DNA from: Segatella copri
GTDB lineage: Bacteria; Bacteroidota; Bacteroidia; Bacteroidales; Bacteroidaceae
DNA: 64,000 nucleotides
NCBI RefSeq assembly: GCF_026015295.1
Contig: NZ_JAPDUW010000001.1
Coordinates: 2,108,001-2,172,000, forward strand
Direction: 5' to 3'
Part shown: positions 1-64,000 of the stretch, piece after piece
How the letters are laid out: every line of letters begins with the position of its first letter
Numbering within the stretch: the stretch's first letter is position 1
Program-made: the position numbers and the translations under genes
The notes under the pieces: model-generated
Told to the model about the DNA's origin: nothing
The model's input: the letters and a program-made list of their open reading frames with translations, nothing else
Database searches by the model: none

Positions 1-1899
1 AAGACTAGGAGAAATACCGCCTACAAATACCACCACGTCAGCATCGCCAACCTCAGCCAGAAGCTGAGACTCGGTTGGCGTATAGTTCTTCACTATGTCA
101 AACTGCATCACCGCCATATCGGTCTTCTGGAAATAATCCACCTGAATTATCACCGGCTTTCCAGCCTTTACGGAGATTGGCTTGTTGAGCATCTGTACAC
201 GGGCACGTCCCTTCCATACATCCGCCACCGTATCGCCATCAATGATGAGCCGGTAACCATCATCGCACCCCATTTTGATATTCAAGGTTTCATCCTTTTC
301 CGGAGTAAATACGCCCTCGTATCGGGCAGAGAAATTGGTAAGGTTCACTCCCGGAGCAAAGACGGTATTTCCACCATTGCTCTGGTTGATAGGCGAAGTC
401 ATCATGGCTGTAGCCACCGGCTCGCCCTTCATCTCAGAATTGTTCCAATAAGTAGCCTTCATGCCTTTGCTGCCATCGGTAGAAGTCAGGAGATTGAACT
501 TACTTTCCGTCACCTCATTTCTGGTCAACGTGCAGGCAGGAATATACTTGGCGTCCTTCACATATTTTCTGATGCCCTGCAGGATGGTTGTGGTAGAAGT
601 AGGATAACCCGAATAGTTGCCCCACTGCATGATGGAATCGTTGGCATTCGGTCCCATCACGACTATCTTCATTCCTGCTGATTTCAGCGGCAGGAGATTG
701 TTTCGGTTCTGAAGAAGCACGATTCCCTCTTCTGCCATCTTCTCTGCCAAATCCTTATGCGCCTTGCTGGCGATGACGGAAGATGGAATCTGAGTCCAAG
801 GCACGTTCTCGTCCTTATCGAAATCACCCAGACGAAAACGGGCTACCAACAGGCGCTTCAAACTCTCGTTCACCTTTTCCTCGCTGATCATTCCTGTCTT
901 CACCGCCTCAGGAAGCGAACGGTAAACGCTTCCGCATTCCACGTCGGTTCCGGCACCAATTGCCTGCGCCGTAGCCTCAGCCGGAGTCTTCGCAGTACCA
1001 TGTCGGCCAGGCACATAAAAGTCGTTGATGGCTCCGCAATCGGAAGTAATCAATCCCTTGAATCCCCATTCATCACGAAGAATCTGTCGTTCATACCTGG
1101 CATTGCTGCAACATGGCGCTCCGTCAATCCGCTGATAGGCGCACATCACCTCTGCCACATTTCCATCCTGCACCAGCGATTTGAAGGCAGGCAGATAAGT
1201 CTCCCACAAATCCCGCTCAGGCAAATCCTCTACATTGAAACTGTGTCTGTTCCATTCCGGACCGCTATGTACGGCAAAATGCTTGGCACAGGCTAGGAGC
1301 TTGACGTATTGGGGAGCCTGTGAGGAAGGCGTAGCCAGAACTCCCGGAGCCGACATAGGTTTGCCATCAAAGGTCTGTCCCTGCAATCCATTCACCACTG
1401 CAAGTCCCATTCTTGTGGTCAGATAAGGGTCCTCGCCATAAGTTTCCTGTCCACGCCCCCATCGTGGGTCGCGGAAGATATTGATGTTCGGAGTCCAGAA
1501 ACTCAGACTCTGGTAGCGCTTGATGTTGCCGCTTTTCTTCGCCTCCTGCGCCTTGGCTCTTGCCTCATCGCTCACGGCAGTAAACACCTTATATAATAAG
1601 GTATCGTCCCACGAAGCCGCCATGTGCATCGTGATAGGAAAAACAGTAACAAATCCGTTTCGCCCCACTCCGTGCAGCGCCTCGTTCCACCATTGAAACT
1701 GCGGAATGCCCAATCGTGCGATAGCCGGAGAAGTATCCATCATCAACTTCGTCTTCTCCTCCAGGGTAAGACGGGAAAGCAAATCGTTGGCTCTAGCCTC
1801 AGCAGAAAGGTTGGCATTCTGATAAGGAAGAAGCTGCTGTGCGCTGACAGAAAGCGACATCGCCATCAGCATCGCCATAGAAAATAGTTGTTTCTTCAT
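1..1899 (-). CDS. Glycoside hydrolase family 3 beta-xylosidase/glucosidase with PA14 insert (3' end cut by window)
   Basis: Secreted exo-acting glycosidase, probably a beta-xylosidase or beta-glucosidase working on hemicellulose oligosaccharides. The start ATG is at 1897-1899 and is followed by a signal peptide (MKKQLFSMAML...SAQ). The GH3 TIM-barrel follows, with the motif ITSDCGAI; Asp287 is the expected catalytic nucleophile. A C-terminal sandwich domain is interrupted from about residue 480 by a PA14-like carbohydrate-binding insert (KGMKATYWNNSEM...). The frame is open to base 1 (633 codons, ending ...VVFVGGISPSL), so about 200 C-terminal residues lie outside the window. A weak -7 box (TAACTTTGT, minus strand, 1948-1956) lies 50 bp upstream. 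Family assignment is firm. Xylosidase over glucosidase is inferred from overall resemblance to Prevotella Xyl3-type enzymes. Confidence 0.9.
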   Translation of the reverse strand, partial: MKKQLFSMAMLMAMSLSVSAQQLLPYQNANLSAEARANDLLSRLTLEEKTKLMMDTSPAIARLGIPQFQWWNEALHGVGRNGFVTVFPITMHMAASWDDTLLYKVFTAVSDEARAKAQEAKKSGNIKRYQSLSFWTPNINIFRDPRWGRGQETYGEDPYLTTRMGLAVVNGLQGQTFDGKPMSAPGVLATPSSQAPQYVKLLACAKHFAVHSGPEWNRHSFNVEDLPERDLWETYLPAFKSLVQDGNVAEVMCAYQRIDGAPCCSNARYERQILRDEWGFKGLITSDCGAINDFYVPGRHGTAKTPAEATAQAIGAGTDVECGSVYRSLPEAVKTGMISEEKVNESLKRLLVARFRLGDFDKDENVPWTQIPSSVIASKAHKDLAEKMAEEGIVLLQNRNNLLPLKSAGMKIVVMGPNANDSIMQWGNYSGYPTSTTTILQGIRKYVKDAKYIPACTLTRNEVTESKFNLLTSTDGSKGMKATYWNNSEMKGEPVATAMMTSPINQSNGGNTVFAPGVNLTNFSARYEGVFTPEKDETLNIKMGCDDGYRLIIDGDTVADVWKGRARVQMLNKPISVKAGKPVIIQVDYFQKTDMAVMQFDIVKNYTPTESQLLAEVGDADVVVFVGGISPSL

Positions 1900-2223
1900 T
1901 GATCTTATATTATTTATTCGATTTATGCTTTGATTTTTAAGTTGGTGACAAAGTTACACTTTTTTGTTGAGATAACCGCATCATCTGGCAGAAAAGTTTA
2001 AAATATTTATCCTTTCGTGCCAACATTACCACTTTCAGTCCGCTGGCACATAAGTTGCAAAAACAGAGAGTGAAAGCTGAAGCTAAAAGATAAAGGAGTT
2101 CGGAAGAATGACGGAGTTTCGAGGCGAAAGCAAAAAAATAACAAGAATATTAACAAGCAGAAATCCCGACGGAGCCGTAAGGAACCGAGAGGACGAGTAA
2201 AATAAAATTTGGAGGTTTTAATT
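1900..2223. other. Divergent intergenic region between GH3 and hsp20
   Basis: This stretch holds the minus-strand promoter for the GH3 gene and the sigma-54 promoter plus a roughly 150-nt leader for hsp20. The leader is purine-rich and has two GC-rich segments around 2100-2130 and 2165-2195 that could pair locally. No gene was recognised. A minus-strand open frame across it has no family resemblance and overlaps hsp20. Confidence 0.5.
2044..2059 (+). promoter_or_regulatory. Sigma-54 (RpoN) -24/-12 promoter of hsp20
   Basis: TGGCAC (2044-2049), five bases, then TTGCA (2055-2059) matches the sigma-54 consensus TGGCAC-N5-TTGCA exactly. Transcription would start near 2070 and leave a leader of about 150 nt before the hsp20 ATG. 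No TAnnTTTGC box occurs between here and the gene, which supports this site as the promoter. It implies control by an enhancer-binding activator. Confidence 0.7.
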
Positions 2224-2661
2224 ATGTTGTTAGCACGTAGAAATAATGATTCAGATTGGTTGAGTAACTTCTTTGATGATACTTTATTCAATACCGAAGT
2301 AATGCCACGTATGAATGCTACTGCTCCTGCCATTAACATCAAGGAGACAGATAAGAATTACATCATGGAGGTTGCAGCTCCTGGTTTGAAGAAAGAGTGG
2401 GTTCGTGTAAACATCGATAACGATGGTAATCTGAACATCGCCATCGAGAACAAGATGGAACACAAGGATGAAGACAAGCACGAGCACTATCTGCGCCGCG
2501 AATTCTCTTACGGCAACTACCAGCAGTGTTATACTCTGCCTGAGGATGCTGATCGTGAGAAGATTTCAGCAAAGGTAGCTGATGGTATACTCGAGGTCGA
2601 GATTCCAAAGCTTACTCCTAAGGAGGAGGCTAAGACTACAAAGAACATCGAAGTCAAATAA
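2224..2661 (+). CDS. Small heat shock protein, Hsp20/alpha-crystallin family
   Basis: ATP-independent holdase chaperone of the cytoplasm that binds unfolding proteins. The 145-residue product begins MLLARRNNDSDWLSNFFDD. Its alpha-crystallin domain spans about residues 30-140, with the typical AAPGLKKE, REFSYGNYQ and GILEVEIPK signatures. An upstream TTG could extend the frame by five codons, but the GGAGG at 2211-2215 sits 8 bases before the ATG at 2224 and decides this start. Transcription appears to come from a sigma-54 promoter, and a strong terminator follows. Monocistronic. Confidence 0.95.
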   Translation: MLLARRNNDSDWLSNFFDDTLFNTEVMPRMNATAPAINIKETDKNYIMEVAAPGLKKEWVRVNIDNDGNLNIAIENKMEHKDEDKHEHYLRREFSYGNYQQCYTLPEDADREKISAKVADGILEVEIPKLTPKEEAKTTKNIEVK

Positions 2662-2681
2662 TCATCTCCCATAAATGATGG

Positions 2682-2719
2682 AGGCAGATTCCAAAGCAAT
2701 TTGGAACCTGCCTTTTTTT
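2682..2719 (+). terminator. Intrinsic terminator after hsp20
   Basis: Arms at 2682-2695 and 2700-2713 pair almost perfectly around a GCAA loop (2696-2699). A run of seven T (2713-2719) follows. The right arm contains TTTGGAACCTGCC, which recurs in the terminator after the next gene. Confidence 0.92.
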
Positions 2720-2827
2720 GTGCCCTTACCTGAACCATCGCATTTTTCATCTACCTTATTATTATGATTTTCATGGAGCAGCCAAGAGTTTTTCACCATA
2801 AATCTTTTTTCTTCCATAATTAATATG

Positions 2828-2836
2828 TAATTTTGC
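2828..2836 (+). promoter_or_regulatory. -7 promoter box for the P-type ATPase gene
   Basis: TAATTTTGC matches the Bacteroidota -7 consensus TAnnTTTG. It lies 63 bp before the ATPase start, and a T-rich stretch occupies the -33 position. Confidence 0.6.
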
Positions 2837-2899
2837 AGGCAGAAAAGCAGACATGAAAACTTCTGCTTATAGATTTCAGAATATTAATATAAGAAACAG

Positions 2900-4885
2900 A
2901 TGAAGAAAACAATTCCAGTAATAGGCATGGCTTGCAGCGTATGCTCTGCCAATGTTGAAAAGAAGCTGCAGTCGCTCGAGGGCATTAACTCCGCCTCGGT
3001 TTCCCTGGCAAGCCGAACTGCCCTGGTAGATTATGACCCCGACATTATCTCTCTGGAAGATATGAAACGGGAAATCAGCAACGCCGGATACGACCTCGTT
3101 ATCGAAAACGACAGAAGCGTGGAGGAAATCAACCGCCGTGAGTTCACCCTCCTGCGCCGCCGAACCCTCGCTTCCTGGCTCTTCGCCATCCTGACCATGT
3201 GTTTCTCCATGGGCTGGATTTCCCTGGGTATGGAGCAGAATATGATTTCAGATGGCGTTGCCTCGGCTCATCACTCGAGTTCCTTCGCCAACCAGATTTG
3301 TCTGCTCCTGGCACTCGCAAACCTGCTCTACTGCGGCAAACAGTTTTATGTTTCCGCCTGGAAGCAGCTCCTGCATCATACGGCAAACATGGATTCGCTC
3401 GTAGCACTCAGCACCCTCATCGCCTTCCTCTTCAGCACCTTCAACACCTTCTTCGGAGAAATGGTATGGGGAGCGAGAGGCATAGAATGGCACACTTATT
3501 TTGATGCTTCCGTGATGATTATCACCTTTGTGCTGACCGGCAGATGCCTGGAAGAAAAGGCAAAGGACAGTACGGCGAGCAGCATCCGACAACTGATGGG
3601 AATGCAGCCGAAAACCGCCCGACTGGTGACTTACGAGAAGATAGAAGGCACCAACGACTACAAGATGGAGGAAGTTCCAATTTCCACCATTCAGATAGGC
3701 GACATGATAGAGGTAAGAGCCGGCGAGAAGATTCCGGTGGATGGCGTGGTTACCCAGGCAGAGAGTTTCATGACTCCCGATGCTGCCTATGTAGATGAAG
3801 CGATGATCAGCGGCGAACCGACTCCGGCGATGAAAAAGGCAGGCGACAACGTGCTGGCCGGCACCATTCCGAGTCAGGGAAAGCTCCGCATGAGAGCCAA
3901 GCAGATTGGCGAGAACACCGCCCTGGCACACATCATCCGCATGGTTCAGGAGGCGCAGGGCAGTAAGGCACCCGTGCAGCGCATCGTGGATAAGGCGGCT
4001 CTGATTTTCGTTCCAGCCGTGGCAGCCATCGCCCTCATCACCTTTTTAACATGGTGGCTGATAGGCGGCAACGCAGCACTTCCGCAGGCCATTCTTTCAG
4101 CCGTAGCCGTATTGGTCATCGCTTGTCCATGTGCCATGGGCTTAGCTACTCCTACCGCCCTGATGGTGGGCATCGGCAAGGCGGCGCAGAAGCAGATTCT
4201 CATCAAGGATGCGTCGGCGCTGGAGAATCTCCACAAGATCAACGCCCTCGTCATCGACAAGACCGGCACCCTCACCATTCCTAACCAGAACATCGATTTC
4301 ACCAAGCAGGAGGATTTGGATCTGGAGACGAGAGAGACCCTCAAGCCTCATGCCCAGGAAGCAATGAAGCAGTTGCAGGAAAAGGGAATAGAGGTTTATA
4401 TGATGAGTGGCGACAAGGAGGAAGCGGCTCACTACTGGGCAGAGAAAGCCGGCATCAAGCATTACCAGAGCAAGGTGCTGCCTGGCGACAAGCAGGCTTT
4501 GGTAAAGAAACTTCAGGACGAAGGCAAGCAGGTAGCGATGGTGGGCGACGGAATCAACGACACCCAGGCTTTGGCCCTTGCCAACGTGAGCATGGCGATA
4601 GGAAAGGGAACGGATGTGGCGATGGATGTGGCGCAGATTACGCTGATGAGCGACGACCTCTTGGCACTTCCGGAAGCCGTAAAACTGAGTCAGAAGACGG
4701 TTCACATGATTTGGCAGAATCTCTTCTGGGCGTTCATCTACAACATCATCTGCATCCCGTTGGCAGCCGGAGCCCTTCATATCTTCGGCATTGATTTCCA
4801 GATAACCCCAATGTGGGCAAGTGCCCTGATGGCCTTCTCCAGCGTAAGCGTAGTGCTTAATTCGCTGAGGTTGAGATTGGCGTAA
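2900..4885 (+). CDS. copA: Copper-type heavy-metal P1B-ATPase lacking the N domain
   Basis: Resembles a CopA-class Cu(I)-exporting ATPase of the inner membrane. Order of parts: an N-terminal HMA domain with GMACSVC (residues about 8-14), membrane helices, an actuator domain with ISGEP (303-307), the CPC metal-site motif (Cys409-Pro-Cys411), and the phosphorylation loop DKTGTLT (Asp453). The distal P domain follows with SGD (503-505), GDGIND and the C-terminal NSLRLRL signature. Only 50 residues separate DKTGT from SGD. In ordinary CopA proteins this interval carries the roughly 110-residue ATP-binding N domain with its Ser-Glu-His-Pro motif, and none of that is present here. The frame is continuous with no stop, so this is a short in-frame form of 661 residues rather than an evident frameshift. 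Metal specificity follows from CPC. Whether it still hydrolyses ATP is uncertain. Confidence 0.85.
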   Translation: MKKTIPVIGMACSVCSANVEKKLQSLEGINSASVSLASRTALVDYDPDIISLEDMKREISNAGYDLVIENDRSVEEINRREFTLLRRRTLASWLFAILTMCFSMGWISLGMEQNMISDGVASAHHSSSFANQICLLLALANLLYCGKQFYVSAWKQLLHHTANMDSLVALSTLIAFLFSTFNTFFGEMVWGARGIEWHTYFDASVMIITFVLTGRCLEEKAKDSTASSIRQLMGMQPKTARLVTYEKIEGTNDYKMEEVPISTIQIGDMIEVRAGEKIPVDGVVTQAESFMTPDAAYVDEAMISGEPTPAMKKAGDNVLAGTIPSQGKLRMRAKQIGENTALAHIIRMVQEAQGSKAPVQRIVDKAALIFVPAVAAIALITFLTWWLIGGNAALPQAILSAVAVLVIACPCAMGLATPTALMVGIGKAAQKQILIKDASALENLHKINALVIDKTGTLTIPNQNIDFTKQEDLDLETRETLKPHAQEAMKQLQEKGIEVYMMSGDKEEAAHYWAEKAGIKHYQSKVLPGDKQALVKKLQDEGKQVAMVGDGINDTQALALANVSMAIGKGTDVAMDVAQITLMSDDLLALPEAVKLSQKTVHMIWQNLFWAFIYNIICIPLAAGALHIFGIDFQITPMWASALMAFSSVSVVLNSLRLRLA

Positions 4886-4895
4886 AATGATAGAA

Positions 4896-4942
4896 AATGG
4901 CAGGTTCCCGATGCATCAATTTGGAACCTGCCATTATATTTT
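4896..4942 (+). terminator. Intrinsic terminator after the P-type ATPase gene
   Basis: Thirteen-base arms (4896-4908 and 4923-4935) form a stem followed by ATATTTTT. The right arm shares GGAACCTGCC with the hsp20 terminator 2.2 kb upstream. Confidence 0.85.
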
Positions 4943-5156
4943 TCCCCTTTTTCAAGCATACCCCAATACACTTTTCCTACGAAATAACCAAATAAAAAAC
5001 ACACTTTTCCAATGAAAACAAGGGCTAAAAGCTACACTTTTCCGAAAAAAGCTGGATTTTAGCCTTATAAAACATGGATTTTACCCCATAAACCACCCTT
5101 TTTTGCAAAGGCGATTTTCATAGCAAATCGTAAAGGACTTTTAAGGGATTGGAAAA

Positions 5157-5195
5157 CCTTAATGACCGATAATGACCTTGACCTTAATGACCGGA
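5157..5195 (+). repeat. ATGACC direct-repeat cluster, upstream copy
   Basis: Three ATGACC units and one TTGACC unit occur in 39 bp, within the phrase CCTTAATGACCG used twice. The same heptamer builds the arms of the large inverted repeat 300 bp downstream. No coding potential was recognised here. Confidence 0.6.
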
Positions 5196-5494
5196 AAATG
5201 CTCTTAAAAGCAAGAAAAAGTGGCTCCGATGGCACTTTTCACCTCCTCAGAAGGCAAAAATAAGAGGGGTAAAAGGCTGAATGAAAGGGGGAAAACGAGG
5301 AATTTCTTGATATATTTTGTCAAGATTCTCGTAAAAAGAGCAAGAAAATTTGGGTTGAGAGAAGGGGAACATATACTGTTTTAGGTGTATAAAGCACGAT
5401 GCTCGGCGAAAGTACAACACTAACTATTTCATTGACTATCATTATCTTACAAACAAATATCATCCTTTTCTGAATAACTTTCAGAAGCCTAATC

Positions 5495-5650
5495 CGGTCA
5501 TTTTGGTCACGGTCATTTTCGGTCATTTTCGTTTTCGGGGGCGCAAATCTCCCCTATAGTATTATATAAATATATTTATATATACTATAGACCCAAATGA
5601 CCGAATCATTTTTGAAAATGACCGAAAATGACCGTGACCGAAAATGACCG
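5495..5650. repeat. Large nested inverted repeat built from ATGACCG heptamers
   Basis: Arms of 37 bp at 5495-5531 and 5614-5650 are near-perfect reverse complements, and each holds several AAAATGACCG units. Between them lies an AT-rich palindrome (5554-5590) with two 18-bp halves and one extra T. The whole 156-bp block could form a long cruciform or RNA hairpin. It lies in a 1-kb gene-free stretch between the P-ATPase and the CPBP protease gene. Confidence 0.8.
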
Positions 5651-5776
5651 CTTTTTCAAATATCAAAAAACGATTCCAAAGGCGGCTTTTGCAATCAGAT
5701 GCAAAAAACGCAAATGCTTATATCACTACATATCAGTCACTTACAGCATATTTTTCAACATTCTACGGGAAAAAGC

Positions 5777-5808
5777 TTGCTTTCTGGTTAGAATTTTTGT
5801 ATCTTTGC
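5777..5808 (+). promoter_or_regulatory. Promoter of the CPBP protease gene
   Basis: TTG at 5777-5779 and TATCTTTGC at 5800-5808 are separated by 20 bp, the Bacteroidota -33/-7 arrangement. The start codon is 150 bp downstream, so the transcript has a long leader. Confidence 0.7.
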
Positions 5809-5845
5809 ACCGGCAATCGAAAGAACAGCCTTCTTGTGCCAAAAG

Positions 5846-5910
5846 TCGGTCATCTATGAAGACCGAGGCTGGTCTTAATAGATGGCAAGCGCTGGTCATC
5901 AATGAAGACC
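5846..5910 (+). repeat. Repeated GGTC/GACC hairpin elements in the leader of the CPBP gene
   Basis: A 17-bp element with GGTC and GACC ends occurs at 5848-5864 and again at 5894-5910 with one mismatch. The first copy extends to a TCGGTC...GACCGA stem (5846-5866). A third GGTC at 5871-5874 could pair with either. The copies lie inside the predicted leader, so they may be RNA structure. Confidence 0.5.
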
Positions 5911-5959
5911 ACAAAATGGGCAGGAATAAGATTTCAGTAACAAACAAAACTACAGCTTT

Positions 5960-6799
5960 ATGGAAAAAGAAAAACTTTCAGCAATCCTGTCAAAGGGAAG
6001 AAACGGAACCAAGGGATGGTTTCTGTATCGTGCATGGCCTGGCATCAGAAGTGCCATCTACGTCTATCTGATGTCCATGCTTGCAGCCTTTCCGATTGGC
6101 ATTGCAGCAGCTTTTTGCTGCGAATTTATCGAATTTCTAACGAAGACAACCATCAATAGTTCTGCATGGGCCATGGCAATTTATATGCTGGCTGCAGAGC
6201 TATATATGATTCATAAATGCCGGAAGAAATTCCATCTGCGTGTTCGCCTGGAAAAGATTCAGCAGATGCCTAAGACCATCATCTTCTTGCTGGCCTTTAT
6301 AGTGGGATTGTTCCAGGCCATTCCGATATCTGCATTAGAAAGTTTCATGGATTTGCCTGATTACATAGAGCAGGAAATTGTTAACCTGGAACATAATCCG
6401 ATTGGAATCCTGGTGCTCTGCATCATTGCTCCTATAGCCGAAGAATACCTCTTCCGCGGATTGATGATGCGAAAGATGCTGAGATGGAACATCAGTCCCT
6501 GGTATGCTATCATCGCTTCAAGCATCATGTTCGGCCTCATTCATGTCAACCCGGCACAGATTCCAGGAGCCATCATTCTGGGAATCGTCATGGCGTGGAT
6601 GTGTTACAGAACCAGGAGTTTGATTCCGGGCATCATCATCCACATCACCAACAATACGCTCTGCCTGATTCCTGAAGAATGCTACGATACTTACATCGCC
6701 AGCACTCCGATGATGGAAGCAAGCCTCAGCCTGATAAGCATCGCAATCGTCATTCTGTCGATTTGGCTCTTCAACAAGAAGACTGCTGCTGCATCGTAA
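5960..6799 (+). CDS. CPBP family intramembrane glutamic endopeptidase
   Basis: Membrane protease of the CAAX/Abi (CPBP) family, expected to cleave within or next to the inner membrane; its substrate is not predictable. The 279 residues have several hydrophobic helices. Motif 1 is EEYLFRG (Glu161, Glu162, Arg166), motif 2 is FGLIH (Phe191, His195), and the third conserved region is HITNN near residue 230. All catalytic positions are present. It has its own promoter with a structured leader, and no co-oriented neighbour follows. Confidence 0.9.
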   Translation: MEKEKLSAILSKGRNGTKGWFLYRAWPGIRSAIYVYLMSMLAAFPIGIAAAFCCEFIEFLTKTTINSSAWAMAIYMLAAELYMIHKCRKKFHLRVRLEKIQQMPKTIIFLLAFIVGLFQAIPISALESFMDLPDYIEQEIVNLEHNPIGILVLCIIAPIAEEYLFRGLMMRKMLRWNISPWYAIIASSIMFGLIHVNPAQIPGAIILGIVMAWMCYRTRSLIPGIIIHITNNTLCLIPEECYDTYIASTPMMEASLSLISIAIVILSIWLFNKKTAAAS

Positions 6800-6868
6800 A
6801 GAGACTTCATAAAAGGAAGTCTTCATAAGAAAGGCTTCCTTATCAAATTCCTCACCATAAGGGGAGAG

Positions 6869-7342
6869 TTATTCCTCCCCCTCTACCTTGCAGCAGTCGA
6901 ATCCCATCTCTTTGGCTTTATCAGGACCAAAGGTAAAGTAGATGGCTTCGCCCTCATCACAAACCTCGCCTTTGGAATTCTCCAGAGTCAGGTGGATGGT
7001 GACGATGTTGCGGCGCTGACTGGCGATGTGACCACGCACCGTAATCTGCGAATCGGTGGTCATCACAGGCTTCTTGTACTTCACGTTGAGCTGCATCGTC
7101 ACACCCGTGGTCTGCAGTTTGCGGTTGATAACCCAGCCTGCCACTTCATCCATTAGCATACTGATGATTCCGCCATGCAGGGTGTTGATCCAGCCCTGGT
7201 AATTCTCGCCGGGATTCCAGATGGTAAGCACATCCTCACCCTCTTCCCAAAACTCAAGATGCAATCCTACAGGATTGTTTGGGGCACAGCAAACGCAGTT
7301 GTAACCCTCCTTGTTCAAATATGGATTTAATATCTTCTTCAT
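6869..7342 (-). CDS. PaaI-type hotdog-fold thioesterase
   Basis: Cytoplasmic acyl-CoA thioesterase of the PaaI/hotdog superfamily; the acyl substrate is unknown. The 157 residues contain the superfamily signature NTLHGGIISMLMDEVAGW (about residues 53-70) and an adjacent beta-rich hotdog core. The N terminus has a CVCC cluster, seen in many Bacteroidota members. Transcribed alone from a TACCTTTGC box (minus strand, 7364-7372) 22 bp before the start. Confidence 0.85.
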   Translation of the reverse strand: MKKILNPYLNKEGYNCVCCAPNNPVGLHLEFWEEGEDVLTIWNPGENYQGWINTLHGGIISMLMDEVAGWVINRKLQTTGVTMQLNVKYKKPVMTTDSQITVRGHIASQRRNIVTIHLTLENSKGEVCDEGEAIYFTFGPDKAKEMGFDCCKVEGEE

Positions 7343-7363
7343 TTTCTAACTTTTTTAAACAAT

Positions 7364-7372
7364 GCAAAGGTA
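7364..7372 (-). promoter_or_regulatory. -7 promoter box of the thioesterase gene
   Basis: Minus-strand TACCTTTGC sits 22 bp upstream of the thioesterase ATG. The rest of 7343-7653 holds only this box and the porin promoter on the other strand. Confidence 0.6.
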
Positions 7373-7553
7373 CGAATAATATCTGATAAGACAAAGTTTT
7401 TAAAAAATATTATTGTTGGTAGCCATTTAATACCTAAAAATAAGGACAGAACAGAACCTTCCATCCATATAAGAGAACCACAATACCTAGAAATGAGGAT
7501 AACAAAGAGTACTTATCTATTTAGACTAAATAAAAAATACTAATTATTAAGTA

Positions 7554-7585
7554 TTGCAGGATTTTAAAATATCAAGTATCTTTGC
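7554..7585 (+). promoter_or_regulatory. Promoter of the porin-like gene
   Basis: TTG (7554-7556), 20 bp, then TATCTTTGC (7577-7585). The gene starts 68 bp downstream. Confidence 0.7.
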
Positions 7586-7653
7586 AGCGTGAATTAGAAA
7601 GATGCTCGCAGACGGCGGGCAAGTGAACAAGAAATTATACAAAACATTAAGAA

Positions 7654-8694
7654 ATGAAGAGAATTATTTTTATTATTTTAGGCTGCATCAATATTTGCCT
7701 TGCTTATGCTCAGAGCTTTAACGGACAATATATTTCTGAATGGCAATGGGACATGAACAAGAATACCAATCTGACTAACCAGCTGAGATTGGAACTGAGT
7801 GTTCCGATAGGAAAAGGAAAGGATTCGTTCGAGGCGGCTACGCTGCATGTGGCAAAGACCAACGATGGCATTATTGATGACTGGCAGGGATTTTCTAACA
7901 TAGATGCTGACAATAACTTCGCCATGCTTGCCGTGCTGGGCTACATGCACGAGTGGAATTCGGGCCATCTGTTTGTGGGTGTGAGAAACGTGAACGAGGA
8001 TTTCTTTACCTCTGATGTTACGGCACTTTTCCAAAACAGTTCTGAGGGAATCTTCCCTACCGTTGCATCCAGCTATCCGATAGCCAACTATCCGTATTCG
8101 GGCTTGACCCTTTATTTTGATGTAACCAAGGGTGGATGGACTTTCAGAAACAGTCTGTATAATGGTGCAGGATATAATGGTTGGAAAGCCCACGACAATC
8201 CCTTCCTGGTCCGCCCGAAGAAGGATGGAATCTTCAACATGTCGCAGTTGGAGTATGAACATAAAGGTGGAAAGTATTTTGCGGGTGCTGCCGTCCATAC
8301 CCGTCAATATCCGATTAACGAGGATGGCGAAATGGTTCCTGCCGATGAATCCAAGGGCAAGGCAACCTGTGCCTGGTGGGTTTACGGAGAGCAAAGTGTA
8401 TGGAAGGCTGGCGACAAGAACATTTCGTGCATGGTGCAATATTCCGAGAATACCAGTCATCAGAATGCTTGCTACCGATACGCAGAACTGGGCGGTGCCT
8501 ATCAGGACGATAAGAACAAGTGCGGCCTGTCAGGTCAGTACGCCCGCTTCCAGCAGGGTTCAGAATATTCGCTGGAAGTAACATGGAAAAGACAGCTGAC
8601 GGAATCCATCTCCCTTCAGCCATCGTTCCAATACATCAAAAACGACAATGGAGATTTCACGGCGCTCAGTGCCCGACTCTATGTCAGTTTCTAG
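7654..8694 (+). CDS. Outer-membrane beta-barrel porin-like protein
   Basis: Predicted outer-membrane channel. A signal peptide (MKRIIFIILGCINICLAYAQ) is followed by a 325-residue chain rich in alternating aromatic strands (LSVPIG, GHLFVGVRN, YSLEVTWKRQL) and ending in a terminal aromatic, ARLYVSF, as expected for a Bam-inserted barrel. It resembles the carbohydrate-selective (OprB-like) porins of Bacteroidota, but the substrate cannot be read from the sequence. Its stop overlaps the convergent flippase-like gene by 11 bp. Confidence 0.65.
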   Translation: MKRIIFIILGCINICLAYAQSFNGQYISEWQWDMNKNTNLTNQLRLELSVPIGKGKDSFEAATLHVAKTNDGIIDDWQGFSNIDADNNFAMLAVLGYMHEWNSGHLFVGVRNVNEDFFTSDVTALFQNSSEGIFPTVASSYPIANYPYSGLTLYFDVTKGGWTFRNSLYNGAGYNGWKAHDNPFLVRPKKDGIFNMSQLEYEHKGGKYFAGAAVHTRQYPINEDGEMVPADESKGKATCAWWVYGEQSVWKAGDKNISCMVQYSENTSHQNACYRYAELGGAYQDDKNKCGLSGQYARFQQGSEYSLEVTWKRQLTESISLQPSFQYIKNDNGDFTALSARLYVSF

Positions 8695-9709
8695 CAATCC
8701 ATTTCGGCAAGACCAGGGTGCCCATCACCAGGAAAGGGTAATAGAAGATGGCGCGCCAGAGCATGGCGGCAAGGATGGCTACTGAGGCATCGGGCAGGAA
8801 ATCAGCATAATAAAGGCGGAACATCAACTCTGCCACGCCACTTCCGCCAGGCGTAGGACTCAGAATGGAAATCATCCACATCACCCATTGGCGGCACCAA
8901 GCCACCAGCATGTTGCCCTGACAATGGAAGGCAATGAGAATAGCTACCACGATGGCGAATCTCGACAGCCACGCCAAGGAAGTATAACCCATCAGCTGCA
9001 GCCAGAATCTTCCGCCCTCCAGCTTTGCCTCCTCCGAAGCCATCGTCATCTCCTCGGAAAACTTCTCTACCTTGGGCAGGAATCTGCGAAGGAAAGGAAT
9101 CTTGCAGCATCCCTTCAATACCCAGCCCAGAATCTGAGGACGATGCAACAACAAGAGGTAGAGGATGGCCGTCCAGACAGCAACGATAAGGGTGCTGACG
9201 ATGAAGATAACCTGCACTCCGCCCTTAATCCATTCGTTCGTAGCATCCACAGAAATCCCCACTCCATCAGCCAAGCTGAACAAGAGATGCGATGGAACAC
9301 AGAAATAGAGCAACACGCAACTGATGGCAAGAAAAGCCTCATCAGCCAGCAGGGCTGCAAACATGGTGAAGATACTTCTGCCCATAGAAACTCCCTCGCG
9401 ATTGAGATAGACAAAAGCCAATCCACTTCCCCCCACCGCCGAAGGAGTGACGGCAGAAGTAAACTCGCAAAGTACATTGATGCGGAACGCCTCGGCTACG
9501 GATAACTTACGCTGGCAGAGATGACGGAAACGGAGGGTGAGCATCAGATTCTGGACCGCAAAGAGCAACACGCCCATTACTACCCCCAGAAAGAACCTGG
9601 GAGACAAATCTATCCTGCTCAGAACTTCCACATCAAACTCCCGAATCATCATTCCAACGATGACCACCAGTCCGATGGAAGCCGCCAACCATAAATGCCA
9701 TTTTTTCAT
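8684..9709 (-). CDS. Flippase-like / LPG synthase transmembrane-region family protein
   Basis: Polytopic inner-membrane protein of 341 residues with about eight hydrophobic segments. It belongs to the UPF0104/lysylphosphatidylglycerol synthetase TM-region family (AglD-like), whose members flip or modify lipid-linked molecules. Family features seen are the N-terminal double helix, a LCEFTSAVTPSAVGGSGLAF segment near residue 85 and a TPGGSGVAEL segment near residue 295. No MprF synthase domain is attached. Convergent 11-bp overlap with the porin gene. Confidence 0.8.
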   Translation of the reverse strand: MKKWHLWLAASIGLVVIVGMMIREFDVEVLSRIDLSPRFFLGVVMGVLLFAVQNLMLTLRFRHLCQRKLSVAEAFRINVLCEFTSAVTPSAVGGSGLAFVYLNREGVSMGRSIFTMFAALLADEAFLAISCVLLYFCVPSHLLFSLADGVGISVDATNEWIKGGVQVIFIVSTLIVAVWTAILYLLLLHRPQILGWVLKGCCKIPFLRRFLPKVEKFSEEMTMASEEAKLEGGRFWLQLMGYTSLAWLSRFAIVVAILIAFHCQGNMLVAWCRQWVMWMISILSPTPGGSGVAELMFRLYYADFLPDASVAILAAMLWRAIFYYPFLVMGTLVLPKWIARN

Positions 9710-9798
9710 ATTACTCTCAAAATAAAACTATACCTTAATTATATATAGTAATATAACGATTAAATGGCTAATCTATTTTGTTGTCTGTCAATTAAATA

Positions 9799-9973
9799 TT
9801 AATATCTATCCAAAACTTCTACAGCAATGTCCTCCCAAGAGCGCACCAGAGTCTCCGCGGCTACCGTATAGTTCATCTGCACCCAACTGCTCGCCGTCTA
9901 TCGTCGCCTTTGCCAAATCAATCGTCAGCGAATTGCCGAAAGGAGTTTTGCGGATAATGCTGTAATACTTTTT
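9799..9973 (-). pseudogene. Remnant of a PafA-type alkaline phosphatase gene
   Basis: On the minus strand about 35 codons read KKYYSIIRKTPFGNSL...GEQLGADE. This resembles the internal TPFGN-x-(L/F)T...E-x-LG-x-D stretch of PafA-like alkaline phosphatases. It then continues in another frame to a stop at 9799-9801. The block begins just after a TACCTTTGC box (9980-9988, minus). There is no start codon in a sensible place and no metal ligands, so it is a decayed fragment. The rest of 9710-10143 holds only this remnant and the promoter of the next gene. Confidence 0.4.
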
Positions 9974-10104
9974 ACCGCTGCAAAGGTATTTAAAGGATGT
10001 TACTTGCGTGTTACAAAGAAATGAAAGAAGAGTGAAAGCATTGCCTTTTTACAAAAAGATTTAAAAAATGGGACTGAATAAAACAAGGTAACGATATTTT
10101 GATT

Positions 10105-10113
10105 ATATTTGCA
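10105..10113 (+). promoter_or_regulatory. -7 promoter box of the carboxylesterase gene
   Basis: TATATTTGC lies 31 bp before the start codon. No clear -33 box is visible. Confidence 0.5.
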
Positions 10114-10143
10114 GTATTATTGCAAAACTAACAGATTTACGAT

Positions 10144-11799
10144 ATGAAAAAACTACTCTTATCCATCGCCTTTCTGCTCCCTGGTATGGGAATGATGGCG
10201 CAGACTCAGGTAACGACTGCCGAAGGTATCCTCGAAGGAAAAGACCTCTCAGGCATCACAGTATTCAAGGGTATTCCGTTCGCTGCCCCTCCGGTAGGAA
10301 ATCTCCGCTGGAAGGCTCCGCAGCCTGTACAGAAATGGCAGGGCGTTCGCGAGGCCAAGGAGTTCGGACCTAACCCGATGCAGGAACCTCTCTTCGGCGA
10401 TATGAACTTCGGTACAAAGACCAACAGCGAGGATTGCCTCTACCTTAATATATGGACACCGGCAAAGACCATGAAGGAGCATCTGCCGGTACTCATTTAT
10501 TTCAACGGCGGAGGACTGATGGCGGGTAGCGGAAGCGAACCTCGATATGCGGGCGATGCGATGGCACGCAAGGGCATCATCTCCATCACAGCCAACTATC
10601 GTGAGGGCATCTTCGGATTCTTCGCCCACCCACAGCTCTCTAAGGAAACATCCTACAAGGGTTCCGGCAACTATGGATTCATGGACCAGGTGGCTGCCAT
10701 CCAGTGGGTAAAGGATAACATCGAGGCTTTCGGCGGCGACCCTAACCGCATCACCATCGTAGGCGAATCGGCAGGTTCCATGTCGGTCAGCGCCCTGATG
10801 GCTTCCCCTCTCTGTCAGGGACTCTTTGCCCAGGCAATGGGTTCCAGTGGTTCGGTGATGGGATTCAAGAAGGTGGCTACGCTGAAGGAGGCCGAGGAGG
10901 AAGGCGTGCAGCTTGCCCAGAAAATAGCCGAGAAGATGGGTAAGAAAAACGGCAAGAAGGTGGGAAAGAAGGTCGGAATGAAGAACCTCAACGAACTTCG
11001 TGCCCTCCCTGCCGAGGAACTGATGAAGCTGGCGGGCGTAAGAGCGGTTCCGGTCTATAATATCGACGGATATTTTATGAAAGAACAGCCTGTAGAGGTA
11101 TTTGCCAAGGGCGAGCAGACCAAGGTGCCTCTGCTCATTGGCGGCAACAACCAGGAGATGACTCCATTGGCGGTATTGATGGGCAAGCAGCCAACCGTTG
11201 AGAATCTGAAAGCTGGCGCCAAGGCTACTTTCGGAGAAGAGAACATCGAAGAACTCTTCCGCCTCTACGGCATCAACAGAGATAAGGATGTATTGGAGCA
11301 GCCGGGCGTGAACCTAGCTTCGGATATCTTCCTCGATTATTCTACATGGAAATGGGGCAACATGCACAAGCTGACCGGCGGACAGCCTGTTTACCGCTAC
11401 CGCTATTGCCATCCTCGTCCTGCAATGGCCATCAAGGGTAAGGTGGCTGCATTGGCAGGTGGCGTGGTAGATGCCAAGGAAGATGCGGCTCCTGCGCCAC
11501 AAGACAAGGGAGCCGTTCATTCTGCCGACATCGAGTATGCAATGGGTACATTGCCAACCAACCGCGTGTTCAACTGGCAGCCGGAGGATTATATGATCAG
11601 CGACATCTTCAGCCAGTATTACGTCAATTTCGTAAAGACCGGCAATCCGAATGGTCTGGGTCTGCCCGAGTGGCCATCCACCAACGGCAAGGCAGTAGCC
11701 CCTGTGCTTCAGATAGACGTGAATACCGTCGTAAAAACTGATGCCCAGATGGAGAAGCGCTATGATTTCATAGACAAACTGTTTTGGAAGAAGAAATAA
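10144..11799 (+). CDS. Secreted type-B carboxylesterase
   Basis: Alpha/beta-hydrolase esterase, probably periplasmic. A signal peptide (MKKLLLSIAFLLPGMGMMAQ) precedes the COesterase domain. The oxyanion region is FNGGGLMAGS, the nucleophile elbow is GESAGSMSV, and the catalytic His lies in GAVHSADIEYAMG. The lineage marker FGGDPNRITIVGESAG is intact. An unusual lysine-rich insert (KKNGKKVGKKVG) occurs near residue 260. Bacteroidota members often act on acetylated or feruloylated glycans, but no substrate is evident here. Length 551, normal for the family. Confidence 0.9.
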   Translation: MKKLLLSIAFLLPGMGMMAQTQVTTAEGILEGKDLSGITVFKGIPFAAPPVGNLRWKAPQPVQKWQGVREAKEFGPNPMQEPLFGDMNFGTKTNSEDCLYLNIWTPAKTMKEHLPVLIYFNGGGLMAGSGSEPRYAGDAMARKGIISITANYREGIFGFFAHPQLSKETSYKGSGNYGFMDQVAAIQWVKDNIEAFGGDPNRITIVGESAGSMSVSALMASPLCQGLFAQAMGSSGSVMGFKKVATLKEAEEEGVQLAQKIAEKMGKKNGKKVGKKVGMKNLNELRALPAEELMKLAGVRAVPVYNIDGYFMKEQPVEVFAKGEQTKVPLLIGGNNQEMTPLAVLMGKQPTVENLKAGAKATFGEENIEELFRLYGINRDKDVLEQPGVNLASDIFLDYSTWKWGNMHKLTGGQPVYRYRYCHPRPAMAIKGKVAALAGGVVDAKEDAAPAPQDKGAVHSADIEYAMGTLPTNRVFNWQPEDYMISDIFSQYYVNFVKTGNPNGLGLPEWPSTNGKAVAPVLQIDVNTVVKTDAQMEKRYDFIDKLFWKKK

Positions 11800-11833
11800 T
11801 TCTCTCATTACATTGAATAAACTAGAAATAGAG

Positions 11834-12088
11834 ATGTTTCAGAAATTCATTATCAACAGAGACGGAGTACTGAAGTTCGGGCGTGTCTACCTGCACCGTG
11901 ACATGCTGTCACCCGGCGAGCAATGCACCTACGGGGGCGGTTTGTGGAAGATAGATGAAGGCAGAGGCGCCATCGTGCTCTACGGCAGAAGTTTCGACTT
12001 CGGCCCTCCCGATTTCGACTTTGTGAAACAGATAGACTGGACGGGCTTGGGCGGCACCCCTCGCCCGCTCTTCTATCTGCCTCATTGA
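11834..12088 (+). CDS. Conserved small Bacteroidota protein of unknown function
   Basis: The 84-residue product starts at ATG 11834 (MFQKFIINRDGVLKFGRVYLH). A TTG at 11813 could add seven codons, but the ATG gives the better N terminus. There is no signal peptide. A motif GGGLWKIDEGRGAIVLYGRSFDFGPPDFD suggests a compact beta-rich fold. The gene follows the esterase by 34 bp and may be co-transcribed. I recognise it only as a conserved hypothetical protein. Confidence 0.65.
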   Translation: MFQKFIINRDGVLKFGRVYLHRDMLSPGEQCTYGGGLWKIDEGRGAIVLYGRSFDFGPPDFDFVKQIDWTGLGGTPRPLFYLPH

Positions 12089-12165
12089 CCTAGCGAAGAA
12101 GAGATTGTGCCAGTCATCATCAATTAAGAAAATAGTATAATATTCTATAATTTTCTGTGTAAAAC

Positions 12166-12197
12166 TTGCGGATATCAGAATAAAACACTATTTTTGC
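12166..12197 (+). promoter_or_regulatory. Promoter of the NlpE-like lipoprotein gene
   Basis: TTG (12166-12168), 20 bp, then TATTTTTGC (12189-12197). The start codon is 79 bp downstream. Confidence 0.65.
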
Positions 12198-12276
12198 GAA
12201 GAGAAATCCTTCTCGGGGAAGTGCTCTCTAAGAGAAGAGATTCCGTAAATAAGTAACAATTAAAAAGCAGTATAGT

Positions 12277-12741
12277 ATGAAAAAGAAATTAGTTTTGACA
12301 GCAGCCGTCATCGCTGCATTGTCAGTTGTCTCCTGCAATGGCAAGAAGACAAATAGCCAGGGGGCTGACCAAGATAGCCTCAGTTATGCTGAAAATGATT
12401 CGCTCAATTCCAACGATGTCATTCTCGATTCCATCGCCGGCACCTACGAGGGAACTCTCCCTGCTGCCGACTGTCCGGGCATCAAGACCGTTTTGACGCT
12501 CAACGCCGACAGCACCTACCAGTACTCAGCCGACTATCTGGAGCGCAAGGATGGTCACGACGAAGCGAGCGGTATCTTCAAGGTATTGGCTAACAACGTG
12601 GTAGAAATCACTCGTCCATCGAGCGGCGAGACATCTTACTATAAGGTAAAGGATGCCAACAGTCTCATCATGACCGATTCGCTGGGCAATGAGCCTGAAG
12701 GCGCCATGGCTAAGCACTATGTGCTGACTAAGAAAAGGTAA
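12277..12741 (+). CDS. NlpE-like envelope stress lipoprotein
   Basis: Lipoprotein of 154 residues with lipobox SVVSC (Cys20), an acidic linker, then an NlpE N-terminal domain (IAGTYEGTLPAADCPGI...LTLNADSTYQYS). E. coli NlpE senses envelope or copper stress for Cpx. The CxxC-type pair of the E. coli protein is not complete here, because only Cys in ADCPGI is present, so copper sensing should not be assumed. Monocistronic, with its own promoter and a terminator. Confidence 0.8.
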   Translation: MKKKLVLTAAVIAALSVVSCNGKKTNSQGADQDSLSYAENDSLNSNDVILDSIAGTYEGTLPAADCPGIKTVLTLNADSTYQYSADYLERKDGHDEASGIFKVLANNVVEITRPSSGETSYYKVKDANSLIMTDSLGNEPEGAMAKHYVLTKKR

Positions 12742-12842
12742 AAGGATAAAAAGGTAAAAGGGTAAAAAGAGCCCCCTAGCTTAACATTCCGCTAGGCTCT
12801 TTTTACCTTTTTACTTTTTTACCTTTTTACCCTTTTATCTTT
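12734..12842. repeat. Extended A/GGTA-rich inverted repeat flanking the nlpE terminator
   Basis: About 30 bp of AAAAGGTA-type units lie on the left, with their reverse complements (TACCTTTTT units) on the right. They flank the terminator stem and lengthen it to an imperfect hairpin of about 45 bp. The units look like a simple-sequence expansion of the terminator's A and T tracts. Confidence 0.6.
12764..12804 (+). terminator. Bidirectional-type intrinsic terminator after nlpE-like gene
   Basis: AAAAAGAGCC...CCTAGC (12764-12780) pairs with GCTAGGCTCTTTTT (12791-12804) around a 10-nt loop. Confidence 0.85.
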
Positions 12843-12961
12843 AAAACGCCTTTTTGCCGGTTCTCACAGCGCCATTATTACAAACCTGTTACATTCCTGC
12901 CTTTCAAGTTAAAATCAATTAAGTTTTGCACCGGAACCTTCGCTATTCCAGATATTTTTCC

Positions 12962-12970
12962 TAATTTTGC
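12962..12970 (+). promoter_or_regulatory. -7 promoter box of the terC gene
   Basis: TAATTTTGC lies 73 bp before the ATG. No riboswitch-like fold of the yybP type was recognised in the leader. Confidence 0.55.
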
Positions 12971-13043
12971 GCCCACGTTTCTAACAGATGAAATGATTTT
13001 AAGATTCAATGGTATATACTAAATAGATTAAGGATAAAGAAAA

Positions 13044-14048
13044 ATGGAACATGTTTTTACTGAATCGATGTTTTTGGTGGGATTCGTGATTTTCATCGCC
13101 GCCATACTCGTATTAGACATGCTGGTCATCGACCGAAAGGCACATGTGGTGTCTATCAAGGAAGCCGGTTCATGGACGGCTGTATGGATTATTCTCGCGC
13201 TCGCCTTCGCCGTATTCATCTATTTCCATGGTGACATGGTACACGGCATAGAGAACTTCGACGACCTGAAGCTGATAGCCTCGCGCTATGCTTCGCATCT
13301 CAAACTGGACCCGAACGACTATGAGGGGAGTCTGCAGCAATACCGGCACTATATGACTATCTCCTACATCTCGGGTTATCTGATAGAGAAAACGCTCTCG
13401 GTAGATAATCTCTTCGTGATGATGATGATTTTCACCTCGTTCGGAGTAGACAAGAAAGATTACCAGCACGTACTGAACTGGGGTATCCTGGGAGCCATCG
13501 TGCTGCGCTTCGTCTTCATCTTCGCGGGTGCTGCGCTCATCAGCCGGTTCGCCTGGATATTGCTCGTATTCGGAGGATTCCTGGTTTACAGCGGTGCCAA
13601 GATGTTCCTCAACAGAAACAAGAAGGAGGAAATCAATGCCTTGGAGCATCCGGTAGTGAAGTTCATGCAGAAGCGCCTGCATCTGGGTCCGCTGGTGATG
13701 ACGGTGGTGTTCATCGAGTTCTGCGACTTGATTTTCGCCTTCGACAGCATCCCAGCCGTATTCTCGGTATCGCTCGACCCGTTCGTGGTGTTCTTCTCGA
13801 ATATCTTCGCCATCCTGGGCTTGCGTGCCCTCTTCTTCCTGCTGGCAGCGATAGCCGATAAGTTCCGCTATCTGAAGGTGGGTGTGAGTGTGCTGCTGGT
13901 GTTCATCGGTGTGAAGATGCTCATCCACGATTTCTTCGAGATTGATGCAGTCAGTTCGCTGGTATTCATCATCCTCGTACTGCTCGTCAGCATCGGGGCT
14001 TCGGTGGTGATTCCGCAGAAACAGGAAGCGTTGGAAAATACGAAATAA
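13044..14048 (+). CDS. terC: TerC/Alx family membrane protein
   Basis: Integral membrane protein of 334 residues with about nine helices. Known relatives (TerC, Alx, MeeF/MeeY) are linked to tellurite resistance and manganese export. Conserved acidic membrane motifs are visible: LDMLVIDRKAH near residue 30, EKTLSVDNLFVM near 115, EFCDLIFAFDSIPAVF near 225. A hydrophilic insert with an acidic patch lies between helices 3 and 4 (about residues 70-105). Single gene with its own promoter, followed by two hairpins. Confidence 0.9.
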   Translation: MEHVFTESMFLVGFVIFIAAILVLDMLVIDRKAHVVSIKEAGSWTAVWIILALAFAVFIYFHGDMVHGIENFDDLKLIASRYASHLKLDPNDYEGSLQQYRHYMTISYISGYLIEKTLSVDNLFVMMMIFTSFGVDKKDYQHVLNWGILGAIVLRFVFIFAGAALISRFAWILLVFGGFLVYSGAKMFLNRNKKEEINALEHPVVKFMQKRLHLGPLVMTVVFIEFCDLIFAFDSIPAVFSVSLDPFVVFFSNIFAILGLRALFFLLAAIADKFRYLKVGVSVLLVFIGVKMLIHDFFEIDAVSSLVFIILVLLVSIGASVVIPQKQEALENTK

Positions 14049-14062
14049 GCAAACCATTCGTA

Positions 14063-14090
14063 AAGGAGATTATCATCAGGTAATCTCCTT
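14063..14090 (+). terminator. First hairpin after terC
   Basis: AAGGAGATTA pairs with TAATCTCCTT around an 8-nt loop. It has no long T run, so it is weaker than the second hairpin. Confidence 0.5.
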
Positions 14091-14105
14091 CCAGGAAAAC
14101 ATAAA

Positions 14106-14154
14106 AAGGGCGATTGCTATTCCCTACGCAAGGGATAAGCAATCGCCCTTATCT
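14106..14154. terminator. Strong hairpin terminator between terC and the convergent isomerase gene
   Basis: A GC-rich 18-bp-class stem (14106-14123 with 14131-14150, centred on GGGCGATTGCT and AGCAATCGCCC) has A and T flanks on both sides. It can serve both convergent genes. Confidence 0.8.
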
Positions 14155-14216
14155 TTTATGAACTCAGTTTAGAAAGAAGAGCAAATGATTTCTTCACTCT
14201 TCTCTCTTCACTCAAT

Positions 14217-15695
14217 TTACTTCCAAGGATTCTCTGTTGGGTAAGGCAGACTAGCTGGCTGGTTGTAAGCGATGTCCTGGATGCCGAGATACTTGAATAC
14301 CTCGAACAAGGTCTTACCTACGTGAGAGAATGCTACGGCTCCGTGGTGTGGATAACCCTTCTGAATCAGTACGTGACGATAGAAGCGGCCCATCTCGTTG
14401 ATGGCGAAGATACCGATACCACCAAATGAACGGGTAGGAACATCGAGAACCTCACCCTCTGCGATGTAGCTGCGGAGGTTACCCTCAGAATCGCACTGCA
14501 GACGGTAGAATGTGATGTCAGAAGCTGCGATATCACCCTCCAAAGTACCACGGGTGAAGTCTGGTTTACCACCATTCTCCAACAAACGGTTCTGGATGAG
14601 CTGATACTTAATCTTACGGCTAGAGCACATCTTGCACTGTGGAGTGTTACCGCAGTGGAAGCCCATGAAGGTATCAGTCAACTTATAATCGTACTTGCCC
14701 TTGATGTCCTCATCATAGATATACTGAGGAACTGAGTTGTTGATATCGAGCAATGTAACGGTATCGTCAGAAGCACACATACCGATGTACTCAGAGAGTG
14801 CACCATAGATATCTACCTCGCAAGCTACAGGAATGCCACGGCTAACGAGACGGCTGTTTACATAGCAAGGCTCGAAACCGAACTGGCTTGGGAATGCAGG
14901 CCAGCACTTGTCTGCGAATGCTACATACTGGCGAGAACCCTTGTGAGCCTCTGCCCAGTCGAGCAATGTCAACTCAAACTGTGCCATTCTGCGGCTGAGG
15001 TCAGGATAGTAGCAGCCTTCGCCCATCTCCTTGGCCATATCAGCGCAAACCTCATCGATACGTGGGTCGTTCTCGTGCTCCTTGTAAGCTACGAGAAGGT
15101 CGAGCTCTGAGTTCTCCTCAATCTCAACACCGAGTTCGTACAAGCCCTTGATAGGAGCGTTGCAAGCGAAGAAATCCTGTGGACGTGGACCGAAGGTGAT
15201 AATCTTCAAGCCCTTCAAACCGATGATAACGCGAGCTACTGGTACGAAGTCCTGAATCATCTTAGCTACGTCCTCTGCTGTACCTACAGGATACTCAGGG
15301 ATGTAACCCTTTAGGTGGCGCATGCCGAGGTTGTAAGAGCAGTTGAGCATACCGCAGTAAGCGTCGCCACGACCGTTGATCATGTCGCCGTCACCCTCTG
15401 CAGCTGCAACAAACATACAAGGACCATCGAAGTTCTTTGCAATCAAAGTCTCAGGAGTCTCAGGACCGAAGTTACCGAGGAATACAACCAAAGCGTTGCA
15501 GCCCTGCCCTTTCACTTCGCCCAAAGCCTTGAGCATATCTTTCTCGTTCTCAACTGTAGTCTGGCAGTTGAAAATTTCACCCTTGTACTCTTTTACGATG
15601 TTCTCACGGCGCTGAGTAGAAAGCGCGATTGGAAAACAGTCACGGCTAACGGCAATAATACCGAGCTTTACTTGTGGAATGTTGTTGCTTACCAT
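14217..15695 (-). CDS. L-fucose/L-arabinose isomerase family protein
   Basis: Sugar aldose-ketose isomerase fold, 492 residues, cytoplasmic, probably Mn-dependent. It matches the shorter Bacteroidota branch of the FucI family rather than E. coli FucI (591 residues). Visible signatures are VVFLGNFGPET near residue 70, a CEVDIYGALSEYIGM segment (Glu/Asp metal-ligand region) near 300, FHCGNTPQCK near 350 and the C-terminal HHGAVAFSHVGK. The exact sugar (fucose, arabinose, rhamnose-like) cannot be decided. Promoter TACCTTTGT (minus, 15791-15799) lies about 95 bp upstream. No kinase or aldolase gene adjoins it. Confidence 0.8.
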   Translation of the reverse strand: MVSNNIPQVKLGIIAVSRDCFPIALSTQRRENIVKEYKGEIFNCQTTVENEKDMLKALGEVKGQGCNALVVFLGNFGPETPETLIAKNFDGPCMFVAAAEGDGDMINGRGDAYCGMLNCSYNLGMRHLKGYIPEYPVGTAEDVAKMIQDFVPVARVIIGLKGLKIITFGPRPQDFFACNAPIKGLYELGVEIEENSELDLLVAYKEHENDPRIDEVCADMAKEMGEGCYYPDLSRRMAQFELTLLDWAEAHKGSRQYVAFADKCWPAFPSQFGFEPCYVNSRLVSRGIPVACEVDIYGALSEYIGMCASDDTVTLLDINNSVPQYIYDEDIKGKYDYKLTDTFMGFHCGNTPQCKMCSSRKIKYQLIQNRLLENGGKPDFTRGTLEGDIAASDITFYRLQCDSEGNLRSYIAEGEVLDVPTRSFGGIGIFAINEMGRFYRHVLIQKGYPHHGAVAFSHVGKTLFEVFKYLGIQDIAYNQPASLPYPTENPWK

Positions 15696-15790
15696 AATTT
15701 TAGTTTATTACTTAAGTTTTTGTATAAATTGCTTATATTTATTGATTCTTTTCTAATTTGTTTGGCTGACAATTATTCATTGTTCCGAGC

Positions 15791-15799
15791 ACAAAGGTA
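15791..15799 (-). promoter_or_regulatory. -7 promoter box of the isomerase gene
   Basis: Minus-strand TACCTTTGT lies 95 bp upstream of the isomerase ATG. Confidence 0.55.
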
Positions 15800-15962
15800 C
15801 AAATATATTTTGTATCACCAAGCGTTTTAAGGAATTTTTAATTCAAAAAAATGGCGCAAAACCGAAATTCTGCGCCAAATGTAACATATGATAAAGTTCT
15901 TGATACATTTCATACATGTCTCTATTATCATCAGATACCCCTTTTCTGCCTTAACATCTTCT

Positions 15963-17612
15963 TTAATATCTTCGCAGCGGGCGGTACCGGATGGTATAAA
16001 TCTGATTGAAGTACTCCTTCCAGCTGTTCGGCTCCTTGTCATCATCACGCACGATGCGGATGCCATAGAATCGGGTACCCGTCTCCTTGCATTCCCGGAA
16101 TCTCGACAACAGCTGCTGTGGCGGATCTGGAATCAGGAAGTCGGTAATCCAAAGCACATCGGCATTCACGTAATGGAGTCCGTCGTTGTCGAGAAGGTCG
16201 AACATCTGGGTCATCATCTTCTTTGCCGATGTTCCGCCTCCGATAAATGGAAGGTGGGTTGTGGTAGGCTGCCGCCGGATGCCTCGCCCGGTATGCGCCT
16301 GCCCGTCTCCGTCGGACGGAGCTGCATCTGCTTCGGCTGATTCCATCATAGTGATTCCTATTCTCTTCAGGCGCTCTGCCTTGCGCTTCGCCATCAGGTC
16401 GATGGCACGGGTACTGACGGAGAAATCTATCAGGAAGCAGTCTCGCTCCAGTTCTTCTGCCGTTTCTTCCAGCAGAGAGATGAGTGTTGAGGATATCCTT
16501 TCGGGCGTGCCATACATACTGGCTGAGGTGTCCAGACAGACGATCATCGGACCCTTGCGGGAGGCATGGGTAAAGCCGAGTTTGCGGGATGGTTTCGACA
16601 TTTCGCTCTTATAACGGAAGGTCTGGAGTCTTCGCGTGCGATACTTATAGATAAAGAGGCCCTCCATATCCTCGTCACTGTACTGTGCCAGTTCGAGGGG
16701 GAGAAGGGAGTTGAGATCATCGCCCACGGTAATGCCCTCGATATCGCTACCCGCTGAATGCTCCATCTTCATCTCTACGCCCGATGCAATGGTGAGCCGG
16801 TCTTTGCCGTTGGCATCGGCTACTCGTCCCATCTTCGCCACAATTTCCTTGATTTCGGGGTATTTATCCTGAATCTTCACCTGGTTCAGACGGCGTTCAA
16901 ACTCCGTTTCAGTCCATCCGTTCGTCATCAGTTCCCAGGCTTGTACGGCGCGCTGTTCTGAAACGCCCTTCGTCTTCATGTTGCGGGTTATCTGGTCCAT
17001 CATGCGCACCAGTCCTGTTTCGAAGTTGTTCTGACGGAGCGAGATGAAGTCCTTCAGCTTGTTCAATACCTGATGTTCGATGCAGACCTTCCAGTCTCTT
17101 ACCAGCCTTTCCCAGTTTTCGGGTTTCGAAGCCCCGTCTCCTGTCATCAGCTTGAGGAAGAAAGGCTTATCGAACCCATCTTCAGCATGTTCCTGTTCCA
17201 GCTGGTCGAGCAAAGGGAGCCACACCTGTTCATCCATCCGCTTGAAGGGAGCCCAATCGAGCACATCATCTGCCCGATGACTCTCGGTCCAGGCACGCTG
17301 GCGCTGGAACCGCATGTGATGGACGCATTCCACGATGAATTTTCCCACACTATCATAGAACACCTTGCTCTTAATCTTGCTGTTCACCACCTGTCGCACG
17401 AATTTCTGCACCTCTTCGCCAGTTTCTTCCATGGTTACTTTCAGGGTAAAGAGATGAATGAGATAATCCTTCAGCGGGTCTTCCTTCAAATTCCAAGGCA
17501 TGGCGGTGCCTGTCGGATCAGGAATCTTCACCTGTCCCGACTTGCAGAAGTCATCCAGCATTTTCAGATAATACTGTGCCTCCGCCAAGTCCTTGTTATT
17601 CTGGTATTTCAT
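15963..17612 (-). CDS. viaA: VWA-domain protein, ViaA-like partner of the MoxR ATPase
   Basis: Cytoplasmic protein of 549 residues. A helical N-terminal region of about 340 residues is followed by a von Willebrand A domain with an intact metal site: DTSASMYG, Thr in GGGTSAKK, and ITDFLIP. In known RavA-ViaA systems the VWA protein cooperates with a MoxR-type AAA ATPase in respiratory or metal-related maturation. A low-complexity charged insert (AEADAAPSDGDGQ...) near residue 420 interrupts the VWA domain. Third gene of a three-gene minus-strand set, 12 bp after the C_GCAxxG_C_C gene. The gene symbol reflects domain architecture and context, not certain orthology. Confidence 0.75.
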   Translation of the reverse strand: MKYQNNKDLAEAQYYLKMLDDFCKSGQVKIPDPTGTAMPWNLKEDPLKDYLIHLFTLKVTMEETGEEVQKFVRQVVNSKIKSKVFYDSVGKFIVECVHHMRFQRQRAWTESHRADDVLDWAPFKRMDEQVWLPLLDQLEQEHAEDGFDKPFFLKLMTGDGASKPENWERLVRDWKVCIEHQVLNKLKDFISLRQNNFETGLVRMMDQITRNMKTKGVSEQRAVQAWELMTNGWTETEFERRLNQVKIQDKYPEIKEIVAKMGRVADANGKDRLTIASGVEMKMEHSAGSDIEGITVGDDLNSLLPLELAQYSDEDMEGLFIYKYRTRRLQTFRYKSEMSKPSRKLGFTHASRKGPMIVCLDTSASMYGTPERISSTLISLLEETAEELERDCFLIDFSVSTRAIDLMAKRKAERLKRIGITMMESAEADAAPSDGDGQAHTGRGIRRQPTTTHLPFIGGGTSAKKMMTQMFDLLDNDGLHYVNADVLWITDFLIPDPPQQLLSRFRECKETGTRFYGIRIVRDDDKEPNSWKEYFNQIYTIRYRPLRRY

Positions 17613-17624
17613 AGGAGTAAATCC

Positions 17625-18119
17625 TTATTTTTTCTCCATCAGATATTCTGCGAAGATTCTTGCAGCACTCTCTACTTTGGCTGCGCAAGGGCGAGACTTG
17701 TAATATTCTGCCGTTCTTGCCGAAGCCACATAGCTGGACTGCGCTTTCTCGTGGCCCTTCAAACCGAGGATTTCGGCACAGATGATGCTGCCGTTCTGTT
17801 CCTTCGATTTGGCGAGCAAATCCTGCACCACCTTATAGCATGCCGACTTGCCCTCACGGTCATCCCCCTCGGTCTGTCCGCAATCCAAGCCAACGAGCAC
17901 CACGATGCCCGAAACAGCACCGCACATCATTCTCATTCTGCCTACTCCACCACCGAAGCCGGCACCAATGCGCTTCGCCATCTCATCATCAAGACCATAT
18001 AAATCGGCAAAGGCTGCCACTACCGACTGGCAGCAGCCATAGCCCTGCATAAAGTTATCCACAGCCTGGTGAACACGCACCTCCAACTCTGGAGTCAATA
18101 TTTTCTGTTCATTCATCAT
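17625..18119 (-). CDS. C_GCAxxG_C_C family redox-type protein
   Basis: A 164-residue member of the C_GCAxxG_C_C (TIGR01909) family, which is thought to bind a metal or redox cofactor through conserved cysteines. Visible are GYGCCQSVVAAFAD (family Cys-Gly-Cys), GAGFGGGVGRMRMMCGAVSG, a Cys in LDCGQ and a distal Cys in SRPCAAKV. It sits between the AAA ATPase and the VWA gene with a 12-bp downstream gap, so it is probably co-expressed with them. Function is unknown. Confidence 0.8.
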   Translation of the reverse strand: MMNEQKILTPELEVRVHQAVDNFMQGYGCCQSVVAAFADLYGLDDEMAKRIGAGFGGGVGRMRMMCGAVSGIVVLVGLDCGQTEGDDREGKSACYKVVQDLLAKSKEQNGSIICAEILGLKGHEKAQSSYVASARTAEYYKSRPCAAKVESAARIFAEYLMEKK

Positions 18120-18159
18120 GTTTAGAGTCTTCTATATATAATAATGTAATAGGAGGCGA

Positions 18160-19368
18160 TTAAACCTCATAAAGTTTCATCGTATCCTGACGGGTAAATG
18201 CCAGCTCCTTATAGAAATCACGGAGATAAGCCGATATTTCCGCCTTATCATCAGCAGATGCGAAGAGATTCTCGCCCAACTGCCTTTCCAGCGAGCTCAA
18301 GCCATCCGAAAGGTTTTCTATCTCTCCCTCGTAATCCCTTCCATCCTCCGGATTCCTGCGTACACGATGATATTTGATGTCCTCAGCAAGCGCATTCTTC
18401 ATCTCCACGAGTTTGTCTGCAAAAGGAGAAAAGAGGGCACGAATCACGATGTTTCGGATAGCATCCCGCTCTTCCGGTTCCTGCCACAGACAATGGTAGA
18501 TAGGCAGCAAATCGCAGATATCCACCTCTTCCCTATCCTGCATAAAGGCTGAAGTGCGAAGCAGGCGGACAATATTCTTCCATCGGCGGTCACTCACATA
18601 GATGTTTCTGCGCTCGGCAGCCTCATCCACATTCACGGCTCTCAGAGATTTACGGATAGCGGAAATTGCATCGAGCACCTCGATTTTCACGCCAATCTTA
18701 TCGATACGCTCCGTCCATTCTGCATACTCCTCAGCAGTAATAGCATTTGAATTCGCTTTTCCTTCGGCCGCCGAACTTTGTTTTTTCACTCCTCGTTCTT
18801 CACTCTTCACTTCCAAGAGCATCGCCCGGAAATTCTTCTCCAGTTTTATCGGTCTACTCTCTATTCTGATGACGAATCGGTCCCAGAGCGCCTCCAGTCC
18901 TTCTCCCTTAGCCGGCAACTCATTGCTTGCAGCCACGAGAAGTTTCAGAGGAAGATGCATTTCCCGATTGCCGTTTCTGAAGATTTTCTCGTTAATCACC
19001 GTAAGGAGCGTGTTCTGGATAGCAGGACCCGCCTTCCAGATTTCATCCAGGAAAACCACATCGGCAGTAGGCAGATAACCCTCCACCGCACGCTCGTAAG
19101 TATCCGAAGTCTTCAGTTTCTGAATGCTCACCGGACCGAAGATTTCATCGGGTGTAGAGAATCGCGACATCAGATACTCAAAGCTCTGAGCCTCCCAGAA
19201 TGCCGTCTTCAACTGTCTGGCCACCATACTCTTTGCCACACCCGGAGGTCCCAGCAGGATGATACTCTCACCTGCCAGAGCAGCCAGGAGCGAGAGCGAT
19301 ATCTCCGTCTCCTTCTCATAAATGCCCCGGTTCATCTCACCGAGTAATTGTTTGAATCTTTCAAGCAT
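18160..19368 (-). CDS. ravA: MoxR-family AAA+ ATPase, RavA-like
   Basis: AAA+ ATPase of 402 residues. Walker A is the RavA-type variant GPPGVAKS (40-47) and Walker B is FLDE (106-109). Sensor and arginine-finger regions follow (AASNELPAKGEGLEALWDRF). It is about 100 residues shorter than E. coli RavA and has its own C-terminal helical region. First gene of the set ravA, C_GCAxxG_C_C, viaA. The likely role is remodelling of protein complexes with the VWA partner; the client is unknown. Confidence 0.8.
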   Translation of the reverse strand: MLERFKQLLGEMNRGIYEKETEISLSLLAALAGESIILLGPPGVAKSMVARQLKTAFWEAQSFEYLMSRFSTPDEIFGPVSIQKLKTSDTYERAVEGYLPTADVVFLDEIWKAGPAIQNTLLTVINEKIFRNGNREMHLPLKLLVAASNELPAKGEGLEALWDRFVIRIESRPIKLEKNFRAMLLEVKSEERGVKKQSSAAEGKANSNAITAEEYAEWTERIDKIGVKIEVLDAISAIRKSLRAVNVDEAAERRNIYVSDRRWKNIVRLLRTSAFMQDREEVDICDLLPIYHCLWQEPEERDAIRNIVIRALFSPFADKLVEMKNALAEDIKYHRVRRNPEDGRDYEGEIENLSDGLSSLERQLGENLFASADDKAEISAYLRDFYKELAFTRQDTMKLYEV

Positions 19369-19474
19369 ATTCTTACTTTTCTATTCAGAATCGTATAAAG
19401 ACGAAAAGAAGTTAAGAGATAAAATTCATTATCCCTTAACTTCCTCATATTCTTTTATATAAATAAGGTATGGC

Positions 19475-20488
19475 TTACTTTACGTTGCCCACCTTAATCA
19501 AGTACTCAGCAATCTGAACAGCGTTCAGGGCAGCACCCTTACGAATCTGGTCGCCAGTCAACCACAATGTGTTACCATTGTCATCAGCCAAATCCTTGCG
19601 GATACGACCTACATATACATCGTCCTTACCGGCACTCTCCAATGGCATTGGATAAACGTAGTTCTGGGCATCATCCTTTACAGTTACGCCTGGAGCAGCC
19701 TCCAAAGCCTTGCGGATGTCCTCTACAGCCAATGGCTTCTCTGTCTCGAACCAAACACTCTCTGAGTGAGAACGGAGTGAAGAAACGCGAACGCAGGTAG
19801 CACTGGTGCGAACATCAGAGTGCATAATCTTGCGGGTCTCGTTATACATCTTCATCTCCTCCTTGGTGTAATCGTTAGGAGTCATCTTGTCAATCTGTGG
19901 AATGACATTATATGCCAACTGATGAGGGAACTTATTGATATGCTCAGTCTTACCAGTCTCGATGATATCCTTATACTGCTGCTCAAGTTCAGCCATGGCA
20001 GCAGCACCAGCACCTGAAGCACTCTGGTAAGAAGAGATATGAATCTTCTTGATATGGCTCAAGTTATCGATAGGCTTCAACACTACTACCATCATGATGG
20101 TGGTACAGTTAGGGTTGGCGATGATGTTGCGAGGGCGGTTCAGGGCATCCTCAGCATTTACCTCAGGCACAACCAGAGGCACGTCGTCGCACATACGGAA
20201 TGCGCTAGAGTTATCAATCATCACGGCACCATACTTGGTGATAGTCTCGGCAAACTCCTCTGAAGTGCCGCCACCAGCAGATGTGAAAGCAATATCGACA
20301 TCTTTAAAGTCATCGTTATGCTGCAAAAGTTTGACCTCATAGTCCTTTCCCTTGAAGTTGTATTTTCGTCCGGCAGAACGCTCAGAACCAAACAACACCA
20401 AATCATCCATAGGGAAATTTCTCTCAGCAAGGATACGCAGGAATTCCTGTCCTACTGCGCCACTTGCACCAACAATTGCTACTTTCAT
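19475..20488 (-). CDS. asd: Aspartate-semialdehyde dehydrogenase
   Basis: NADP-dependent reduction of aspartyl phosphate to aspartate semialdehyde, the branch step to lysine/diaminopimelate, threonine and methionine. The 337 residues have the N-terminal dinucleotide motif [10 protein letters not shown], the catalytic Cys128 in NPNCTTI, and the SYQSASGAG and [11 protein letters not shown] segments. Length and motifs are normal. The start is at ATG 20486-20488. A leader of about 170 nt contains a three-copy 26-bp tandem repeat. Confidence 0.97.
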
Positions 20489-20559
20489 AATCGAATCTTT
20501 TAATTTATAAAGTTGTTATAAGTGTAAACTGTGGAAGAGAAAGCCAGCCTCCTTTTCAT

Positions 20560-20636
20560 CTTCATGATTCCTCATTTTCTGATAGCTTCATGATTCCTCA
20601 TTTTCTGATAGCTTCATGATTCCTATTTTCTGATAG
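20560..20636. repeat. 26-bp tandem repeat in the asd leader
   Basis: Units at 20560-20585 and 20586-20611 are identical, and 20612-20636 is a copy missing one base. The unit contains TTCATGATTCC and ends in TTTTCTGATAG. All three lie between the asd -7 box and its start codon, so they would be transcribed. Confidence 0.85.
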
Positions 20637-20666
20637 CCGGAAACTGCTTATTTTCTCAAATCCGCT

Positions 20667-20675
20667 GCAAAGTTA
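20667..20675 (-). promoter_or_regulatory. -7 promoter box of asd
   Basis: Minus-strand TAACTTTGC lies 179 bp before the asd ATG. Confidence 0.55.
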
Positions 20676-20851
20676 AGACTTTTTCTACAATATCAAGCAT
20701 AAATTCCCAAAAATTATTGCTTTTTGCTGCAAATTTATCATTTTTGCTTACTTTTCTGCAAGAATATGCAGAAAATTGGAGAAAAATAGTTGCTATTGCG
20801 TTTGGCAGTTCAAAAGAAGAATGCAAGCATCCTCATAAAAAATATCAGGAA

Positions 20852-20882
20852 ATCGTGCCTTGGATTATATTTAAGGCACGAT
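20852..20882 (-). terminator. Terminator of the archaemetzincin/L,D-transpeptidase genes
   Basis: A perfect 10-bp stem (ATCGTGCCTT at 20852-20861 with AAGGCACGAT at 20873-20882) lies 20 bp past the stop codon. A T-rich tract follows on the minus strand. Confidence 0.75.
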
Positions 20883-20901
20883 AGAGTACTGGAAAATTGA
20901 A

Positions 20902-21588
20902 TTATCTCTCTTGATGAGTCATAATCATCCTCAAAGAGTTCTTGCAATCCTCGCACAACCCATGTTTCATGTAGAAGGTATTCTTGCCATGGGCATCCTG
21001 CATCAGGCACTTAGGGGCATTCGTCTTACAATGCGGCAAACCGCGAGAATGCAGGAATTCATGGATTGTTACTTTCCATAAGTCATCCTTTCGTTTCAAT
21101 CGGAAGGTTGAAACCACACAGGCGTCACCTGGTCGGAAACTCAATCCCATGATTCCATAGTTGTATTGCCCATGAATAGAAGTAGAGATGTCTCGATGCG
21201 TCAAACCTATCGTTACGATTTCATCATTACCTCCATGCTCTTCATGCAACATTTTCAGGATTTTCCCAGCCCAATACCTGTTTCTTGTTTTATAGAGACA
21301 TGAAGCAGGTATTTCTTTCTTGTCTCCAACAAATACAGATGCCTCCACCCAAGCCTTTGGTTTCGTATTGAAAATGATACCCAACTGCTTCACGAGTTCT
21401 TCTCTCAACTGTTCTGCCTCCTGATGTGAGAAATTTCCCAAAGGCTTTAACTCTATGACATAACCCAATGGAGGATCAGCAGGGAGGCTGTCTCCCATTC
21501 CCTCATTGCCATGACTCTGATTTTCATTGGAACAACCTGCTAAAAACAGGATTAAGATTCCAGCTATAAACAGCAATAACTTCTTCAT
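20902..21588 (-). CDS. Archaemetzincin-family zinc metallopeptidase lipoprotein
   Basis: Envelope-anchored zinc protease of 228 residues. The lipobox LAGC places the lipidated Cys at residue 19. The catalytic motif HEFLHSRGLPHC (His176, Glu177, His180, His186, Cys187) is followed by Cys194, Met196 and a CEDC pair (212-215). This matches the archaemetzincin pattern of an extended HExxH motif plus a four-cysteine zinc site, with six rather than four residues between the first two cysteines. Substrate unknown. It follows the L,D-transpeptidase-like gene by 12 bp. Confidence 0.85.
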   Translation of the reverse strand: MKKLLLFIAGILILFLAGCSNENQSHGNEGMGDSLPADPPLGYVIELKPLGNFSHQEAEQLREELVKQLGIIFNTKPKAWVEASVFVGDKKEIPASCLYKTRNRYWAGKILKMLHEEHGGNDEIVTIGLTHRDISTSIHGQYNYGIMGLSFRPGDACVVSTFRLKRKDDLWKVTIHEFLHSRGLPHCKTNAPKCLMQDAHGKNTFYMKHGLCEDCKNSLRMIMTHQER

Positions 21589-21600
21589 AGAATATTCTTT

Positions 21601-22251
21601 TTATTTGTATTTTGCATAAATCAATATAGGTCTTCTCTTGGAAGATTCCTTGTATATCTGCATCACTTTCTCCACGCAGCTCCTTGATACAGTAAAGCAG
21701 CCACGGCTCTCTGTCCCCAGCGGAATATACTCCTTTTCACCGGAGAACCTTGTCACCTTGCCTGCAGAATGAATCAGGATACCACGGGCTTCTGCCAGAT
21801 AATTGCTCTTGTCGAGCCCTCGAAGGCGAACGCAGTTCTTGAACTTCATTCCACCTTTTCCTATCATGACATATCTTCCAAGACTCGTGCATCCACTTCC
21901 AGGGTTATTGCTAAACTTTGGTTGGGCTGCTGTATTTCCCTTACCACTTCCATGCATGCAATAGCTGCTCATCAGTCTTTTGCCACGCTGCAAATCATAG
22001 ATAAAGAATCTCTTTTTGCCAGATGGAATGGAGAAATCCACCAGAATATAGTAATCCGTACTGTATCCCCGTCTATCACAATAGTCTCTTACTTGTGTCA
22101 GGTTCTCACAATCCACCTGATGATACCACTCTTTAGCATCCACCGTATTCTTTAAAAACGGTTTTGTGAACCTATTATAAATAGGTGGAACGAAAAGAAC
22201 ACCGATGACAAGCAGAACCAGTATTCCCAATATAATCAATAACTTCTTCAT
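21601..22251 (-). CDS. Murein L,D-transpeptidase-like (YkuD_2 family) protein
   Basis: Membrane-anchored protein of 216 residues beginning MKKLLIILGILVLLVIGVLF. A catalytic-type segment runs from LIHSAG to ESRGCFTVS, giving the His and the S-x-G-C that carry L,D-transpeptidase activity. The likely role is peptidoglycan cross-linking or editing in the periplasm. An upstream ATG would add ten codons, but it lies upstream of the promoter's expected start point. The -7 box TACTTTTGC (minus, 22258-22266) is so close that the ATG at 22251 would be at or within a few bases of the transcript's 5' end. Next to a lysozyme gene and a metalloprotease lipoprotein. Confidence 0.75.
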   Translation of the reverse strand: MKKLLIILGILVLLVIGVLFVPPIYNRFTKPFLKNTVDAKEWYHQVDCENLTQVRDYCDRRGYSTDYYILVDFSIPSGKKRFFIYDLQRGKRLMSSYCMHGSGKGNTAAQPKFSNNPGSGCTSLGRYVMIGKGGMKFKNCVRLRGLDKSNYLAEARGILIHSAGKVTRFSGEKEYIPLGTESRGCFTVSRSCVEKVMQIYKESSKRRPILIYAKYK

Positions 22252-22257
22252 AATAAT

Positions 22258-22266
22258 GCAAAAGTA
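22258..22266 (-). promoter_or_regulatory. -7 promoter box of the L,D-transpeptidase-like gene
   Basis: Minus-strand TACTTTTGC ends six bases before the chosen ATG, which suggests a leaderless or near-leaderless transcript. Confidence 0.5.
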
Positions 22267-22346
22267 GAAAAAAATAAGCAAGTAATGATGCTATCCATAC
22301 GTGGATTGTATCAAATACTCGCTTATGTGTATGAAATCATCAATGC

Positions 22347-23129
22347 CTACAACATCAAATCCTTGATGGTTGTACCATTCATGAATCTGCTTAAATCTAC
22401 CCTTTCTCCAATACCATGCAAATGTCCGGTTTCTGAATACTGCCAGATATTGCACTTTCCTCTGCCGTCGATAGAGGGTTGTCGGGAGTTATAATTGGCG
22501 ATGAAGAGATAATAACGATTGAACTTCGCCCCCATCTCCTTATTATAGAAGTTCTCGTTGCTATAGATGATAGGATACTTGCCATAGTGTTTCTTCACCA
22601 AGTCAGCAAACACCTGTATGCTATCCTGCAGCTGTCGTCCCTTCCATCTTCCCTGAATGCCTTTCTCCTCCACATCCAATACAGGAATCAAGTCCTGCTC
22701 ACTCTTCTTCACCATCTTTTGGAAATCCCGGAACTGAGCAGTTGCTGAAGAGCCGGCAGACATCAGATGATAAGATCCTACCTTCAACCCATATTTACGA
22801 GCCAGTCTGATATTTCGGCGATAATGTCGATCCACATATCCCTTACCATGTGTAGCTCTGATATAAACGAACTTGATTCGCTTGTTCTTCGCTATTTCCT
22901 TCCACTTGATAACTCCATTGTGTTTCGACACATCAATGCCGTCATACCCGCCATAAGTATAAGGTTGCCCTTTCAATCTATCAACGAACACATCAGAATA
23001 AGATGAAGCGATGCCCAACCATCGCTTCACCTTATATGGCGACACCACATACATGATTCCCAGACCAATACCAGCCAAAACGACCAGGCTGCCTAAGGAA
23101 ACCAAAGTATATTTTAATCCTTTCTTCAT
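22347..23129 (-). CDS. Glycoside hydrolase family 25 lysozyme
   Basis: Membrane-anchored muramidase of 260 residues. One N-terminal helix (about residues 8-28) precedes the GH25 barrel. Catalytic features are GIDVSKHNG (Asp66), RATHG and LDVEE (Asp152, Glu154 as the DxE pair), plus the C-terminal WQYSETG. Probable role in peptidoglycan turnover. It lies 95 bp before the L,D-transpeptidase-like gene in the same direction, giving a cell-wall cluster. Confidence 0.92.
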   Translation of the reverse strand: MKKGLKYTLVSLGSLVVLAGIGLGIMYVVSPYKVKRWLGIASSYSDVFVDRLKGQPYTYGGYDGIDVSKHNGVIKWKEIAKNKRIKFVYIRATHGKGYVDRHYRRNIRLARKYGLKVGSYHLMSAGSSATAQFRDFQKMVKKSEQDLIPVLDVEEKGIQGRWKGRQLQDSIQVFADLVKKHYGKYPIIYSNENFYNKEMGAKFNRYYLFIANYNSRQPSIDGRGKCNIWQYSETGHLHGIGERVDLSRFMNGTTIKDLML

Positions 23130-23281
23130 TACATTTTATCTTTTAATTGTTTTCAGGGGGACAAAGATAGTGAATTTATCCGAAACAGCATAGAAAGTTG
23201 GGGGATAATTGTATGAAATGGGGGGCTGAAAGTACGAAACTCAAATTCTTTAGGATTATTCATAAGAAAAGCGAAAAAAAC

Positions 23282-23314
23282 TTTGGTACTTTCAAATATT
23301 AATCGTAATTTTGC
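23282..23314 (+). promoter_or_regulatory. Promoter of the small hypothetical gene at 23353
   Basis: TTTG (23282-23285), 20 bp, then TAATTTTGC (23306-23314). Similar in spacing and flanks to the promoter at 40246-40277. Confidence 0.75.
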
Positions 23315-23352
23315 AACAAATAAGAGTAACCAAAATTAAGGAGGATTACAAT

Positions 23353-23631
23353 ATGACTAAAATAATGTCAAACTCAAAAGAACGACTAAACGATAAAGCC
23401 CAACGCTTTTTCGAGGATAGCTGTACTGTTCAAGAACCTACAGTTGCCTATCGTCACGAATATGCAACAGAGGCTCATAACGAATCCGAAGAATATCCTT
23501 TTATGACATCATGCAATAATGACGAGTTGGCGAATCATGTCTTAGCTCGTGAAGAAGAATATGCAAGAACAGGCAACGCCGTTGACTTTCTAGAAATGAT
23601 GGCTGATTTCAAAAACGAATTCGAATGGTAA
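23353..23631 (+). CDS. Small acidic hypothetical protein
   Basis: A 92-residue, charged, soluble protein (MTKIMSNSKERLNDKAQRFFED...FLEMMADFKNEFEW). A clear AAGGAGG at 23339-23345 sits 7 bases before ATG 23353, so the longer TTG-started frame is rejected. A canonical promoter precedes it. No domain was recognised. It faces the caspase gene convergently, with 20 bp between the stop codons, and marks the end of the minus-strand signalling island. Confidence 0.7.
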   Translation: MTKIMSNSKERLNDKAQRFFEDSCTVQEPTVAYRHEYATEAHNESEEYPFMTSCNNDELANHVLAREEEYARTGNAVDFLEMMADFKNEFEW

Positions 23632-23651
23632 AGATACGAGTATTTTATCTT

Positions 23652-24371
23652 TTACCACTTCATCACCGCCATATTCCCATCAAACTTACCCCACATTACT
23701 GGATGTTGACGATTCCCTGATGCTTCTACTACTCCCTGATGTACGAAGTTATAAATTTCCTTAGCCGTGATAACTCTATCCTTGTTTGTATCAGCACCAC
23801 CTCGCAAGCCACGTTCCAAGAACACAGTAAACAGGCTATTCTTGAAACCTGTCTGTCTCGGAGTTTCTAAGGATTTCTCCGTTGAACGAGAAGAAAGGAA
23901 GAACATCACATTCTCTTTAGAATAGTTAGTATTCCTCTTATTCGTATTTCTCATTTTCCCTGCAAAACAAGCATCCACGAATATCATTTTCTGCTGAGCT
24001 TTACTCTGTCTCATGATGCTCAATACGGAAGAGTAATACAAAACTCCATCGTAACACACCAATCCACCAGGCACACCATGACCACTAAAGTATAGGATAA
24101 TAGCATCTGATGGCGAAGCCTTGGCAAATGTATTACGCATTGCCGTACATACCTTTTTGATCGTAACGTCTGAATTGACAAAACAATCAACCGTAGCATT
24201 ACCATTCTTGGTAAAGATGCCCGATATGGTCTTGGCATCATTCGCACTTACCCGAAGGTCGTTCTGACGACCGGGATAATCGGCGATGCCCACGCTAACG
24301 ATATAATTTCTTGCTGGCAATGTTGGTATTGCCAGCAAGAAGATAAAGAGAGAAGATAATAGTCGCTTCAT
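23652..24371 (-). CDS. Secreted caspase-family (C14) cysteine protease
   Basis: Metacaspase-like protease of 239 residues with a signal peptide (MKRLLSSLFIFLLAIPTLPA), so the catalytic domain should be exported. The His-Cys dyad is intact: His98 in YFSGHG and Cys135 in FVDACFAG. A C-terminal DTNKDRVITAKEI segment looks like an EF-hand-type calcium loop. The gene starts 2 bp after the stop of the kinase-FISUMP gene and must be co-translated with it. This makes it a candidate output of the kinase island. Substrates are unknown. Confidence 0.9.
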   Translation of the reverse strand: MKRLLSSLFIFLLAIPTLPARNYIVSVGIADYPGRQNDLRVSANDAKTISGIFTKNGNATVDCFVNSDVTIKKVCTAMRNTFAKASPSDAIILYFSGHGVPGGLVCYDGVLYYSSVLSIMRQSKAQQKMIFVDACFAGKMRNTNKRNTNYSKENVMFFLSSRSTEKSLETPRQTGFKNSLFTVFLERGLRGGADTNKDRVITAKEIYNFVHQGVVEASGNRQHPVMWGKFDGNMAVMKW

Positions 24372-24373
24372 TA

Positions 24374-25987
24374 TTACTCACAAATAGGTCTAATAGAACG
24401 CAAAGTCAAGATTGGCTCATATGTCAAATCTGAATCTTCCTCATTGAAGTATAAATAATAAGCATTCAATCCATGCCCCCTACTTGAACTCCAATAATAG
24501 CCAAAGGAATCTTTACGATAGATACCATAATCACTCTTTCTACCTGCGCCTGGCAAAAAGATACTTTTACCAGAAGGACCTGTAACCTTGCAACCTGTTG
24601 TCCCATTGTAAGTAATCCAACTCCAACGACATCTATCTATCAGTTCTTTAAACTGCTTACGAGTTGGAGTTTTCAATTTTCCTTCAGAAAGAAGATAAGC
24701 CACATCAAACTTGGTACCTGCAATTTCCTTATCTGTTGGAAATCCATCCAAAGAATGACCATTCATTCCATTTGCCCAACGATAATACTCCCCATACTCT
24801 TCAGGTTTAGTGGCACCTAAATTACAACCACACCATTTTACACTAAGTCCGAGATCAACAACAGCAGAAGTATCGATATTACTTTCTTGAACCATGTAAT
24901 CGGTAATATACATCGTAGCCTCTTTATCTTCTTCTTTCAAGAATTTGGGTTTTGGAACATCTAGCGGTTTGGATGACACCTTTTCTTGCACACGTTCAAC
25001 CTCTTGTGGCTCAGAATCTTCTTTAATTGCAGTTGACATATATAGAGTCTCTTCAGATTGAACCTTCTCGTTTTTTACATGAACTGCCTGAGCATTCTCC
25101 GTACCCAGCGCATCCAAGAAATCCACTATCGTATGATATCGTTCCTTTCTTCTTGGTTGCATTGCCTTTTCAATAACTCGCTTCGTCTGCTCACTTATGC
25201 CCATCTGCAATTCCGGCAAACCTTCATCAAAGACTGCAGTTGCCTCAGGAGGTGTTTGACCAGTCAACATCTTGAACATAGTAGCTCCCAAAGAATATAT
25301 GTCTGTTTCTGGAGAGAACATTCCCAATCCTCCCACACGAGATTGCTCAATAGGTGCATAGCCTACGCTCACTCCAACAGGACTACTCGTAGTCTGTTCA
25401 CCAGCTACATCATAGTTTTTTGACATACCAAAGTCTATCAAGACCACATCCCCATTCTGTCGCAACAAGACATTGCCAGGCTTCACATCCAAGTGGTTCA
25501 TATTATGGGCATGGATATACTGCAAGGCAGATGCTATCTGTCTCGTATATTTCAAGGTCTCATCTTCCGATAAAGAACCATTCTTCTCTATCAAATCCGA
25601 CAATGAGCCACCATCGATGTACTCCATGACATAATAAGCGGTACCATTCTCCTCAAACACATCCAACACCTTTATAATATGAGGGTGAGTCAACTTAGAG
25701 ATATTCTTCGCTTCCTTGATAAACTTCTGGCGAAACTTCTCCACCAATTCAGCACTTCCTGTAGAAGGAACTGTCACCATAGATGATTCTTCATCACGAT
25801 TACAGAGTTCCTTCATAAAGAATTCTTTGATTGTCACTTCGATTTCTGCATCAATCGTGCCCAAGGCACCTGCTACAGAAACCTTCTGCTTAGCCAAATA
25901 GGTGATTCCGAAACCACCTTGACCGAGCACTCGCTCAATTTTGTATTTGCCATTGCAGAGAATGGCGTTATTGCTTAGTTGATTCAT
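24374..25987 (-). CDS. Ser/Thr protein kinase with C-terminal FISUMP-like domain
   Basis: Hanks-type kinase, 537 residues. The N-terminal kinase domain has GQGGFG (22-27), Lys54 in TIKEFF, catalytic HLDVKPGN (Asp167), DFG (185-187) and an activation-segment APIEQ. A linker of about 80 residues contains two threonine motifs, EETLYM (Thr314) and EATMYI (Thr358). Residues 375-537 form a FISUMP/FGE-sulfatase-like domain (VDLGLSVKW...YYRWANG...RSIRPICE), a fold used elsewhere for ligand binding. No transmembrane helix is seen. It lies 10 bp after the IS-split FISUMP gene and 2 bp before the caspase gene. Confidence 0.92.
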   Translation of the reverse strand: MNQLSNNAILCNGKYKIERVLGQGGFGITYLAKQKVSVAGALGTIDAEIEVTIKEFFMKELCNRDEESSMVTVPSTGSAELVEKFRQKFIKEAKNISKLTHPHIIKVLDVFEENGTAYYVMEYIDGGSLSDLIEKNGSLSEDETLKYTRQIASALQYIHAHNMNHLDVKPGNVLLRQNGDVVLIDFGMSKNYDVAGEQTTSSPVGVSVGYAPIEQSRVGGLGMFSPETDIYSLGATMFKMLTGQTPPEATAVFDEGLPELQMGISEQTKRVIEKAMQPRRKERYHTIVDFLDALGTENAQAVHVKNEKVQSEETLYMSTAIKEDSEPQEVERVQEKVSSKPLDVPKPKFLKEEDKEATMYITDYMVQESNIDTSAVVDLGLSVKWCGCNLGATKPEEYGEYYRWANGMNGHSLDGFPTDKEIAGTKFDVAYLLSEGKLKTPTRKQFKELIDRCRWSWITYNGTTGCKVTGPSGKSIFLPGAGRKSDYGIYRKDSFGYYWSSSRGHGLNAYYLYFNEEDSDLTYEPILTLRSIRPICE

Positions 25988-26167
25988 AACCTCAGCACTA
26001 TTTAGCTTTTACAGTTCTAACTGGTATTCCGTATCCTCCAAAAAGAGTGGTCTTATATATACCTTTCTCGTTATAGATATCAGGTACTTGTATCTCTTTG
26101 GGATTATCACTTTCATATACTTGCCAAAAATACGCATCAAAAGAGTCTTCAAAATCTTTAAGATGCA

Positions 26168-27758
26168 CCTCAAATCCGCAACCTATAGGGTTTAGTGGGA
26201 TTTTGCTTGCAAAGCGACAAAATTCATTTTATTGTACATATTTCTTGCACAACAGAAATGTCGCAGACACAAAATCCCCTTACCCCATAAAGCGACTTGA
26301 GGTAATACGCTGGTTTAACCAGAAAAGCATGGTCTTTAACCAAAGTCTGTCTTGAACAGGTTGGCATAAGCATTGTTGTCTGAGTAAATGTTCAATACAT
26401 GCCTACGTGATGTCTTAATCCATTTCGCAGGAACAGAGATGAACTTGAAAACAAAGGTCTTGATTCTGCTGGTGGCACGCAATCCAAATTCATGGGTTTT
26501 CAATCTCTGCATAATAGCTTTGTAGAAGTTTCTGATGAGAGCTGTCATAAGCAGGAATACAGTATTCTGTGCCATGAACGATTTTGGCAATCGATTCCAG
26601 CCAAAGCCATTGTTCATGTCATCGAAGATGCGTTCCTTGCCACCACGAAGATTGTAGAATTCCACGATGTCTCTTGCACTCGACTTGTAATCGTTAGTCA
26701 GTATACATCTGTAGGTATATTCGCCTTCCCAAATGTCAAGGTATCCATCTATTCGCCTTTGTCTCTGTATGACAAGACGATACGGTTTTCCTTTCCATTT
26801 CTCAACAAGGATAGAATTCAACTCAAACTCAATACCGTTGATTTCAACAGTTTTCCATCCAGTTAAGGCAAACATGGAATCGTAGAAAGAAGAGCATCTG
26901 TTGGCACGAATATAAAAATGCCTGCAATGAGCCTCTACCATATCTACGATTTCCTCCGAACATGAGCCGCAATCCATGCGGGCACGAGAAATATATATTT
27001 CCGAAGCCTCCAATCGCTTGAAGATTCTTTCCAAAGTCTCTCTTTGGTTGAAGCGCACGTTTGTGTTACCGTCTCTATTTTCAATACCGACAATCATGTC
27101 GTTAATGACTGCCACCCCTGGACTATAGCCCAAGAACTTCTTGTAGGTTGGTTTTGCATCATACTTCTCTGTTTCAATGAACTGATGGTCAAAGTCAAAA
27201 TCATACTCTTGACCGGATTTCAATTGACCAGTAGCAAGCAGGGCATTGACCAGTAAGCAGTTCATCTTGTCTGCAGTATTGAAATCATAGGATTTGCCAG
27301 AAGCAGACTTATAGGTGATGCTCTTAAAAGTCAGTTCTTCGATAGCACGTAATATGGTGTCTGCGCTGCAAGTGCGAAGAGTTGGATGAAGAGACAAATG
27401 TTTCATCAGGTGAGTTGTAACATCCTCAATACATGAGCCACCACAAAGATATACGCACATCAGAGAGCGTAGAATCTCGCTATATTGATAACCAAACATA
27501 GTGCATCTCAATCCCAAGGTGGAATCTATGGTTTGAGCTAAAAGAGCATCAAATTGCTCCATAATCGAAAAAATTCCCCCAAAAGGAGTGAGTTTCTCAG
27601 ATTTTATTTGTATCTTTGCCATGTCATATTAGAGTTTTGCTTGTCTTCTTTTCGCAACACTAAGGTAAGTGAAAATTCTGACATGGAAAAATCCTGGGTA
27701 ACTTTTTGTTGCTCAGGCACTTATAAATAATGTTAAATATAGTGTTGCGGAATTAAGG
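26168..27758 (-). mobile_element. IS1380-family insertion sequence, complete
   Basis: A 1591-bp element with imperfect terminal inverted repeats, CCTCAAATCCGCAAC at 26168 and CCTTAATTCCGCAAC (minus strand) at 27758. They share 12 of 15 bases, including TCCGCAAC. The target duplication ATGCA is present on both sides (26163-26167 and 27759-27763). One intact transposase gene is carried. The element is inserted in a FISUMP-domain gene in the same orientation as the host operon. Confidence 0.9.
26336..27622 (-). CDS. IS1380-family transposase
   Basis: DDE transposase of 428 residues, intact. N-terminal segment LTPFGGIFSIMEQFDALLAQ and the central FDHQFIETEKYDAKPTY and RMDCGSCSEEIV segments match the family. 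The C-terminal YNLRGGKERIFDDMNNGFGW is the expected YREN-like region with the catalytic Glu. There are no frameshifts, so the element could still be mobile. Confidence 0.93.
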   Translation of the reverse strand: MAKIQIKSEKLTPFGGIFSIMEQFDALLAQTIDSTLGLRCTMFGYQYSEILRSLMCVYLCGGSCIEDVTTHLMKHLSLHPTLRTCSADTILRAIEELTFKSITYKSASGKSYDFNTADKMNCLLVNALLATGQLKSGQEYDFDFDHQFIETEKYDAKPTYKKFLGYSPGVAVINDMIVGIENRDGNTNVRFNQRETLERIFKRLEASEIYISRARMDCGSCSEEIVDMVEAHCRHFYIRANRCSSFYDSMFALTGWKTVEINGIEFELNSILVEKWKGKPYRLVIQRQRRIDGYLDIWEGEYTYRCILTNDYKSSARDIVEFYNLRGGKERIFDDMNNGFGWNRLPKSFMAQNTVFLLMTALIRNFYKAIMQRLKTHEFGLRATSRIKTFVFKFISVPAKWIKTSRRHVLNIYSDNNAYANLFKTDFG

Positions 27759-28199
27759 ATGCATATAACCATATCCCTTAAACGTAATGGCATTGCCATT
27801 AGGTCCAAGTACAATGTAGGCGGTATTACTACCATCACTTTTTCTACTGATTTCACAAAACTCTTGAAGTTCATCGACTTGTTCTTCTGTCGGAATATTA
27901 TATTTCAGAGCTTTTGGATATGGCAAGAACAGTACCTCATCCCCATCTTTTACATAGTCCGAGGCCCATAAAGTTCCACTTGGAAGCCCTAAGTCTACAT
28001 ACTCAACACCTTCCAATGCAGAATCCTTAGCTACCATATCGACACCATCTTGATAGCCAGCATTGTAACCTGCCATATAAGCATCAGCTACAACTTGTTT
28101 TAACGCTTCTGCTACTTTACCTTCTGCGTATAATTTTGCATTATCTATATTACTCATATTCTTCTTTTCCCTTTAATAAACCGACAAAAGTTAATCACA

Positions 28200-28766
28200 T
28201 CAAACAACAAAATCATAACGACACAATGCCTTTTTTATAAGATGGTTACAATCTAGCAGCCCATTCTTAAAACCAACAGTATTAATAAGTACCTTTGAAG
28301 TTACTTTGACTTTCTTACCAGCCAAGAGTTCAACCCCTTTCTGAGTGTCACTTTTTACGATATTTCCCTCTTCATCTTTCTCTGGTAAATTACGAACTTT
28401 CAAAAACTCGTCAACTGCAGTTCCTTCTGGGTAAAAAATATTTGCAGTGCGATATAAATATCCATGATCAACAGTATTCCATTCAAAGATTGGGTTCTGA
28501 AATGTGGTTGGAAACCAATTTATTGCACGTTCTGTTCCATCAGGGCTATGCACTTCAATAACCAAGAACTCATAGTCTTTTCCCATAAAGTGCTGACTAC
28601 CTATTCTATCTCCCATCTCTTCCAATGGTGGAAAAATGAGAATATCACCTTCATTTAGAGCCGCACTCCCACCAAAGATTGGTTTCATACTATTTGAAAA
28701 TACTCCCAATCCCATTTTCATATTTGCATTACCAGCATTAGTCGAAACTCTTTCACTAATTGTCAT
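28200..28766 (-). CDS. Hypothetical protein of the signalling island
   Basis: A 188-residue soluble protein with no signal peptide or membrane helix and no recognised family. It begins MTISERVSTNAGNANMKMG; the middle is beta-rich (EGDILIFPPLEEM, YEFLVIEVHSPDG) and the C terminus is short and basic-hydrophobic. It sits 42 bp before the split FISUMP gene and 194 bp after the intact one, all on the minus strand. This suggests it works with the FISUMP proteins, but nothing in the sequence shows how. Confidence 0.7.
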   Translation of the reverse strand: MTISERVSTNAGNANMKMGLGVFSNSMKPIFGGSAALNEGDILIFPPLEEMGDRIGSQHFMGKDYEFLVIEVHSPDGTERAINWFPTTFQNPIFEWNTVDHGYLYRTANIFYPEGTAVDEFLKVRNLPEKDEEGNIVKSDTQKGVELLAGKKVKVTSKVLINTVGFKNGLLDCNHLIKKALCRYDFVV

Positions 28767-28960
28767 AATTAACCTTTTAAATTTTATATTATATTATAAT
28801 TTTCAATATCAAACTTTTAGTATCAATCATTCCACAGACTCCTGCTATAGAAACAAACTACTAGAGCAAGTAGATGAATTCGAAATCTCCTTATCCAAGT
28901 ATACACTGGATTTTGTATTTGACATTGCTAAAACTGTGTTATACTTACTTCATGCCAATT

Positions 28961-29530
28961 TCACGGCTTTGCTTTTACCTTTCTAACAGGTATTCTATAT
29001 CCAGAGAAAAGGCAGTCTGTACCTAAAACCCCACTAGAATAGAAATATGGCACATGAAATTCCTTCGGATTATCACTATTATAAATCTGCCAGAAAAACG
29101 GCAAATAGTTACTACACTTCTCAAGAATGTCTATATATCCATATCCCTCAAAAGTGACAGAATTACCATTAGGTCCCAAAACCATATATATATATTTATC
29201 AGCTGCAGAATCATTCATGCTAATAATCTTGCAATACTCCCCAAGTTCATTAACTTGCTCTTCTGAAGGAATATCATATTTCAGAGCTTCAGGATATGGT
29301 AAGAACAGCACCTCATTCCCATCTTTTACATAATCCGAAGCCCATAATGTTCCACTCGGAAGTCCCAAGTCAACAAACTCAGTCTCTTCCGATACAGAAT
29401 CCTTAGCTACCTTACCAATACCATCTTGATAGCCTGCATTGTAACCCGCTAGATAAGCATCTGCAACAACTTGACTTAACGCATCAGCAACCTTTCCCTC
29501 AGCGTATTTTTTAGCTTTATCTATATTCAT
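28961..29530 (-). CDS. FISUMP-domain protein with conserved N-terminal helix
   Basis: A 189-residue protein. Residues 1-40 form an alanine-rich helix (KKYAEGKVADALSQVVADAY then AGYNAGYQDG) shared almost word for word with the split paralogue. The FISUMP-like domain runs from VDLGLPSGTLWASDY to YRIPVRKVKAK. The start is set at ATG 29530 because MNIDKAKKY aligns with the paralogue's first residues. ATG 29542, 2 bp after the kinase stop, would add four codons and cannot be excluded. There is no signal peptide, so it is likely cytoplasmic, like the kinase that carries the same domain. Confidence 0.8.
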   Translation of the reverse strand: MNIDKAKKYAEGKVADALSQVVADAYLAGYNAGYQDGIGKVAKDSVSEETEFVDLGLPSGTLWASDYVKDGNEVLFLPYPEALKYDIPSEEQVNELGEYCKIISMNDSAADKYIYMVLGPNGNSVTFEGYGYIDILEKCSNYLPFFWQIYNSDNPKEFHVPYFYSSGVLGTDCLFSGYRIPVRKVKAKP

Positions 29531-29544
29531 ATTTTTAATCATAT

Positions 29545-31299
29545 CTAAAAATCTTCATCGAGATTCATTATTTGCTGAAGAGAACTTTTTTCACCAGACA
29601 CATATATTGTCATATATTCTCCAGAAGCTCCAATATCTAAATGAATAAGCATATAACCATTTCCTAAATGATAGAAATCATCCCTTACCGGGTATTGATT
29701 ATATGTTTTCAACTTTTTACCAGACACAGATTTTATTATAGAGTTTCTGATTTTATCCTCGTAATTATCATTAAAAGAACCGACATTAATGATCATCATC
29801 ATTGCTCCAGCATGAGGGCCCTTCAAATACATATTACATTCTCTTGTTGAACTATTACTGAGAGTCATCCCCATAATAGAGAACTTTCCTCTATAAATAG
29901 CTCCAAAGGAGCCGTAATTATCATACTCACCGCCATTATCTTCCATTTGTTTCAAGGAAGAATTGGAACTAAACAATCCAAAATCCACACCATATTCTCC
30001 ATTGTTACTCTCCGAAAGAAATTCTTTTATCATCTCCCCTATATCTGTACCCTGATATGACTTTTGGACTTCTACTTGCAAGGTTCCATCCTTCTTATCG
30101 TCTTCTTTTGGGGCTGCCGAAGTTGCAGCAACAACATTCTCTGATATTGCTGTATCAACATTACGATTATTAGGCTGATTTGCCGTTGCTGATTGTTTCT
30201 GATATATCAAAAAAACAACAAATAAACTTCCAATTATCCCCACAACTATAACCAAAGTGATTAGTAACCCTTTTACTTTACTATTCTTTGTAGGAACTAT
30301 TGACTTAGACAAACTATTATCTTTTGCAACTCGCTTTGAGTTCAGATAAAGGGTGTCCTCATTCGTAGAAAAATGTCGAGATGAAGAAGGTTGAGTATTA
30401 AAGTGCACTTTCTCGATTTTTTTTGTTTTAAATTCTGCAACGTTTTGAGGCCTCTTCAACCTTTTCTCTTGCATCATCCAAACTACCAACGTCTTCATTT
30501 CCTCAGAGACATTAGGCATCGGGAGGGCGAGATGCTTGTCCTCTGTCTCGTCTTCAGAAAGATCAGAAACTGATGGTGGGTCTTGATTGGTAAGTAACTT
30601 ATACATAGTGGCACCAAGGGCATAAAAGTCTGTCCATGGACCGAACTTATCATAGCTCTGCGCCATCTGCTCACTAGGGGCATAACCATTCGTATAACTG
30701 ATACCAGTGCTCATCGTAGCACCACCTACCGTACTCTGCTGCTTACTTGCACCAAAGTCTATCAACTTGACTACATTATGACTATCCACCATAATATTGG
30801 CTGGCTTGATGTCAAGATGGAACATACCTTCGTTATGGATTGCCTCAAGACCATCCAATATCTGATTCAAGTAATTGCGAACCTCAGACTCTGCCAAAGG
30901 TGCATTGGTACGCTTCAAACGTGCAGATAGATTTTCTCCATCCACATAATCCATCACATAATACGCAGTACCATTCTCCTCAAAAAGGTCATAGACCTTG
31001 ACAATATGAGGATTACTGATACTACGAAGACGGCGAGCTTCTTTCTTAAATTTCTCTCGCTGTTGCTCAAAACTATTGGTATTCTCGGCATTGCTTACGC
31101 TAATGGTTGTACTATTACCATCACGCTGGCACACTCCTTTTACAAAGAACTCTTTGATGGCATAAGTCTCATCAAACTCAATGTTCTTTGCTAAATAGGT
31201 GTTGCCGAAACCACCTGAAGCCAAATAGCTTTCTATCTTGTAAGTTCCGTGTAGGATGGTTCCTACCTGGAGCATATTTTGATTATTAATTTCGTCCAT
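29545..31299 (-). CDS. Membrane Ser/Thr protein kinase
   Basis: Hanks-type kinase, 584 residues. The kinase domain has SGGFG (28-32), Lys49 in AIKEFF, HLDIKPAN (Asp163), DFG (181-183) and the GYAPSEQM segment. A linker carries the motif EDTLYL (Thr316). One transmembrane helix at about 344-367 is followed by an extracytoplasmic domain of about 215 residues with no recognised family, probably a sensor. The start overlaps the PP2C stop by 14 bp, so kinase and phosphatase are translationally coupled. Confidence 0.93.
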   Translation of the reverse strand: MDEINNQNMLQVGTILHGTYKIESYLASGGFGNTYLAKNIEFDETYAIKEFFVKGVCQRDGNSTTISVSNAENTNSFEQQREKFKKEARRLRSISNPHIVKVYDLFEENGTAYYVMDYVDGENLSARLKRTNAPLAESEVRNYLNQILDGLEAIHNEGMFHLDIKPANIMVDSHNVVKLIDFGASKQQSTVGGATMSTGISYTNGYAPSEQMAQSYDKFGPWTDFYALGATMYKLLTNQDPPSVSDLSEDETEDKHLALPMPNVSEEMKTLVVWMMQEKRLKRPQNVAEFKTKKIEKVHFNTQPSSSRHFSTNEDTLYLNSKRVAKDNSLSKSIVPTKNSKVKGLLITLVIVVGIIGSLFVVFLIYQKQSATANQPNNRNVDTAISENVVAATSAAPKEDDKKDGTLQVEVQKSYQGTDIGEMIKEFLSESNNGEYGVDFGLFSSNSSLKQMEDNGGEYDNYGSFGAIYRGKFSIMGMTLSNSSTRECNMYLKGPHAGAMMMIINVGSFNDNYEDKIRNSIIKSVSGKKLKTYNQYPVRDDFYHLGNGYMLIHLDIGASGEYMTIYVSGEKSSLQQIMNLDEDF

Positions 31300-32455
31300 T
31301 CTTTGTTGTATCTTCTTTTGTAGAATCTTGTATTGTTGTATCTGTCTCTAAATTTTGCTGGCTATTAAGCTCTTTCACGGTCACTATAGAATCCTCTAGA
31401 AGAGAATCCAGCAAAGCTGCCTCTGCTTTATGCTTGCTATAGTAGCCATAACCAGCCATGCCAACAGCAGCCAATACCACTAAGGCAACAAAGCCCATGA
31501 AGAGAGATTTCTTTCTTTTCTGCTTATTCACCAAATCAACGACTACACTATCAGGAACAGGCGGCGGTGTACCAGCAGGCTTTACGACTTCAACATCAGA
31601 AGAAGCAGTCACCTCTTCCACATCTGGCTTGATATTCAAAGCATTGCATTTCGCCGTAAGCTCTTCATTTACAAGACTCACATCAGCCTCGTCATGACTC
31701 ACCTCTTTGATGTGTACTATATAAGCAGAATGATTATCTTTATTATCTGAGGTTTCTGAAATCAGCATCTGGCGCTTCTCTTCATCACGAACATTCGCAA
31801 CAAAGACATCCAACAGCTCCTCATCCTCCATCTGTTCCAACATGCCGTCAGAACAAATGTAGAAGTAATCACCTGGCTGAATATCAGAAATATGGATAAC
31901 ATCAGGTTTCGGATGATTTCTATCTCCAGCTATCATCGCACGGGTGATGACATTTTTCTGTGGAAATGTCTTCATCTCCTCATAGGTCAACTCACCTGCC
32001 TGATAAAGATCATACACCAGGGAATGGTCACGACTCTTATATAATATGGTATGCGAAGATGGACGGAGATGGTATATTCTACTATCTCCAATGTGAGCTG
32101 CCGTACATCCATTACTGTGAAAATACAGCAAAGTTAAAGTTGTTCCCATCTGACGGGAATCTCCCGCAATAGCCAGTTTATCCAGTTCTTCGTAGGCATA
32201 CGCCAAAGCATCAGACAGCAACTTATCTTCCAAGCCTTCGGAAGCAACTGCATGCTGCAACAAAAACGAAGAAAGACTTTTGCAAATACTTTGGCTTGCC
32301 ACCTCTCCATGCTCATGTCCACCCATACCATCACAAAGCAAAAACAAACGGTCATTCTCCGTAGCTTTGCCCTCTATTGGATAGATGCTATCTTCCTGGT
32401 TCGCCCTTTTACCCAACTCATGGATAGCTAAAGGCTGATATATCTTGATTCTCAT
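31286..32455 (-). CDS. PP2C-family Ser/Thr phosphatase with C-terminal membrane helix
   Basis: Metal-dependent protein phosphatase, 389 residues, the expected antagonist of the neighbouring kinases. Metal ligands are visible in RANQEDS (Asp22), LCDGMGGHEHGE (Asp42), CSDGMLE and DNHSAYIV. A proline-rich linker and one helix (about 315-338, SLFMGFVALVVLAAVG) anchor it, leaving a short charged tail outside. It overlaps the kinase gene by 14 bp and follows the zinc ribbon-FHA gene by 8 bp. Confidence 0.93.
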   Translation of the reverse strand: MRIKIYQPLAIHELGKRANQEDSIYPIEGKATENDRLFLLCDGMGGHEHGEVASQSICKSLSSFLLQHAVASEGLEDKLLSDALAYAYEELDKLAIAGDSRQMGTTLTLLYFHSNGCTAAHIGDSRIYHLRPSSHTILYKSRDHSLVYDLYQAGELTYEEMKTFPQKNVITRAMIAGDRNHPKPDVIHISDIQPGDYFYICSDGMLEQMEDEELLDVFVANVRDEEKRQMLISETSDNKDNHSAYIVHIKEVSHDEADVSLVNEELTAKCNALNIKPDVEEVTASSDVEVVKPAGTPPPVPDSVVVDLVNKQKRKKSLFMGFVALVVLAAVGMAGYGYYSKHKAEAALLDSLLEDSIVTVKELNSQQNLETDTTIQDSTKEDTTKNGRN

Positions 32456-32463
32456 TGTTAGCT

Positions 32464-33084
32464 TTATTTTTGATGATAAACAACAGTTGTGTTACCCATC
32501 TTGATGATACTTCCTTCTGTCAAGACGAGCTGGTCACCCTCGTTCAATAATTGTCCATTCACATAACTGGCATTTTTATTATGGTAGTTAGACACCACCA
32601 CCCTAACCTTGTCCGTAGAAGCCTTAATTACCTGGATGGCAAGATGCTGACGGCTCATATATCTATCATCAGTAACTATCTGTACAGTTGCCTGCGAAGT
32701 AGTAGCCTTGCGACCTATCACATTATTGCCGAACCCTAACGGATACTTCTTACCACCATAGAGCAAATAACCAGGAGTAACCTCTTCTTTCTTGCCTGCA
32801 AGGATTGTTTCATCAGATTGAGAAGGAGAAGAGGAATGCCCCACGTAAAGAGTTTCTCCATTATCTCGATTCACATACTGAGTCTCACCATTGCTGTTAC
32901 CAACATATTCTGTTTCCCCAAAAGATTGCGGAGTTGCAGCATGTTGCTGTGAGAACATCACTCTCAGCTGAGCTTTACATTGAGGACAAGTAATCACCTT
33001 AACCGCTTCGTTTTGAGAATTTCTCACGTCAAGCAATACACCGCAACTCGGACATTTGATTCTTTTAATTTCCATTGCTACCAT
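32464..33084 (-). CDS. Zinc ribbon-FHA protein with repeated threonine motifs
   Basis: A 206-residue cytoplasmic protein. An N-terminal zinc ribbon has CPSC (11-14) and CPQC (33-36). A linker then holds GETEYV (Thr58), GETQYV (Thr68), GETLYV (Thr78) and DETILA (Thr93); the first three are spaced exactly ten residues apart. The C-terminal FHA domain (about 118-203) has the phosphothreonine-binding residues of VIGRK, SRQH and NASYVNG. ATG at 33075 is an alternative start. It could be both a kinase substrate and a phosphothreonine reader. Confidence 0.9.
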   Translation of the reverse strand: MVAMEIKRIKCPSCGVLLDVRNSQNEAVKVITCPQCKAQLRVMFSQQHAATPQSFGETEYVGNSNGETQYVNRDNGETLYVGHSSSPSQSDETILAGKKEEVTPGYLLYGGKKYPLGFGNNVIGRKATTSQATVQIVTDDRYMSRQHLAIQVIKASTDKVRVVVSNYHNKNASYVNGQLLNEGDQLVLTEGSIIKMGNTTVVYHQK

Positions 33085-33110
33085 CTATTTTAATCAATTT
33101 TAATCAATGT

Positions 33111-34058
33111 TTATGCCATCTGGATATCAGCATCAGACATATAGTCTGGCATATCAGGAGCAACATCAGGATTCTCTAAGGATGCTGTTTGGAGATTTGG
33201 ATCAGCAGAATCATCAACTCCGGTATCAGCGAAATCACTACCACTTGGAGTTATCACTTGTCCTGTATGCAAATCAACAGCTTCACCAACGTCAATACTT
33301 CCATTGCCATTGGCATCACAAATCGCAACATCAGGATTTCCATCTTGATCAAAATCTACCACACTCACTTCCTGGCCATCCACGTCGAAAACACCCACTG
33401 TAGCCATGGAGCCATCAGCAAGCTGAACTTCACCCGCATTAACCAAATGAACATCTGCATTTTGGTCATCAGCCACCTGCACATCACTTGCCTGATGCAA
33501 ATTTGCATCATTGTGAGCAACAGATACATCCTGGTCTGCATGAGAAGAATGAGATACCATAGCAACATCTTCTGCTTGATGAGGAGCTGCATTCATTTCT
33601 TCAGCACGTACTTCTGGCTTTACAGCCTGAGCATAGTCGTTCTTTTCTGCATCTGTCATGTTGTTCCACTCGTCCTCAGTATAAGTACTATAGATATTAC
33701 CATGCCAATGGAAAGCGCCACCAGGACCAACTTCGGCTCTAGCGGCATCAAAAGCCTCCTTAAAGCTCTGCTCATCATGACTCTCTGCTACCTTGATAGA
33801 GGCATTATCATTAGCTGCAGCAGCATCTTGCGATGGATTCTCCCCTTCCGGTTTTGTATCGGGAGCTTCTTCCGTACCTGCAGCAAAGGTGTCTGTGGCA
33901 TACATAGCACTTGCACCTAATAAAATACCAGCAGCACCACCTACCGCAACTTTCTTCCAAGTTGCCTTATCAGCTGCGTTCTGAGTTTTATCTTTACTTT
34001 CCTGTCTTACTTCAGGATGTATATTATCGAAATACAATGTTTCTTCATTCTGTGCCAT
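33111..34058 (-). CDS. Membrane-anchored acidic repeat protein of unknown function
   Basis: About 315 residues. The N terminus MAQNEETLYFDN carries the shared threonine motif (Thr7 in this numbering). It is followed by a basic stretch and one helix (VAVGGAAGILLGASAMYATD), so the rest should be outside the cytoplasm. That part is acidic, rich in H-Q-A-D-V phrases, and has two calcium-loop-like segments (DFDQDGNPD and DANGNGSID). ATG 34064 would add two codons. A -7 box TATATTTGC (minus, 34087-34095) lies just upstream. No family name is recognised. Confidence 0.75.
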   Translation of the reverse strand: MAQNEETLYFDNIHPEVRQESKDKTQNAADKATWKKVAVGGAAGILLGASAMYATDTFAAGTEEAPDTKPEGENPSQDAAAANDNASIKVAESHDEQSFKEAFDAARAEVGPGGAFHWHGNIYSTYTEDEWNNMTDAEKNDYAQAVKPEVRAEEMNAAPHQAEDVAMVSHSSHADQDVSVAHNDANLHQASDVQVADDQNADVHLVNAGEVQLADGSMATVGVFDVDGQEVSVVDFDQDGNPDVAICDANGNGSIDVGEAVDLHTGQVITPSGSDFADTGVDDSADPNLQTASLENPDVAPDMPDYMSDADIQMA

Positions 34059-34086
34059 AATCATACTTTTTAAAATTACAACTGAT

Positions 34087-34095
34087 GCAAATATA
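34087..34095 (-). promoter_or_regulatory. -7 promoter box inside the signalling island
   Basis: Minus-strand TATATTTGC lies 29 bp before the acidic membrane protein's start, in a 100-bp gap. It may split the island into two transcription units. Confidence 0.5.
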
Positions 34096-34164
34096 GTGAA
34101 ATAACAAATAGATAGGTACTTTTTTTGTGCTCATTACACAAAACCTATCTTCTATTGTACAAAA

Positions 34165-34854
34165 TCACTTTTTAATTTTAGCCTTGCAATAAGGACAAGC
34201 CTCATTCTGCATTAAAACTTCATAAGACTGAAAGCCCAGGAAGTGATGACAATGAGGACAAACATAATGCTGCTGAAACTCTTCAGTCAACTGCTTCTGC
34301 CTTAACGGTCCTTTAGAAGAATCCTTATATGCTTTTACAGTAAAGCCTACAGAAATCAAAATACCTAAGAGATACAAGCCTATATAAAGAGGAGTCTCTC
34401 TAAATTCTGGGAAAATGATGCTCAAAGCGATGGCTCCCATGGTAATCAAACCAGTAATGCCACGAAGAGAATTAAACTTGCGGTCAGCAATTTGCTGATC
34501 AAGTTTATGCTCATCATATTCTTCCCAAACACGCTGCAATGGACGAAAATCTACCATTTGAGGAACAAAACTCTTTATCCAATCCCAACTAACCAAAAAT
34601 TTGCTTGGACCAAGTTCTATTTTATCCTTTTCCATGATAGTCTTTGCCATTATTTCCACTCCATTGACAAAAGTAACGTTCTGAGGTTTTAGATTCGTAA
34701 TTCTATAAGAACCATCAGGATTAATGGTCAAACTACAGTGTTGACGACTCACAGTCATAGGAACACTTCCAGCAACCCCAAAAGTCTTGGATTGCTGCCC
34801 CATCGTTATTCTCAATTGAGATGTACTAGCATCACGTCCAATGATTAATTCCAT
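34165..34854 (-). CDS. FHA-transmembrane-zinc ribbon protein
   Basis: A 229-residue protein. The N-terminal FHA domain has IIGRDAS (about residues 4-10), SRQH (36-39) and NVTFVNG. Two membrane helices lie at about 134-173 (GLITMGAIALSII and YIGLYLLGILISVGF). The C-terminal zinc ribbon has CPHC and CPYC. Both FHA and ribbon are likely cytoplasmic, so it may recruit phosphothreonine proteins to the membrane. It follows the LytTR gene by 21 bp. Confidence 0.88.
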   Translation of the reverse strand: MELIIGRDASTSQLRITMGQQSKTFGVAGSVPMTVSRQHCSLTINPDGSYRITNLKPQNVTFVNGVEIMAKTIMEKDKIELGPSKFLVSWDWIKSFVPQMVDFRPLQRVWEEYDEHKLDQQIADRKFNSLRGITGLITMGAIALSIIFPEFRETPLYIGLYLLGILISVGFTVKAYKDSSKGPLRQKQLTEEFQQHYVCPHCHHFLGFQSYEVLMQNEACPYCKAKIKK

Positions 34855-34875
34855 AAAATTCTTTGCTTGATTAGT

Positions 34876-35247
34876 TTATTTTTTAGTTATGAGTAAATCC
34901 TTCATTTGCTTCAAGGCTTCCTTAGAAATACCTAAAGCAAAAGCAAAATGCTCATAATCGGATAATATCAACTGTTGCTTTTGCGTATTGACCTGATAGA
35001 TGTAGCCAGTGTTTATGATAAAGCGCTTACCCACCCGCATAAAAATACTCTTGCAATCTACAAGATGCTCGGCCAAATACTTCTCCATCTGAGTCAAATT
35101 CAGACAAACAACAGTCTTCAGCTTGTTAATAGTAACAATCTGTGTATAATTGCCATCTCCTTCGAAATAAACAATTTTGGAAACATCTAATCTTAAGAGT
35201 TCCGTCTTTGTATTGAATACGATAAATTGACTATCCATATTTACCAT
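34876..35247 (-). CDS. LytTR-type DNA-binding regulator without receiver domain
   Basis: A 123-residue protein that is almost entirely a LytTR domain (IVYFEGDGNYTQIVT, FMRVGKRFIINTGYI). It lacks the usual N-terminal receiver domain, so input must come from another partner or from abundance. It is the first full-length gene of the minus-strand island and the obvious candidate for its local transcriptional control. ATG at 35238 is an alternative start. Confidence 0.88.
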   Translation of the reverse strand: MVNMDSQFIVFNTKTELLRLDVSKIVYFEGDGNYTQIVTINKLKTVVCLNLTQMEKYLAEHLVDCKSIFMRVGKRFIINTGYIYQVNTQKQQLILSDYEHFAFALGISKEALKQMKDLLITKK

Positions 35248-35300
35248 TTACATCGCTGACTTGTTCCCAGAAGTAGCTATCAGTCATTAAGTTTTCAATG

Positions 35301-35381
35301 AAAAAGCGTGGGACTATTGCTTATTACCGGATAGAGGTTGTGGAAGGACCCGTCAGCAAGTAATAATGCAATAGCCCACGC
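35301..35381 (-). ncRNA. Structured RNA element or terminator upstream of the LytTR gene
   Basis: The arms 35306-35327 and 35360-35381 pair as three consecutive 7-bp helices separated by one bulged base on each side, with a 32-nt apical loop. On the minus strand the helix ends in CCCACGC followed by five T (35305-35301), as in an intrinsic terminator. It lies between the 38-codon ORF and the LytTR gene. It may end that short transcript, control read-through into LytTR, or be the 3' end of a small RNA. No known RNA family was recognised. Confidence 0.5.
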
Positions 35382-35444
35382 CATAGAGTATATTAACATC
35401 TTCTTCCATAGAGAAAAAGATACAATAATCCTTAGACGTGAGCA

Positions 35445-35561
35445 TCATTGCCTATTTATCGTTAGCAGACTTTGAAACTTCCACATTTCTATCGCAAGAT
35501 AACGTTCAATACGCTCATTCACTAGAGCCTTCATCGTGCCCGTTCTTTTCCGTTCACTCAT
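35445..35561 (-). CDS. Candidate 38-residue protein at the head of the signalling island
   Basis: The frame starts at ATG 35559-35561 and reads MSERKRTGTMKALVNERIERYL...SLLTINRQ, basic and probably helical. It begins about ten bases after a canonical promoter (35571-35603), so the message would be nearly leaderless. No ribosome site is visible. It could be a regulatory peptide or only part of a small RNA. Its position upstream of LytTR suggests a local regulatory role, but no homologue is recognised. Confidence 0.4.
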   Translation of the reverse strand: MSERKRTGTMKALVNERIERYLAIEMWKFQSLLTINRQ

Positions 35562-35570
35562 AACTCTATT

Positions 35571-35603
35571 GCAAAAGTAAGAAATCTTTTTAATACCGCC
35601 AAA
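35571..35603 (-). promoter_or_regulatory. Canonical promoter at the head of the signalling island
   Basis: Minus-strand TTTG (35603-35600), 20 bp, TACTTTTGC (35579-35571). Confidence 0.75.
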
Positions 35604-35746
35604 CTTTTCCTCTATTATTTCTTCCAACAGGCTTACTTTTATGAAATTTCCACCAAAAAGGCATTGAAGTTTGCCACTGCTGAAAAAGATAATGCTTCCA
35701 CATTTCCAATCCATGACAACCTCAATGCCTATATCCTTAAACGGCT

Positions 35747-36163
35747 TTACAAATTAAAGTACACTTTACCGAAAGGCGCCGTGTTCGCCTTCCACTCAAA
35801 ATTATTGGCTACAACCTCTCCGTCTAGGTTTCTAACCACCTTGCTAACGAATGCATGTGTTCTCAACAAACTATCCAAAGGACCACCATAATAACCAACA
35901 ACTGTCAATGATCTGCGTCCACCACTATACGTTTCTCTCACACGAATCTTGACTCTTACAACTTGATTGTTCTTAATATAATAAGCACCAACATCAGTAT
36001 ATTCCTCCGTAGGCTGAGGCATCTGCGGCATCTCCAAGCCAAATGATGGCACAGAATATTGCTGGGCAGGTGGATTAGTATATACTGGTTTATACTCTAC
36101 AAACTGAGCATTTACACTCATTACACTTAGCATCATGGCTAAAATCAACATTACCTTCTTCAT
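35747..36163 (-). CDS. Secreted hypothetical protein
   Basis: A 138-residue exported protein with signal peptide MKKVMLILAMMLSVMSVNAQ. A proline-rich stretch (about 35-55) precedes a beta-rich domain (DVGAYYIKNNQVVRVKIRV...VVGYYGGPLDS). No family was recognised. Its promoter is canonical: TTTG (36277-36274), 20 bp, TACTTTTGC (36253-36245), minus strand. Probably monocistronic. Confidence 0.75.
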   Translation of the reverse strand: MKKVMLILAMMLSVMSVNAQFVEYKPVYTNPPAQQYSVPSFGLEMPQMPQPTEEYTDVGAYYIKNNQVVRVKIRVRETYSGGRRSLTVVGYYGGPLDSLLRTHAFVSKVVRNLDGEVVANNFEWKANTAPFGKVYFNL

Positions 36164-36362
36164 ACCTTATTATATATTAAAGGGTTATACTTCATGTTCC
36201 TCGTTCCACGATTTTTTCTTTTCTACCGCTTCCCGATTACGAGCGCAAAAGTAAGAAGATTATTTCTATCAGCCAAATATCTAAACATACCTTGTATGAA
36301 ATGCCATTCTGTATGTACCAAATGACAAAGAGGAGGCGTCATAAGTCTAAATTACAGTTGGC

Positions 36363-36446
36363 GCATAACAGTTGACCTACGCATGCACATCACCTGTTGT
36401 GCAAGCGCATATCAGCTGCTATGCAAGCGCACAACAGCTGTTGTGC
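36363..36446. repeat. Array 1: four palindromic units at exact 22-bp spacing
   Basis: Units of 18-20 bp begin at 36363, 36385, 36407 and 36429. The consensus is GCACAWCAGCTGYTGTGC; the last unit lies in a perfect 20-bp palindrome (36428-36447). The first is the most degenerate. Each unit is joined to the next by AAGC-like spacers. Confidence 0.75.
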
Positions 36447-36600
36447 GACCGGAGATACTAACTAACTCAAAAACATATACTATCTTTTCTAACAACTTAT
36501 ACTATGTTTTCCAACAACATATCAGTAACATTCCAACAAAAAAGGGTGAATCATTTACTTATGACACACCCTCTTTGCTAAATCAGACACGCAACTGATC

Positions 36601-36675
36601 TTATCTTATAATATTATACTCAAACTCATAATCCCCATTCTTCAGCCATTCGGGAACATCTTCCCCATTTTCCAT
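36601..36675 (-). CDS. Candidate 24-residue microprotein
   Basis: The frame ATG 36673-36675 to TAA 36601-36603 encodes MENGEDVPEWLKNGDYEFEY and four more residues, an acidic aromatic-rich peptide. AGGAGG (36692-36687) lies 11 bases upstream. A canonical promoter precedes it: TTTG (36747-36744), 20 bp, TATTTTTGC (36723-36715). Promoter, ribosome site and ORF in correct order make a real gene plausible, although a decayed C-terminal fragment is the alternative. Confidence 0.45.
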   Translation of the reverse strand: MENGEDVPEWLKNGDYEFEYNIIR

Positions 36676-36714
36676 AAGGCCTTATTCCTCCTTTTTTTAG
36701 TTCAAATTAAAATT

Positions 36715-36747
36715 GCAAAAATACCTCCCGTCAATATTTATAACCAA
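36715..36747 (-). promoter_or_regulatory. Promoter of the candidate 24-codon gene
   Basis: Minus-strand TTTG (36747-36744), 20-bp spacer, TATTTTTGC (36723-36715). Confidence 0.65.
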
Positions 36748-36843
36748 AATTCATATACCTACAAGTTTGGAATCTAGCGATAAAAACAAGAGGATTGAAA
36801 GGCTGGGATTCCTTGTTTTCTGCTCTATATTAAGAACAAGCCC

Positions 36844-36952
36844 TATAGTTGTACGACTATAAAGTTACAGTTGTACGACTATACATGCTATGGTTGTACA
36901 ACTGTAGAGTTATGGTTGTACAACTATAGGGGTTATAGCCGTACAACTATAG
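36844..36952. repeat. Array 2: five palindromic units at 22-23-bp spacing
   Basis: Cores at 36848, 36870, 36893, 36915 and 36938 match GTTGTACAAC. Units 3 and 4 are perfect palindromes there, and flanking TATAG/CTATA extends them to 18-20 bp. Spacing alternates 22, 23, 22, 23. The architecture resembles array 1, but the core is different. Confidence 0.8.
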
Positions 36953-37153
36953 ATTTTCCTCAACGGCATCATCTTGTCAAGAAATCACAAATACCTGATT
37001 ATCAACAAGTTTCTATTTCTCTTCATATTTACGATATTCTCAAAGAAATAATAAGCGTCTGAAAATACGAGAATTTCAAGCAAGCTAATGTAAAAAAGTT
37101 TCATTCTTAACAACGCCACATCACTACATCTTCGGGATATTCTTACAGATTAC

Positions 37154-38740
37154 CTACTTCATCTTCCACCCATCAATGGTTCCCGTCTTCGATGAGAAGT
37201 TGCAGCCTATCTGATAAATCTTTCTGCCATCTGCTGCATATTCCCTGGCATAGCCCATATCCTCTATCTGCTTCAGGGCTTCCTCTGCCGAACCATCACG
37301 CTTGAATTCGAAGATGTAGATATAGTTCTGGGTCTCAACCACGCAATCTACCCTACCTTCGCTTTGCTGCTTTTCGATGAAGACCGTGAAGCAGCTGATC
37401 ATTCTCAATACGAGATAAAAGGTATATTGGAAGTAACGCTCCTTCTCTCGCTCATCGTCCTTACGACGCTGGTTATAAGGAATGCTGGCAAAGAAGGAAG
37501 TCATCAGATTCTCCAACTGATGGCAATCTCCCTTCGACATCACATCTATTACCTGAATAACCCAGGCATCCGTTGACTTCGATGGCTTCAGATAACTGGA
37601 AGCTACCAACGTCAGGAAACCGCTCCTCACTTCATCATTAGGGAAATCCAGGAGATAGGAATCGGTATCCATATTCCAATCTTTGATGGTAAGATAACCG
37701 CTCTGATAAATCATCGGCAACGGTGCTTCCACATCTGCCTTGTAGTCGATAAAACTACTCGTAGGATAAAACCTGTTCACCATCTCGTTGATGTTCTCAT
37801 CAAAATGAGACAATAGGCGAACCAGATAGGTTGGCGAACCGGTGCGGAACCAATAATCCGTCAGAATCTTCTTGCTCAAAGCATTCAAGATACTGAAAGG
37901 ATTATAGATATCAAGCATATTAGGACTGAAGTGATAACCGTCAAACTTCCTTTTCAGTTTGTATTTCATCCCTTCCTCCGTCGTCTTGTATCTCACAGCC
38001 ATCGCTTTGATTTGCTCATTAAAGGTAGAATACAATTCCTCTTCCGTAATACCACAAAGTGCCTCGTAATGCTCATCCATACTGATGTCGTTAGGCTGAT
38101 TGAAACCACTGAACACGCTTACCTGCGAGAACTTTGTGACACCCGTGAGTAAAACAAACTGCAGGTCATCATCAGCTTCCTTAAACACAGAATATACGCC
38201 TTTGAGCAGATTGCGATTATAATCCTCCAAAGTCATCTTTCCATATTCATTCTGCACAGAAATATCCATATCCATCACATCAAGCAAAGGCTTGTCATAT
38301 TCATCAATGAGTACGACAGCTCTCATTCCTGTTTTCTTATGAGCATTCCCTAACACAGCCTTAAAGCGACTCCCTAAAGTCTCAGCCAACTCCTCACGCC
38401 CATAGATACGTTCTGCCATGGCAACAAACTCCTCCAACACTTTGTCTAACGCATAAGGCTCTACAAAGTTTTGACCACCAAAAGAAAGATGAAACACAGG
38501 ATATTGCTTCCATTCCTTCTCCAGCTTGTCGATGGCAAGCCCCTTGAACAGTTCCTTCTTACCCTCGAAATAGCATTTCAAGGTAGATACGAGCAACGAC
38601 TTTCCAAATCGTCGTGGACGACTCAGAAAGTATATTTTACCATTAGTCACTAAGTCATAGACCAATGCTGTCTTATCGAGATAAACATAACCATCTTCTA
38701 TGATTTGTTCGAAACTCTGTATGCCGATAGGATATTTCAT
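37154..38740 (-). CDS. AAA-ATPase-like / PD-(D/E)XK nuclease fusion protein
   Basis: A 528-residue protein of the AAA-ATPase-like (PF09820) plus PDDEXK_9 (PF08011) architecture, expanded in Bacteroidota and of unclear function, possibly defence- or transposon-related. The N terminus KYPIGIQSFEQIIEDGYVYLDKT is followed by a P-loop-like RPRRFGKSLL and VVLIDEYDKPLLD. The C-terminal nuclease-like domain carries GRVDCVVETQNYIYIFEFK (Asp and E-x-K). Full length and intact, unlike the relative at 59498. A -7 box TAACTTTGC (minus, 38766-38774) lies 26 bp upstream. Confidence 0.85.
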   Translation of the reverse strand: MKYPIGIQSFEQIIEDGYVYLDKTALVYDLVTNGKIYFLSRPRRFGKSLLVSTLKCYFEGKKELFKGLAIDKLEKEWKQYPVFHLSFGGQNFVEPYALDKVLEEFVAMAERIYGREELAETLGSRFKAVLGNAHKKTGMRAVVLIDEYDKPLLDVMDMDISVQNEYGKMTLEDYNRNLLKGVYSVFKEADDDLQFVLLTGVTKFSQVSVFSGFNQPNDISMDEHYEALCGITEEELYSTFNEQIKAMAVRYKTTEEGMKYKLKRKFDGYHFSPNMLDIYNPFSILNALSKKILTDYWFRTGSPTYLVRLLSHFDENINEMVNRFYPTSSFIDYKADVEAPLPMIYQSGYLTIKDWNMDTDSYLLDFPNDEVRSGFLTLVASSYLKPSKSTDAWVIQVIDVMSKGDCHQLENLMTSFFASIPYNQRRKDDEREKERYFQYTFYLVLRMISCFTVFIEKQQSEGRVDCVVETQNYIYIFEFKRDGSAEEALKQIEDMGYAREYAADGRKIYQIGCNFSSKTGTIDGWKMK

Positions 38741-38870
38741 ATTGCTGCCTTTTTAATTTCTTTCGGCAAAGTTACAAAAAATAATGATACAAGCAAAGGA
38801 ATAGCCCGAAAAAAATAACGAGATTGCAAAATACCATATTTGTGGGATTGTTGACAAGGAAAAAAAATAA

Positions 38871-38879
38871 TACCTTTGC
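38871..38879 (+). promoter_or_regulatory. -7 promoter box of the symporter gene
   Basis: TACCTTTGC lies 26 bp before the ATG. A TTG-containing -33 region is about 20 bp upstream. Confidence 0.6.
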
Positions 38880-38904
38880 CTTTTGAAAATAATAGTTTAA
38901 AATC

Positions 38905-40188
38905 ATGGTAGAAACAATGAATAATATTGGAAATAGACAGCCGGATAGCAATGCTGGCTGCAGTAAGCAAAAAGGAGTGAAGAATAAGCAAACCCGGCAG
39001 CTGGTACTATGGATTGGCGCTTTGATAGTAGGCGCCGTCTTGGGGATATTCGGCATCAGCTGGCTGGATGGTCTGATGAACTTCATAGCCACGGTCTATA
39101 CCCGCTTATTCCAGCTTCTGGCAGTACCAACCATAGCCTTGGCAGTTATCACAACCCTGGCATCCTTGGGCAACCAGGCAGATACCGGTAAGATATTCCG
39201 CCACGCCATCACCTACACCCTGCTCACGACGATAGCAGCTGCAGCAGTGGGACTGGTGCTCTACAACATCGTTTCTCCAGGCAATTTACCTACAGCCTTG
39301 GTACAGAGCGGTATGGCAGATGTTCCCCAAAAGCTGGGAGAAACCAGCTATTATGACCATATTCTTGGGGTAATACCCAACAACATCATCAAGCCGTTTG
39401 CCGAAGGAAATGTACTCTCTATATTGATTTTGGCGGCAGCAGCAGGTATTGCTTTAGCCAAAATGCCATCAAGCGACAAAAAAGAAGTCGTGATGAAGGG
39501 ATTGTTTGGATTACAGGATCTGCTCTTCATGCTGATTCATGGATTAATCTGGGCTCTGCCTCTGGGTATCGTTGCCTTTGCAGCACAACTCTCAGCCCAG
39601 TTCTCTGCGGGTATCGTGATGGCTTCTCTAGGAAAGTACGTAGCTGTTATCCTGGGAGGTAATGTCATTCAATTCTTCATCATCCTTCCGCTCTTCCTCT
39701 TGGCAAGAGGCTTGAACCCTGTGCGTACACTGGGCAAGATGATGCCGGCAGTATTAATGGCTCTGTTTACAAAGAGTTCTGCTGCTACGTTGCCGGTGAC
39801 GATGCAGACAGCAGAAGACAGACTGGGAGTTTCCAATCAGGTTTCCCGCTTCGTATTACCTATCTGTACTACCATCAACATGAATGGTTGCGCTGCGTTT
39901 ATCCTCGTAACCTCCTTATTCCTGATGCAGAATGGAGGAATGCCTTTACCTTGGACTACAATGATTCTCTGGCTCTTCATTTCAGTTATCTCAGCAGTGG
40001 GTAATGCAGGAGTACCGATGGGATGTTATTTCCTTACCCTATCTCTGATGTCCGGTATCAATGCTCCTATCGGCATCATGGGCATCATCCTGCCAATCTA
40101 TACCATCATCGACATGATTGAAACGGCAGAAAACGTATGGTCTGATTCCTGTGTCTGTGCCATGGTAGATAGGGATCTGAAAAGATAG
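38905..40188 (+). CDS. Dicarboxylate/amino acid:cation symporter (DAACS family)
   Basis: Inner-membrane sodium- or proton-coupled transporter of C4-dicarboxylates, glutamate or related amino acids, 427 residues. Typical features are about eight helices, re-entrant-loop segments ALFTKSSAATLPVTM (serine-rich HP1) and a TM7 motif INMNGCAAF, a variant of the family NMDGT. A further SAVGNAGVPMG segment forms HP2. The Asp-to-Asn change in the TM7 motif may affect cation or substrate specificity. The N-terminal 30 residues are hydrophilic. Confidence 0.9.
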   Translation: MVETMNNIGNRQPDSNAGCSKQKGVKNKQTRQLVLWIGALIVGAVLGIFGISWLDGLMNFIATVYTRLFQLLAVPTIALAVITTLASLGNQADTGKIFRHAITYTLLTTIAAAAVGLVLYNIVSPGNLPTALVQSGMADVPQKLGETSYYDHILGVIPNNIIKPFAEGNVLSILILAAAAGIALAKMPSSDKKEVVMKGLFGLQDLLFMLIHGLIWALPLGIVAFAAQLSAQFSAGIVMASLGKYVAVILGGNVIQFFIILPLFLLARGLNPVRTLGKMMPAVLMALFTKSSAATLPVTMQTAEDRLGVSNQVSRFVLPICTTINMNGCAAFILVTSLFLMQNGGMPLPWTTMILWLFISVISAVGNAGVPMGCYFLTLSLMSGINAPIGIMGIILPIYTIIDMIETAENVWSDSCVCAMVDRDLKR

Positions 40189-40245
40189 AAACAATAGTGA
40201 GCATGCAAAAATATCACCATGATTGTAGGATAAGGACAGAAAAAC

Positions 40246-40277
40246 TTTGTGCTTTCAAGATTTATTCGTACTTTTGC
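40246..40277 (+). promoter_or_regulatory. Promoter of the cation:proton antiporter gene
   Basis: TTTG (40246-40249), 19 bp, TACTTTTGC (40269-40277). The ATG is 76 bp downstream. Confidence 0.75.
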
Positions 40278-40353
40278 AGTCAAAAACAGAAAGGGAGGGA
40301 TGAATGCTGATGCAGAAATCCCTCTTTAAGTATAACAAAAAAGGAGAAAGCCT

Positions 40354-42495
40354 ATGTTCCATATCGCTCAATACTTCCCTATCACAGACCCTACGTTGAT
40401 ATTCTTCGTAGTGCTCCTCATCATCCTCTTTGCCCCTATCATCATGGGCAAACTCCGTATCCCGCACATCATCGGTATGGTGCTGGCAGGTGTGCTCATA
40501 GGCAAATACGGACTGAATATCCTGGAGCGCGACTCTTCGTTTGAGCTCTTCGGAAAGGTGGGACTCTATTACATCATGTTCCTCGCTGCCCTGGAGATGG
40601 ATATGGAAGGCATGAAAAAGAACAAGTCGCGACTGCTTATCTATGGCCTGCTCACCTGTTTTATACCGTTCTTCCTCACATACGGCATGAGCATCTGGCT
40701 GCTCCACTACTCTGCCAAGGCTTCCTTCCTGCTGAGCTGCATCATGGCATCCAATACGCTGATTGCCTATCCTATCGTTTCGAGATACGGACTGCAACAG
40801 AAACCGAGCGTTACGCTGAGTGTGGGGTCGAGCATGATTTCGCTGCTCATAGCCCTGATTATGCTTGCCGGACTGGTAGCATCGTTCAGCAAGCATGACG
40901 GCGTACTGTTCTGGGTATTCTTCACCCTCAAGTTTGCCGCCTATTGTGGCGTGATGATCCTGCTGATTCCCCGACTTACAAGATGGTTCTTGCGAAGATA
41001 CAGCGATGCGGTGATGCAGTTTATCTTCGTACTTTCAATGCTCTTTATGAGTGCGGCACTTTCGCAGATAGTGGGCATCGAGGGCGTTTTCGGCGCTTTC
41101 TTCGCCGGTCTGATATTAAACAGATATATTCCGCATGTTTCGCCACTGATGAACCGCCTCGAGTTTATCGGCAATGCCCTCTTCATTCCTTATTTTCTGA
41201 TAGGTGTGGGCATGCTGATCAATATCAATCTGCTGTTTCAGGGCAGTCATATTCTATGGGTCGTGTTCTGCATCGCCTTCTTCGGAACCCTGGGCAAAGC
41301 CATCGCAGCCTATATCGCCTGTCTGGGTTTCCGATTGCCACTTTCTTCGGGTCACATGATGTTCGGACTCACTTCGGCTCATGCTGCCGGAAGTATCGCC
41401 ATGGTGATGGTGGGTATGCATCTGCTCGTAGCACCGGGCACTTACCTCGTCAACGATGATATGCTCAATGGTGTGGTTATGATGATTCTGATTACCTGCA
41501 TCATCTCATCCATCCTTACCGACCGATCTTCGCAGAAGATTATCCTGAGAGACAAGGAACTGCCTGATGCGGAAGACGACAAGAAGGTGAGCGATGAGAA
41601 GATTCTGGTTCCGGTGAAATATCCTGAATATGCCGACAACCTGATGAGTCTGGCGTTTCTGGTGAGAAACCAGAAACTGAACAGGGGGCTCATCTGCCTG
41701 AATGTGGTATATGAAGACAAGGACATGCGATACAACCAGGAACAGGGAAGACGGCTTCTGGAACATTGCAGTCAGCTGGCTGCTGCCACCGATGTGATGA
41801 CGCAAACCCAGGTTCGTATTGCCGCCAACATCGCCAACGGCATCAAGCATGCCTTCAACGAGTTCCAATGTTCTGAGATTATCATCGGAATGCACATGCA
41901 TCCTGAGGTTTCGCCGAAGTTCTGGGGAGAATTCCACCAGAGTCTTTTCAACGGATTGAGCCGACAGATTATCATGGCACGCATCAGACAGCCGTTGAAT
42001 ACATTGAGAAGAATACAGGTAGCCGTACCTTCGAGAGCAGAGTTTGAGCCGGGTTTCTACCGCTGGTTGGAACGCCTAGCCCGACTTGCCGGCAACCTCG
42101 ACTGCCGCATCCAGTTTCATGGCAGAGAAGAGAGTCTGGCGCTCATCAATGAATATATCAAGAACCGGCATCCGGAAGTGCGTGCTGATTATACCCAGAT
42201 GATTCACTGGAACGAGTTGCCGCAGTTGGCTTCGCAGATATCTCCAGACCACCTGTTCGTGGTAGTAACCGCCCGTAAGGGAACCGTATCTTACAAGACA
42301 GCACTGGAGCGTCTGCCGGAGGAAATAACGAAATACTTCTCAGGTACCAACCTGATGATTATCTTCCCCGACCAGCATGGTGATTCCTACGGCGACCAGC
42401 TTACCTTCGCTGAGCCTCAGCATCAGGAAGAGATCAGTGCTTACGAATCATTCCTGCAATGGTTTAAGAAGAAATGCAACTTTAAAAAAATGTAA
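40354..42495 (+). CDS. CPA2-type cation:proton antiporter with C-terminal USP-like region
   Basis: Monovalent cation/H+ antiporter (Kef/GerN-like), 713 residues. About twelve helices occupy residues 1-390, with the IPHIIGMVLAGVLIG start typical of the family and GIEGVFGAFFAGL in the ion-path region. Residues 410-700 are cytoplasmic and resemble a pair of universal-stress-protein-like domains (ILVPVKYPEYADNLMSLAFLV and RIQVAVPSRAEFEPGFYRWLE), probably regulatory. No TrkA-N domain. Single gene. Confidence 0.9.
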   Translation: MFHIAQYFPITDPTLIFFVVLLIILFAPIIMGKLRIPHIIGMVLAGVLIGKYGLNILERDSSFELFGKVGLYYIMFLAALEMDMEGMKKNKSRLLIYGLLTCFIPFFLTYGMSIWLLHYSAKASFLLSCIMASNTLIAYPIVSRYGLQQKPSVTLSVGSSMISLLIALIMLAGLVASFSKHDGVLFWVFFTLKFAAYCGVMILLIPRLTRWFLRRYSDAVMQFIFVLSMLFMSAALSQIVGIEGVFGAFFAGLILNRYIPHVSPLMNRLEFIGNALFIPYFLIGVGMLININLLFQGSHILWVVFCIAFFGTLGKAIAAYIACLGFRLPLSSGHMMFGLTSAHAAGSIAMVMVGMHLLVAPGTYLVNDDMLNGVVMMILITCIISSILTDRSSQKIILRDKELPDAEDDKKVSDEKILVPVKYPEYADNLMSLAFLVRNQKLNRGLICLNVVYEDKDMRYNQEQGRRLLEHCSQLAAATDVMTQTQVRIAANIANGIKHAFNEFQCSEIIIGMHMHPEVSPKFWGEFHQSLFNGLSRQIIMARIRQPLNTLRRIQVAVPSRAEFEPGFYRWLERLARLAGNLDCRIQFHGREESLALINEYIKNRHPEVRADYTQMIHWNELPQLASQISPDHLFVVVTARKGTVSYKTALERLPEEITKYFSGTNLMIIFPDQHGDSYGDQLTFAEPQHQEEISAYESFLQWFKKKCNFKKM

Positions 42496-42542
42496 AGGCA
42501 GCTTCATTTCTTAAAATATGTTTAAGAAAAGCGGAAAAACAG

Positions 42543-42609
42543 CCTTCACACCCTTCACCTGTAATAAATTGATTTACAGAATGTTAAATAAAAAGGTGAA
42601 GGGTGAAGG
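42543..42609. repeat. CCTTCAC/GTGAAGG inverted repeat
   Basis: CCTTCACACCCTTCACCT (42543-42560) pairs with AGGTGAAGGGTGAAGG (42594-42609) with one bulge. It may act as the antiporter gene's terminator. Related CCCTTCACC text recurs at 42735. Confidence 0.65.
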
Positions 42610-42767
42610 TTTGAAAACTCTATTTATATATGTACGCGTGGGTAAAGAAAAAAGTGGGTAATTCAAAAAAAGACCCTAGGGTCAAAAATCGAAAAAGCCC
42701 TAAAAAAGAATATAATATAAAGATTTAAAATATACCCTTCACCTCGTCACCCCAACACGGTTTCCAT

Positions 42768-42876
42768 ATCTTCTTTATCGGAGATATTTTCTTATCCTTC
42801 GGAGATATTTTGCTATCTATCGGAGATTATTTCTTATCTATCGGAGTTATCTTTTTATCCTTCGGAGATATTTTCA
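42768..42876 (+). repeat. Five-copy 21-bp tandem array
   Basis: The core CGGAG recurs at 42779, 42800, 42821, 42842 and 42863, an exact 21-bp period. Unit consensus is TTATCYWTCGGAGATATTTTC with small changes. Exact two-turn phasing suggests a protein-binding array. Confidence 0.85.
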
Positions 42877-43025
42877 GAATGATTTCATGGTATTTTCTGT
42901 ACTTTATTTCCCGAATCCACGCAAATCGCACAAATCGCATAGGTAGGAAACGGAAATGTTGTATCTTTGCAACGTCAATCAGAAGTAACAACGAAATGCA
43001 GGATTGCTGAAAAAAAACATAAAAA

Positions 43026-43058
43026 TTTGGAAGTTAGAATTATTCAGCGTAATTTTGC
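43026..43058 (+). promoter_or_regulatory. Promoter of the GH105-GH28 operon
   Basis: TTTG (43026-43029), 20 bp, TAATTTTGC (43050-43058). The GH105 ATG is 52 bp downstream. Confidence 0.75.
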
Positions 43059-43110
43059 AAATGAAATAAAACAAGAAACAATTGATAAACTAACATTAAT
43101 AACAAGACAA

Positions 43111-44253
43111 ATGAAGAAACTAATCTTGTCATCGCTCTGCATGCTCATGGGCTTGACCTCTATGTCTGCCCAGACCGCATTGCAAAATGAAATTCTGGAG
43201 GTAGCTCATCGTACCAACAACTATTTCATGACAAAGTACAAAGACCCAACCATCGACACTTTCGTGAAGAAAAAACGTACCAGCAACCTCTGGACCCGTG
43301 CCGTGTATTACGAGGGATTGATGGCGCTTTATGAGATTGACCCTCAGCAGCGCTATCTCGACTACACAGACAAGTGGGCAGATTATCACAAGTGGACAGC
43401 ACGTGGAAGTGTGAACAATACCGATGCCGACAACCAGTGCTGCCAGCAGACCTACATGGACCGCTACGTTCAGACCGGCGGCAAGAAGGACTTGAGCAAG
43501 GTGAAGGAGAACCTCGACCATCAGATGGGCACCAACCGAGTAAACTACTGGACTTGGATTGACGCTATCCAGATGGCGATGCCAGCCTACGCCAAGTATG
43601 CCAAGATTACCGGCGAACGCAAGTATCTGGATTATGCGATGAATTCCTATAAATGGAGCCGTGATACCCTGGCTAATGGACTCTTTAACAAAAAAGAAGG
43701 ACTTTGGTGGAGAGATAAGAACTACGTGCCACCTTACAAGGAGAAGGATGGCAGCAACTGCTACTGGAGCCGTGGCAACGGCTGGGTGTATGTAGCCCTG
43801 GTCCGCGTGATGGAGACTTTGCCAAAGACCGACAAGTACTATCAGTATCTGAAGAAGGATTTCATCTCTATGAGCCAGGCTATTCTGAAATGCCAGCGCA
43901 AGGATGGCTACTGGAACGTAAGCCTCGTCTGTCCTGCCAACTATGGCGGTCCTGAGATGACCGGTACAGGTCTCTTCCTCTATGGTATGGCATGGGGTGT
44001 TCAGCAGGGCATTCTTCCTAGAGCCACCTATCAGAAGGCGATGGATAAGGCATGGAAGGCTCTTGCCGCATCCGTTCACGAGGATGGTTTCATCGGCTAT
44101 AACCAAGGCACCGGAAAGGAGCCATCAGCTGGCCAGCCTGTCACCTTCACCTCCGTCCCTGATTTCGAGGACTACGGCACAGGTTGCCTCCTGCTTGGTG
44201 CTGCAGAGTATTACAAGCTTTTAAAGGTAAAAAGTAAAAAAAACAAATCATGA
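43111..44253 (+). CDS. GH105 unsaturated rhamnogalacturonyl/galacturonyl hydrolase
   Basis: Secreted enzyme removing the unsaturated uronic acid that pectate or rhamnogalacturonan lyases leave. A signal peptide (MKKLILSSLCMLMGLTSMSAQ) begins at ATG 43111; the longer upstream frame without it is rejected. The (alpha/alpha)6 barrel shows WTRAVYYEGLMALYE, DNQCCQQTYMD, SRGNGWVYVALVRVME and GPEMTGTGLFLYGMAWG, typical of YteR/YesR-type GH105. First gene of a two-gene operon, overlapping the GH28 gene by 4 bp (ATGA). Confidence 0.92.
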   Translation: MKKLILSSLCMLMGLTSMSAQTALQNEILEVAHRTNNYFMTKYKDPTIDTFVKKKRTSNLWTRAVYYEGLMALYEIDPQQRYLDYTDKWADYHKWTARGSVNNTDADNQCCQQTYMDRYVQTGGKKDLSKVKENLDHQMGTNRVNYWTWIDAIQMAMPAYAKYAKITGERKYLDYAMNSYKWSRDTLANGLFNKKEGLWWRDKNYVPPYKEKDGSNCYWSRGNGWVYVALVRVMETLPKTDKYYQYLKKDFISMSQAILKCQRKDGYWNVSLVCPANYGGPEMTGTGLFLYGMAWGVQQGILPRATYQKAMDKAWKALAASVHEDGFIGYNQGTGKEPSAGQPVTFTSVPDFEDYGTGCLLLGAAEYYKLLKVKSKKNKS

Positions 44254-45641
44254 AGAAATATATCTGGCTGATGGCTTGCCTGGTGGCGTTTTCGCCACTA
44301 AGCGCCAACGCCGCAAAGAAACAGAAGAAAGCAAAGAAGGCACAAACCGAACTTTGGCCTGATGGCACAAAGATGGATGCCTGGTTCAGCAACGCCCAGA
44401 AGGTGAACGTGGATACCCTGGGCAAGAAATACGTCCTCACCGACTATGGCGTAAAGACGGATAGTACCCTGATTCAGACCCAGGCCATCCAGGCGGTCAT
44501 CGACCGTGCAGCCAAGGATGGCGGTGGCGTTATTGTGGTACCTGCCGGAACCTATCAGAGCGGTGCCCTCTTCTTCAAGCCAAAGACCCATCTCTATGTT
44601 TCAGAAGGTGGAAAACTGAAAGGCAGTGACCGCATCGCCAACTTTCCTGTGGTGCAGACCCGCATCGAGGGAGAAACCTGCAAATACTTCTCTGCCTTCA
44701 TCAATGCCGATAAATGTAACGGCTTTACCATCGCCGGTCCTGGTACCATCGATGGCAACGGTTATCACTATTGGGAGGAGTTCTGGATTCGTCGCACCTG
44801 GAACCGTGAATGCACCAACAAGGATGCACAGCGTCCCCGCCTCGTCTATATCAGCAACTCCAGCAACGTAACCTTGCAGGATGTGCATATTCAGAACAGT
44901 CCGTTCTGGACCAACCACATCTACCGTTGCGACCATGTCCGCTTCCTGGGCTGCACCATCTTCGCCCCTACTTCCGGCATGAAGGCACCAAGCAGCGATG
45001 CCATCGACATTGACGTTTGTCACGATGTGCTGGTGGATGGCTGCTACATGAGCGTAAACGATGATGCCATCGCCATCAAGGGCGGTAAGGGCACCTGGGC
45101 AGACCAGGCACCAGAGAATGGTCCTGTATATAACGTGCTCATCCAGAACTGTAACTACGGAAGAGTGCACGGCTGCTTAACCCTCGGCAGCGAGAGCGTG
45201 AAAGACCGCAACATCGTATTACGCAACACCAAGGTGGGCAATGCACAGCGCGTACTCTGGCTAAAGATGCGTCCTGATACTCCTCAGCATTACGAGTACA
45301 TAACGGTGGATAACATCCAGGGCACTACAGGCAGCTTCCTCGTCATCCGCCCATGGAAGCAGTTCTTCAAGCTAGGCGATCGCAAGGACATGCCGCAGAG
45401 CCAGTGCAACAACATCACGATGAAGAATATCCAGATGGATTGCGACAACTTCTTCGATGTGGGCAAGAGCGAGAAATACCGCCTGGTAGATTTCACCTTC
45501 GAGAACATCAACTGTACCGACAAGAAGATGGCTTTTGATGCCAACCTTATCGAGAACACCATAGCAAAGAAGGTGAATATAACCCCTAGAGAAAAGAGCA
45601 ACAGATTGAAGACCACCGGCGATGCCGATGGGTTGAAATAA
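44250..45641 (+). CDS. GH28 polygalacturonase-family protein
   Basis: Secreted pectin hydrolase with a right-handed beta-helix, 463 residues. A signal peptide (MKKYIWLMACLVAFSPLSANA) and a lysine-rich spacer come first. GH28 active-site motifs are SSDAIDID, NDDAIAIKGG and HGCLTLGSE, with LKMRP in place of the usual R-I-K. The DAID and NDD aspartates are present. Translationally coupled to GH105 by an ATGA overlap, so the pair should process unsaturated and saturated pectin ends together. Confidence 0.93.
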   Translation: MKKYIWLMACLVAFSPLSANAAKKQKKAKKAQTELWPDGTKMDAWFSNAQKVNVDTLGKKYVLTDYGVKTDSTLIQTQAIQAVIDRAAKDGGGVIVVPAGTYQSGALFFKPKTHLYVSEGGKLKGSDRIANFPVVQTRIEGETCKYFSAFINADKCNGFTIAGPGTIDGNGYHYWEEFWIRRTWNRECTNKDAQRPRLVYISNSSNVTLQDVHIQNSPFWTNHIYRCDHVRFLGCTIFAPTSGMKAPSSDAIDIDVCHDVLVDGCYMSVNDDAIAIKGGKGTWADQAPENGPVYNVLIQNCNYGRVHGCLTLGSESVKDRNIVLRNTKVGNAQRVLWLKMRPDTPQHYEYITVDNIQGTTGSFLVIRPWKQFFKLGDRKDMPQSQCNNITMKNIQMDCDNFFDVGKSEKYRLVDFTFENINCTDKKMAFDANLIENTIAKKVNITPREKSNRLKTTGDADGLK

Positions 45642-45781
45642 CACATACATTTTATAGAAAGTAATACAGAATAGAGTACTGAAATGAGCTTAATTTGCAT
45701 GAATAAGGCGCGTTTTGTTTTTTTATATCCCTCCTTATTTCTTTTTATCTCTTAAAATTAGGCATTTCCAAATATTTTGCT

Positions 45782-45790
45782 TAATTTTGC
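45782..45790 (+). promoter_or_regulatory. -7 promoter box of the ABC ATPase-cvfB operon
   Basis: TAATTTTGC lies 25 bp before the ABC ATPase ATG. Confidence 0.6.
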
Positions 45791-45815
45791 CTGCAAAATA
45801 ATTTTGAGTAAGAAA

Positions 45816-46562
45816 ATGATAGATATAAAAGGTATAACCAAGAGCTTCGGCTCCCTGCAGGTGCTTAAGGGCATCGACCTGCATATAGACAAGGGCGAGG
45901 TAGTAAGTATCGTCGGTCCTAGTGGTGCCGGCAAGACTACACTCCTCCAGATTATCGGTACCCTCGACAAGCCTGATAGTGGCAGCATCATGGTTGATGG
46001 CATCGATGTAAGCAGCCTCAGCACCAAGAAACTGAGCGATTTCCGCAACCAGCATCTCGGTTTCGTCTTCCAGTTCCACCAACTTCTCCCAGAGTTCACC
46101 GCTCTGGAGAACATCATGATTCCTGCCTTCATTGCAGGCAAGAGCCGAAAAGAAGCCAAGGAACGTGCCGAGGAGTTACTGGCATTCATGGGCTTGAGCG
46201 ATAGAGCCAGTCACAAGCCTGCCGAGTTATCCGGTGGTGAGAAACAGCGTGTAGCCGTGGCGAGAGCTTTGGTCAATAATCCTGCCGTCATCCTTGCCGA
46301 TGAGCCATCAGGAAGTCTCGACACCAAGAACAAGGCTGAGCTTCACCAGCTCTTCTTCGACCTCAGAGACAAGTTCGGTCAGACTTTCGTCATCGTAACT
46401 CATGATGAGGGCCTTGCTTCCATCACCGACCGCACCATCCATCTCAAGGATGGAATGATTGAGAAGACGGTGGAAGCAGGAGCTGCTGATAGCCAGGAAG
46501 AAACTGCAGAAGTTGCAGAAGCCCCAACAACAGAAGAAAAAACTGAAAATAATATTATATGA
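45816..46562 (+). CDS. LolD-like ABC transporter ATP-binding protein
   Basis: Soluble ABC ATPase of the LolD/MacB group, 248 residues, starting at ATG 45816. Walker A is GPSGAGKTT, signature LSGGEKQR, Walker [13 protein letters not shown] and H-loop VIVTHDE. In known systems such proteins power lipoprotein release or efflux with an FtsX-like permease; no permease is adjacent here. An acidic C-terminal tail (EEKTENNII) is extra. The stop overlaps the cvfB start by 4 bp. Confidence 0.9.
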
Positions 46563-47401
46563 GCAAAAAGATAAAACTCGGCGATTACAATCGCCTTCGC
46601 ATCGTAAAGAAAGTTGATTTCGGTCTGTATCTCGATGGTGGTGACGAGGGAGAAATCCTCCTTCCTTCCCGCTACGTCCCAGAGAATGTCGGCATCGGCG
46701 ACGAGCTGGATGTCTTCATCTATCTCGACCAGGAAGAGCGCCTCATAGCAACCACCGAAACCCCTTTGGCAAAGGTGGGCGACTTCGCCTATCTCGAAGT
46801 GAAATGGGTCAACGAATACGGAGCCTTTCTGGGCTGGGGGTTGATGAAGGACATCTTCTGCCCATTCCGCGAGCAGAAGAAACGTATGGTGCTCGGCAAC
46901 TCCTACATCGTGCATATCCACATCGACGAGGAGAGCTATCGCATCGTTGCCTCTGCCAAGATTGAGCGTTATCTCAACGAAGACCATCCTCACTACAAGC
47001 ATGGTGACGAGGTGGATCTCCTCATCTGGCAGAAGACCGACCTCGGCTTCAAGGTTATCATCGACAACCAGTATCCGGGTCTCCTCTATCAGGACCAGAT
47101 TTTCCAGTACATCCATACGGGTGACAAGATGAAGGGCTACATCGGAAGAGTTCGTCCTGACGGAAAGATAGATGTCACCCTACAGAAGACCGGTATTCAG
47201 CAGACAGCCGATTTCGCCGAAACCCTCTACCAGTATCTTCTGGACAACGACGGCGAGTGCGACCTTGGCGACAAGAGCGAGGCCGACGACATCTACGAGC
47301 GTTTCCACGTGAGCAAGAAGGTTTACAAGCGTGCCGTGGGCGATCTATATAAAAAGCGCCTCATCACCGTAAGCCCGATGAGCATCCGATTGGCGGAATA
47401 A
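46559..47401 (+). CDS. cvfB: CvfB-like S1-domain RNA-binding protein
   Basis: A 280-residue protein of the CvfB family: tandem S1-type OB folds (about residues 5-65, 75-130, 145-215) and a C-terminal winged helix (about 220-275). Diagnostic segments are [23 protein letters not shown] and [20 protein letters not shown]. Known relatives bind RNA and affect virulence-factor expression in staphylococci; the role in Bacteroidota is not established. ATGA-coupled to the ABC ATPase and followed by a terminator. Confidence 0.92.
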
Positions 47402-47425
47402 AGCAGATTAGAACTATATATAATT

Positions 47426-47475
47426 AAGGTGGACATTGCTATTTTTAAAAAGCATTGTCCACCTTATTATTTATT
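47426..47475 (+). terminator. Intrinsic terminator after cvfB
   Basis: A 15-bp stem (47426-47440 with 47451-47465) has one mismatch and is followed by a T-rich tract. Confidence 0.85.
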
Positions 47476-47499
47476 TTGCATGATGCATTACATCCTTCT

Positions 47500-47653
47500 T
47501 TATTCTTCTACAACAGCATCCAATACGCTCCGCAAATTACCTATCAGATAAAACGGAAGATTGATCAACGTAAGCTCCTCTCAAGATAAGAGGCTTATGC
47601 TTTTTGTCTTGCTTCCAAGCCTCCAATTTACTGATGATATTTCGTCTAAACAT
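47500..47653 (-). pseudogene. Deleted AAA_14/DUF4143 ATPase gene, only its ends remain
   Basis: ATG 47651-47653 begins MFRRNIISKLEAWKQDKK then PLILRGA, the normal start of AAA_14/DUF4143 ATPases just before the P loop. The next bases change frame and read INLPFYLIGNLRSVLDAVVE to a stop at 47500-47502, which is the normal C terminus of the same family. About 1.1 kb must have been deleted between the two. The promoter TATCTTTGC (minus, about 47676-47684) is retained. Confidence 0.65.
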
Positions 47654-47664
47654 ATGCATTTGTT

Positions 47665-47749
47665 TCAAATCAGGGGCAAAGATACTACTTTTTTGTCGCA
47701 AATCAGCGGCAACAGCGTTAAAGTTTGTCGCAAATCAGGGGCAACAAGG
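47665..47749. repeat. Three direct repeats of CAAATCAGGGGCAA around the promoter of the deleted ATPase gene
   Basis: Copies begin near 47667, 47697 and 47733. The second and third extend to GTCGCAAATCAGSGGCAAC (47695-47713 and 47731-47749). The first overlaps the -7 region of the deleted ATPase gene, so they may be operator copies. Confidence 0.65.
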
Positions 47750-47887
47750 CATTTCATTTAAAAAGGTGGCGCATCAAATTGTGCTTGATTAAAAACAGTT
47801 GCTGCCATATTTTTTTCCAGATTCCTTTTCTGCATATTATCCTTTTTCACGTTTATCAAGCAAAAAGCTGATAAACTCATCGCGATA

Positions 47888-48157
47888 TTAGAGAAGTCTT
47901 CTCAACAAATCACGAGCATCCATCGGCTTAGTCCCATTCTTCTTATGAGCTTCCATTTCATCAAGAGCACGGTTAAGACTTTCTGCCACATAGGCTTCCT
48001 GCTCTGCCTGGCTCATATAAGTTTCCTGGTAACTGTTTCCTGACTTGGAGATAGAACTGGCTAATTTTTCAGCATAGTCTTTGAGCTTGGCGACAAATTC
48101 GTCAAGCGTATATTGACCTGTAGAAGGTACTTGAAACTGAATATTAATCGTTTCCAT
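47888..48157 (-). CDS. Small hypothetical protein, possibly antitoxin-like
   Basis: An 89-residue acidic helical protein (METINIQFQVPSTGQYTLDEFVAKLKDYAEK...DLLRRLL). Its size, short N-terminal strand and helical remainder fit the small Bacteroidota proteins usually found as the first gene of toxin-antitoxin pairs, but no DNA-binding motif is proven. No toxin gene follows: downstream on the minus strand is only a short frame beginning MAATVFNQAQFD that stops early, possibly a decayed neighbour. Confidence 0.6.
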   Translation of the reverse strand: METINIQFQVPSTGQYTLDEFVAKLKDYAEKLASSISKSGNSYQETYMSQAEQEAYVAESLNRALDEMEAHKKNGTKPMDARDLLRRLL

Positions 48158-48248
48158 CTTATTCCTTTCTTTTAAATTAACGCCACAAAATTAACGAAAA
48201 GAATTAGAAATGCCAAAGAAAAGAATAACTTTCTTCATTTTAAGATAC

Positions 48249-48285
48249 AAAAAAGCCTTTCAGTATCAAAAATACCAAAAGGCTC
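48249..48285 (-). terminator. Terminator of the STAND-like ATPase gene
   Basis: On the minus strand GCCTTTTGGTAT pairs with ATACTGAAAGGC and is followed by six T (48254-48249). Confidence 0.8.
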
Positions 48286-48323
48286 TATTGTCTTATCTCG
48301 ATTTCACTTCAAAAACATTCAAT

Positions 48324-49454
48324 TTACTCCTTCAACCATAAGTTCATAAGCTGATCATCAATATAATACGCACTTTGAGAAGTAGAAATCAGATGATATT
48401 CCAGCAGTTTCTTCACGGCACTCTGCACGCTACTTGCCGAACGGAGACGATGCTTCTTCACAAAACCAGAAGAAGTAATCTGACTAGCCATTCCCTCCTT
48501 AGCAACAGCATATAGTAGTTCCTTCTGCGGAAGAGTGAGACGGGAAAGTATCTCGCTAAACTTATGATCATTATCCAATACCAAAGCATGGATAATGCCC
48601 TCTATCATCTCACAATCAGCCTCAGCCTGTGGCACAGTCTGATTAAAAGCCTCGTGCATCACCTTCTGCATATAATAGGTATTGCCACCAAAAGCCTGAT
48701 ACACCTGCTCTATAGCCTTCTCCTTAATCTTCTTATCAAACTTACCAAACAAGCGGATAGCAAACTCCTTGTATTTATCAAGCGGAATCACCTCCAGGTT
48801 CATCATATCAGCACTATTGTAAAAAGGATGCGCTTTCTCGGAAAACATCTTGGAGATTAGATGACGCTCGCTGCCCGAAAAGATGAAATTGGCATTGCTG
48901 CACTTCTGAATATAAGTCCTGAGAATGGCTTCCATATTTTTCTCTGGATAATAACCTATCTGCTGAAACTCGTCGATGGCAACGATGCATTTCTTATCAG
49001 CCTGCTCCAAACAGGCAAATATCTCATCCAAAGTATAGAGCGGATTAGAAATATCACCCAACGAAAGATTAAACGTTGGGATATTGGAAATCGGATCGTA
49101 ACCGAAGCAGCCATTGATAGACTTCAGAGTGTTAACCACCATTCTCATCATCTTGGTTCCACGACGGGCAGCCAATTCAAATACAGCCTTTCCCAACTCG
49201 AACGCAAATTCATGGATGCTGGAAGTTCGGAGGATATCGATGGATATACAGATGAAATGGTCTTTGATGGCAGAAGAATCCATGCAAAAGTCTATCAGTT
49301 TACTCTTGCCTACTCGTCTTGCAGCCATTACCACCATATTCTCACCACCCGTTACCTTATTGATGATTCTTTCCGCTTCCTTTTCTCTGTCGCAGAAATA
49401 TTCGGGCTTGATATAACCCGTTATGATAAAAGGATTCTCCATATAGCTCACCAT
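48324..49454 (-). CDS. ATPase_2/STAND-like AAA ATPase with winged helix
   Basis: A 376-residue protein of the archaeal-type ATPase (PF01637) group. N terminus ENPFIITGYIKPEYFCDREKE, P loop AARRVGKSKL, Walker B CIVAIDEFQQIGYY and FIFSGSERHLI are visible. A C-terminal winged helix (about 295-376) is present. Such solitary STAND-like ATPases are common in Bacteroidota and of unknown function. ATG 49442 (MENPF) is an equally good start. A palindrome overlaps the expected -33 box of its promoter. Confidence 0.85.
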   Translation of the reverse strand: MVSYMENPFIITGYIKPEYFCDREKEAERIINKVTGGENMVVMAARRVGKSKLIDFCMDSSAIKDHFICISIDILRTSSIHEFAFELGKAVFELAARRGTKMMRMVVNTLKSINGCFGYDPISNIPTFNLSLGDISNPLYTLDEIFACLEQADKKCIVAIDEFQQIGYYPEKNMEAILRTYIQKCSNANFIFSGSERHLISKMFSEKAHPFYNSADMMNLEVIPLDKYKEFAIRLFGKFDKKIKEKAIEQVYQAFGGNTYYMQKVMHEAFNQTVPQAEADCEMIEGIIHALVLDNDHKFSEILSRLTLPQKELLYAVAKEGMASQITSSGFVKKHRLRSASSVQSAVKKLLEYHLISTSQSAYYIDDQLMNLWLKE

Positions 49455-49475
49455 TTTAAAATGTTACTTTCGGCT

Positions 49476-49484
49476 GCAAAGATA
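49476..49484 (-). promoter_or_regulatory. -7 promoter box of the STAND-like ATPase gene
   Basis: Minus-strand TATCTTTGC lies 22 bp upstream of ATG 49454. The TTG of the -33 region (about 49507-49505) lies inside the palindrome 49497-49533. Confidence 0.6.
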
Positions 49485-49496
49485 ATTATTTATTTT

Positions 49497-49533
49497 GAAT
49501 TATGCAATTTGCATAATGCAAATTGCATAATTC
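49497..49533. promoter_or_regulatory. Perfect 17-bp inverted repeat, candidate operator
   Basis: GAATTATGCAATTTGCA and its exact reverse complement flank a TAA centre. It lies between the korC stop and the ATPase promoter, over the -33 region. With no T run it is a better operator than terminator. Confidence 0.6.
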
Positions 49534-49555
49534 ATGTTGATTAAAAATCTGTTTA

Positions 49556-50104
49556 TTATCGGTCTACCTTTTCGATAATCTTCATTCCCTCTTCCACTGC
49601 CTGCATGTTCAGCGGAATCAAACCATGATGGCGCTCTGGCAATGACTTGTAAAGCGCCTTGTTCAAACCATCGGTGCTCACAACAGGACAAACCTTCAGC
49701 AGACCGCCCAAAACAATCATATTGAACACCTTGGAGTTTTTCATCTCGGCAGCCTTGTCCATTGCATCAATGCGATAAATGGTGATGTCCTTGCGCTGTG
49801 GAGGATTCATCACACCATAGCCATCGTAAATCAGGATGCCGCCTGGCTTAATCTTCGGCTCAAACTTGTCGAGCGACGGCTGGTTGAGCACGATGGCTAC
49901 ATCATAATGGCTCAGGATAGGCGAAGAGATGCGACTGTCGCTCACAATGACCGTTACATTGGCTGTACCGCCACGCTGCTCTGGTCCGTAAGCAGGCATC
50001 CAGGTTACCTCCTTATCCTCCATCAGTCCTGAATAAGCCAGAATCTTTCCCATAGAGAGAACGCCCTGACCGCCAAAACCGGATATAATGATTTCTGTCT
50101 TCAT
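49556..50104 (-). CDS. korC: 2-oxoacid:ferredoxin oxidoreductase, gamma subunit
   Basis: Gamma subunit of the CoA-forming 2-oxoacid:ferredoxin oxidoreductase, 182 residues. The N-terminal GFGGQGVLSMGKILA and MPAYGPEQRGGTANVTV motifs identify it. It completes a KorD-KorA-KorB-KorC set that most likely oxidises 2-oxoglutarate (or branched 2-oxoacids) to the acyl-CoA with ferredoxin reduction. It is separated from korB by 54 bp containing a heptanucleotide repeat. Confidence 0.95.
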   Translation of the reverse strand: MKTEIIISGFGGQGVLSMGKILAYSGLMEDKEVTWMPAYGPEQRGGTANVTVIVSDSRISSPILSHYDVAIVLNQPSLDKFEPKIKPGGILIYDGYGVMNPPQRKDITIYRIDAMDKAAEMKNSKVFNMIVLGGLLKVCPVVSTDGLNKALYKSLPERHHGLIPLNMQAVEEGMKIIEKVDR

Positions 50105-50129
50105 TGTTCTAATCTTTTGTAAATGCCAA

Positions 50130-50160
50130 ATTCAACATTCAACATTCAACATTCAACATT
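50130..50160. repeat. ATTCAAC heptanucleotide tandem repeat between korB and korC
   Basis: Four perfect ATTCAAC units plus ATT run from 50130 to 50160 and touch the korB stop codon. Short tandem repeats of this kind can change copy number and alter korC translation. Confidence 0.85.
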
Positions 50161-50923
50161 ACATGTTCGTTGTATCCTTCAGGTCACCCTTAGGATACTG
50201 CTTAAACATGTTCTCTTCCATCCACTTGTTAGCCTCAACAGGTGAGAGTTTCCAACCGCTGTTGCAGGTAGAAACAATCTCTACCAGGCTGGAGCCCTTG
50301 CCCTGCATGCTTGCCTCGAACGCCTTGCGGATAGCCTTCTTTGCCTTCTTGATGCTTGCCACGGTCTCCACACTCTGGCGGGTTACATAACAAGTACCCT
50401 GCAGATGGCTTGCCAACTCGGTAATATTGAGTGGATAACCATGAAGATCAGCCTCTCTACCATAAGGACAGGTAGCAGTCTTCTGACCCAACAGGGTGGT
50501 TGGCGCCATCTGTCCGCCGGTCATACCATAGATGGCATTATTGATGAAGATGATGGCGATATGCTCACCACGGTTCAGGGCGTGGATAGTTTCGCAGGTA
50601 CCGATGCACGCCAAATCGCCATCGCCCTGATAAGTGAAGACAAGACGATCAGGCCACAAGCGCTTGATACCCGTAGCTACAGCAGGTGCACGACCATGAG
50701 CAGCCTCCTGCCAGTCAATATCCAAATAGCGATAAGCAAAGACAGCGCAGCCCACCGGACATACGCCTACCGTCTTATCCTCCATGCCCATCTCCTCTAT
50801 AACCTCGGCAACGAGCTTATGAACTACGCCATGCGAACACCCCGGGCAATAATGCATCGGGGTATCGTTCATCAGCGTAGGCTTCTTATATACCAGATTC
50901 TCTGGTGAAATTATATCATTCAT
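50159..50923 (-). CDS. korB: 2-oxoacid:ferredoxin oxidoreductase, beta subunit
   Basis: Thiamine diphosphate-binding beta subunit, 254 residues. The TPP/Mg motif is GDGDLACIGTCETIHALNRG followed by FINNAIYGMTGGQ. Cysteines in HYCPGCSHG and VCPVGC match the KorB/VorB group. The start overlaps korA by 4 bp (ATGA), so A and B subunits are coupled. Confidence 0.95.
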   Translation of the reverse strand: MNDIISPENLVYKKPTLMNDTPMHYCPGCSHGVVHKLVAEVIEEMGMEDKTVGVCPVGCAVFAYRYLDIDWQEAAHGRAPAVATGIKRLWPDRLVFTYQGDGDLACIGTCETIHALNRGEHIAIIFINNAIYGMTGGQMAPTTLLGQKTATCPYGREADLHGYPLNITELASHLQGTCYVTRQSVETVASIKKAKKAIRKAFEASMQGKGSSLVEIVSTCNSGWKLSPVEANKWMEENMFKQYPKGDLKDTTNM

Positions 50924-52002
50924 TTTATTAACTTCTTTAATGCTTCAACGATTTCCTCCGGCTCCGGTACGATACCGCCCAGACGCCCAAAGTGCTCCAC
51001 AGGAGTCTGACCATTCACAGCCAGTCGCACATCCTGAACCATCTGACCGGCATTGATTTCTACAACCAGAATGCCCTTCTTGGTCTTGGCGAGTTCATGA
51101 ATCTCCTTTTCAGGGAAAGGCCAGAGGGTAATAGGACGGAACAATCCTACCTTGATGCCCTGCTCACGCGCACTCTCGATGCTCTTCTCGGCGATACGTG
51201 CCGCACTACCGAAAGCTACGATAACATAGTCGGCATCATCCATCTGCTCGGTTTCATAACGAACCTCGGTTTCACGGATTTTTCTGTATTTCTCCTGAAG
51301 AGCAATATTGCGCTCCTCCATCACCTCAGGCTTGAGTTCCAGAGAGGTCATGATGTTGACTGGACGACTCTTCGGACGGCCGATGGTAGCCCAAGGACAT
51401 TCCTTCGCAATCTCCTCCTCGGTACGTCGAGGCTTGACTGGAGGCAGAACCACCTTCTCCATCATCTGACCAATGACACCATCGCTCAGAATCATCGCAG
51501 GATTGCGATACTTAAAGGCAAGCGTAAAGGCGAGATCAACGAAATCAGCCATCTCCTGAACAGAAGCAGGAGCCAGCACAATCACATTATAGTCGCCATT
51601 ACCACCACCGCGGGTAGCCTGGAAATAATCACTTTGGGATGGTTGGATGGTACCCAGACCCGGACCGCCACGCTGCACATTGACGATAACGCCCGGAATC
51701 TCAGCACCTGCCATGTAAGAGATACCCTCTTGCATCAAAGCCACACCCGGACTTGAAGAAGTGGTAATGACACGCTTACCGGCACCGGCGCCACCATAAA
51801 CCATGTTGATAGCCGCCACCTCACTCTCAGCCTGCAGAACCACCATACCTGATGTTTCCCATGGCTTGAGCAGAGCCAGCGTCTCTATAATCTCACTTTG
51901 AGGTGTGATAGGATAGCCGAAGAAACCATCCGCACCACATCTGATACAGGCATGGGCTATCGCCTCATTGCCTTTCATTAATGTAACTTCCTGATTTGCC
52001 AT
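50920..52002 (-). CDS. korA: 2-oxoacid:ferredoxin oxidoreductase, alpha subunit
   Basis: Alpha subunit, 360 residues, with the pyrimidine-binding domain (EAIAHACIRCGADGFFGYPITPQSE, QAESEVAAINMVYGGAGAGKR) and the transketolase C-like domain (GSAARIAEKS). It resembles VorB/KorA of Bacteroidota, so 2-oxoglutarate and branched-chain 2-oxoacids are both possible substrates. It starts 3 bp after korD. Confidence 0.94.
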   Translation of the reverse strand: MANQEVTLMKGNEAIAHACIRCGADGFFGYPITPQSEIIETLALLKPWETSGMVVLQAESEVAAINMVYGGAGAGKRVITTSSSPGVALMQEGISYMAGAEIPGVIVNVQRGGPGLGTIQPSQSDYFQATRGGGNGDYNVIVLAPASVQEMADFVDLAFTLAFKYRNPAMILSDGVIGQMMEKVVLPPVKPRRTEEEIAKECPWATIGRPKSRPVNIMTSLELKPEVMEERNIALQEKYRKIRETEVRYETEQMDDADYVIVAFGSAARIAEKSIESAREQGIKVGLFRPITLWPFPEKEIHELAKTKKGILVVEINAGQMVQDVRLAVNGQTPVEHFGRLGGIVPEPEEIVEALKKLIK

Positions 52003-52005
52003 TAT

Positions 52006-52236
52006 TTAGTCCTCCTTCTTACGATAAACAGTGATACAGCCGTCCGGACACACGATGGCGCACGAAGTGCAACCAACACACGCATCAGGTACAGCTGCCT
52101 CTACATAACGGTAACCATGCACATTGACTTTTTTCTCTGCCAATGCGATGACATGCTGAGGACAAGCCTCCACACAGAGCGAGCATCCCTTGCAACGCCC
52201 GGTGTCGACTACAATAGCCCCTTTAATCTTACTCAT
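52006..52236 (-). CDS. korD: 2[4Fe-4S] ferredoxin subunit of the 2-oxoacid oxidoreductase
   Basis: A 76-residue ferredoxin-like delta subunit with two clusters: CKGCSLCVEACP and CVGCTSCAIVCP. It passes electrons from KorAB to ferredoxin. Second gene of the operon, after the small TPR gene. Confidence 0.95.
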   Translation of the reverse strand: MSKIKGAIVVDTGRCKGCSLCVEACPQHVIALAEKKVNVHGYRYVEAAVPDACVGCTSCAIVCPDGCITVYRKKED

Positions 52237-52305
52237 ATTCTAATTTCTTACTAATTATCTTTACCATTGGAGTAAACAAAGCTCCTGCTGTCCACATGTC
52301 GGTTG

Positions 52306-52485
52306 TTATGGATTGTAGTAGTCTTTGCAATAAAAGCTCATGATATCATCCAGCATCTCCTTGGCTGCTACGGCAGGGCTCTCCGGATCGAGGGCAATGG
52401 CCTCCATATAGCAGTCGAGGGCACGCTTAAAGTCACCCTGCTTGCGCCAGGCGTTACCCTGCTGATAATATTCTTCTGCTGTCAT
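52306..52485 (-). CDS. Small TPR-repeat protein at the head of the kor operon
   Basis: A 59-residue protein, MTAEEYYQQGNAWRKQGDFK then RALDCYMEAIALDPESPA and a short helix ending YYNP. It contains one complete tetratricopeptide repeat plus a capping helix. ATG 52483-52485, TAA 52306-52308. A -7-like box TAATTTCGC (minus, 52514-52522) lies 28 bp upstream. It lies 69 bp before korD and is probably co-transcribed. A role in kor complex assembly is possible but only inferred from position. Confidence 0.75.
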   Translation of the reverse strand: MTAEEYYQQGNAWRKQGDFKRALDCYMEAIALDPESPAVAAKEMLDDIMSFYCKDYYNP

Positions 52486-52670
52486 TTACTCTTTTCTTTT
52501 TAAGTTTTGCTCTGCGAAATTACTAATTTTCGGCTAAGAAAAAGAATATAAGCCTAAGATTTAAACTATATTAATGTAGTTTTTCACAAAAATGCGCACA
52601 CTATAATTCAGTGTGCAATTTTTATGAAAGATGTGCATTATTTCTACTAAAATATTCTATAAAAACACTA

Positions 52671-52708
52671 TTCGTCATTTACCGCAGTTTTTTACGGTAA
52701 ATGACGAA
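52671..52708 (-). terminator. Terminator overlapping the 3' end of the MATE gene
   Basis: A perfect 14-bp stem (52671-52684 with 52695-52708) includes the MATE stop codon. A T-rich tract follows on the minus strand, so the terminator is partly inside the coding sequence. Confidence 0.75.
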
Positions 52709-53974
52709 CAGTACGATTCCCCTTAACAGAAGGTAGAGAATGAAGGCCAACCACAAGGCATGATTGCCCAGGAAAGGATGCAAGCCGAAGAACAGACCGA
52801 AGAACGAAGCCGAGGCTACAGCGGTAGAACAGAGCATCGACTTAGACTGGGTGATGCCTACAAAGATGCCATCGAAGACGAATGCCGACATGCCAGACAG
52901 CGGAATCAGCACAGCCCACCAGAAATACTCGCCCGATGCAGCTATCACCTGCTTATCGCTCGTGAGCAAAGAGAGGAAATTCTCGCCACCCACTATATAT
53001 AATAAGGTGAAACCTACTGCCACGACAGCTCCAAAACCCATCGTTCTTCTAACCACCTCGCGGAATGCTCCCATGTTTCGGGCTCCATAATACTTGCCGC
53101 TCAACGCCTCTGCCGCATAAGCAAAACCATCCATAAAATAAGAGAAGATGGTAAAGAGCGTCATCAGCAGCGTATTCACAGCCAGCACGATGGTACTCTC
53201 CCTGGAACCTGCCGCCGTAAAGAAGAGGTTGACCGCCACCAGACAGAGGGTGCGGAGAAAGATATCCTTATTGAGCGAGAAAAACTGCTTCAGCGGTTCG
53301 GCAGCAAAGAGATGCCGGCGATAGTCATACTTGCTTAACCGGCGATACCAGATGCGATAGAACAGACATGCCATCAGGAATCCCCACCATTGGGCAATGA
53401 CCGTTCCGAGCGCCACGCCTTCTACCGTCATACCGCCGACAAAGACCAGCAGCAGAGAGGCTACGATGTTCACCACATTCTGCGTCAGCGATACCATCAT
53501 CGGAATGCGCGTGTTCTGCATACCTATAAACCAGCCCGTAAATCCGTAGAGTCCGAGCACTGCCGGGGCTCCCCAGATACAGACATAACAGTATCTTCGT
53601 GCCAGTTCCACGACATCCGCTTCCGGCGACATCGCCCAGAGTCCGCAGCCTATCAGCCATTTCTGGAGAACGAAGAACAGCACTCCTATCCCCACACCGA
53701 TACTGAGAGAGCGCACCAGGAGCCTCAGCACCTCAGCCAAATCTCTCCTTCCCAAAGCCTGCGAAGTCATTCCGCTGGTTCCCATTCTCAGGAATCCGAA
53801 AAGCCAGTAGATGACATTGAATAGCATCGAGCCCACGGCAATGGCTCCGATGTAAGCCGCATCGCCGATATGCCCGACGATAGCGACATCAACCAAACCC
53901 AAAAGCGGTACCGTGATATTGGATATTATCGACGGCACCGCTAATTGTAATATTCGTTTATTCACCTTTTTCAA
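52679..53974 (-). CDS. MATE-family multidrug/metabolite efflux transporter
   Basis: Inner-membrane cation-coupled exporter, 431 residues and twelve helices, of the DinF-like branch. The N terminus RILQLAVPSIISNITVPLLGLVDVAIVGHIG and the matching second-half MMTLFTIFSYFMDGFAYAAEAL segment are typical. Single gene; its 3' end is folded into the terminator. Substrate not predictable. Confidence 0.93.
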   Translation of the reverse strand: MKKVNKRILQLAVPSIISNITVPLLGLVDVAIVGHIGDAAYIGAIAVGSMLFNVIYWLFGFLRMGTSGMTSQALGRRDLAEVLRLLVRSLSIGVGIGVLFFVLQKWLIGCGLWAMSPEADVVELARRYCYVCIWGAPAVLGLYGFTGWFIGMQNTRIPMMVSLTQNVVNIVASLLLVFVGGMTVEGVALGTVIAQWWGFLMACLFYRIWYRRLSKYDYRRHLFAAEPLKQFFSLNKDIFLRTLCLVAVNLFFTAAGSRESTIVLAVNTLLMTLFTIFSYFMDGFAYAAEALSGKYYGARNMGAFREVVRRTMGFGAVVAVGFTLLYIVGGENFLSLLTSDKQVIAASGEYFWWAVLIPLSGMSAFVFDGIFVGITQSKSMLCSTAVASASFFGLFFGLHPFLGNHALWLAFILYLLLRGIVLFVIYRKKLR

Positions 53975-54065
53975 TTCTTAAGCCTCATTTAGTTTTACCG
54001 GTATATGACCTTCAAGCTGTAACCACCTCTTTTAGAATTTAAAAATATACTCAATAAACTTACAT

Positions 54066-56216
54066 TCATTTCGCTATTACCATCTGCTTATCAGTGAAAG
54101 CACTACAAGCGTCAACCAAAGCCAACAGTTTGCTCCAGTTTGAGACAGGTTCCACTCTATGAGCAAAACATTTGCGCACATACACTTTTACACTTTCATT
54201 TCCTGCGGTAGCCTTAACCGTAAATTCTCCACACTCATTAGCCACCGAAGTCTCAATCTTCTTTAATGCTTCAGCAGAGACCTTATATCCTTGCGGCAAC
54301 GGAATCTCTATATTCCATTCATCAACAAACGCCATCTTGCGCCAAACATCATCGATACGCTCTCGATCCTTGCCTTCTAGTTTCAACGAACTTCCTATTA
54401 ACTTACCTACCGACAACAAATAGTTATTTCCAGCGCGTTTCACCATTCCATCCATTACATAATCTACATGATAAACAAAGTTAGAACTATCTCGACGGAT
54501 TCCCACGCAATCTACTCCATAGCCACCGACTTGCACAGGATCACCATCGTGATAACTACTGATTTCAGCCTTAAACGGATCTATGGCATTTTTCCGATAT
54601 TCATTGAAAGCTCCTTTTAATTCAGCAGATTCCTTCTTAGTATAACAAGAGTACGGATCTTTGTCGTCGTATTTCAAATATCGCCAATAAGCTTCAAGTT
54701 GGCTTGAACCAAAAAGCGTGTTATCAGGACTCACCAAAGACTGACCGTACATTTTCTGTTCACCCGAATAAGTTACCTTCCTACTGATATCAAGTTTAGT
54801 ACCATCAAGTTTAACCACCATATCATTCACCGACTTATTGTCTTCAGCTTGACTCACAGGTATCGTTATTTGTTCCTCGGAATCTTGCATATACGCCTTT
54901 CTTCCTTGATATATATAAGGTATCTCGGAAGCAACCTTAGGATAAGTCCCAGGGAAGTAGTACACATCAGTTCCCTTAAGGCGGAAGAACCAAGATGTAG
55001 AATTATAATTAATCAGTTTATCAACAGGCAATGCACCAAACGGAGTGGTAATGCCCATTTCTATTTCCACGCCCAATTTACGCAAATAATTAGCCACTGT
55101 ATTAAAAACCCTCTGAGAAGCTCCCCCACTAACATACTCAAAAGAATAAATACGGTCAGCTTTCTCCTCGGCAGACATCCCCTCTTTTTTGGCAGACTTG
55201 AAGACGCTCTTATACGTACTAGGAAGACCAGCAGGAGAATATCCCCCCTTAGACACATAAGATTTCAGCAATTTCCAATCGTCTTGCAGGATTGGTGTTA
55301 CATCAGGATTGCCTCGAACACCTTTTTGGCGCATAGCTTTCTCTACTACTGCCACTTTAGCCTTGGTCGGGGTAATATACATCTCTATAAAAGGTGACTG
55401 CTCCAAAGAATTATACCAAATGGATGATTCTGCATCTACCGGCTTATCCATAACCATATCAAGCACTGCATTTTTGTCCTTGTCTGTGGTCTGAGTAAAA
55501 TCAGGGGCACCATTCATCGTCCTATAGACGGTGGCAAGACTTTGGTCTAGCACACAGTGAACCTTGGTATAAAGGACAGGTTCGTCTTGACGAAGAACAA
55601 AATAGAAAGGATCCAGCTGTTGTTCCTGTGTATCTATTTGGTCTAGAGAAAAGACATCAATACAATCTCCCACTTCCAAACCAGGCACAGCTATCTTCTG
55701 ACTCAAGTCCTTGTCATTTTTGCCTTCCTTGACATCTACATAGTCATCTAAACTTACTTCCTGTACGTTACCATTCTTCTTTATAACACGAATGCCAAGC
55801 ACCGTTTGCGTTTTATGATGATATCCCCAGGTCCACTTTCTACTTTTCGTCTTGAAAGTAAACTCAGAATAATCCTTCAACGCCTTTTTGTCATTGATTT
55901 GAATTAACATACGCTCCATATCCGTACAGTCTATCTGACGAGTAAGGCGAAGATTGAGCACCAGATCAGCCGTTGCCTTACGATAATAATCCGTGCTCAA
56001 CTCCCGATAATAAGATAGTATGACGGCCGAAGCATTCTTGTATCTGTCGGGAACCGTTCGTTTTTGAAAGTCAGCAGGCGTACTGCTCCAAACTTCTTGC
56101 CGCACCTTTTGCGCCAACTTCAAATAATCAGCTTTCTCGTCAGCATTCACTGACAACGTAAAGAGCTGTACCAACAGAATACTGAAGACAACTCGGATTA
56201 CTTTAATCTTTCCCAT
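54066..56216 (-). CDS. DUF3857 protein with degenerate transglutaminase-like domain
   Basis: A secreted protein of 716 residues with a signal peptide (MGKIKVIRVVFSILLVQLFTLSVNA). A DUF3857 domain occupies about residues 75-290 (QTVLGIRVIKKNGNVQEVSLDDYVDVKEG). In the middle, where the transglutaminase domain should be (about 345-450), no Cys-His-Asp triad is found; the expected D-A-T-x-P-Y region reads YFPGTYPKVASEIPYIYQGR. A DUF2569-like beta-rich C terminus follows. It pairs with the intact relative upstream (36-bp gap). Possibly a non-catalytic binding partner. Confidence 0.8.
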   Translation of the reverse strand: MGKIKVIRVVFSILLVQLFTLSVNADEKADYLKLAQKVRQEVWSSTPADFQKRTVPDRYKNASAVILSYYRELSTDYYRKATADLVLNLRLTRQIDCTDMERMLIQINDKKALKDYSEFTFKTKSRKWTWGYHHKTQTVLGIRVIKKNGNVQEVSLDDYVDVKEGKNDKDLSQKIAVPGLEVGDCIDVFSLDQIDTQEQQLDPFYFVLRQDEPVLYTKVHCVLDQSLATVYRTMNGAPDFTQTTDKDKNAVLDMVMDKPVDAESSIWYNSLEQSPFIEMYITPTKAKVAVVEKAMRQKGVRGNPDVTPILQDDWKLLKSYVSKGGYSPAGLPSTYKSVFKSAKKEGMSAEEKADRIYSFEYVSGGASQRVFNTVANYLRKLGVEIEMGITTPFGALPVDKLINYNSTSWFFRLKGTDVYYFPGTYPKVASEIPYIYQGRKAYMQDSEEQITIPVSQAEDNKSVNDMVVKLDGTKLDISRKVTYSGEQKMYGQSLVSPDNTLFGSSQLEAYWRYLKYDDKDPYSCYTKKESAELKGAFNEYRKNAIDPFKAEISSYHDGDPVQVGGYGVDCVGIRRDSSNFVYHVDYVMDGMVKRAGNNYLLSVGKLIGSSLKLEGKDRERIDDVWRKMAFVDEWNIEIPLPQGYKVSAEALKKIETSVANECGEFTVKATAGNESVKVYVRKCFAHRVEPVSNWSKLLALVDACSAFTDKQMVIAK

Positions 56217-56251
56217 AATTCAACTTTTTGACTATGAATAATACATTTAAC

Positions 56252-58105
56252 TCATTTTTCCTTTAATACTACTTGCTCATTACAAGCTGCTCTCCAATCA
56301 CTTATAATCTTATTCCAAGCAGGGATTTCGCTTCGCGGAACACGTCTGTGGTGTATTACACACTCCTTATGCATAACAATCTGATTGCCTGTTTGAGAAT
56401 AAGTGCGACAAAAATCAACCCATGCAGTATGAATCCGATAAGGTGCGGGGAGACTACTGACCTCCATTTCCTCTGGAATCAAAATCTTTACATCACGTAC
56501 TTCCTTGGACCGCAAGTCTATCATGTAATCGGAAACCCGTTTGGTTGTATCCACTGGAGTCAGAAAAAGGCTCTCATCGAGATTGGCATCTAAATAAACA
56601 CTACCGTCAACCAGTTGCCCAGCTCCCTTTTTCATAAAAAAAGCAGTGATATTCAATGACTCATCCCGAGGACGATTTCCCGTCATCACTATATCCCCAA
56701 TCTTATCCAATCGTTCACCAGCCCCCATCGCTGCCACCAAGGCCTTCTCTTTTTCATCTTGTGCCGTAGCGTCATTCCCCACTAGTATCCAAGACTTCAT
56801 ATCGCCCTTCCATTTAGAGTACAATTTTCCCTTTATATCGTAGTTTCCATCATCCCCAGATTCTAAGGTTGCCTGATATGTTATAGAAGAAAAGCAAGAA
56901 TCAGCAGCCAGCTCAGGTAACTTATTCATACGAAAGCTATCTGCGTCTTCTACCAAAGCCATCCTTCCTTGTATATTGTCTGGCACATAGCCTAGAGGAA
57001 CATATGGATTCGTAGCATCCAGATAATATGGCTTTCCCTGATAGAAAACCGTACATATCGCATGATCAATAGATGCAATAGAAGGATTTTCCTGCAAAGA
57101 ATAAGGTACATCCCATGTCCCTATATCCGTTTGACGAGCATCAAAGCCTTGCGCCTTGAGCAAGGTTTTGAGCAAAAGAGCCATAGCCTTGCAATCACCA
57201 TAACGCTTACGAATAGTTTCAGCAGGTGTTGCCGGTTGATGGGCAGAAATGCCTGCCTCAAAAGCCAAATATCTGATATTCTGCTGTACCCAGGCATAAG
57301 TATTGGCTATCTTGTCATAATCGTTTTTTGCCCCTTTCTGTATCTCTCTTAGTATTTCTTCTTGATTAGGAATAGAGCAATCCACATTAGCCAACTGATG
57401 AGACCAGACAAACATATCTTGCAGACTTTGGAATGCTCCCAACACCAAGAGATGAGGAGCACTATATCCCCAAGATGGAGAATTAGGTTCTATCAGCTGT
57501 GCAGGTAAGGAATGAATCACATAAGTAAAAACGGAATCTCCCTCAGCATTACATGTAGTACTTTTCTCTATACCAGCAGGAAGATTATATTCTTTTATCC
57601 GAAACTGCTGGAAGGCTTTTGGCTTGATTACCTCTATCTTCTTATGCTCTACATAATTAGCTTCACACAAAGGAATAGTTGTGAAATAAATAGGATTGAG
57701 ATAGGTTCGAGTAAAAGAAGCCTTCAGAGTCTTGCCTACCTTTGGAATCTGATAGCTAAAGTAGCAAATCTTGGTATCATCGTAAAAAACATTACGAGGA
57801 ATGGCTGACTTGTATTGTGCATACCCCTTACACTGTGCCTTGTCCAAACGAATAAACTCTCCGTAATAAGCACATGGTTGAACTAGAGCGGAATATTGGG
57901 TTACACCATACTCATAATCCGTAGTGTTAACAACAATAGTCTTACCTGCGTCATCAGTTTTGAAGACGTATCTATCATTGCATTGCAATATATGCACATT
58001 GTCATCAGCTTTTTGAGCCGAGATGGGTTGCAAAAAGGCGAAGAGCAATACCAGCATACTATCTAAATCAGCAAGTCTGTATTGGAGCATTTTTCTCATT
58101 TTCAT
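56252..58105 (-). CDS. DUF3857/transglutaminase-like secreted protein
   Basis: A 617-residue exported protein with N-terminal signal (about residues 12-30, ending PISAQ), DUF3857 domain and a transglutaminase-like core. Catalytic residues are visible: Cys in KRYGDCKAMALLLKTLL, His in IDHAICTVFY and Asp in YLDATNPYVPLGY. These proteins are common in Bacteroidota envelopes but have no assigned substrate. First gene of a two-gene unit with the degenerate paralogue. Several start codons are possible among the first six residues. Confidence 0.88.
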   Translation of the reverse strand: MKMRKMLQYRLADLDSMLVLLFAFLQPISAQKADDNVHILQCNDRYVFKTDDAGKTIVVNTTDYEYGVTQYSALVQPCAYYGEFIRLDKAQCKGYAQYKSAIPRNVFYDDTKICYFSYQIPKVGKTLKASFTRTYLNPIYFTTIPLCEANYVEHKKIEVIKPKAFQQFRIKEYNLPAGIEKSTTCNAEGDSVFTYVIHSLPAQLIEPNSPSWGYSAPHLLVLGAFQSLQDMFVWSHQLANVDCSIPNQEEILREIQKGAKNDYDKIANTYAWVQQNIRYLAFEAGISAHQPATPAETIRKRYGDCKAMALLLKTLLKAQGFDARQTDIGTWDVPYSLQENPSIASIDHAICTVFYQGKPYYLDATNPYVPLGYVPDNIQGRMALVEDADSFRMNKLPELAADSCFSSITYQATLESGDDGNYDIKGKLYSKWKGDMKSWILVGNDATAQDEKEKALVAAMGAGERLDKIGDIVMTGNRPRDESLNITAFFMKKGAGQLVDGSVYLDANLDESLFLTPVDTTKRVSDYMIDLRSKEVRDVKILIPEEMEVSSLPAPYRIHTAWVDFCRTYSQTGNQIVMHKECVIHHRRVPRSEIPAWNKIISDWRAACNEQVVLKEK

Positions 58106-58220
58106 TATACTCTGCTTCTTTTATTTATTCTGTTTGCAAAAATAAGAAAAAAAAACGAGAACAAAGGATAAGAAAAGAAATTATTTTGTTTTTTGCGTTA
58201 AAAGCATATCATAATAATAT

Positions 58221-58259
58221 AAAAAAGACAAAAGTTACCAGCTGACGATAACTTTTGCC
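58221..58259 (-). terminator. Terminator of trpS
   Basis: CAAAAGTTA (58249-58257 on the minus strand) pairs with TAACTTTTG (58229-58237) around an 11-nt loop. TTTTTT follows (58226-58221). Confidence 0.85.
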
Positions 58260-58293
58260 TTTTCACTTTATATTTCTATCTTTTACATCATCA

Positions 58294-59379
58294 TCAAACC
58301 TTAAATTTCGCAGCCTGCTCCTCAATATAGGCAGCATCGCTGAAATAGTCGATACGCATAGCCTTGCGAACCTCATCCATGGTCTGGGCTGCAAACTCGC
58401 GGGCATCCTCGCTACCCTTCTTCAGGATGTTGAATACCTCAGGAATATCCTGCTCAAACTCATGACGGCGGGCACGGATTGGGTCGAGCATCTTGTTGAT
58501 GACGCTGTTCAGGAACTTCTTGCAGGTACCGTCACCGATACCACCCTTCACATACTGCTCCTTCAACTCATCCAAAGTCTTGAACTCAGGCCAGAATTCA
58601 GCGAAGTCCTCAGGAGTAGAGAATGCCTCAAGATAAGTGAACACGGCATTACCCTCCAGATGACCTGGCTCTTCCATGCTCATACGTGGCTCACCGTTAG
58701 ACATCTTCTTCACCTTCTTCCAAACGGTCTTCTCGTCATCGCTCATGTAGATGCAGTTGCCGAGACTCTTACTCATCTTCTCCTTACCATCAGTTCCAGG
58801 AAGACGACGGCAGCAGGCAATCTCTGGAAGCAGAATCTCCGGCTCTACCAATACAGGTGCATAAGTCTGGTTGAAACGGCGAACCAACTCGCGGGTTACC
58901 TCCAGCATAGGCTCCTGGTCCTCACCGGCAGGCACGGTTGTAGCCTTGAAAGCGGTGATGTCGGCAGCCTGACTCACAGGATAGCAGAAGAAACCGAGCG
59001 GAATGTTTGCCTCGAAGTTACGCATCTTGATCTCAGTCTTCACGGTTGGGTTACGCTGAACACGAGATACAGAGATGAGGTTCATCAGATAGGTAGTCAA
59101 CTCAGCCAACTCTGGAATCATACTCTGGATATAGAGTGTACACTTCTGTGGGTCGAGACCCGCAGAGAGATAGTCAAGAGCCACCTCTGTAATGTTCTGG
59201 CGAATCTTCTCAGGATTGTCGGCATTATCAGTCAAAGCCTGAACATCTGCCATGAAAACGAACATTCTGTCGAAGTCGCCAGCGTTCTGAAGTTGTACTC
59301 GGCGCTGCAGAGAGCCGATGTAATGACCCAGGTGAAGTTTACCTGTAGGACGGTCGCCCGTCAATATAATCTTTCCCAT
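58294..59379 (-). CDS. trpS: Tryptophanyl-tRNA synthetase
   Basis: Class Ic aminoacyl-tRNA synthetase charging tRNA-Trp, 361 residues. The HIGH-like motif is LHLGHYIGS (about 16-24) and KMSKS is in GKEKMSKSLG (about 200-208). A tryptophan-pocket segment QAADITAF and AGEDQEPMLEVTRE are present. Length is typical of the longer Bacteroidota form. A -7 box TACCTTTGC (minus, 59408-59416) lies 29 bp upstream. Confidence 0.97.
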   Translation of the reverse strand: MGKIILTGDRPTGKLHLGHYIGSLQRRVQLQNAGDFDRMFVFMADVQALTDNADNPEKIRQNITEVALDYLSAGLDPQKCTLYIQSMIPELAELTTYLMNLISVSRVQRNPTVKTEIKMRNFEANIPLGFFCYPVSQAADITAFKATTVPAGEDQEPMLEVTRELVRRFNQTYAPVLVEPEILLPEIACCRRLPGTDGKEKMSKSLGNCIYMSDDEKTVWKKVKKMSNGEPRMSMEEPGHLEGNAVFTYLEAFSTPEDFAEFWPEFKTLDELKEQYVKGGIGDGTCKKFLNSVINKMLDPIRARRHEFEQDIPEVFNILKKGSEDAREFAAQTMDEVRKAMRIDYFSDAAYIEEQAAKFKV

Positions 59380-59497
59380 TTTCTTGCAATTTATTATTAT
59401 TTTAGCTGCAAAGGTACAACAAAATAATGAGAATGAGGAAAAAAAGATGTAAAATTAACCAAAACCCAGAGTTTAAGAGACAAAATGCTTATCTTCT

Positions 59498-60871
59498 TTA
59501 ATCAATTTCATCTATCTTCCTCAACTGATACCCCTCAAACTGCATAATTATCTTATGGAGTTTGGTACCTTGACGCAAGGCTTCTACTCTTGGAGCATCG
59601 GCATATCGGTTTCAGACTTCGTCATATTGCTCCAGCAGATAGGTATAGTATTGCTTACGAACATTATTATTTGGAATGCCAAGCACCAGCTGGTCTCCGC
59701 GTGTTCCCTTTATTGTTAACATTCCATAATAGAACAGAAGACTGATAAATATCTGTGGTCTTACCAACAATTTGGCAGGAAAACTTTCCTCAATATTACC
59801 TATTATTTCTCCATTCTCGATGATGGTACGCAGAACACCCTTACGGTCGCCATCCAGCTTATCAAGCTGCAGCAATTTCTTCATCTTGCCATAATCTGTC
59901 TTGGTATTAGGATCCACCATCAGCTTAGGAGATTCACCAGTCTCACGATAATTGCGTAAGTAATAGAATACCATATCGCTGTTGAAAACTTTACTCTGAG
60001 TTTTCAAGGCACTTTCCGAGAAACAATAGTTGTCATACCATGGTTTCATCTCTTCTATGATAGCCTCCACATCACTATCAGGACGAATCTCCCCATTCTC
60101 CTTATAATAAGTGAAGAGTTCTCTTACATCTTCGGTAGAGAAACCAAGCATTTGATTAAAGGCAGGCTTGGTAGAGATATGCCATCCTATGTTGAATCCA
60201 CTGGTCAAATCATCCAGTGTAACAGGACTTACGCCTGTCATAAAGATTTTAGAGAACATTCCCTTAAACACCTTGAAAATCTCCCGATAAAAACCACTGG
60301 CATGAGTAAGAGCCGTATACACTTCCTCCCCCTGCTCATTGAGCACAACATTGGTAAAGTTGTCATACTCATCTACTATAAGATAAAGTGGAAGGTTCTT
60401 TTTCTCTGCAGCAATCCCAATGGCATTCAACTTTCTGGCAGCAGTTTTTGCCTTCAACACACTTTCCACTACTCGTTCGGGATAATACTCCTGATAAGTT
60501 TCGATAAAGCTATCAATACATTCATTGCAATAGGCATTGAAGTTTTCTTCCAATTGGTCTATCGAACCTCCTATCTTGGAGAAATCAAGAAACAAGACTT
60601 GATACTTTCCCTGATTTTCTGTAGGATGCGAACCTATCCAAAGGTTGCCAAACAACTTATCAAACTTATCTTTACGTTTGATGTCATAATAAGCCCTCAG
60701 CATACTGATAAACAAACTCTTGCCAAAACGGCGAGGGCGAATAAAGAACAAGGCATCAGGCTCATCCTCTAACTTAGGTATATACATGGTCTTATCGACA
60801 TAATATTGATTTCTCTCAATGATGTCGATGAAGTCAGACACTCCGTAAGGTATTCTTTTAGCTCGTCCCAT
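59498..60871 (-). pseudogene. AAA-ATPase-like/PD-(D/E)XK gene with deleted nuclease domain
   Basis: The frame from ATG 60869-60871 encodes an intact AAA-ATPase-like domain (YGVSDFIDIIERNQYYVDKT, RPRRFGKSLF, YLIVDEYDNFTN) and stops at TGA 59612-59614, after YYTYLLEQYDEV. In the same frame beyond that stop it reads NRYADAPRVEALRQGTKLHK and then IIMQFEGYQLRKIDEID, the usual C terminus of the family. Roughly 90 residues of nuclease core are missing between them. This is a deletion remnant, although the 419-residue ATPase part may still be made. Its promoter region closely resembles that of trpS. Confidence 0.7.
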
Positions 60872-60980
60872 AATCGCTTATTTTTTAATACGTTGCAAAG
60901 GTACAACAAAATATTGAGAAACTGCAAGAAATGGTGAAAAAATAACAAAATGAGCGGGAGAAGGAAGGGATATCTGAACG

Positions 60981-61009
60981 AAAAACGGGGCACCCCTTTG
61001 GATGCCCCG
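60981..61009 (-). terminator. Terminator of the ompA-like gene
   Basis: CGGGGCA and TGCCCCG (60986-60992, 61003-61009) form a GC-rich stem followed by five T on the minus strand. Confidence 0.9.
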
Positions 61010-61053
61010 CCACCAATTAAAATAATTGATTGTCGCATTATAAACTTACCGTA

Positions 61054-62202
61054 CTACTTAGCGATCATGATCGTTACACGGTTCTTTGCGTTTTCTGCAA
61101 AAGGCTGCACACGTGCACCCTTAGATTTTTCTGTAATGCGCTCAGAAGGTATATTATATTTCTTTGTCAGCATCCAAACCACAGCTGCTGCTCGCTTGGC
61201 AGCGATGCGGTCGTTGATGACGTCATTGCCTGTACCCTTGTCAGCATAGCCGGTTACAACAACCTTTGCCTCTGTATTCTTGTTCAGGAAATCAACCACC
61301 TCACGAATCTTAGCATCCTCAGAAGGAGCAATCTTGTAAGAATTGATGGTGAAGAAGATGTCACGGCGAATCTCCTCTATCTTCTTCTCTACAGGAGCTG
61401 GCTTAGGCTCTGGCTTAGGAGCTACATATTCCTGCTTAGGAGCTGGTGCCGGAGCAGGTTCCTCTACCGGCTTAGCCTTCTTGGTATAGCTCTTGCCCAG
61501 GTTGATGCGTACACCTGCCAGTGCATTGAAATACCAGTCAGGGTTATCTGCCTTCTTAGAGTTGTACTTGTCAGAAATCATGTTGGCATTGCCTTCGAGC
61601 ATGATGCTCACAGCCTTGCTTACCTTGAATTCCAGGTCGATACCGGCTCTGCCGTAAGGGCGAACCTTCTTTCCCTGCCAGAGATACTCCAGCAGATAGT
61701 TGCTCTGATTCTTGATGTTAGCAGCCAGGTCGTTTACCTCCTGGTTAGCTCCTGCCCAGTTGATACCACCACCTACGAAGGCAGTAGCGTTGAACACGCG
61801 ATTCGGGTTCCAACCACAGAAGAGGTTAGAGAGGTTGAACATGAAGTCCACACCCGGAGCTACATATTTCCATTTGTAGCTGGCGGTATACGGAGTACCG
61901 TCCTTGGTAGCCTTGTATCCGTTCCATCCGCCCTTGCTCCAGATACCGTTAATCTGACCACGGAGTCCGAAGACAGGAGAGAACTGGTAGCCGATGGCAC
62001 CCTGGAAGTTAGGAGAAAGCAAGTCTGAGAAGCTTGCCTCACCCACAGTATATTGCCCACCAGCCTGAACATCCAGGAACCAGTGACGCTTAAACTGATA
62101 TTCGTTTCCATCCTTGTCTGTGTAGGATGCTTGCGCCATAGCGGCAGTAGAGCCGATGGCTAACAAAGAAGCTGCATATAAACACTTAATAGATTTCATC
62201 AT
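61054..62202 (-). CDS. OmpA-family outer-membrane protein
   Basis: Major outer-membrane structural protein, 382 residues. A signal peptide ends at AMA-QASY. An eight-strand-type barrel with repeated aromatic strands occupies about residues 30-230. A proline/lysine-rich hinge (EEPAPAPAPK...PEPKPAPVEKK) precedes a C-terminal OmpA peptidoglycan-binding domain (TGYADKGTGNDVINDRIAAKRA). The domain keeps the DR...R residues that hold diaminopimelate. Probably highly expressed; followed by a strong terminator. Confidence 0.93.
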   Translation of the reverse strand: MMKSIKCLYAASLLAIGSTAAMAQASYTDKDGNEYQFKRHWFLDVQAGGQYTVGEASFSDLLSPNFQGAIGYQFSPVFGLRGQINGIWSKGGWNGYKATKDGTPYTASYKWKYVAPGVDFMFNLSNLFCGWNPNRVFNATAFVGGGINWAGANQEVNDLAANIKNQSNYLLEYLWQGKKVRPYGRAGIDLEFKVSKAVSIMLEGNANMISDKYNSKKADNPDWYFNALAGVRINLGKSYTKKAKPVEEPAPAPAPKQEYVAPKPEPKPAPVEKKIEEIRRDIFFTINSYKIAPSEDAKIREVVDFLNKNTEAKVVVTGYADKGTGNDVINDRIAAKRAAAVVWMLTKKYNIPSERITEKSKGARVQPFAENAKNRVTIMIAK

Positions 62203-62217
62203 AATTTAATTGTTTTG

Positions 62218-62667
62218 TTATTGATTCACTCCTTTGACAAACAAACTTATGTATTTGTTTGAAGCATTTGAATTAACTACAATTTCTTTATTAAAACTCC
62301 CGATAACAGATCCTTTCCCATCATAAGTGATGATGATAGATCCTTTTTTGTCTGGCATGATGGGAGTTTTACTGAAACTAGCTTCAATACAGCCGCAATA
62401 ACCATGTACATCATGGAGTATTAATGGAGATTTTCCTATATTTTGAAAATCGAACCTAACCTTCTGCAGTTTTTTTGAACCAACCTTGCCGAAATCATGT
62501 TCATATTTCAGAAACTTTATTTTCGACTTTTCAGAATCGGGCAGTTTATCATATTTGTATTCAGCCTCCATCCGTTCTCCAGGAGTCAGTTCTTTTTTCT
62601 TTTCGGAGCAACTGGCTGTGAATATAGCACAGCACATAAGAAAGAACAGAACTTTCTTACTCATCAT
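62218..62667 (-). CDS. DUF1573 lipoprotein
   Basis: A 149-residue lipoprotein with lipobox FTASC (Cys20) and one DUF1573 immunoglobulin-like domain (YEHDFGKVGSKKLQKVRFDF, GYCGCIEASFSKTPI). The CGC pair is typical of the family. Function unknown, probably periplasmic binding or assembly. The start overlaps the previous lipoprotein gene by 11 bp. Confidence 0.88.
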   Translation of the reverse strand: MMSKKVLFFLMCCAIFTASCSEKKKELTPGERMEAEYKYDKLPDSEKSKIKFLKYEHDFGKVGSKKLQKVRFDFQNIGKSPLILHDVHGYCGCIEASFSKTPIMPDKKGSIIITYDGKGSVIGSFNKEIVVNSNASNKYISLFVKGVNQ

Positions 62668-63001
62668 AAGTTATCTTGATGGCAGCTCTACCTTCATTCA
62701 TATCAGTTTCCTGACGATAAAGTGCTCCGTCTCTCAGATAATAATAGGCAGGATCACCATTCCATTTTATAGTGGCAAATGGACGCTTGTGATCATCTCC
62801 ATCACTCCAGGTGATTTGCTCTTTCTTCTCATTACCGGCAAACTGAATTGTACCGGTATAGTCTTCGTTCAGAACGAACTTGTTCTCAAATTCGTCAGTA
62901 AAAGAGCCTGCAAAACCATGGTTCTCTTGCTTACTGCCTCCACCGCATGACATGAAGACGAATGTAACTGCCAGACATATAAAAACTAAAAATCTTTTCA
63001 T
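62657..63001 (-). CDS. Small hypothetical lipoprotein
   Basis: A 114-residue lipoprotein with lipobox FVFMSC (Cys19) and a compact beta-rich domain (FAGSFTDEFENKFVLNEDYTG, YYYLRDGALYRQET) resembling lipocalin-like small Bacteroidota lipoproteins. No family was assigned. Coupled to the DUF1573 gene by an 11-bp overlap. Confidence 0.75.
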   Translation of the reverse strand: MKRFLVFICLAVTFVFMSCGGGSKQENHGFAGSFTDEFENKFVLNEDYTGTIQFAGNEKKEQITWSDGDDHKRPFATIKWNGDPAYYYLRDGALYRQETDMNEGRAAIKITYDE

Positions 63002-63020
63002 TTTTTTCTGTTTTTGTTTT

Positions 63021-63053
63021 AAAAAAGGGTGCCCTCTGAGGAAGACACCCTTA
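63021..63053 (-). terminator. Terminator of the partial surface-protein gene
   Basis: A stem of AAGGGTG (minus strand, about 63053) with CACCCTT is followed by TTTTTT (63026-63021). Confidence 0.8.
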
Positions 63054-63077
63054 ATTTTATGTTATCTTGAGATCTAC

Positions 63078-64000
63078 TTACTTCTTTTTGGCATTAGCCT
63101 GAATAGTTGTAGCAACATTAACCTTGATAGGATCTGTTACAATCTCACCCCAACCATACTTAACCTTAACAGGGATGTAAACGTTGAATGCGTTCTGAAC
63201 ACCTGCACCGTTGTTGCGGTATGTGATGTAGCCGAACTTAGTGGTAGTGGTTGCACCGCTAATTGTAGCTACCTGATCAAGAACGATTGTGGCTGGAACA
63301 GCCTGAAGTTCACCGTTCAAGTCGCACTGAGCCTGCTTGATAAGAGCCTCGACCTCAAATGGGCCGTAGAAATCCCAGTATGTAGGATAGTCAGAGAAGA
63401 GGCGGTGCGCACCAGTCTTGGCATCAAGACGCCAGTCAGATGGAGAAATCAAATCCTCGATTGTGATGTATGAACCCTTCTCACCCAAGTCTACACCATC
63501 GATGAAGTTGTCATTAGCATTTGTTGCGATGTCAATTGGACGAACAAAGTTAGCCTGGAAGTGATTCTTACCACCGAAGGTAATTGCTACTTCCTTGTCC
63601 TTATCCTTACAAACATTAGCCTTGGCACCGATGTATGTGTACAACTTCTTGGTGTTCAACAAGTACTTAGCGAGGACGCCATCCTTGTTCAATTCGATAG
63701 AGTTCTTGCGCTCAACACCGTAAACTCCAGTTGATTTCGCATTGTTGATGGTTGCAATCAACTGCTTAGCGTAAGTTGTTTTGCCAACAGTAGCAGAAGC
63801 CCACAACTCAAGACCACTATTCTCTACAGAGAATGTAACCTTAGCATCGTCGATGTCCTTGATAGTTGCAACACCGTCCTTATCTGCACAGAAGAAATAC
63901 TGGAGATTTGTGATGTTCTCACCGAGGTACAATTGGCCGTCAACATTGTAGAATGGGGCGTTCAAGTCGCAAACAAACTTACAATTCTTTGATTCTTTAT
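63078..64000 (-). CDS. C-terminal part of a large surface or periplasmic protein (5' end cut by window)
   Basis: The frame is open to base 64000 on the minus strand (307 codons present). The codons before the apparent TTG at 63965 continue without a stop (...KESKNCKFVCDL), so the true start lies outside the window. The chain is beta-rich, threonine/asparagine-rich and ends VNVATTIQANAKKK. Segments such as ITIEDLISPSDWRLDAKTG and ITYRNNGAGVQNAFNVYIPVKVKYGWG recall repeat modules of Prevotella surface proteins. No named family is assigned. Confidence 0.65.
   Translation of the reverse strand, partial: KESKNCKFVCDLNAPFYNVDGQLYLGENITNLQYFFCADKDGVATIKDIDDAKVTFSVENSGLELWASATVGKTTYAKQLIATINNAKSTGVYGVERKNSIELNKDGVLAKYLLNTKKLYTYIGAKANVCKDKDKEVAITFGGKNHFQANFVRPIDIATNANDNFIDGVDLGEKGSYITIEDLISPSDWRLDAKTGAHRLFSDYPTYWDFYGPFEVEALIKQAQCDLNGELQAVPATIVLDQVATISGATTTTKFGYITYRNNGAGVQNAFNVYIPVKVKYGWGEIVTDPIKVNVATTIQANAKKK

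Follow-up and report, generated by a model that had tools for sequence, protein, structure and literature searches.

A removable block of kinase, phosphatase and phosphate-reading protein genes with one repeated sequence tag, an apparent cell-envelope signalling circuit, in a Prevotella-group gut bacterium

The window analysed here is a stretch of 64,000 nucleotides from Segatella copri (contig NZ_JAPDUW010000001.1, positions 2,108,001 to 2,172,000). It contains an island at 23209-36303, to which no strand was assigned, with a 12-bp direct repeat, TTGTATGAAATG, at both ends; the copies at 23209-23220 and 36292-36303 mark its approximate edges. The island is accessory, because the nearest genome, G001, lacks exactly this 13 kb between matching flanks. 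The empty site in G001 holds 11 of the 12 repeat bases, one time. The first-pass annotation had listed a set of genes on the minus strand, from a LytTR regulator to a secreted caspase, and inspection of the open reading frames found every one of them there, all on that strand. Pfam matches supported LytTR, both FHA domains, PP2C_2, both kinase domains and Peptidase_C14. One entry needed correction: the second FISUMP gene is not intact but split by an IS942-like element that carries a transposase.

The LytTR DNA-binding protein (34876-35247, 123 aa) matched PF04397 with 40.3 bits. The gene at 34165-34854 encodes a 229-aa protein consisting of an FHA domain (PF00498, 39.3 bits), two TM helices called by hydropathy and a zinc ribbon (FHA-TM-Zn); GR and SRxH were both present in its alignment. 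An acidic protein of 317 aa (ACID, 33111-34064) was described from family alignments and an AlphaFold2 model and had no Pfam match above the cut-off. Its N-tail (residues 1-36, 33957-34064), delimited by alignment and tag enrichment, carries a short tag of the form acidic-Thr-x-hydrophobic, EETLYF, at Thr9. The tail is followed by a glycine-rich presumed membrane span that hydropathy did not call, a small conserved domain (90-148), a second domain with D-rich loops (201-275) and a conserved C-tail; the AlphaFold2 model was poor outside the two small domains (mean pLDDT 58.2). ACID of the window type is common in sequenced samples, since a database protein 97% identical to it represents 7738 member sequences. 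The zinc ribbon-FHA protein (Zn-FHA, 32464-33084, 206 aa; PF00498, 40.6 bits) has four tags in its linker (32749-32949), at Thr58, Thr68, Thr78 and Thr93. The PP2C phosphatase (31286-32455, 389 aa; PF13672, 48.3 bits) has one TM helix by hydropathy (317-335), and its gene is overlapped by 14 bp by that of a membrane Ser/Thr kinase (29545-31299, 584 aa; PF00069, 147.5 bits). This kinase carries the tag EDTLYL (Thr316) in its juxtamembrane linker (30286-30444), and beyond its TM helix (347-365) has a tail unlike that of the same gene in locus L004. A further kinase (24374-25987, 537 aa; PF00069, 140.2 bits), with no TM called, ends in a FISUMP-type domain; its linker (24863-25132) bears the tag EETLYM, at Thr314. 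Only 2 bp separate its gene from that of a caspase-like peptidase (23652-24371, 239 aa), judged secreted from a signal peptide seen by eye.

Two further genes encode cargo. FISUMP-like protein 1 (28961-29542, 193 aa, no TM called) aligned to the FISUMP tail of the kinase with just 18% identity, and an unknown 188-aa protein, known from its open reading frame (28200-28766), had no NCBIfam or Pfam match above the cut-off. The second FISUMP-like gene has its 5' part at 27753-28157 and its remainder, with the C-terminal codons, at about 25999-26167, beyond the IS942-like (IS1380) element that cuts it. This element (about 26168-27759, no strand assigned; transposase at 26336-27622, DDE_Tnp_1) was 98% identical to plasmid records annotated as IS942-family transposase. 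Neither short FISUMP-like gene matched a FISUMP model in NCBIfam or Pfam, and TIGR02145 (FISUMP) scored the window's kinase fusion at 15.6 bits, below its cut-off of 41.65. The fusion aligned to FISUMP-type tails of island kinases elsewhere, and PF09603 matched 3 of 52 island kinases, among the 25 of 28 families listed. By these comparisons FISUMP is a weak label for the window's own sequences, and it is one of several interchangeable kinase tails. Kinase tails and cargo differ between islands, with cargo changing from locus to locus; the types that looked secreted by eye were FGE-type, Sel1, trypsin-like and leucine-rich repeat proteins.

The grouping was followed across 66 ACID-anchored Bacteroidales loci, with Zn-FHA in 61, FHA-TM-Zn in 55, a kinase in 46, LytTR in 44, PP2C in 42 and the caspase in 29. 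In 70 loci the core genes were co-directional in 397 of 400 cases, and the usual order was LytTR, FHA-TM-Zn, ACID, (caspase), Zn-FHA, PP2C, kinase. The gene grouping is conserved, beyond chance. The distribution of the island was patchy: it was found in 17/100 and 66/397 genus genomes (overlapping samples) and in 9/295 order genomes. The 66 loci came from a first round (28) and a second round (38). The first round covered 30 regions, 28 of them with ACID above 30 bits, while L073 and L077 fell below and lie outside the 66; the second covered 40 regions, mostly the strongest matches new to the set, from which L119 and L120 were dropped as lying on the same contigs as L005 and L006. Near-duplicates L063, L064 and L066 were dropped from the held-out part of the first-round (28-locus) test, and near-duplicates were kept in the initial tag count, the 38-locus frozen test, the 70-locus order count and the residue counts. 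The ACID alignment (A7) comprised the window, 72 of 120 listed proteins (640 matched) and 13 loci, and the cargo set (A6) 78 proteins out of 188 cargo ORFs.

The caspase scored 67 bits against PF00656 (cut-off 21.4) and, with its His98/Cys135 dyad, belongs to Peptidase C14 of the caspase clan. H98 and C135 were invariant in 6 aligned sequences. The caspase was not found in 37 of the 66 ACID-anchored loci, and in the window it lies at the far end of the island, which would be expected if the FHA-kinase operon were a real circuit and the caspase an independent passenger. However, where present it usually sits inside the operon, between ACID and Zn-FHA; it was next to ACID in 21 cases, with a median gap of 9 bp, and next to Zn-FHA in 20, with a median gap of 8 bp. 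Its strongest relatives in 100 genus genomes were 17 matches scoring 118 bits or more; 12 were in ACID islands, 4 were beside FHA-TM-Zn relatives and 1 had no recognised partner, so that 16 of 17 keep this company. Moreover, by pattern, both His and Cys were conserved in 26 of 28 cases. We regard a passenger caspase as highly improbable. The protease output suggested by the first-pass annotation thus holds up as an optional part of the system, but its emphasis on a kinase-FISUMP fusion beside the caspase does not, that arrangement being local.

The tag was common to the kinase linkers, the Zn-FHA linkers and the ACID N-tail, regions that are mutually non-homologous. Inspection of the window and nearby loci preceded its definition, and many of the loci are related to each other; the definition was then frozen and tested on the 38 new loci against 1000 shuffles. 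Tags were enriched in all three protein classes, with 18 in kinase linkers (shuffle mean 5.3), 7 in Zn-FHA linkers (1.9) and 16 in ACID tails (3.8), and in each case 0 of 1000 shuffles were as high. In the comparison regions of the same loci, the counts were 0 for PP2C linkers (3.0), 2 for LytTR (6.4), 17 for FHA-TM-Zn (13.7) and 13 for kinase domains (18.4); the caspase control was also raised, with 13 tags against 6.1 and 5 of 1000 shuffles as high. Kinases of genomes lacking ACID had no tag in any of 30 linkers (shuffle mean 3.0). In this set L002 and L162 are the same kinase, and the kinase-domain ends are approximate, clearly too early in L167 and L180; two island-type kinases from G063, which stand alone within 20 kb, are excluded. 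The tag column of ACID held Thr in 78 of 86 rows, with 5 gaps and 3 other residues. With contig-edge loci set aside, the strict ACID tag was present in 26 of 42 kinase-bearing loci vs 0 of 12 kinase-less ones; it was also present in 3 of 10 kinase-less loci at contig edges. Several of the 16 kinase-bearing loci without it had near-variants, e.g., ENTI and EKTI. We consider the tag a candidate phosphoacceptor site.

In one derived clade (n = 15; SH-aLRT 99) the kinase is lost or reduced, and the ACID tail is gone, as are the residues with which the two FHA domains read phosphothreonine. SRxH of FHA-TM-Zn was found in 0/15 of its members vs 36/44 kinase-bearing rows, and SR of Zn-FHA in 0/15 vs 47/48. 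In 3 of the 15 a stub replaces the kinase, with the catalytic loop reduced and the TM and MORN-like tail retained. An independent-pairs test was not significant, and the joint decay of kinase, tag and FHA residues is probably one evolutionary event. L135, a member of the clade, is accompanied by kinases and a PP2C that are more distant in type (89-120 bits). Outside the clade, L062 keeps its FHA motifs and PP2C intact and had no kinase found in its 20 kb.

Kinase-phosphatase-FHA sets control type VI secretion, in which the threonine phosphorylation pathway consists of PpkA, PppA and Fha. The island resembles this pathway in its logic of kinase, PP2C and FHA at the inner membrane, and differs in adding a caspase and ACID and in having no type VI family among the matches listed. 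A circuit governing how an envelope machine is assembled or fired, or how surface proteins are secreted, with the caspase as a processing protease, would suit the membrane kinase, PP2C and FHA protein, the secreted-looking cargo, and the decay clade, in which the LytTR, FHA and acidic genes persist next to secreted-looking proteins. However, cargo varies between loci, and the sole secretion-apparatus family in the 78 cargo proteins was one TatC, among the 25 of 55 Pfam families listed; such a role seems distinctly unlikely. Actinobacteria have kinase/phosphatase/FHA sets of the PknB-PstP-FhaB type, which the island recalls in its membrane kinase with an outer domain, its PP2C and its FHA reader, although the island is accessory and has a shared tag and a caspase. 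Pfam found no PASTA domain in either window kinase, and the kinase-FISUMP fusion, the one kinase scanned with the PASTA-kinase model NF033483, scored 174.2 of 450 bits, below the cut-off. Like the island tag, sites of mycobacterial PknA place acidic residues ahead of Thr and a hydrophobic one after it, at +3 (PMC7164672).

The first-pass annotation raised possible envelope-stress, developmental and anti-phage roles. In an anti-phage or other conflict system, which we also considered, the kinases would detect invasion by means of swappable sensor domains, and killing or arrest of the cell would fall to the caspase or other cargo. The patchy distribution, the clean presence or absence at one site and the exchangeable kinase tails and cargo agree with this. 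TerY-P is a triad of a TerY vWA protein, PP2C and a Ser/Thr kinase fused at its C-terminus to a zinc ribbon or OB fold, an add-on module of conflict loci, and kinase-PP2C modules like TerY-P are reported to act as defence systems (PMC11090510). The island likewise has kinase, PP2C and zinc ribbon within one operon, with PP2C beside a Ser/Thr kinase. However, its zinc ribbons are on the FHA proteins and not on the kinase, and it adds two FHA proteins, ACID, LytTR and a caspase. Its proteins in the window had no Pfam match to vWA at E 0.01, and the zinc ribbon/OB-fold kinase fusion was absent from the window's two kinases by Pfam and from the 52 island kinases among the 25 of 28 families listed. 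Caspase, FGE-type and FHA domains, swappable in the island, are also exchangeable parts of the ternary and caspase-bearing conflict systems of Kaur et al. 2020, and caspase and FGE-type domains recur in the conflict systems described there (PMC7159879). The island differs in having a kinase-phosphatase-FHA core instead, and no MoxR, vWA or STAND match was found by Pfam in the window's island.

Both kinases matched PADLOC kinase models (mad6, which has no cut-off, and PD-T4-6; best E 3.3e-61) and the caspase matched a PADLOC caspase model (E 7.3e-7), but these matches may reflect shared domains alone. Against NCBI curated cut-offs the kinase-FISUMP fusion reached 125.1 of 460 bits for MADS6 (NF047741) and the caspase 72.5 of 140 bits for the EACC1-associated type (NF047832), both below. 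The 78 cargo proteins gave 3 matches to PDC-S31, a candidate family, 3 to PtuA and single matches to other candidate or restriction models, among the 25 of 49 families listed, whereas PP2C, both FHA proteins, ACID and LytTR had no PADLOC match at E 0.01. Furthermore, secretion of the caspase sets it apart from a cytoplasmic executioner, and by eye much of the cargo also seems to be secreted. We consider a conflict system unlikely.

The complete phosphosignalling circuit proposed in the first-pass annotation gained support, since kinase, PP2C, two FHA proteins, ACID and LytTR recur together in Bacteroidales with a common candidate phosphoacceptor tag. The likeliest reading, which we hold at slightly better than an even chance, is a phosphothreonine-FHA circuit at the inner membrane whose sensors and outputs can be exchanged, with a periplasmic caspase among the outputs. 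In such a circuit, the kinases would sense a signal through their exchangeable tails and phosphorylate the tag in their own linkers, in the Zn-FHA linker and in an ACID N-tail predicted to be cytoplasmic. The two FHA proteins would bind these phosphothreonine marks, bringing the parts together at the membrane; PP2C, itself a membrane protein, would remove the marks, and LytTR would tune expression. ACID, if it spans the membrane, would relay this state across to the periplasm. There the output, in somewhat under half of the islands, would be a secreted caspase, whose activation and target we infer; islands without it carry other secreted proteins, which may serve instead. More tentatively, and with less confidence than in the circuit itself, the island may encode a bacterial signalosome, in which multivalent Thr tags on Zn-FHA, the kinases and a membrane-spanning ACID would be phosphorylated, and FHA domains would cross-link them into an assembly at the inner membrane. 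An outward signal via ACID would then switch on the periplasmic caspase, and strains would swap kinase sensor tails and secreted outputs as cassettes.

A literature search, with thin coverage of subscription journals, found no description of this gene set. To our knowledge, bacterial caspases are rarely accompanied by a candidate upstream input. The new part is the likely wiring through a tag common to three protein classes. One operon here pairs a caspase with a candidate upstream input; its candidate phosphosites can be named, they have been lost in one clade, and the empty site is seen in a genome that otherwise matches.

The genes listed in the first-pass annotation lay where it had placed them and were backed by domain matches. 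The genome was Segatella copri-like, with the best caspase relative in S. copri iAQ1173 (93% identity). A transposase gene (26336-27622) had been overlooked; it is part of an IS942-like IS1380 element (about 26168-27759) that splits the second FISUMP-like gene, and closely similar copies occurred on Bacteroides and Segatella plasmids. The FISUMP label stood only in part: the window's own sequences scored under the model cut-off, but the kinase fusion could be aligned with the FISUMP-type tails that kinases of other islands carry. Close to the island's ends, two small ORFs (23311-23631 and 35747-36163) had no Pfam match.

The island is gained or lost as one unit. G001, the nearest genome examined, was 96-97% identical to the window on either side of the island but lacked 23221-36291. 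The left match beside the gap was 180 bp (23041-23220), and the right one, interrupted by a single insertion, covered 36293-43082. A 12-bp repeat was found at both island ends, and the empty site held 11 of its 12 bases once. Further left, G001 carried other genes (about 5.7 kb) in place of the M54-like, L,D-transpeptidase and GH25 genes at 20795-23040, before the match returned; the slot beside the island is therefore also variable. In S. copri locus L004, 23654-24320 and 30452-33258 matched at about 94-95% DNA identity up to the end of that stretch, the genes between differed, and the membrane kinase matched over residues 1-394 only. Beside the window island, 37154-38740 encodes AAA-ATPase_like and PDDEXK_9 domains; short pieces matching this gene were present in the neighbouring slot of G001, and by eye a similar protein was encoded near the L080 island. 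In L060, an AbiE-like gene pair (2029-3494, by eye) immediately preceded the LytTR gene.

The acidic protein, ACID, was found in 17 of 100 genomes of the genus and, across the order, in 9 of 295 genomes (9 of 177 genera). A further draw of 397 genus genomes at 80% completeness, with earlier genomes among them, gave 66. Core-protein profiles were made from the window together with L004-L008 and run on neighbourhoods located via ACID. Among the 28 first-round (30 fetched) and 38 new second-round loci, 66 altogether, the zinc ribbon-FHA protein (Zn-FHA), the FHA-TM-zinc ribbon protein (FHA-TM-Zn), LytTR, PP2C and the caspase were found in 26 and 35, 23 and 32, 16 and 28, 21 and 21, and 16 and 13, respectively, and kinases in 24 and 22. 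All these counts are lowered by several loci that stop at contig edges; the kinase count is also raised by a few 30-40-bit matches to reduced or distant kinases. Core genes were co-directional in 397 of 400 cases across 70 loci with ACID above 35 bits, including the caspase-anchored L005-L008. The commonest order was LytTR, FHA-TM-Zn, ACID, caspase (if present), Zn-FHA, PP2C, kinase. Genome G063 carried two island-type kinases with no other core gene within 20 kb (L190, 9108-14344; L189, 8058-10274); behind one of them lie genes for a pair of similar proteins, each about 550 aa long. L053, which begins at a contig end, encoded two kinases in which Sel1-like repeats are followed by a C-terminal FHA domain (5068-9742) and no PP2C or Zn-FHA, both of which the same genome has on another contig (L083). 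ACID is also encoded, at 97.5% identity, in a 5-kb human faecal record with the label Bacteriophage sp. (MT838606.1, H11), which is probably mislabelled bacterial DNA.

In the window, the Zn-FHA linker held four copies of a candidate phosphoacceptor tag, acidic-Thr-x-hydrophobic; the ACID N-tail and each kinase linker held one, and these segments have no mutual homology. In the window and L004-L085 (500 shuffles), kinase linkers, Zn-FHA linkers and ACID tails held 35, 29 and 17 tags, against shuffle means of 9.7, 3.7 and 3.4 and maxima of 21, 10 and 9, respectively. Among the controls, PP2C linkers, LytTR and FHA-TM-Zn held 2, 2 and 16 (means 5.3, 5.2 and 15.2), the caspase 21 (mean 14.1, maximum 27), kinase domains 15 (39.7) and cargo genes outside the core 80 (109.2). 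The pattern had been defined with the window, L004-L008 and the kinase tails as far as L083 already in view; for this reason it was fixed and then applied unchanged to another 38 loci. Kinase linkers, Zn-FHA linkers and ACID tails then held 18, 7 and 16 tags (means 5.3, 1.9 and 3.8), with 0 of 1000 shuffles as high for each. PP2C, LytTR, FHA-TM-Zn and kinase domains held 0, 2, 17 and 13 (means 3.0, 6.4, 13.7 and 18.4); the exception among the controls was the caspase, with 13 (mean 6.1; 5 of 1000 as high). The tag was absent from 30 kinase linkers of genomes without ACID (mean 3.0). In the column of Thr9, the tag threonine of the window ACID tail, 78 of 86 sequences had threonine, 5 were gapped and 3 had a different residue, while the rest of the tail was variable. 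Mycobacterial PknA sites are likewise reported to have a threonine preceded by acidic and followed by hydrophobic residues, but with the hydrophobic preference at +3 rather than at +2 as here (PMC7164672). Juxtamembrane threonines of pneumococcal StkP are reported to be phosphorylated in vivo, yet they do not match its own substrate motif (PMC12077195).

Fifteen islands formed one supported clade (SH-aLRT 99) nested among kinase-bearing islands; the decay in it is best counted as one event. This decay clade kept both FHA genes, and LytTR and ACID where examined (L085 had a weak ACID piece only); 11 of the 15 had no kinase or PP2C match in the stretch covered, and in L135 the kinases and PP2C found nearby belong to a more distant type. 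Just past Zn-FHA, L055, L139 and L144 encoded a 263-298 aa protein that by eye retained the TM segment and a MORN-like tail (Pfam MORN in L144, under cut-off in L139), with a short kinase-domain piece under the Pfam cut-off and no visible N-lobe. This stub resembles a kinase in reduced form and so favours loss over late gain. The clade's ACID starts almost at the glycine-rich segment, the tail missing. FHA SRxH-type residues contact phosphothreonine. In the clade, none of the 15 FHA-TM-Zn proteins kept SRxH, although 6 kept the Ser alone and all 15 the His; none of the 15 Zn-FHA proteins kept SR, and most of these lacked the GR...SRxH segment. Kinase-bearing rows, the window included, kept them in 36 of 44 and 47 of 48, respectively. 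Kinase-less loci outside the clade lay mostly at contig edges and kept the Zn-FHA SR in 9 of 9; L062, not at an edge, still had intact motifs.

The caspase search gave 47 matches in 100 genomes, 17 at 118 bits or more and 30 at 78 bits or less. Partners were checked for the 17: 12 were in ACID loci, 4 lay beside FHA-TM-Zn relatives, and L082 had no recognised partner nearby. The dyad was intact, His and Cys were kept in 26 of 28 by pattern, and a signal peptide was seen by eye, so the substrate should be in the envelope. It is possibly ACID itself.

The best-supported reading is a circuit in which kinases mark, FHA proteins read and PP2C erases. The circuit idea of the first-pass annotation holds; its stress on the kinase-FISUMP fusion and caspase was not borne out. 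Beyond the tags, we infer each step: kinases would phosphorylate the tags, FHA proteins would bind them once phosphorylated and PP2C would remove the marks, with the parts collecting at the inner membrane. ACID, with a tagged cytoplasmic tail, a presumed glycine-rich span and conserved outer domains whose D-rich loops by eye look like calcium sites, would be the likely link to the periplasm. In the available text of the YARHG paper (PMC3355149), YARHG is an outer domain carried by kinases and by a secreted caspase; that text describes no operon of the island type. The nearest systems by parts are TerY-P triads, whose vWA the island lacks; PknB-type sets, from which it differs by having no PASTA match and a score under the model cut-off; the conflict systems of Kaur et al., whose MoxR/vWA core is absent here; and probably the type VI phosphorylation pathway. 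The island would work like a kinase-phosphatase-FHA switch, but of the definitions tested it fits only two, that of peptidase clan C14 and that of a kinase paired with PP2C. It may have a role in defence.
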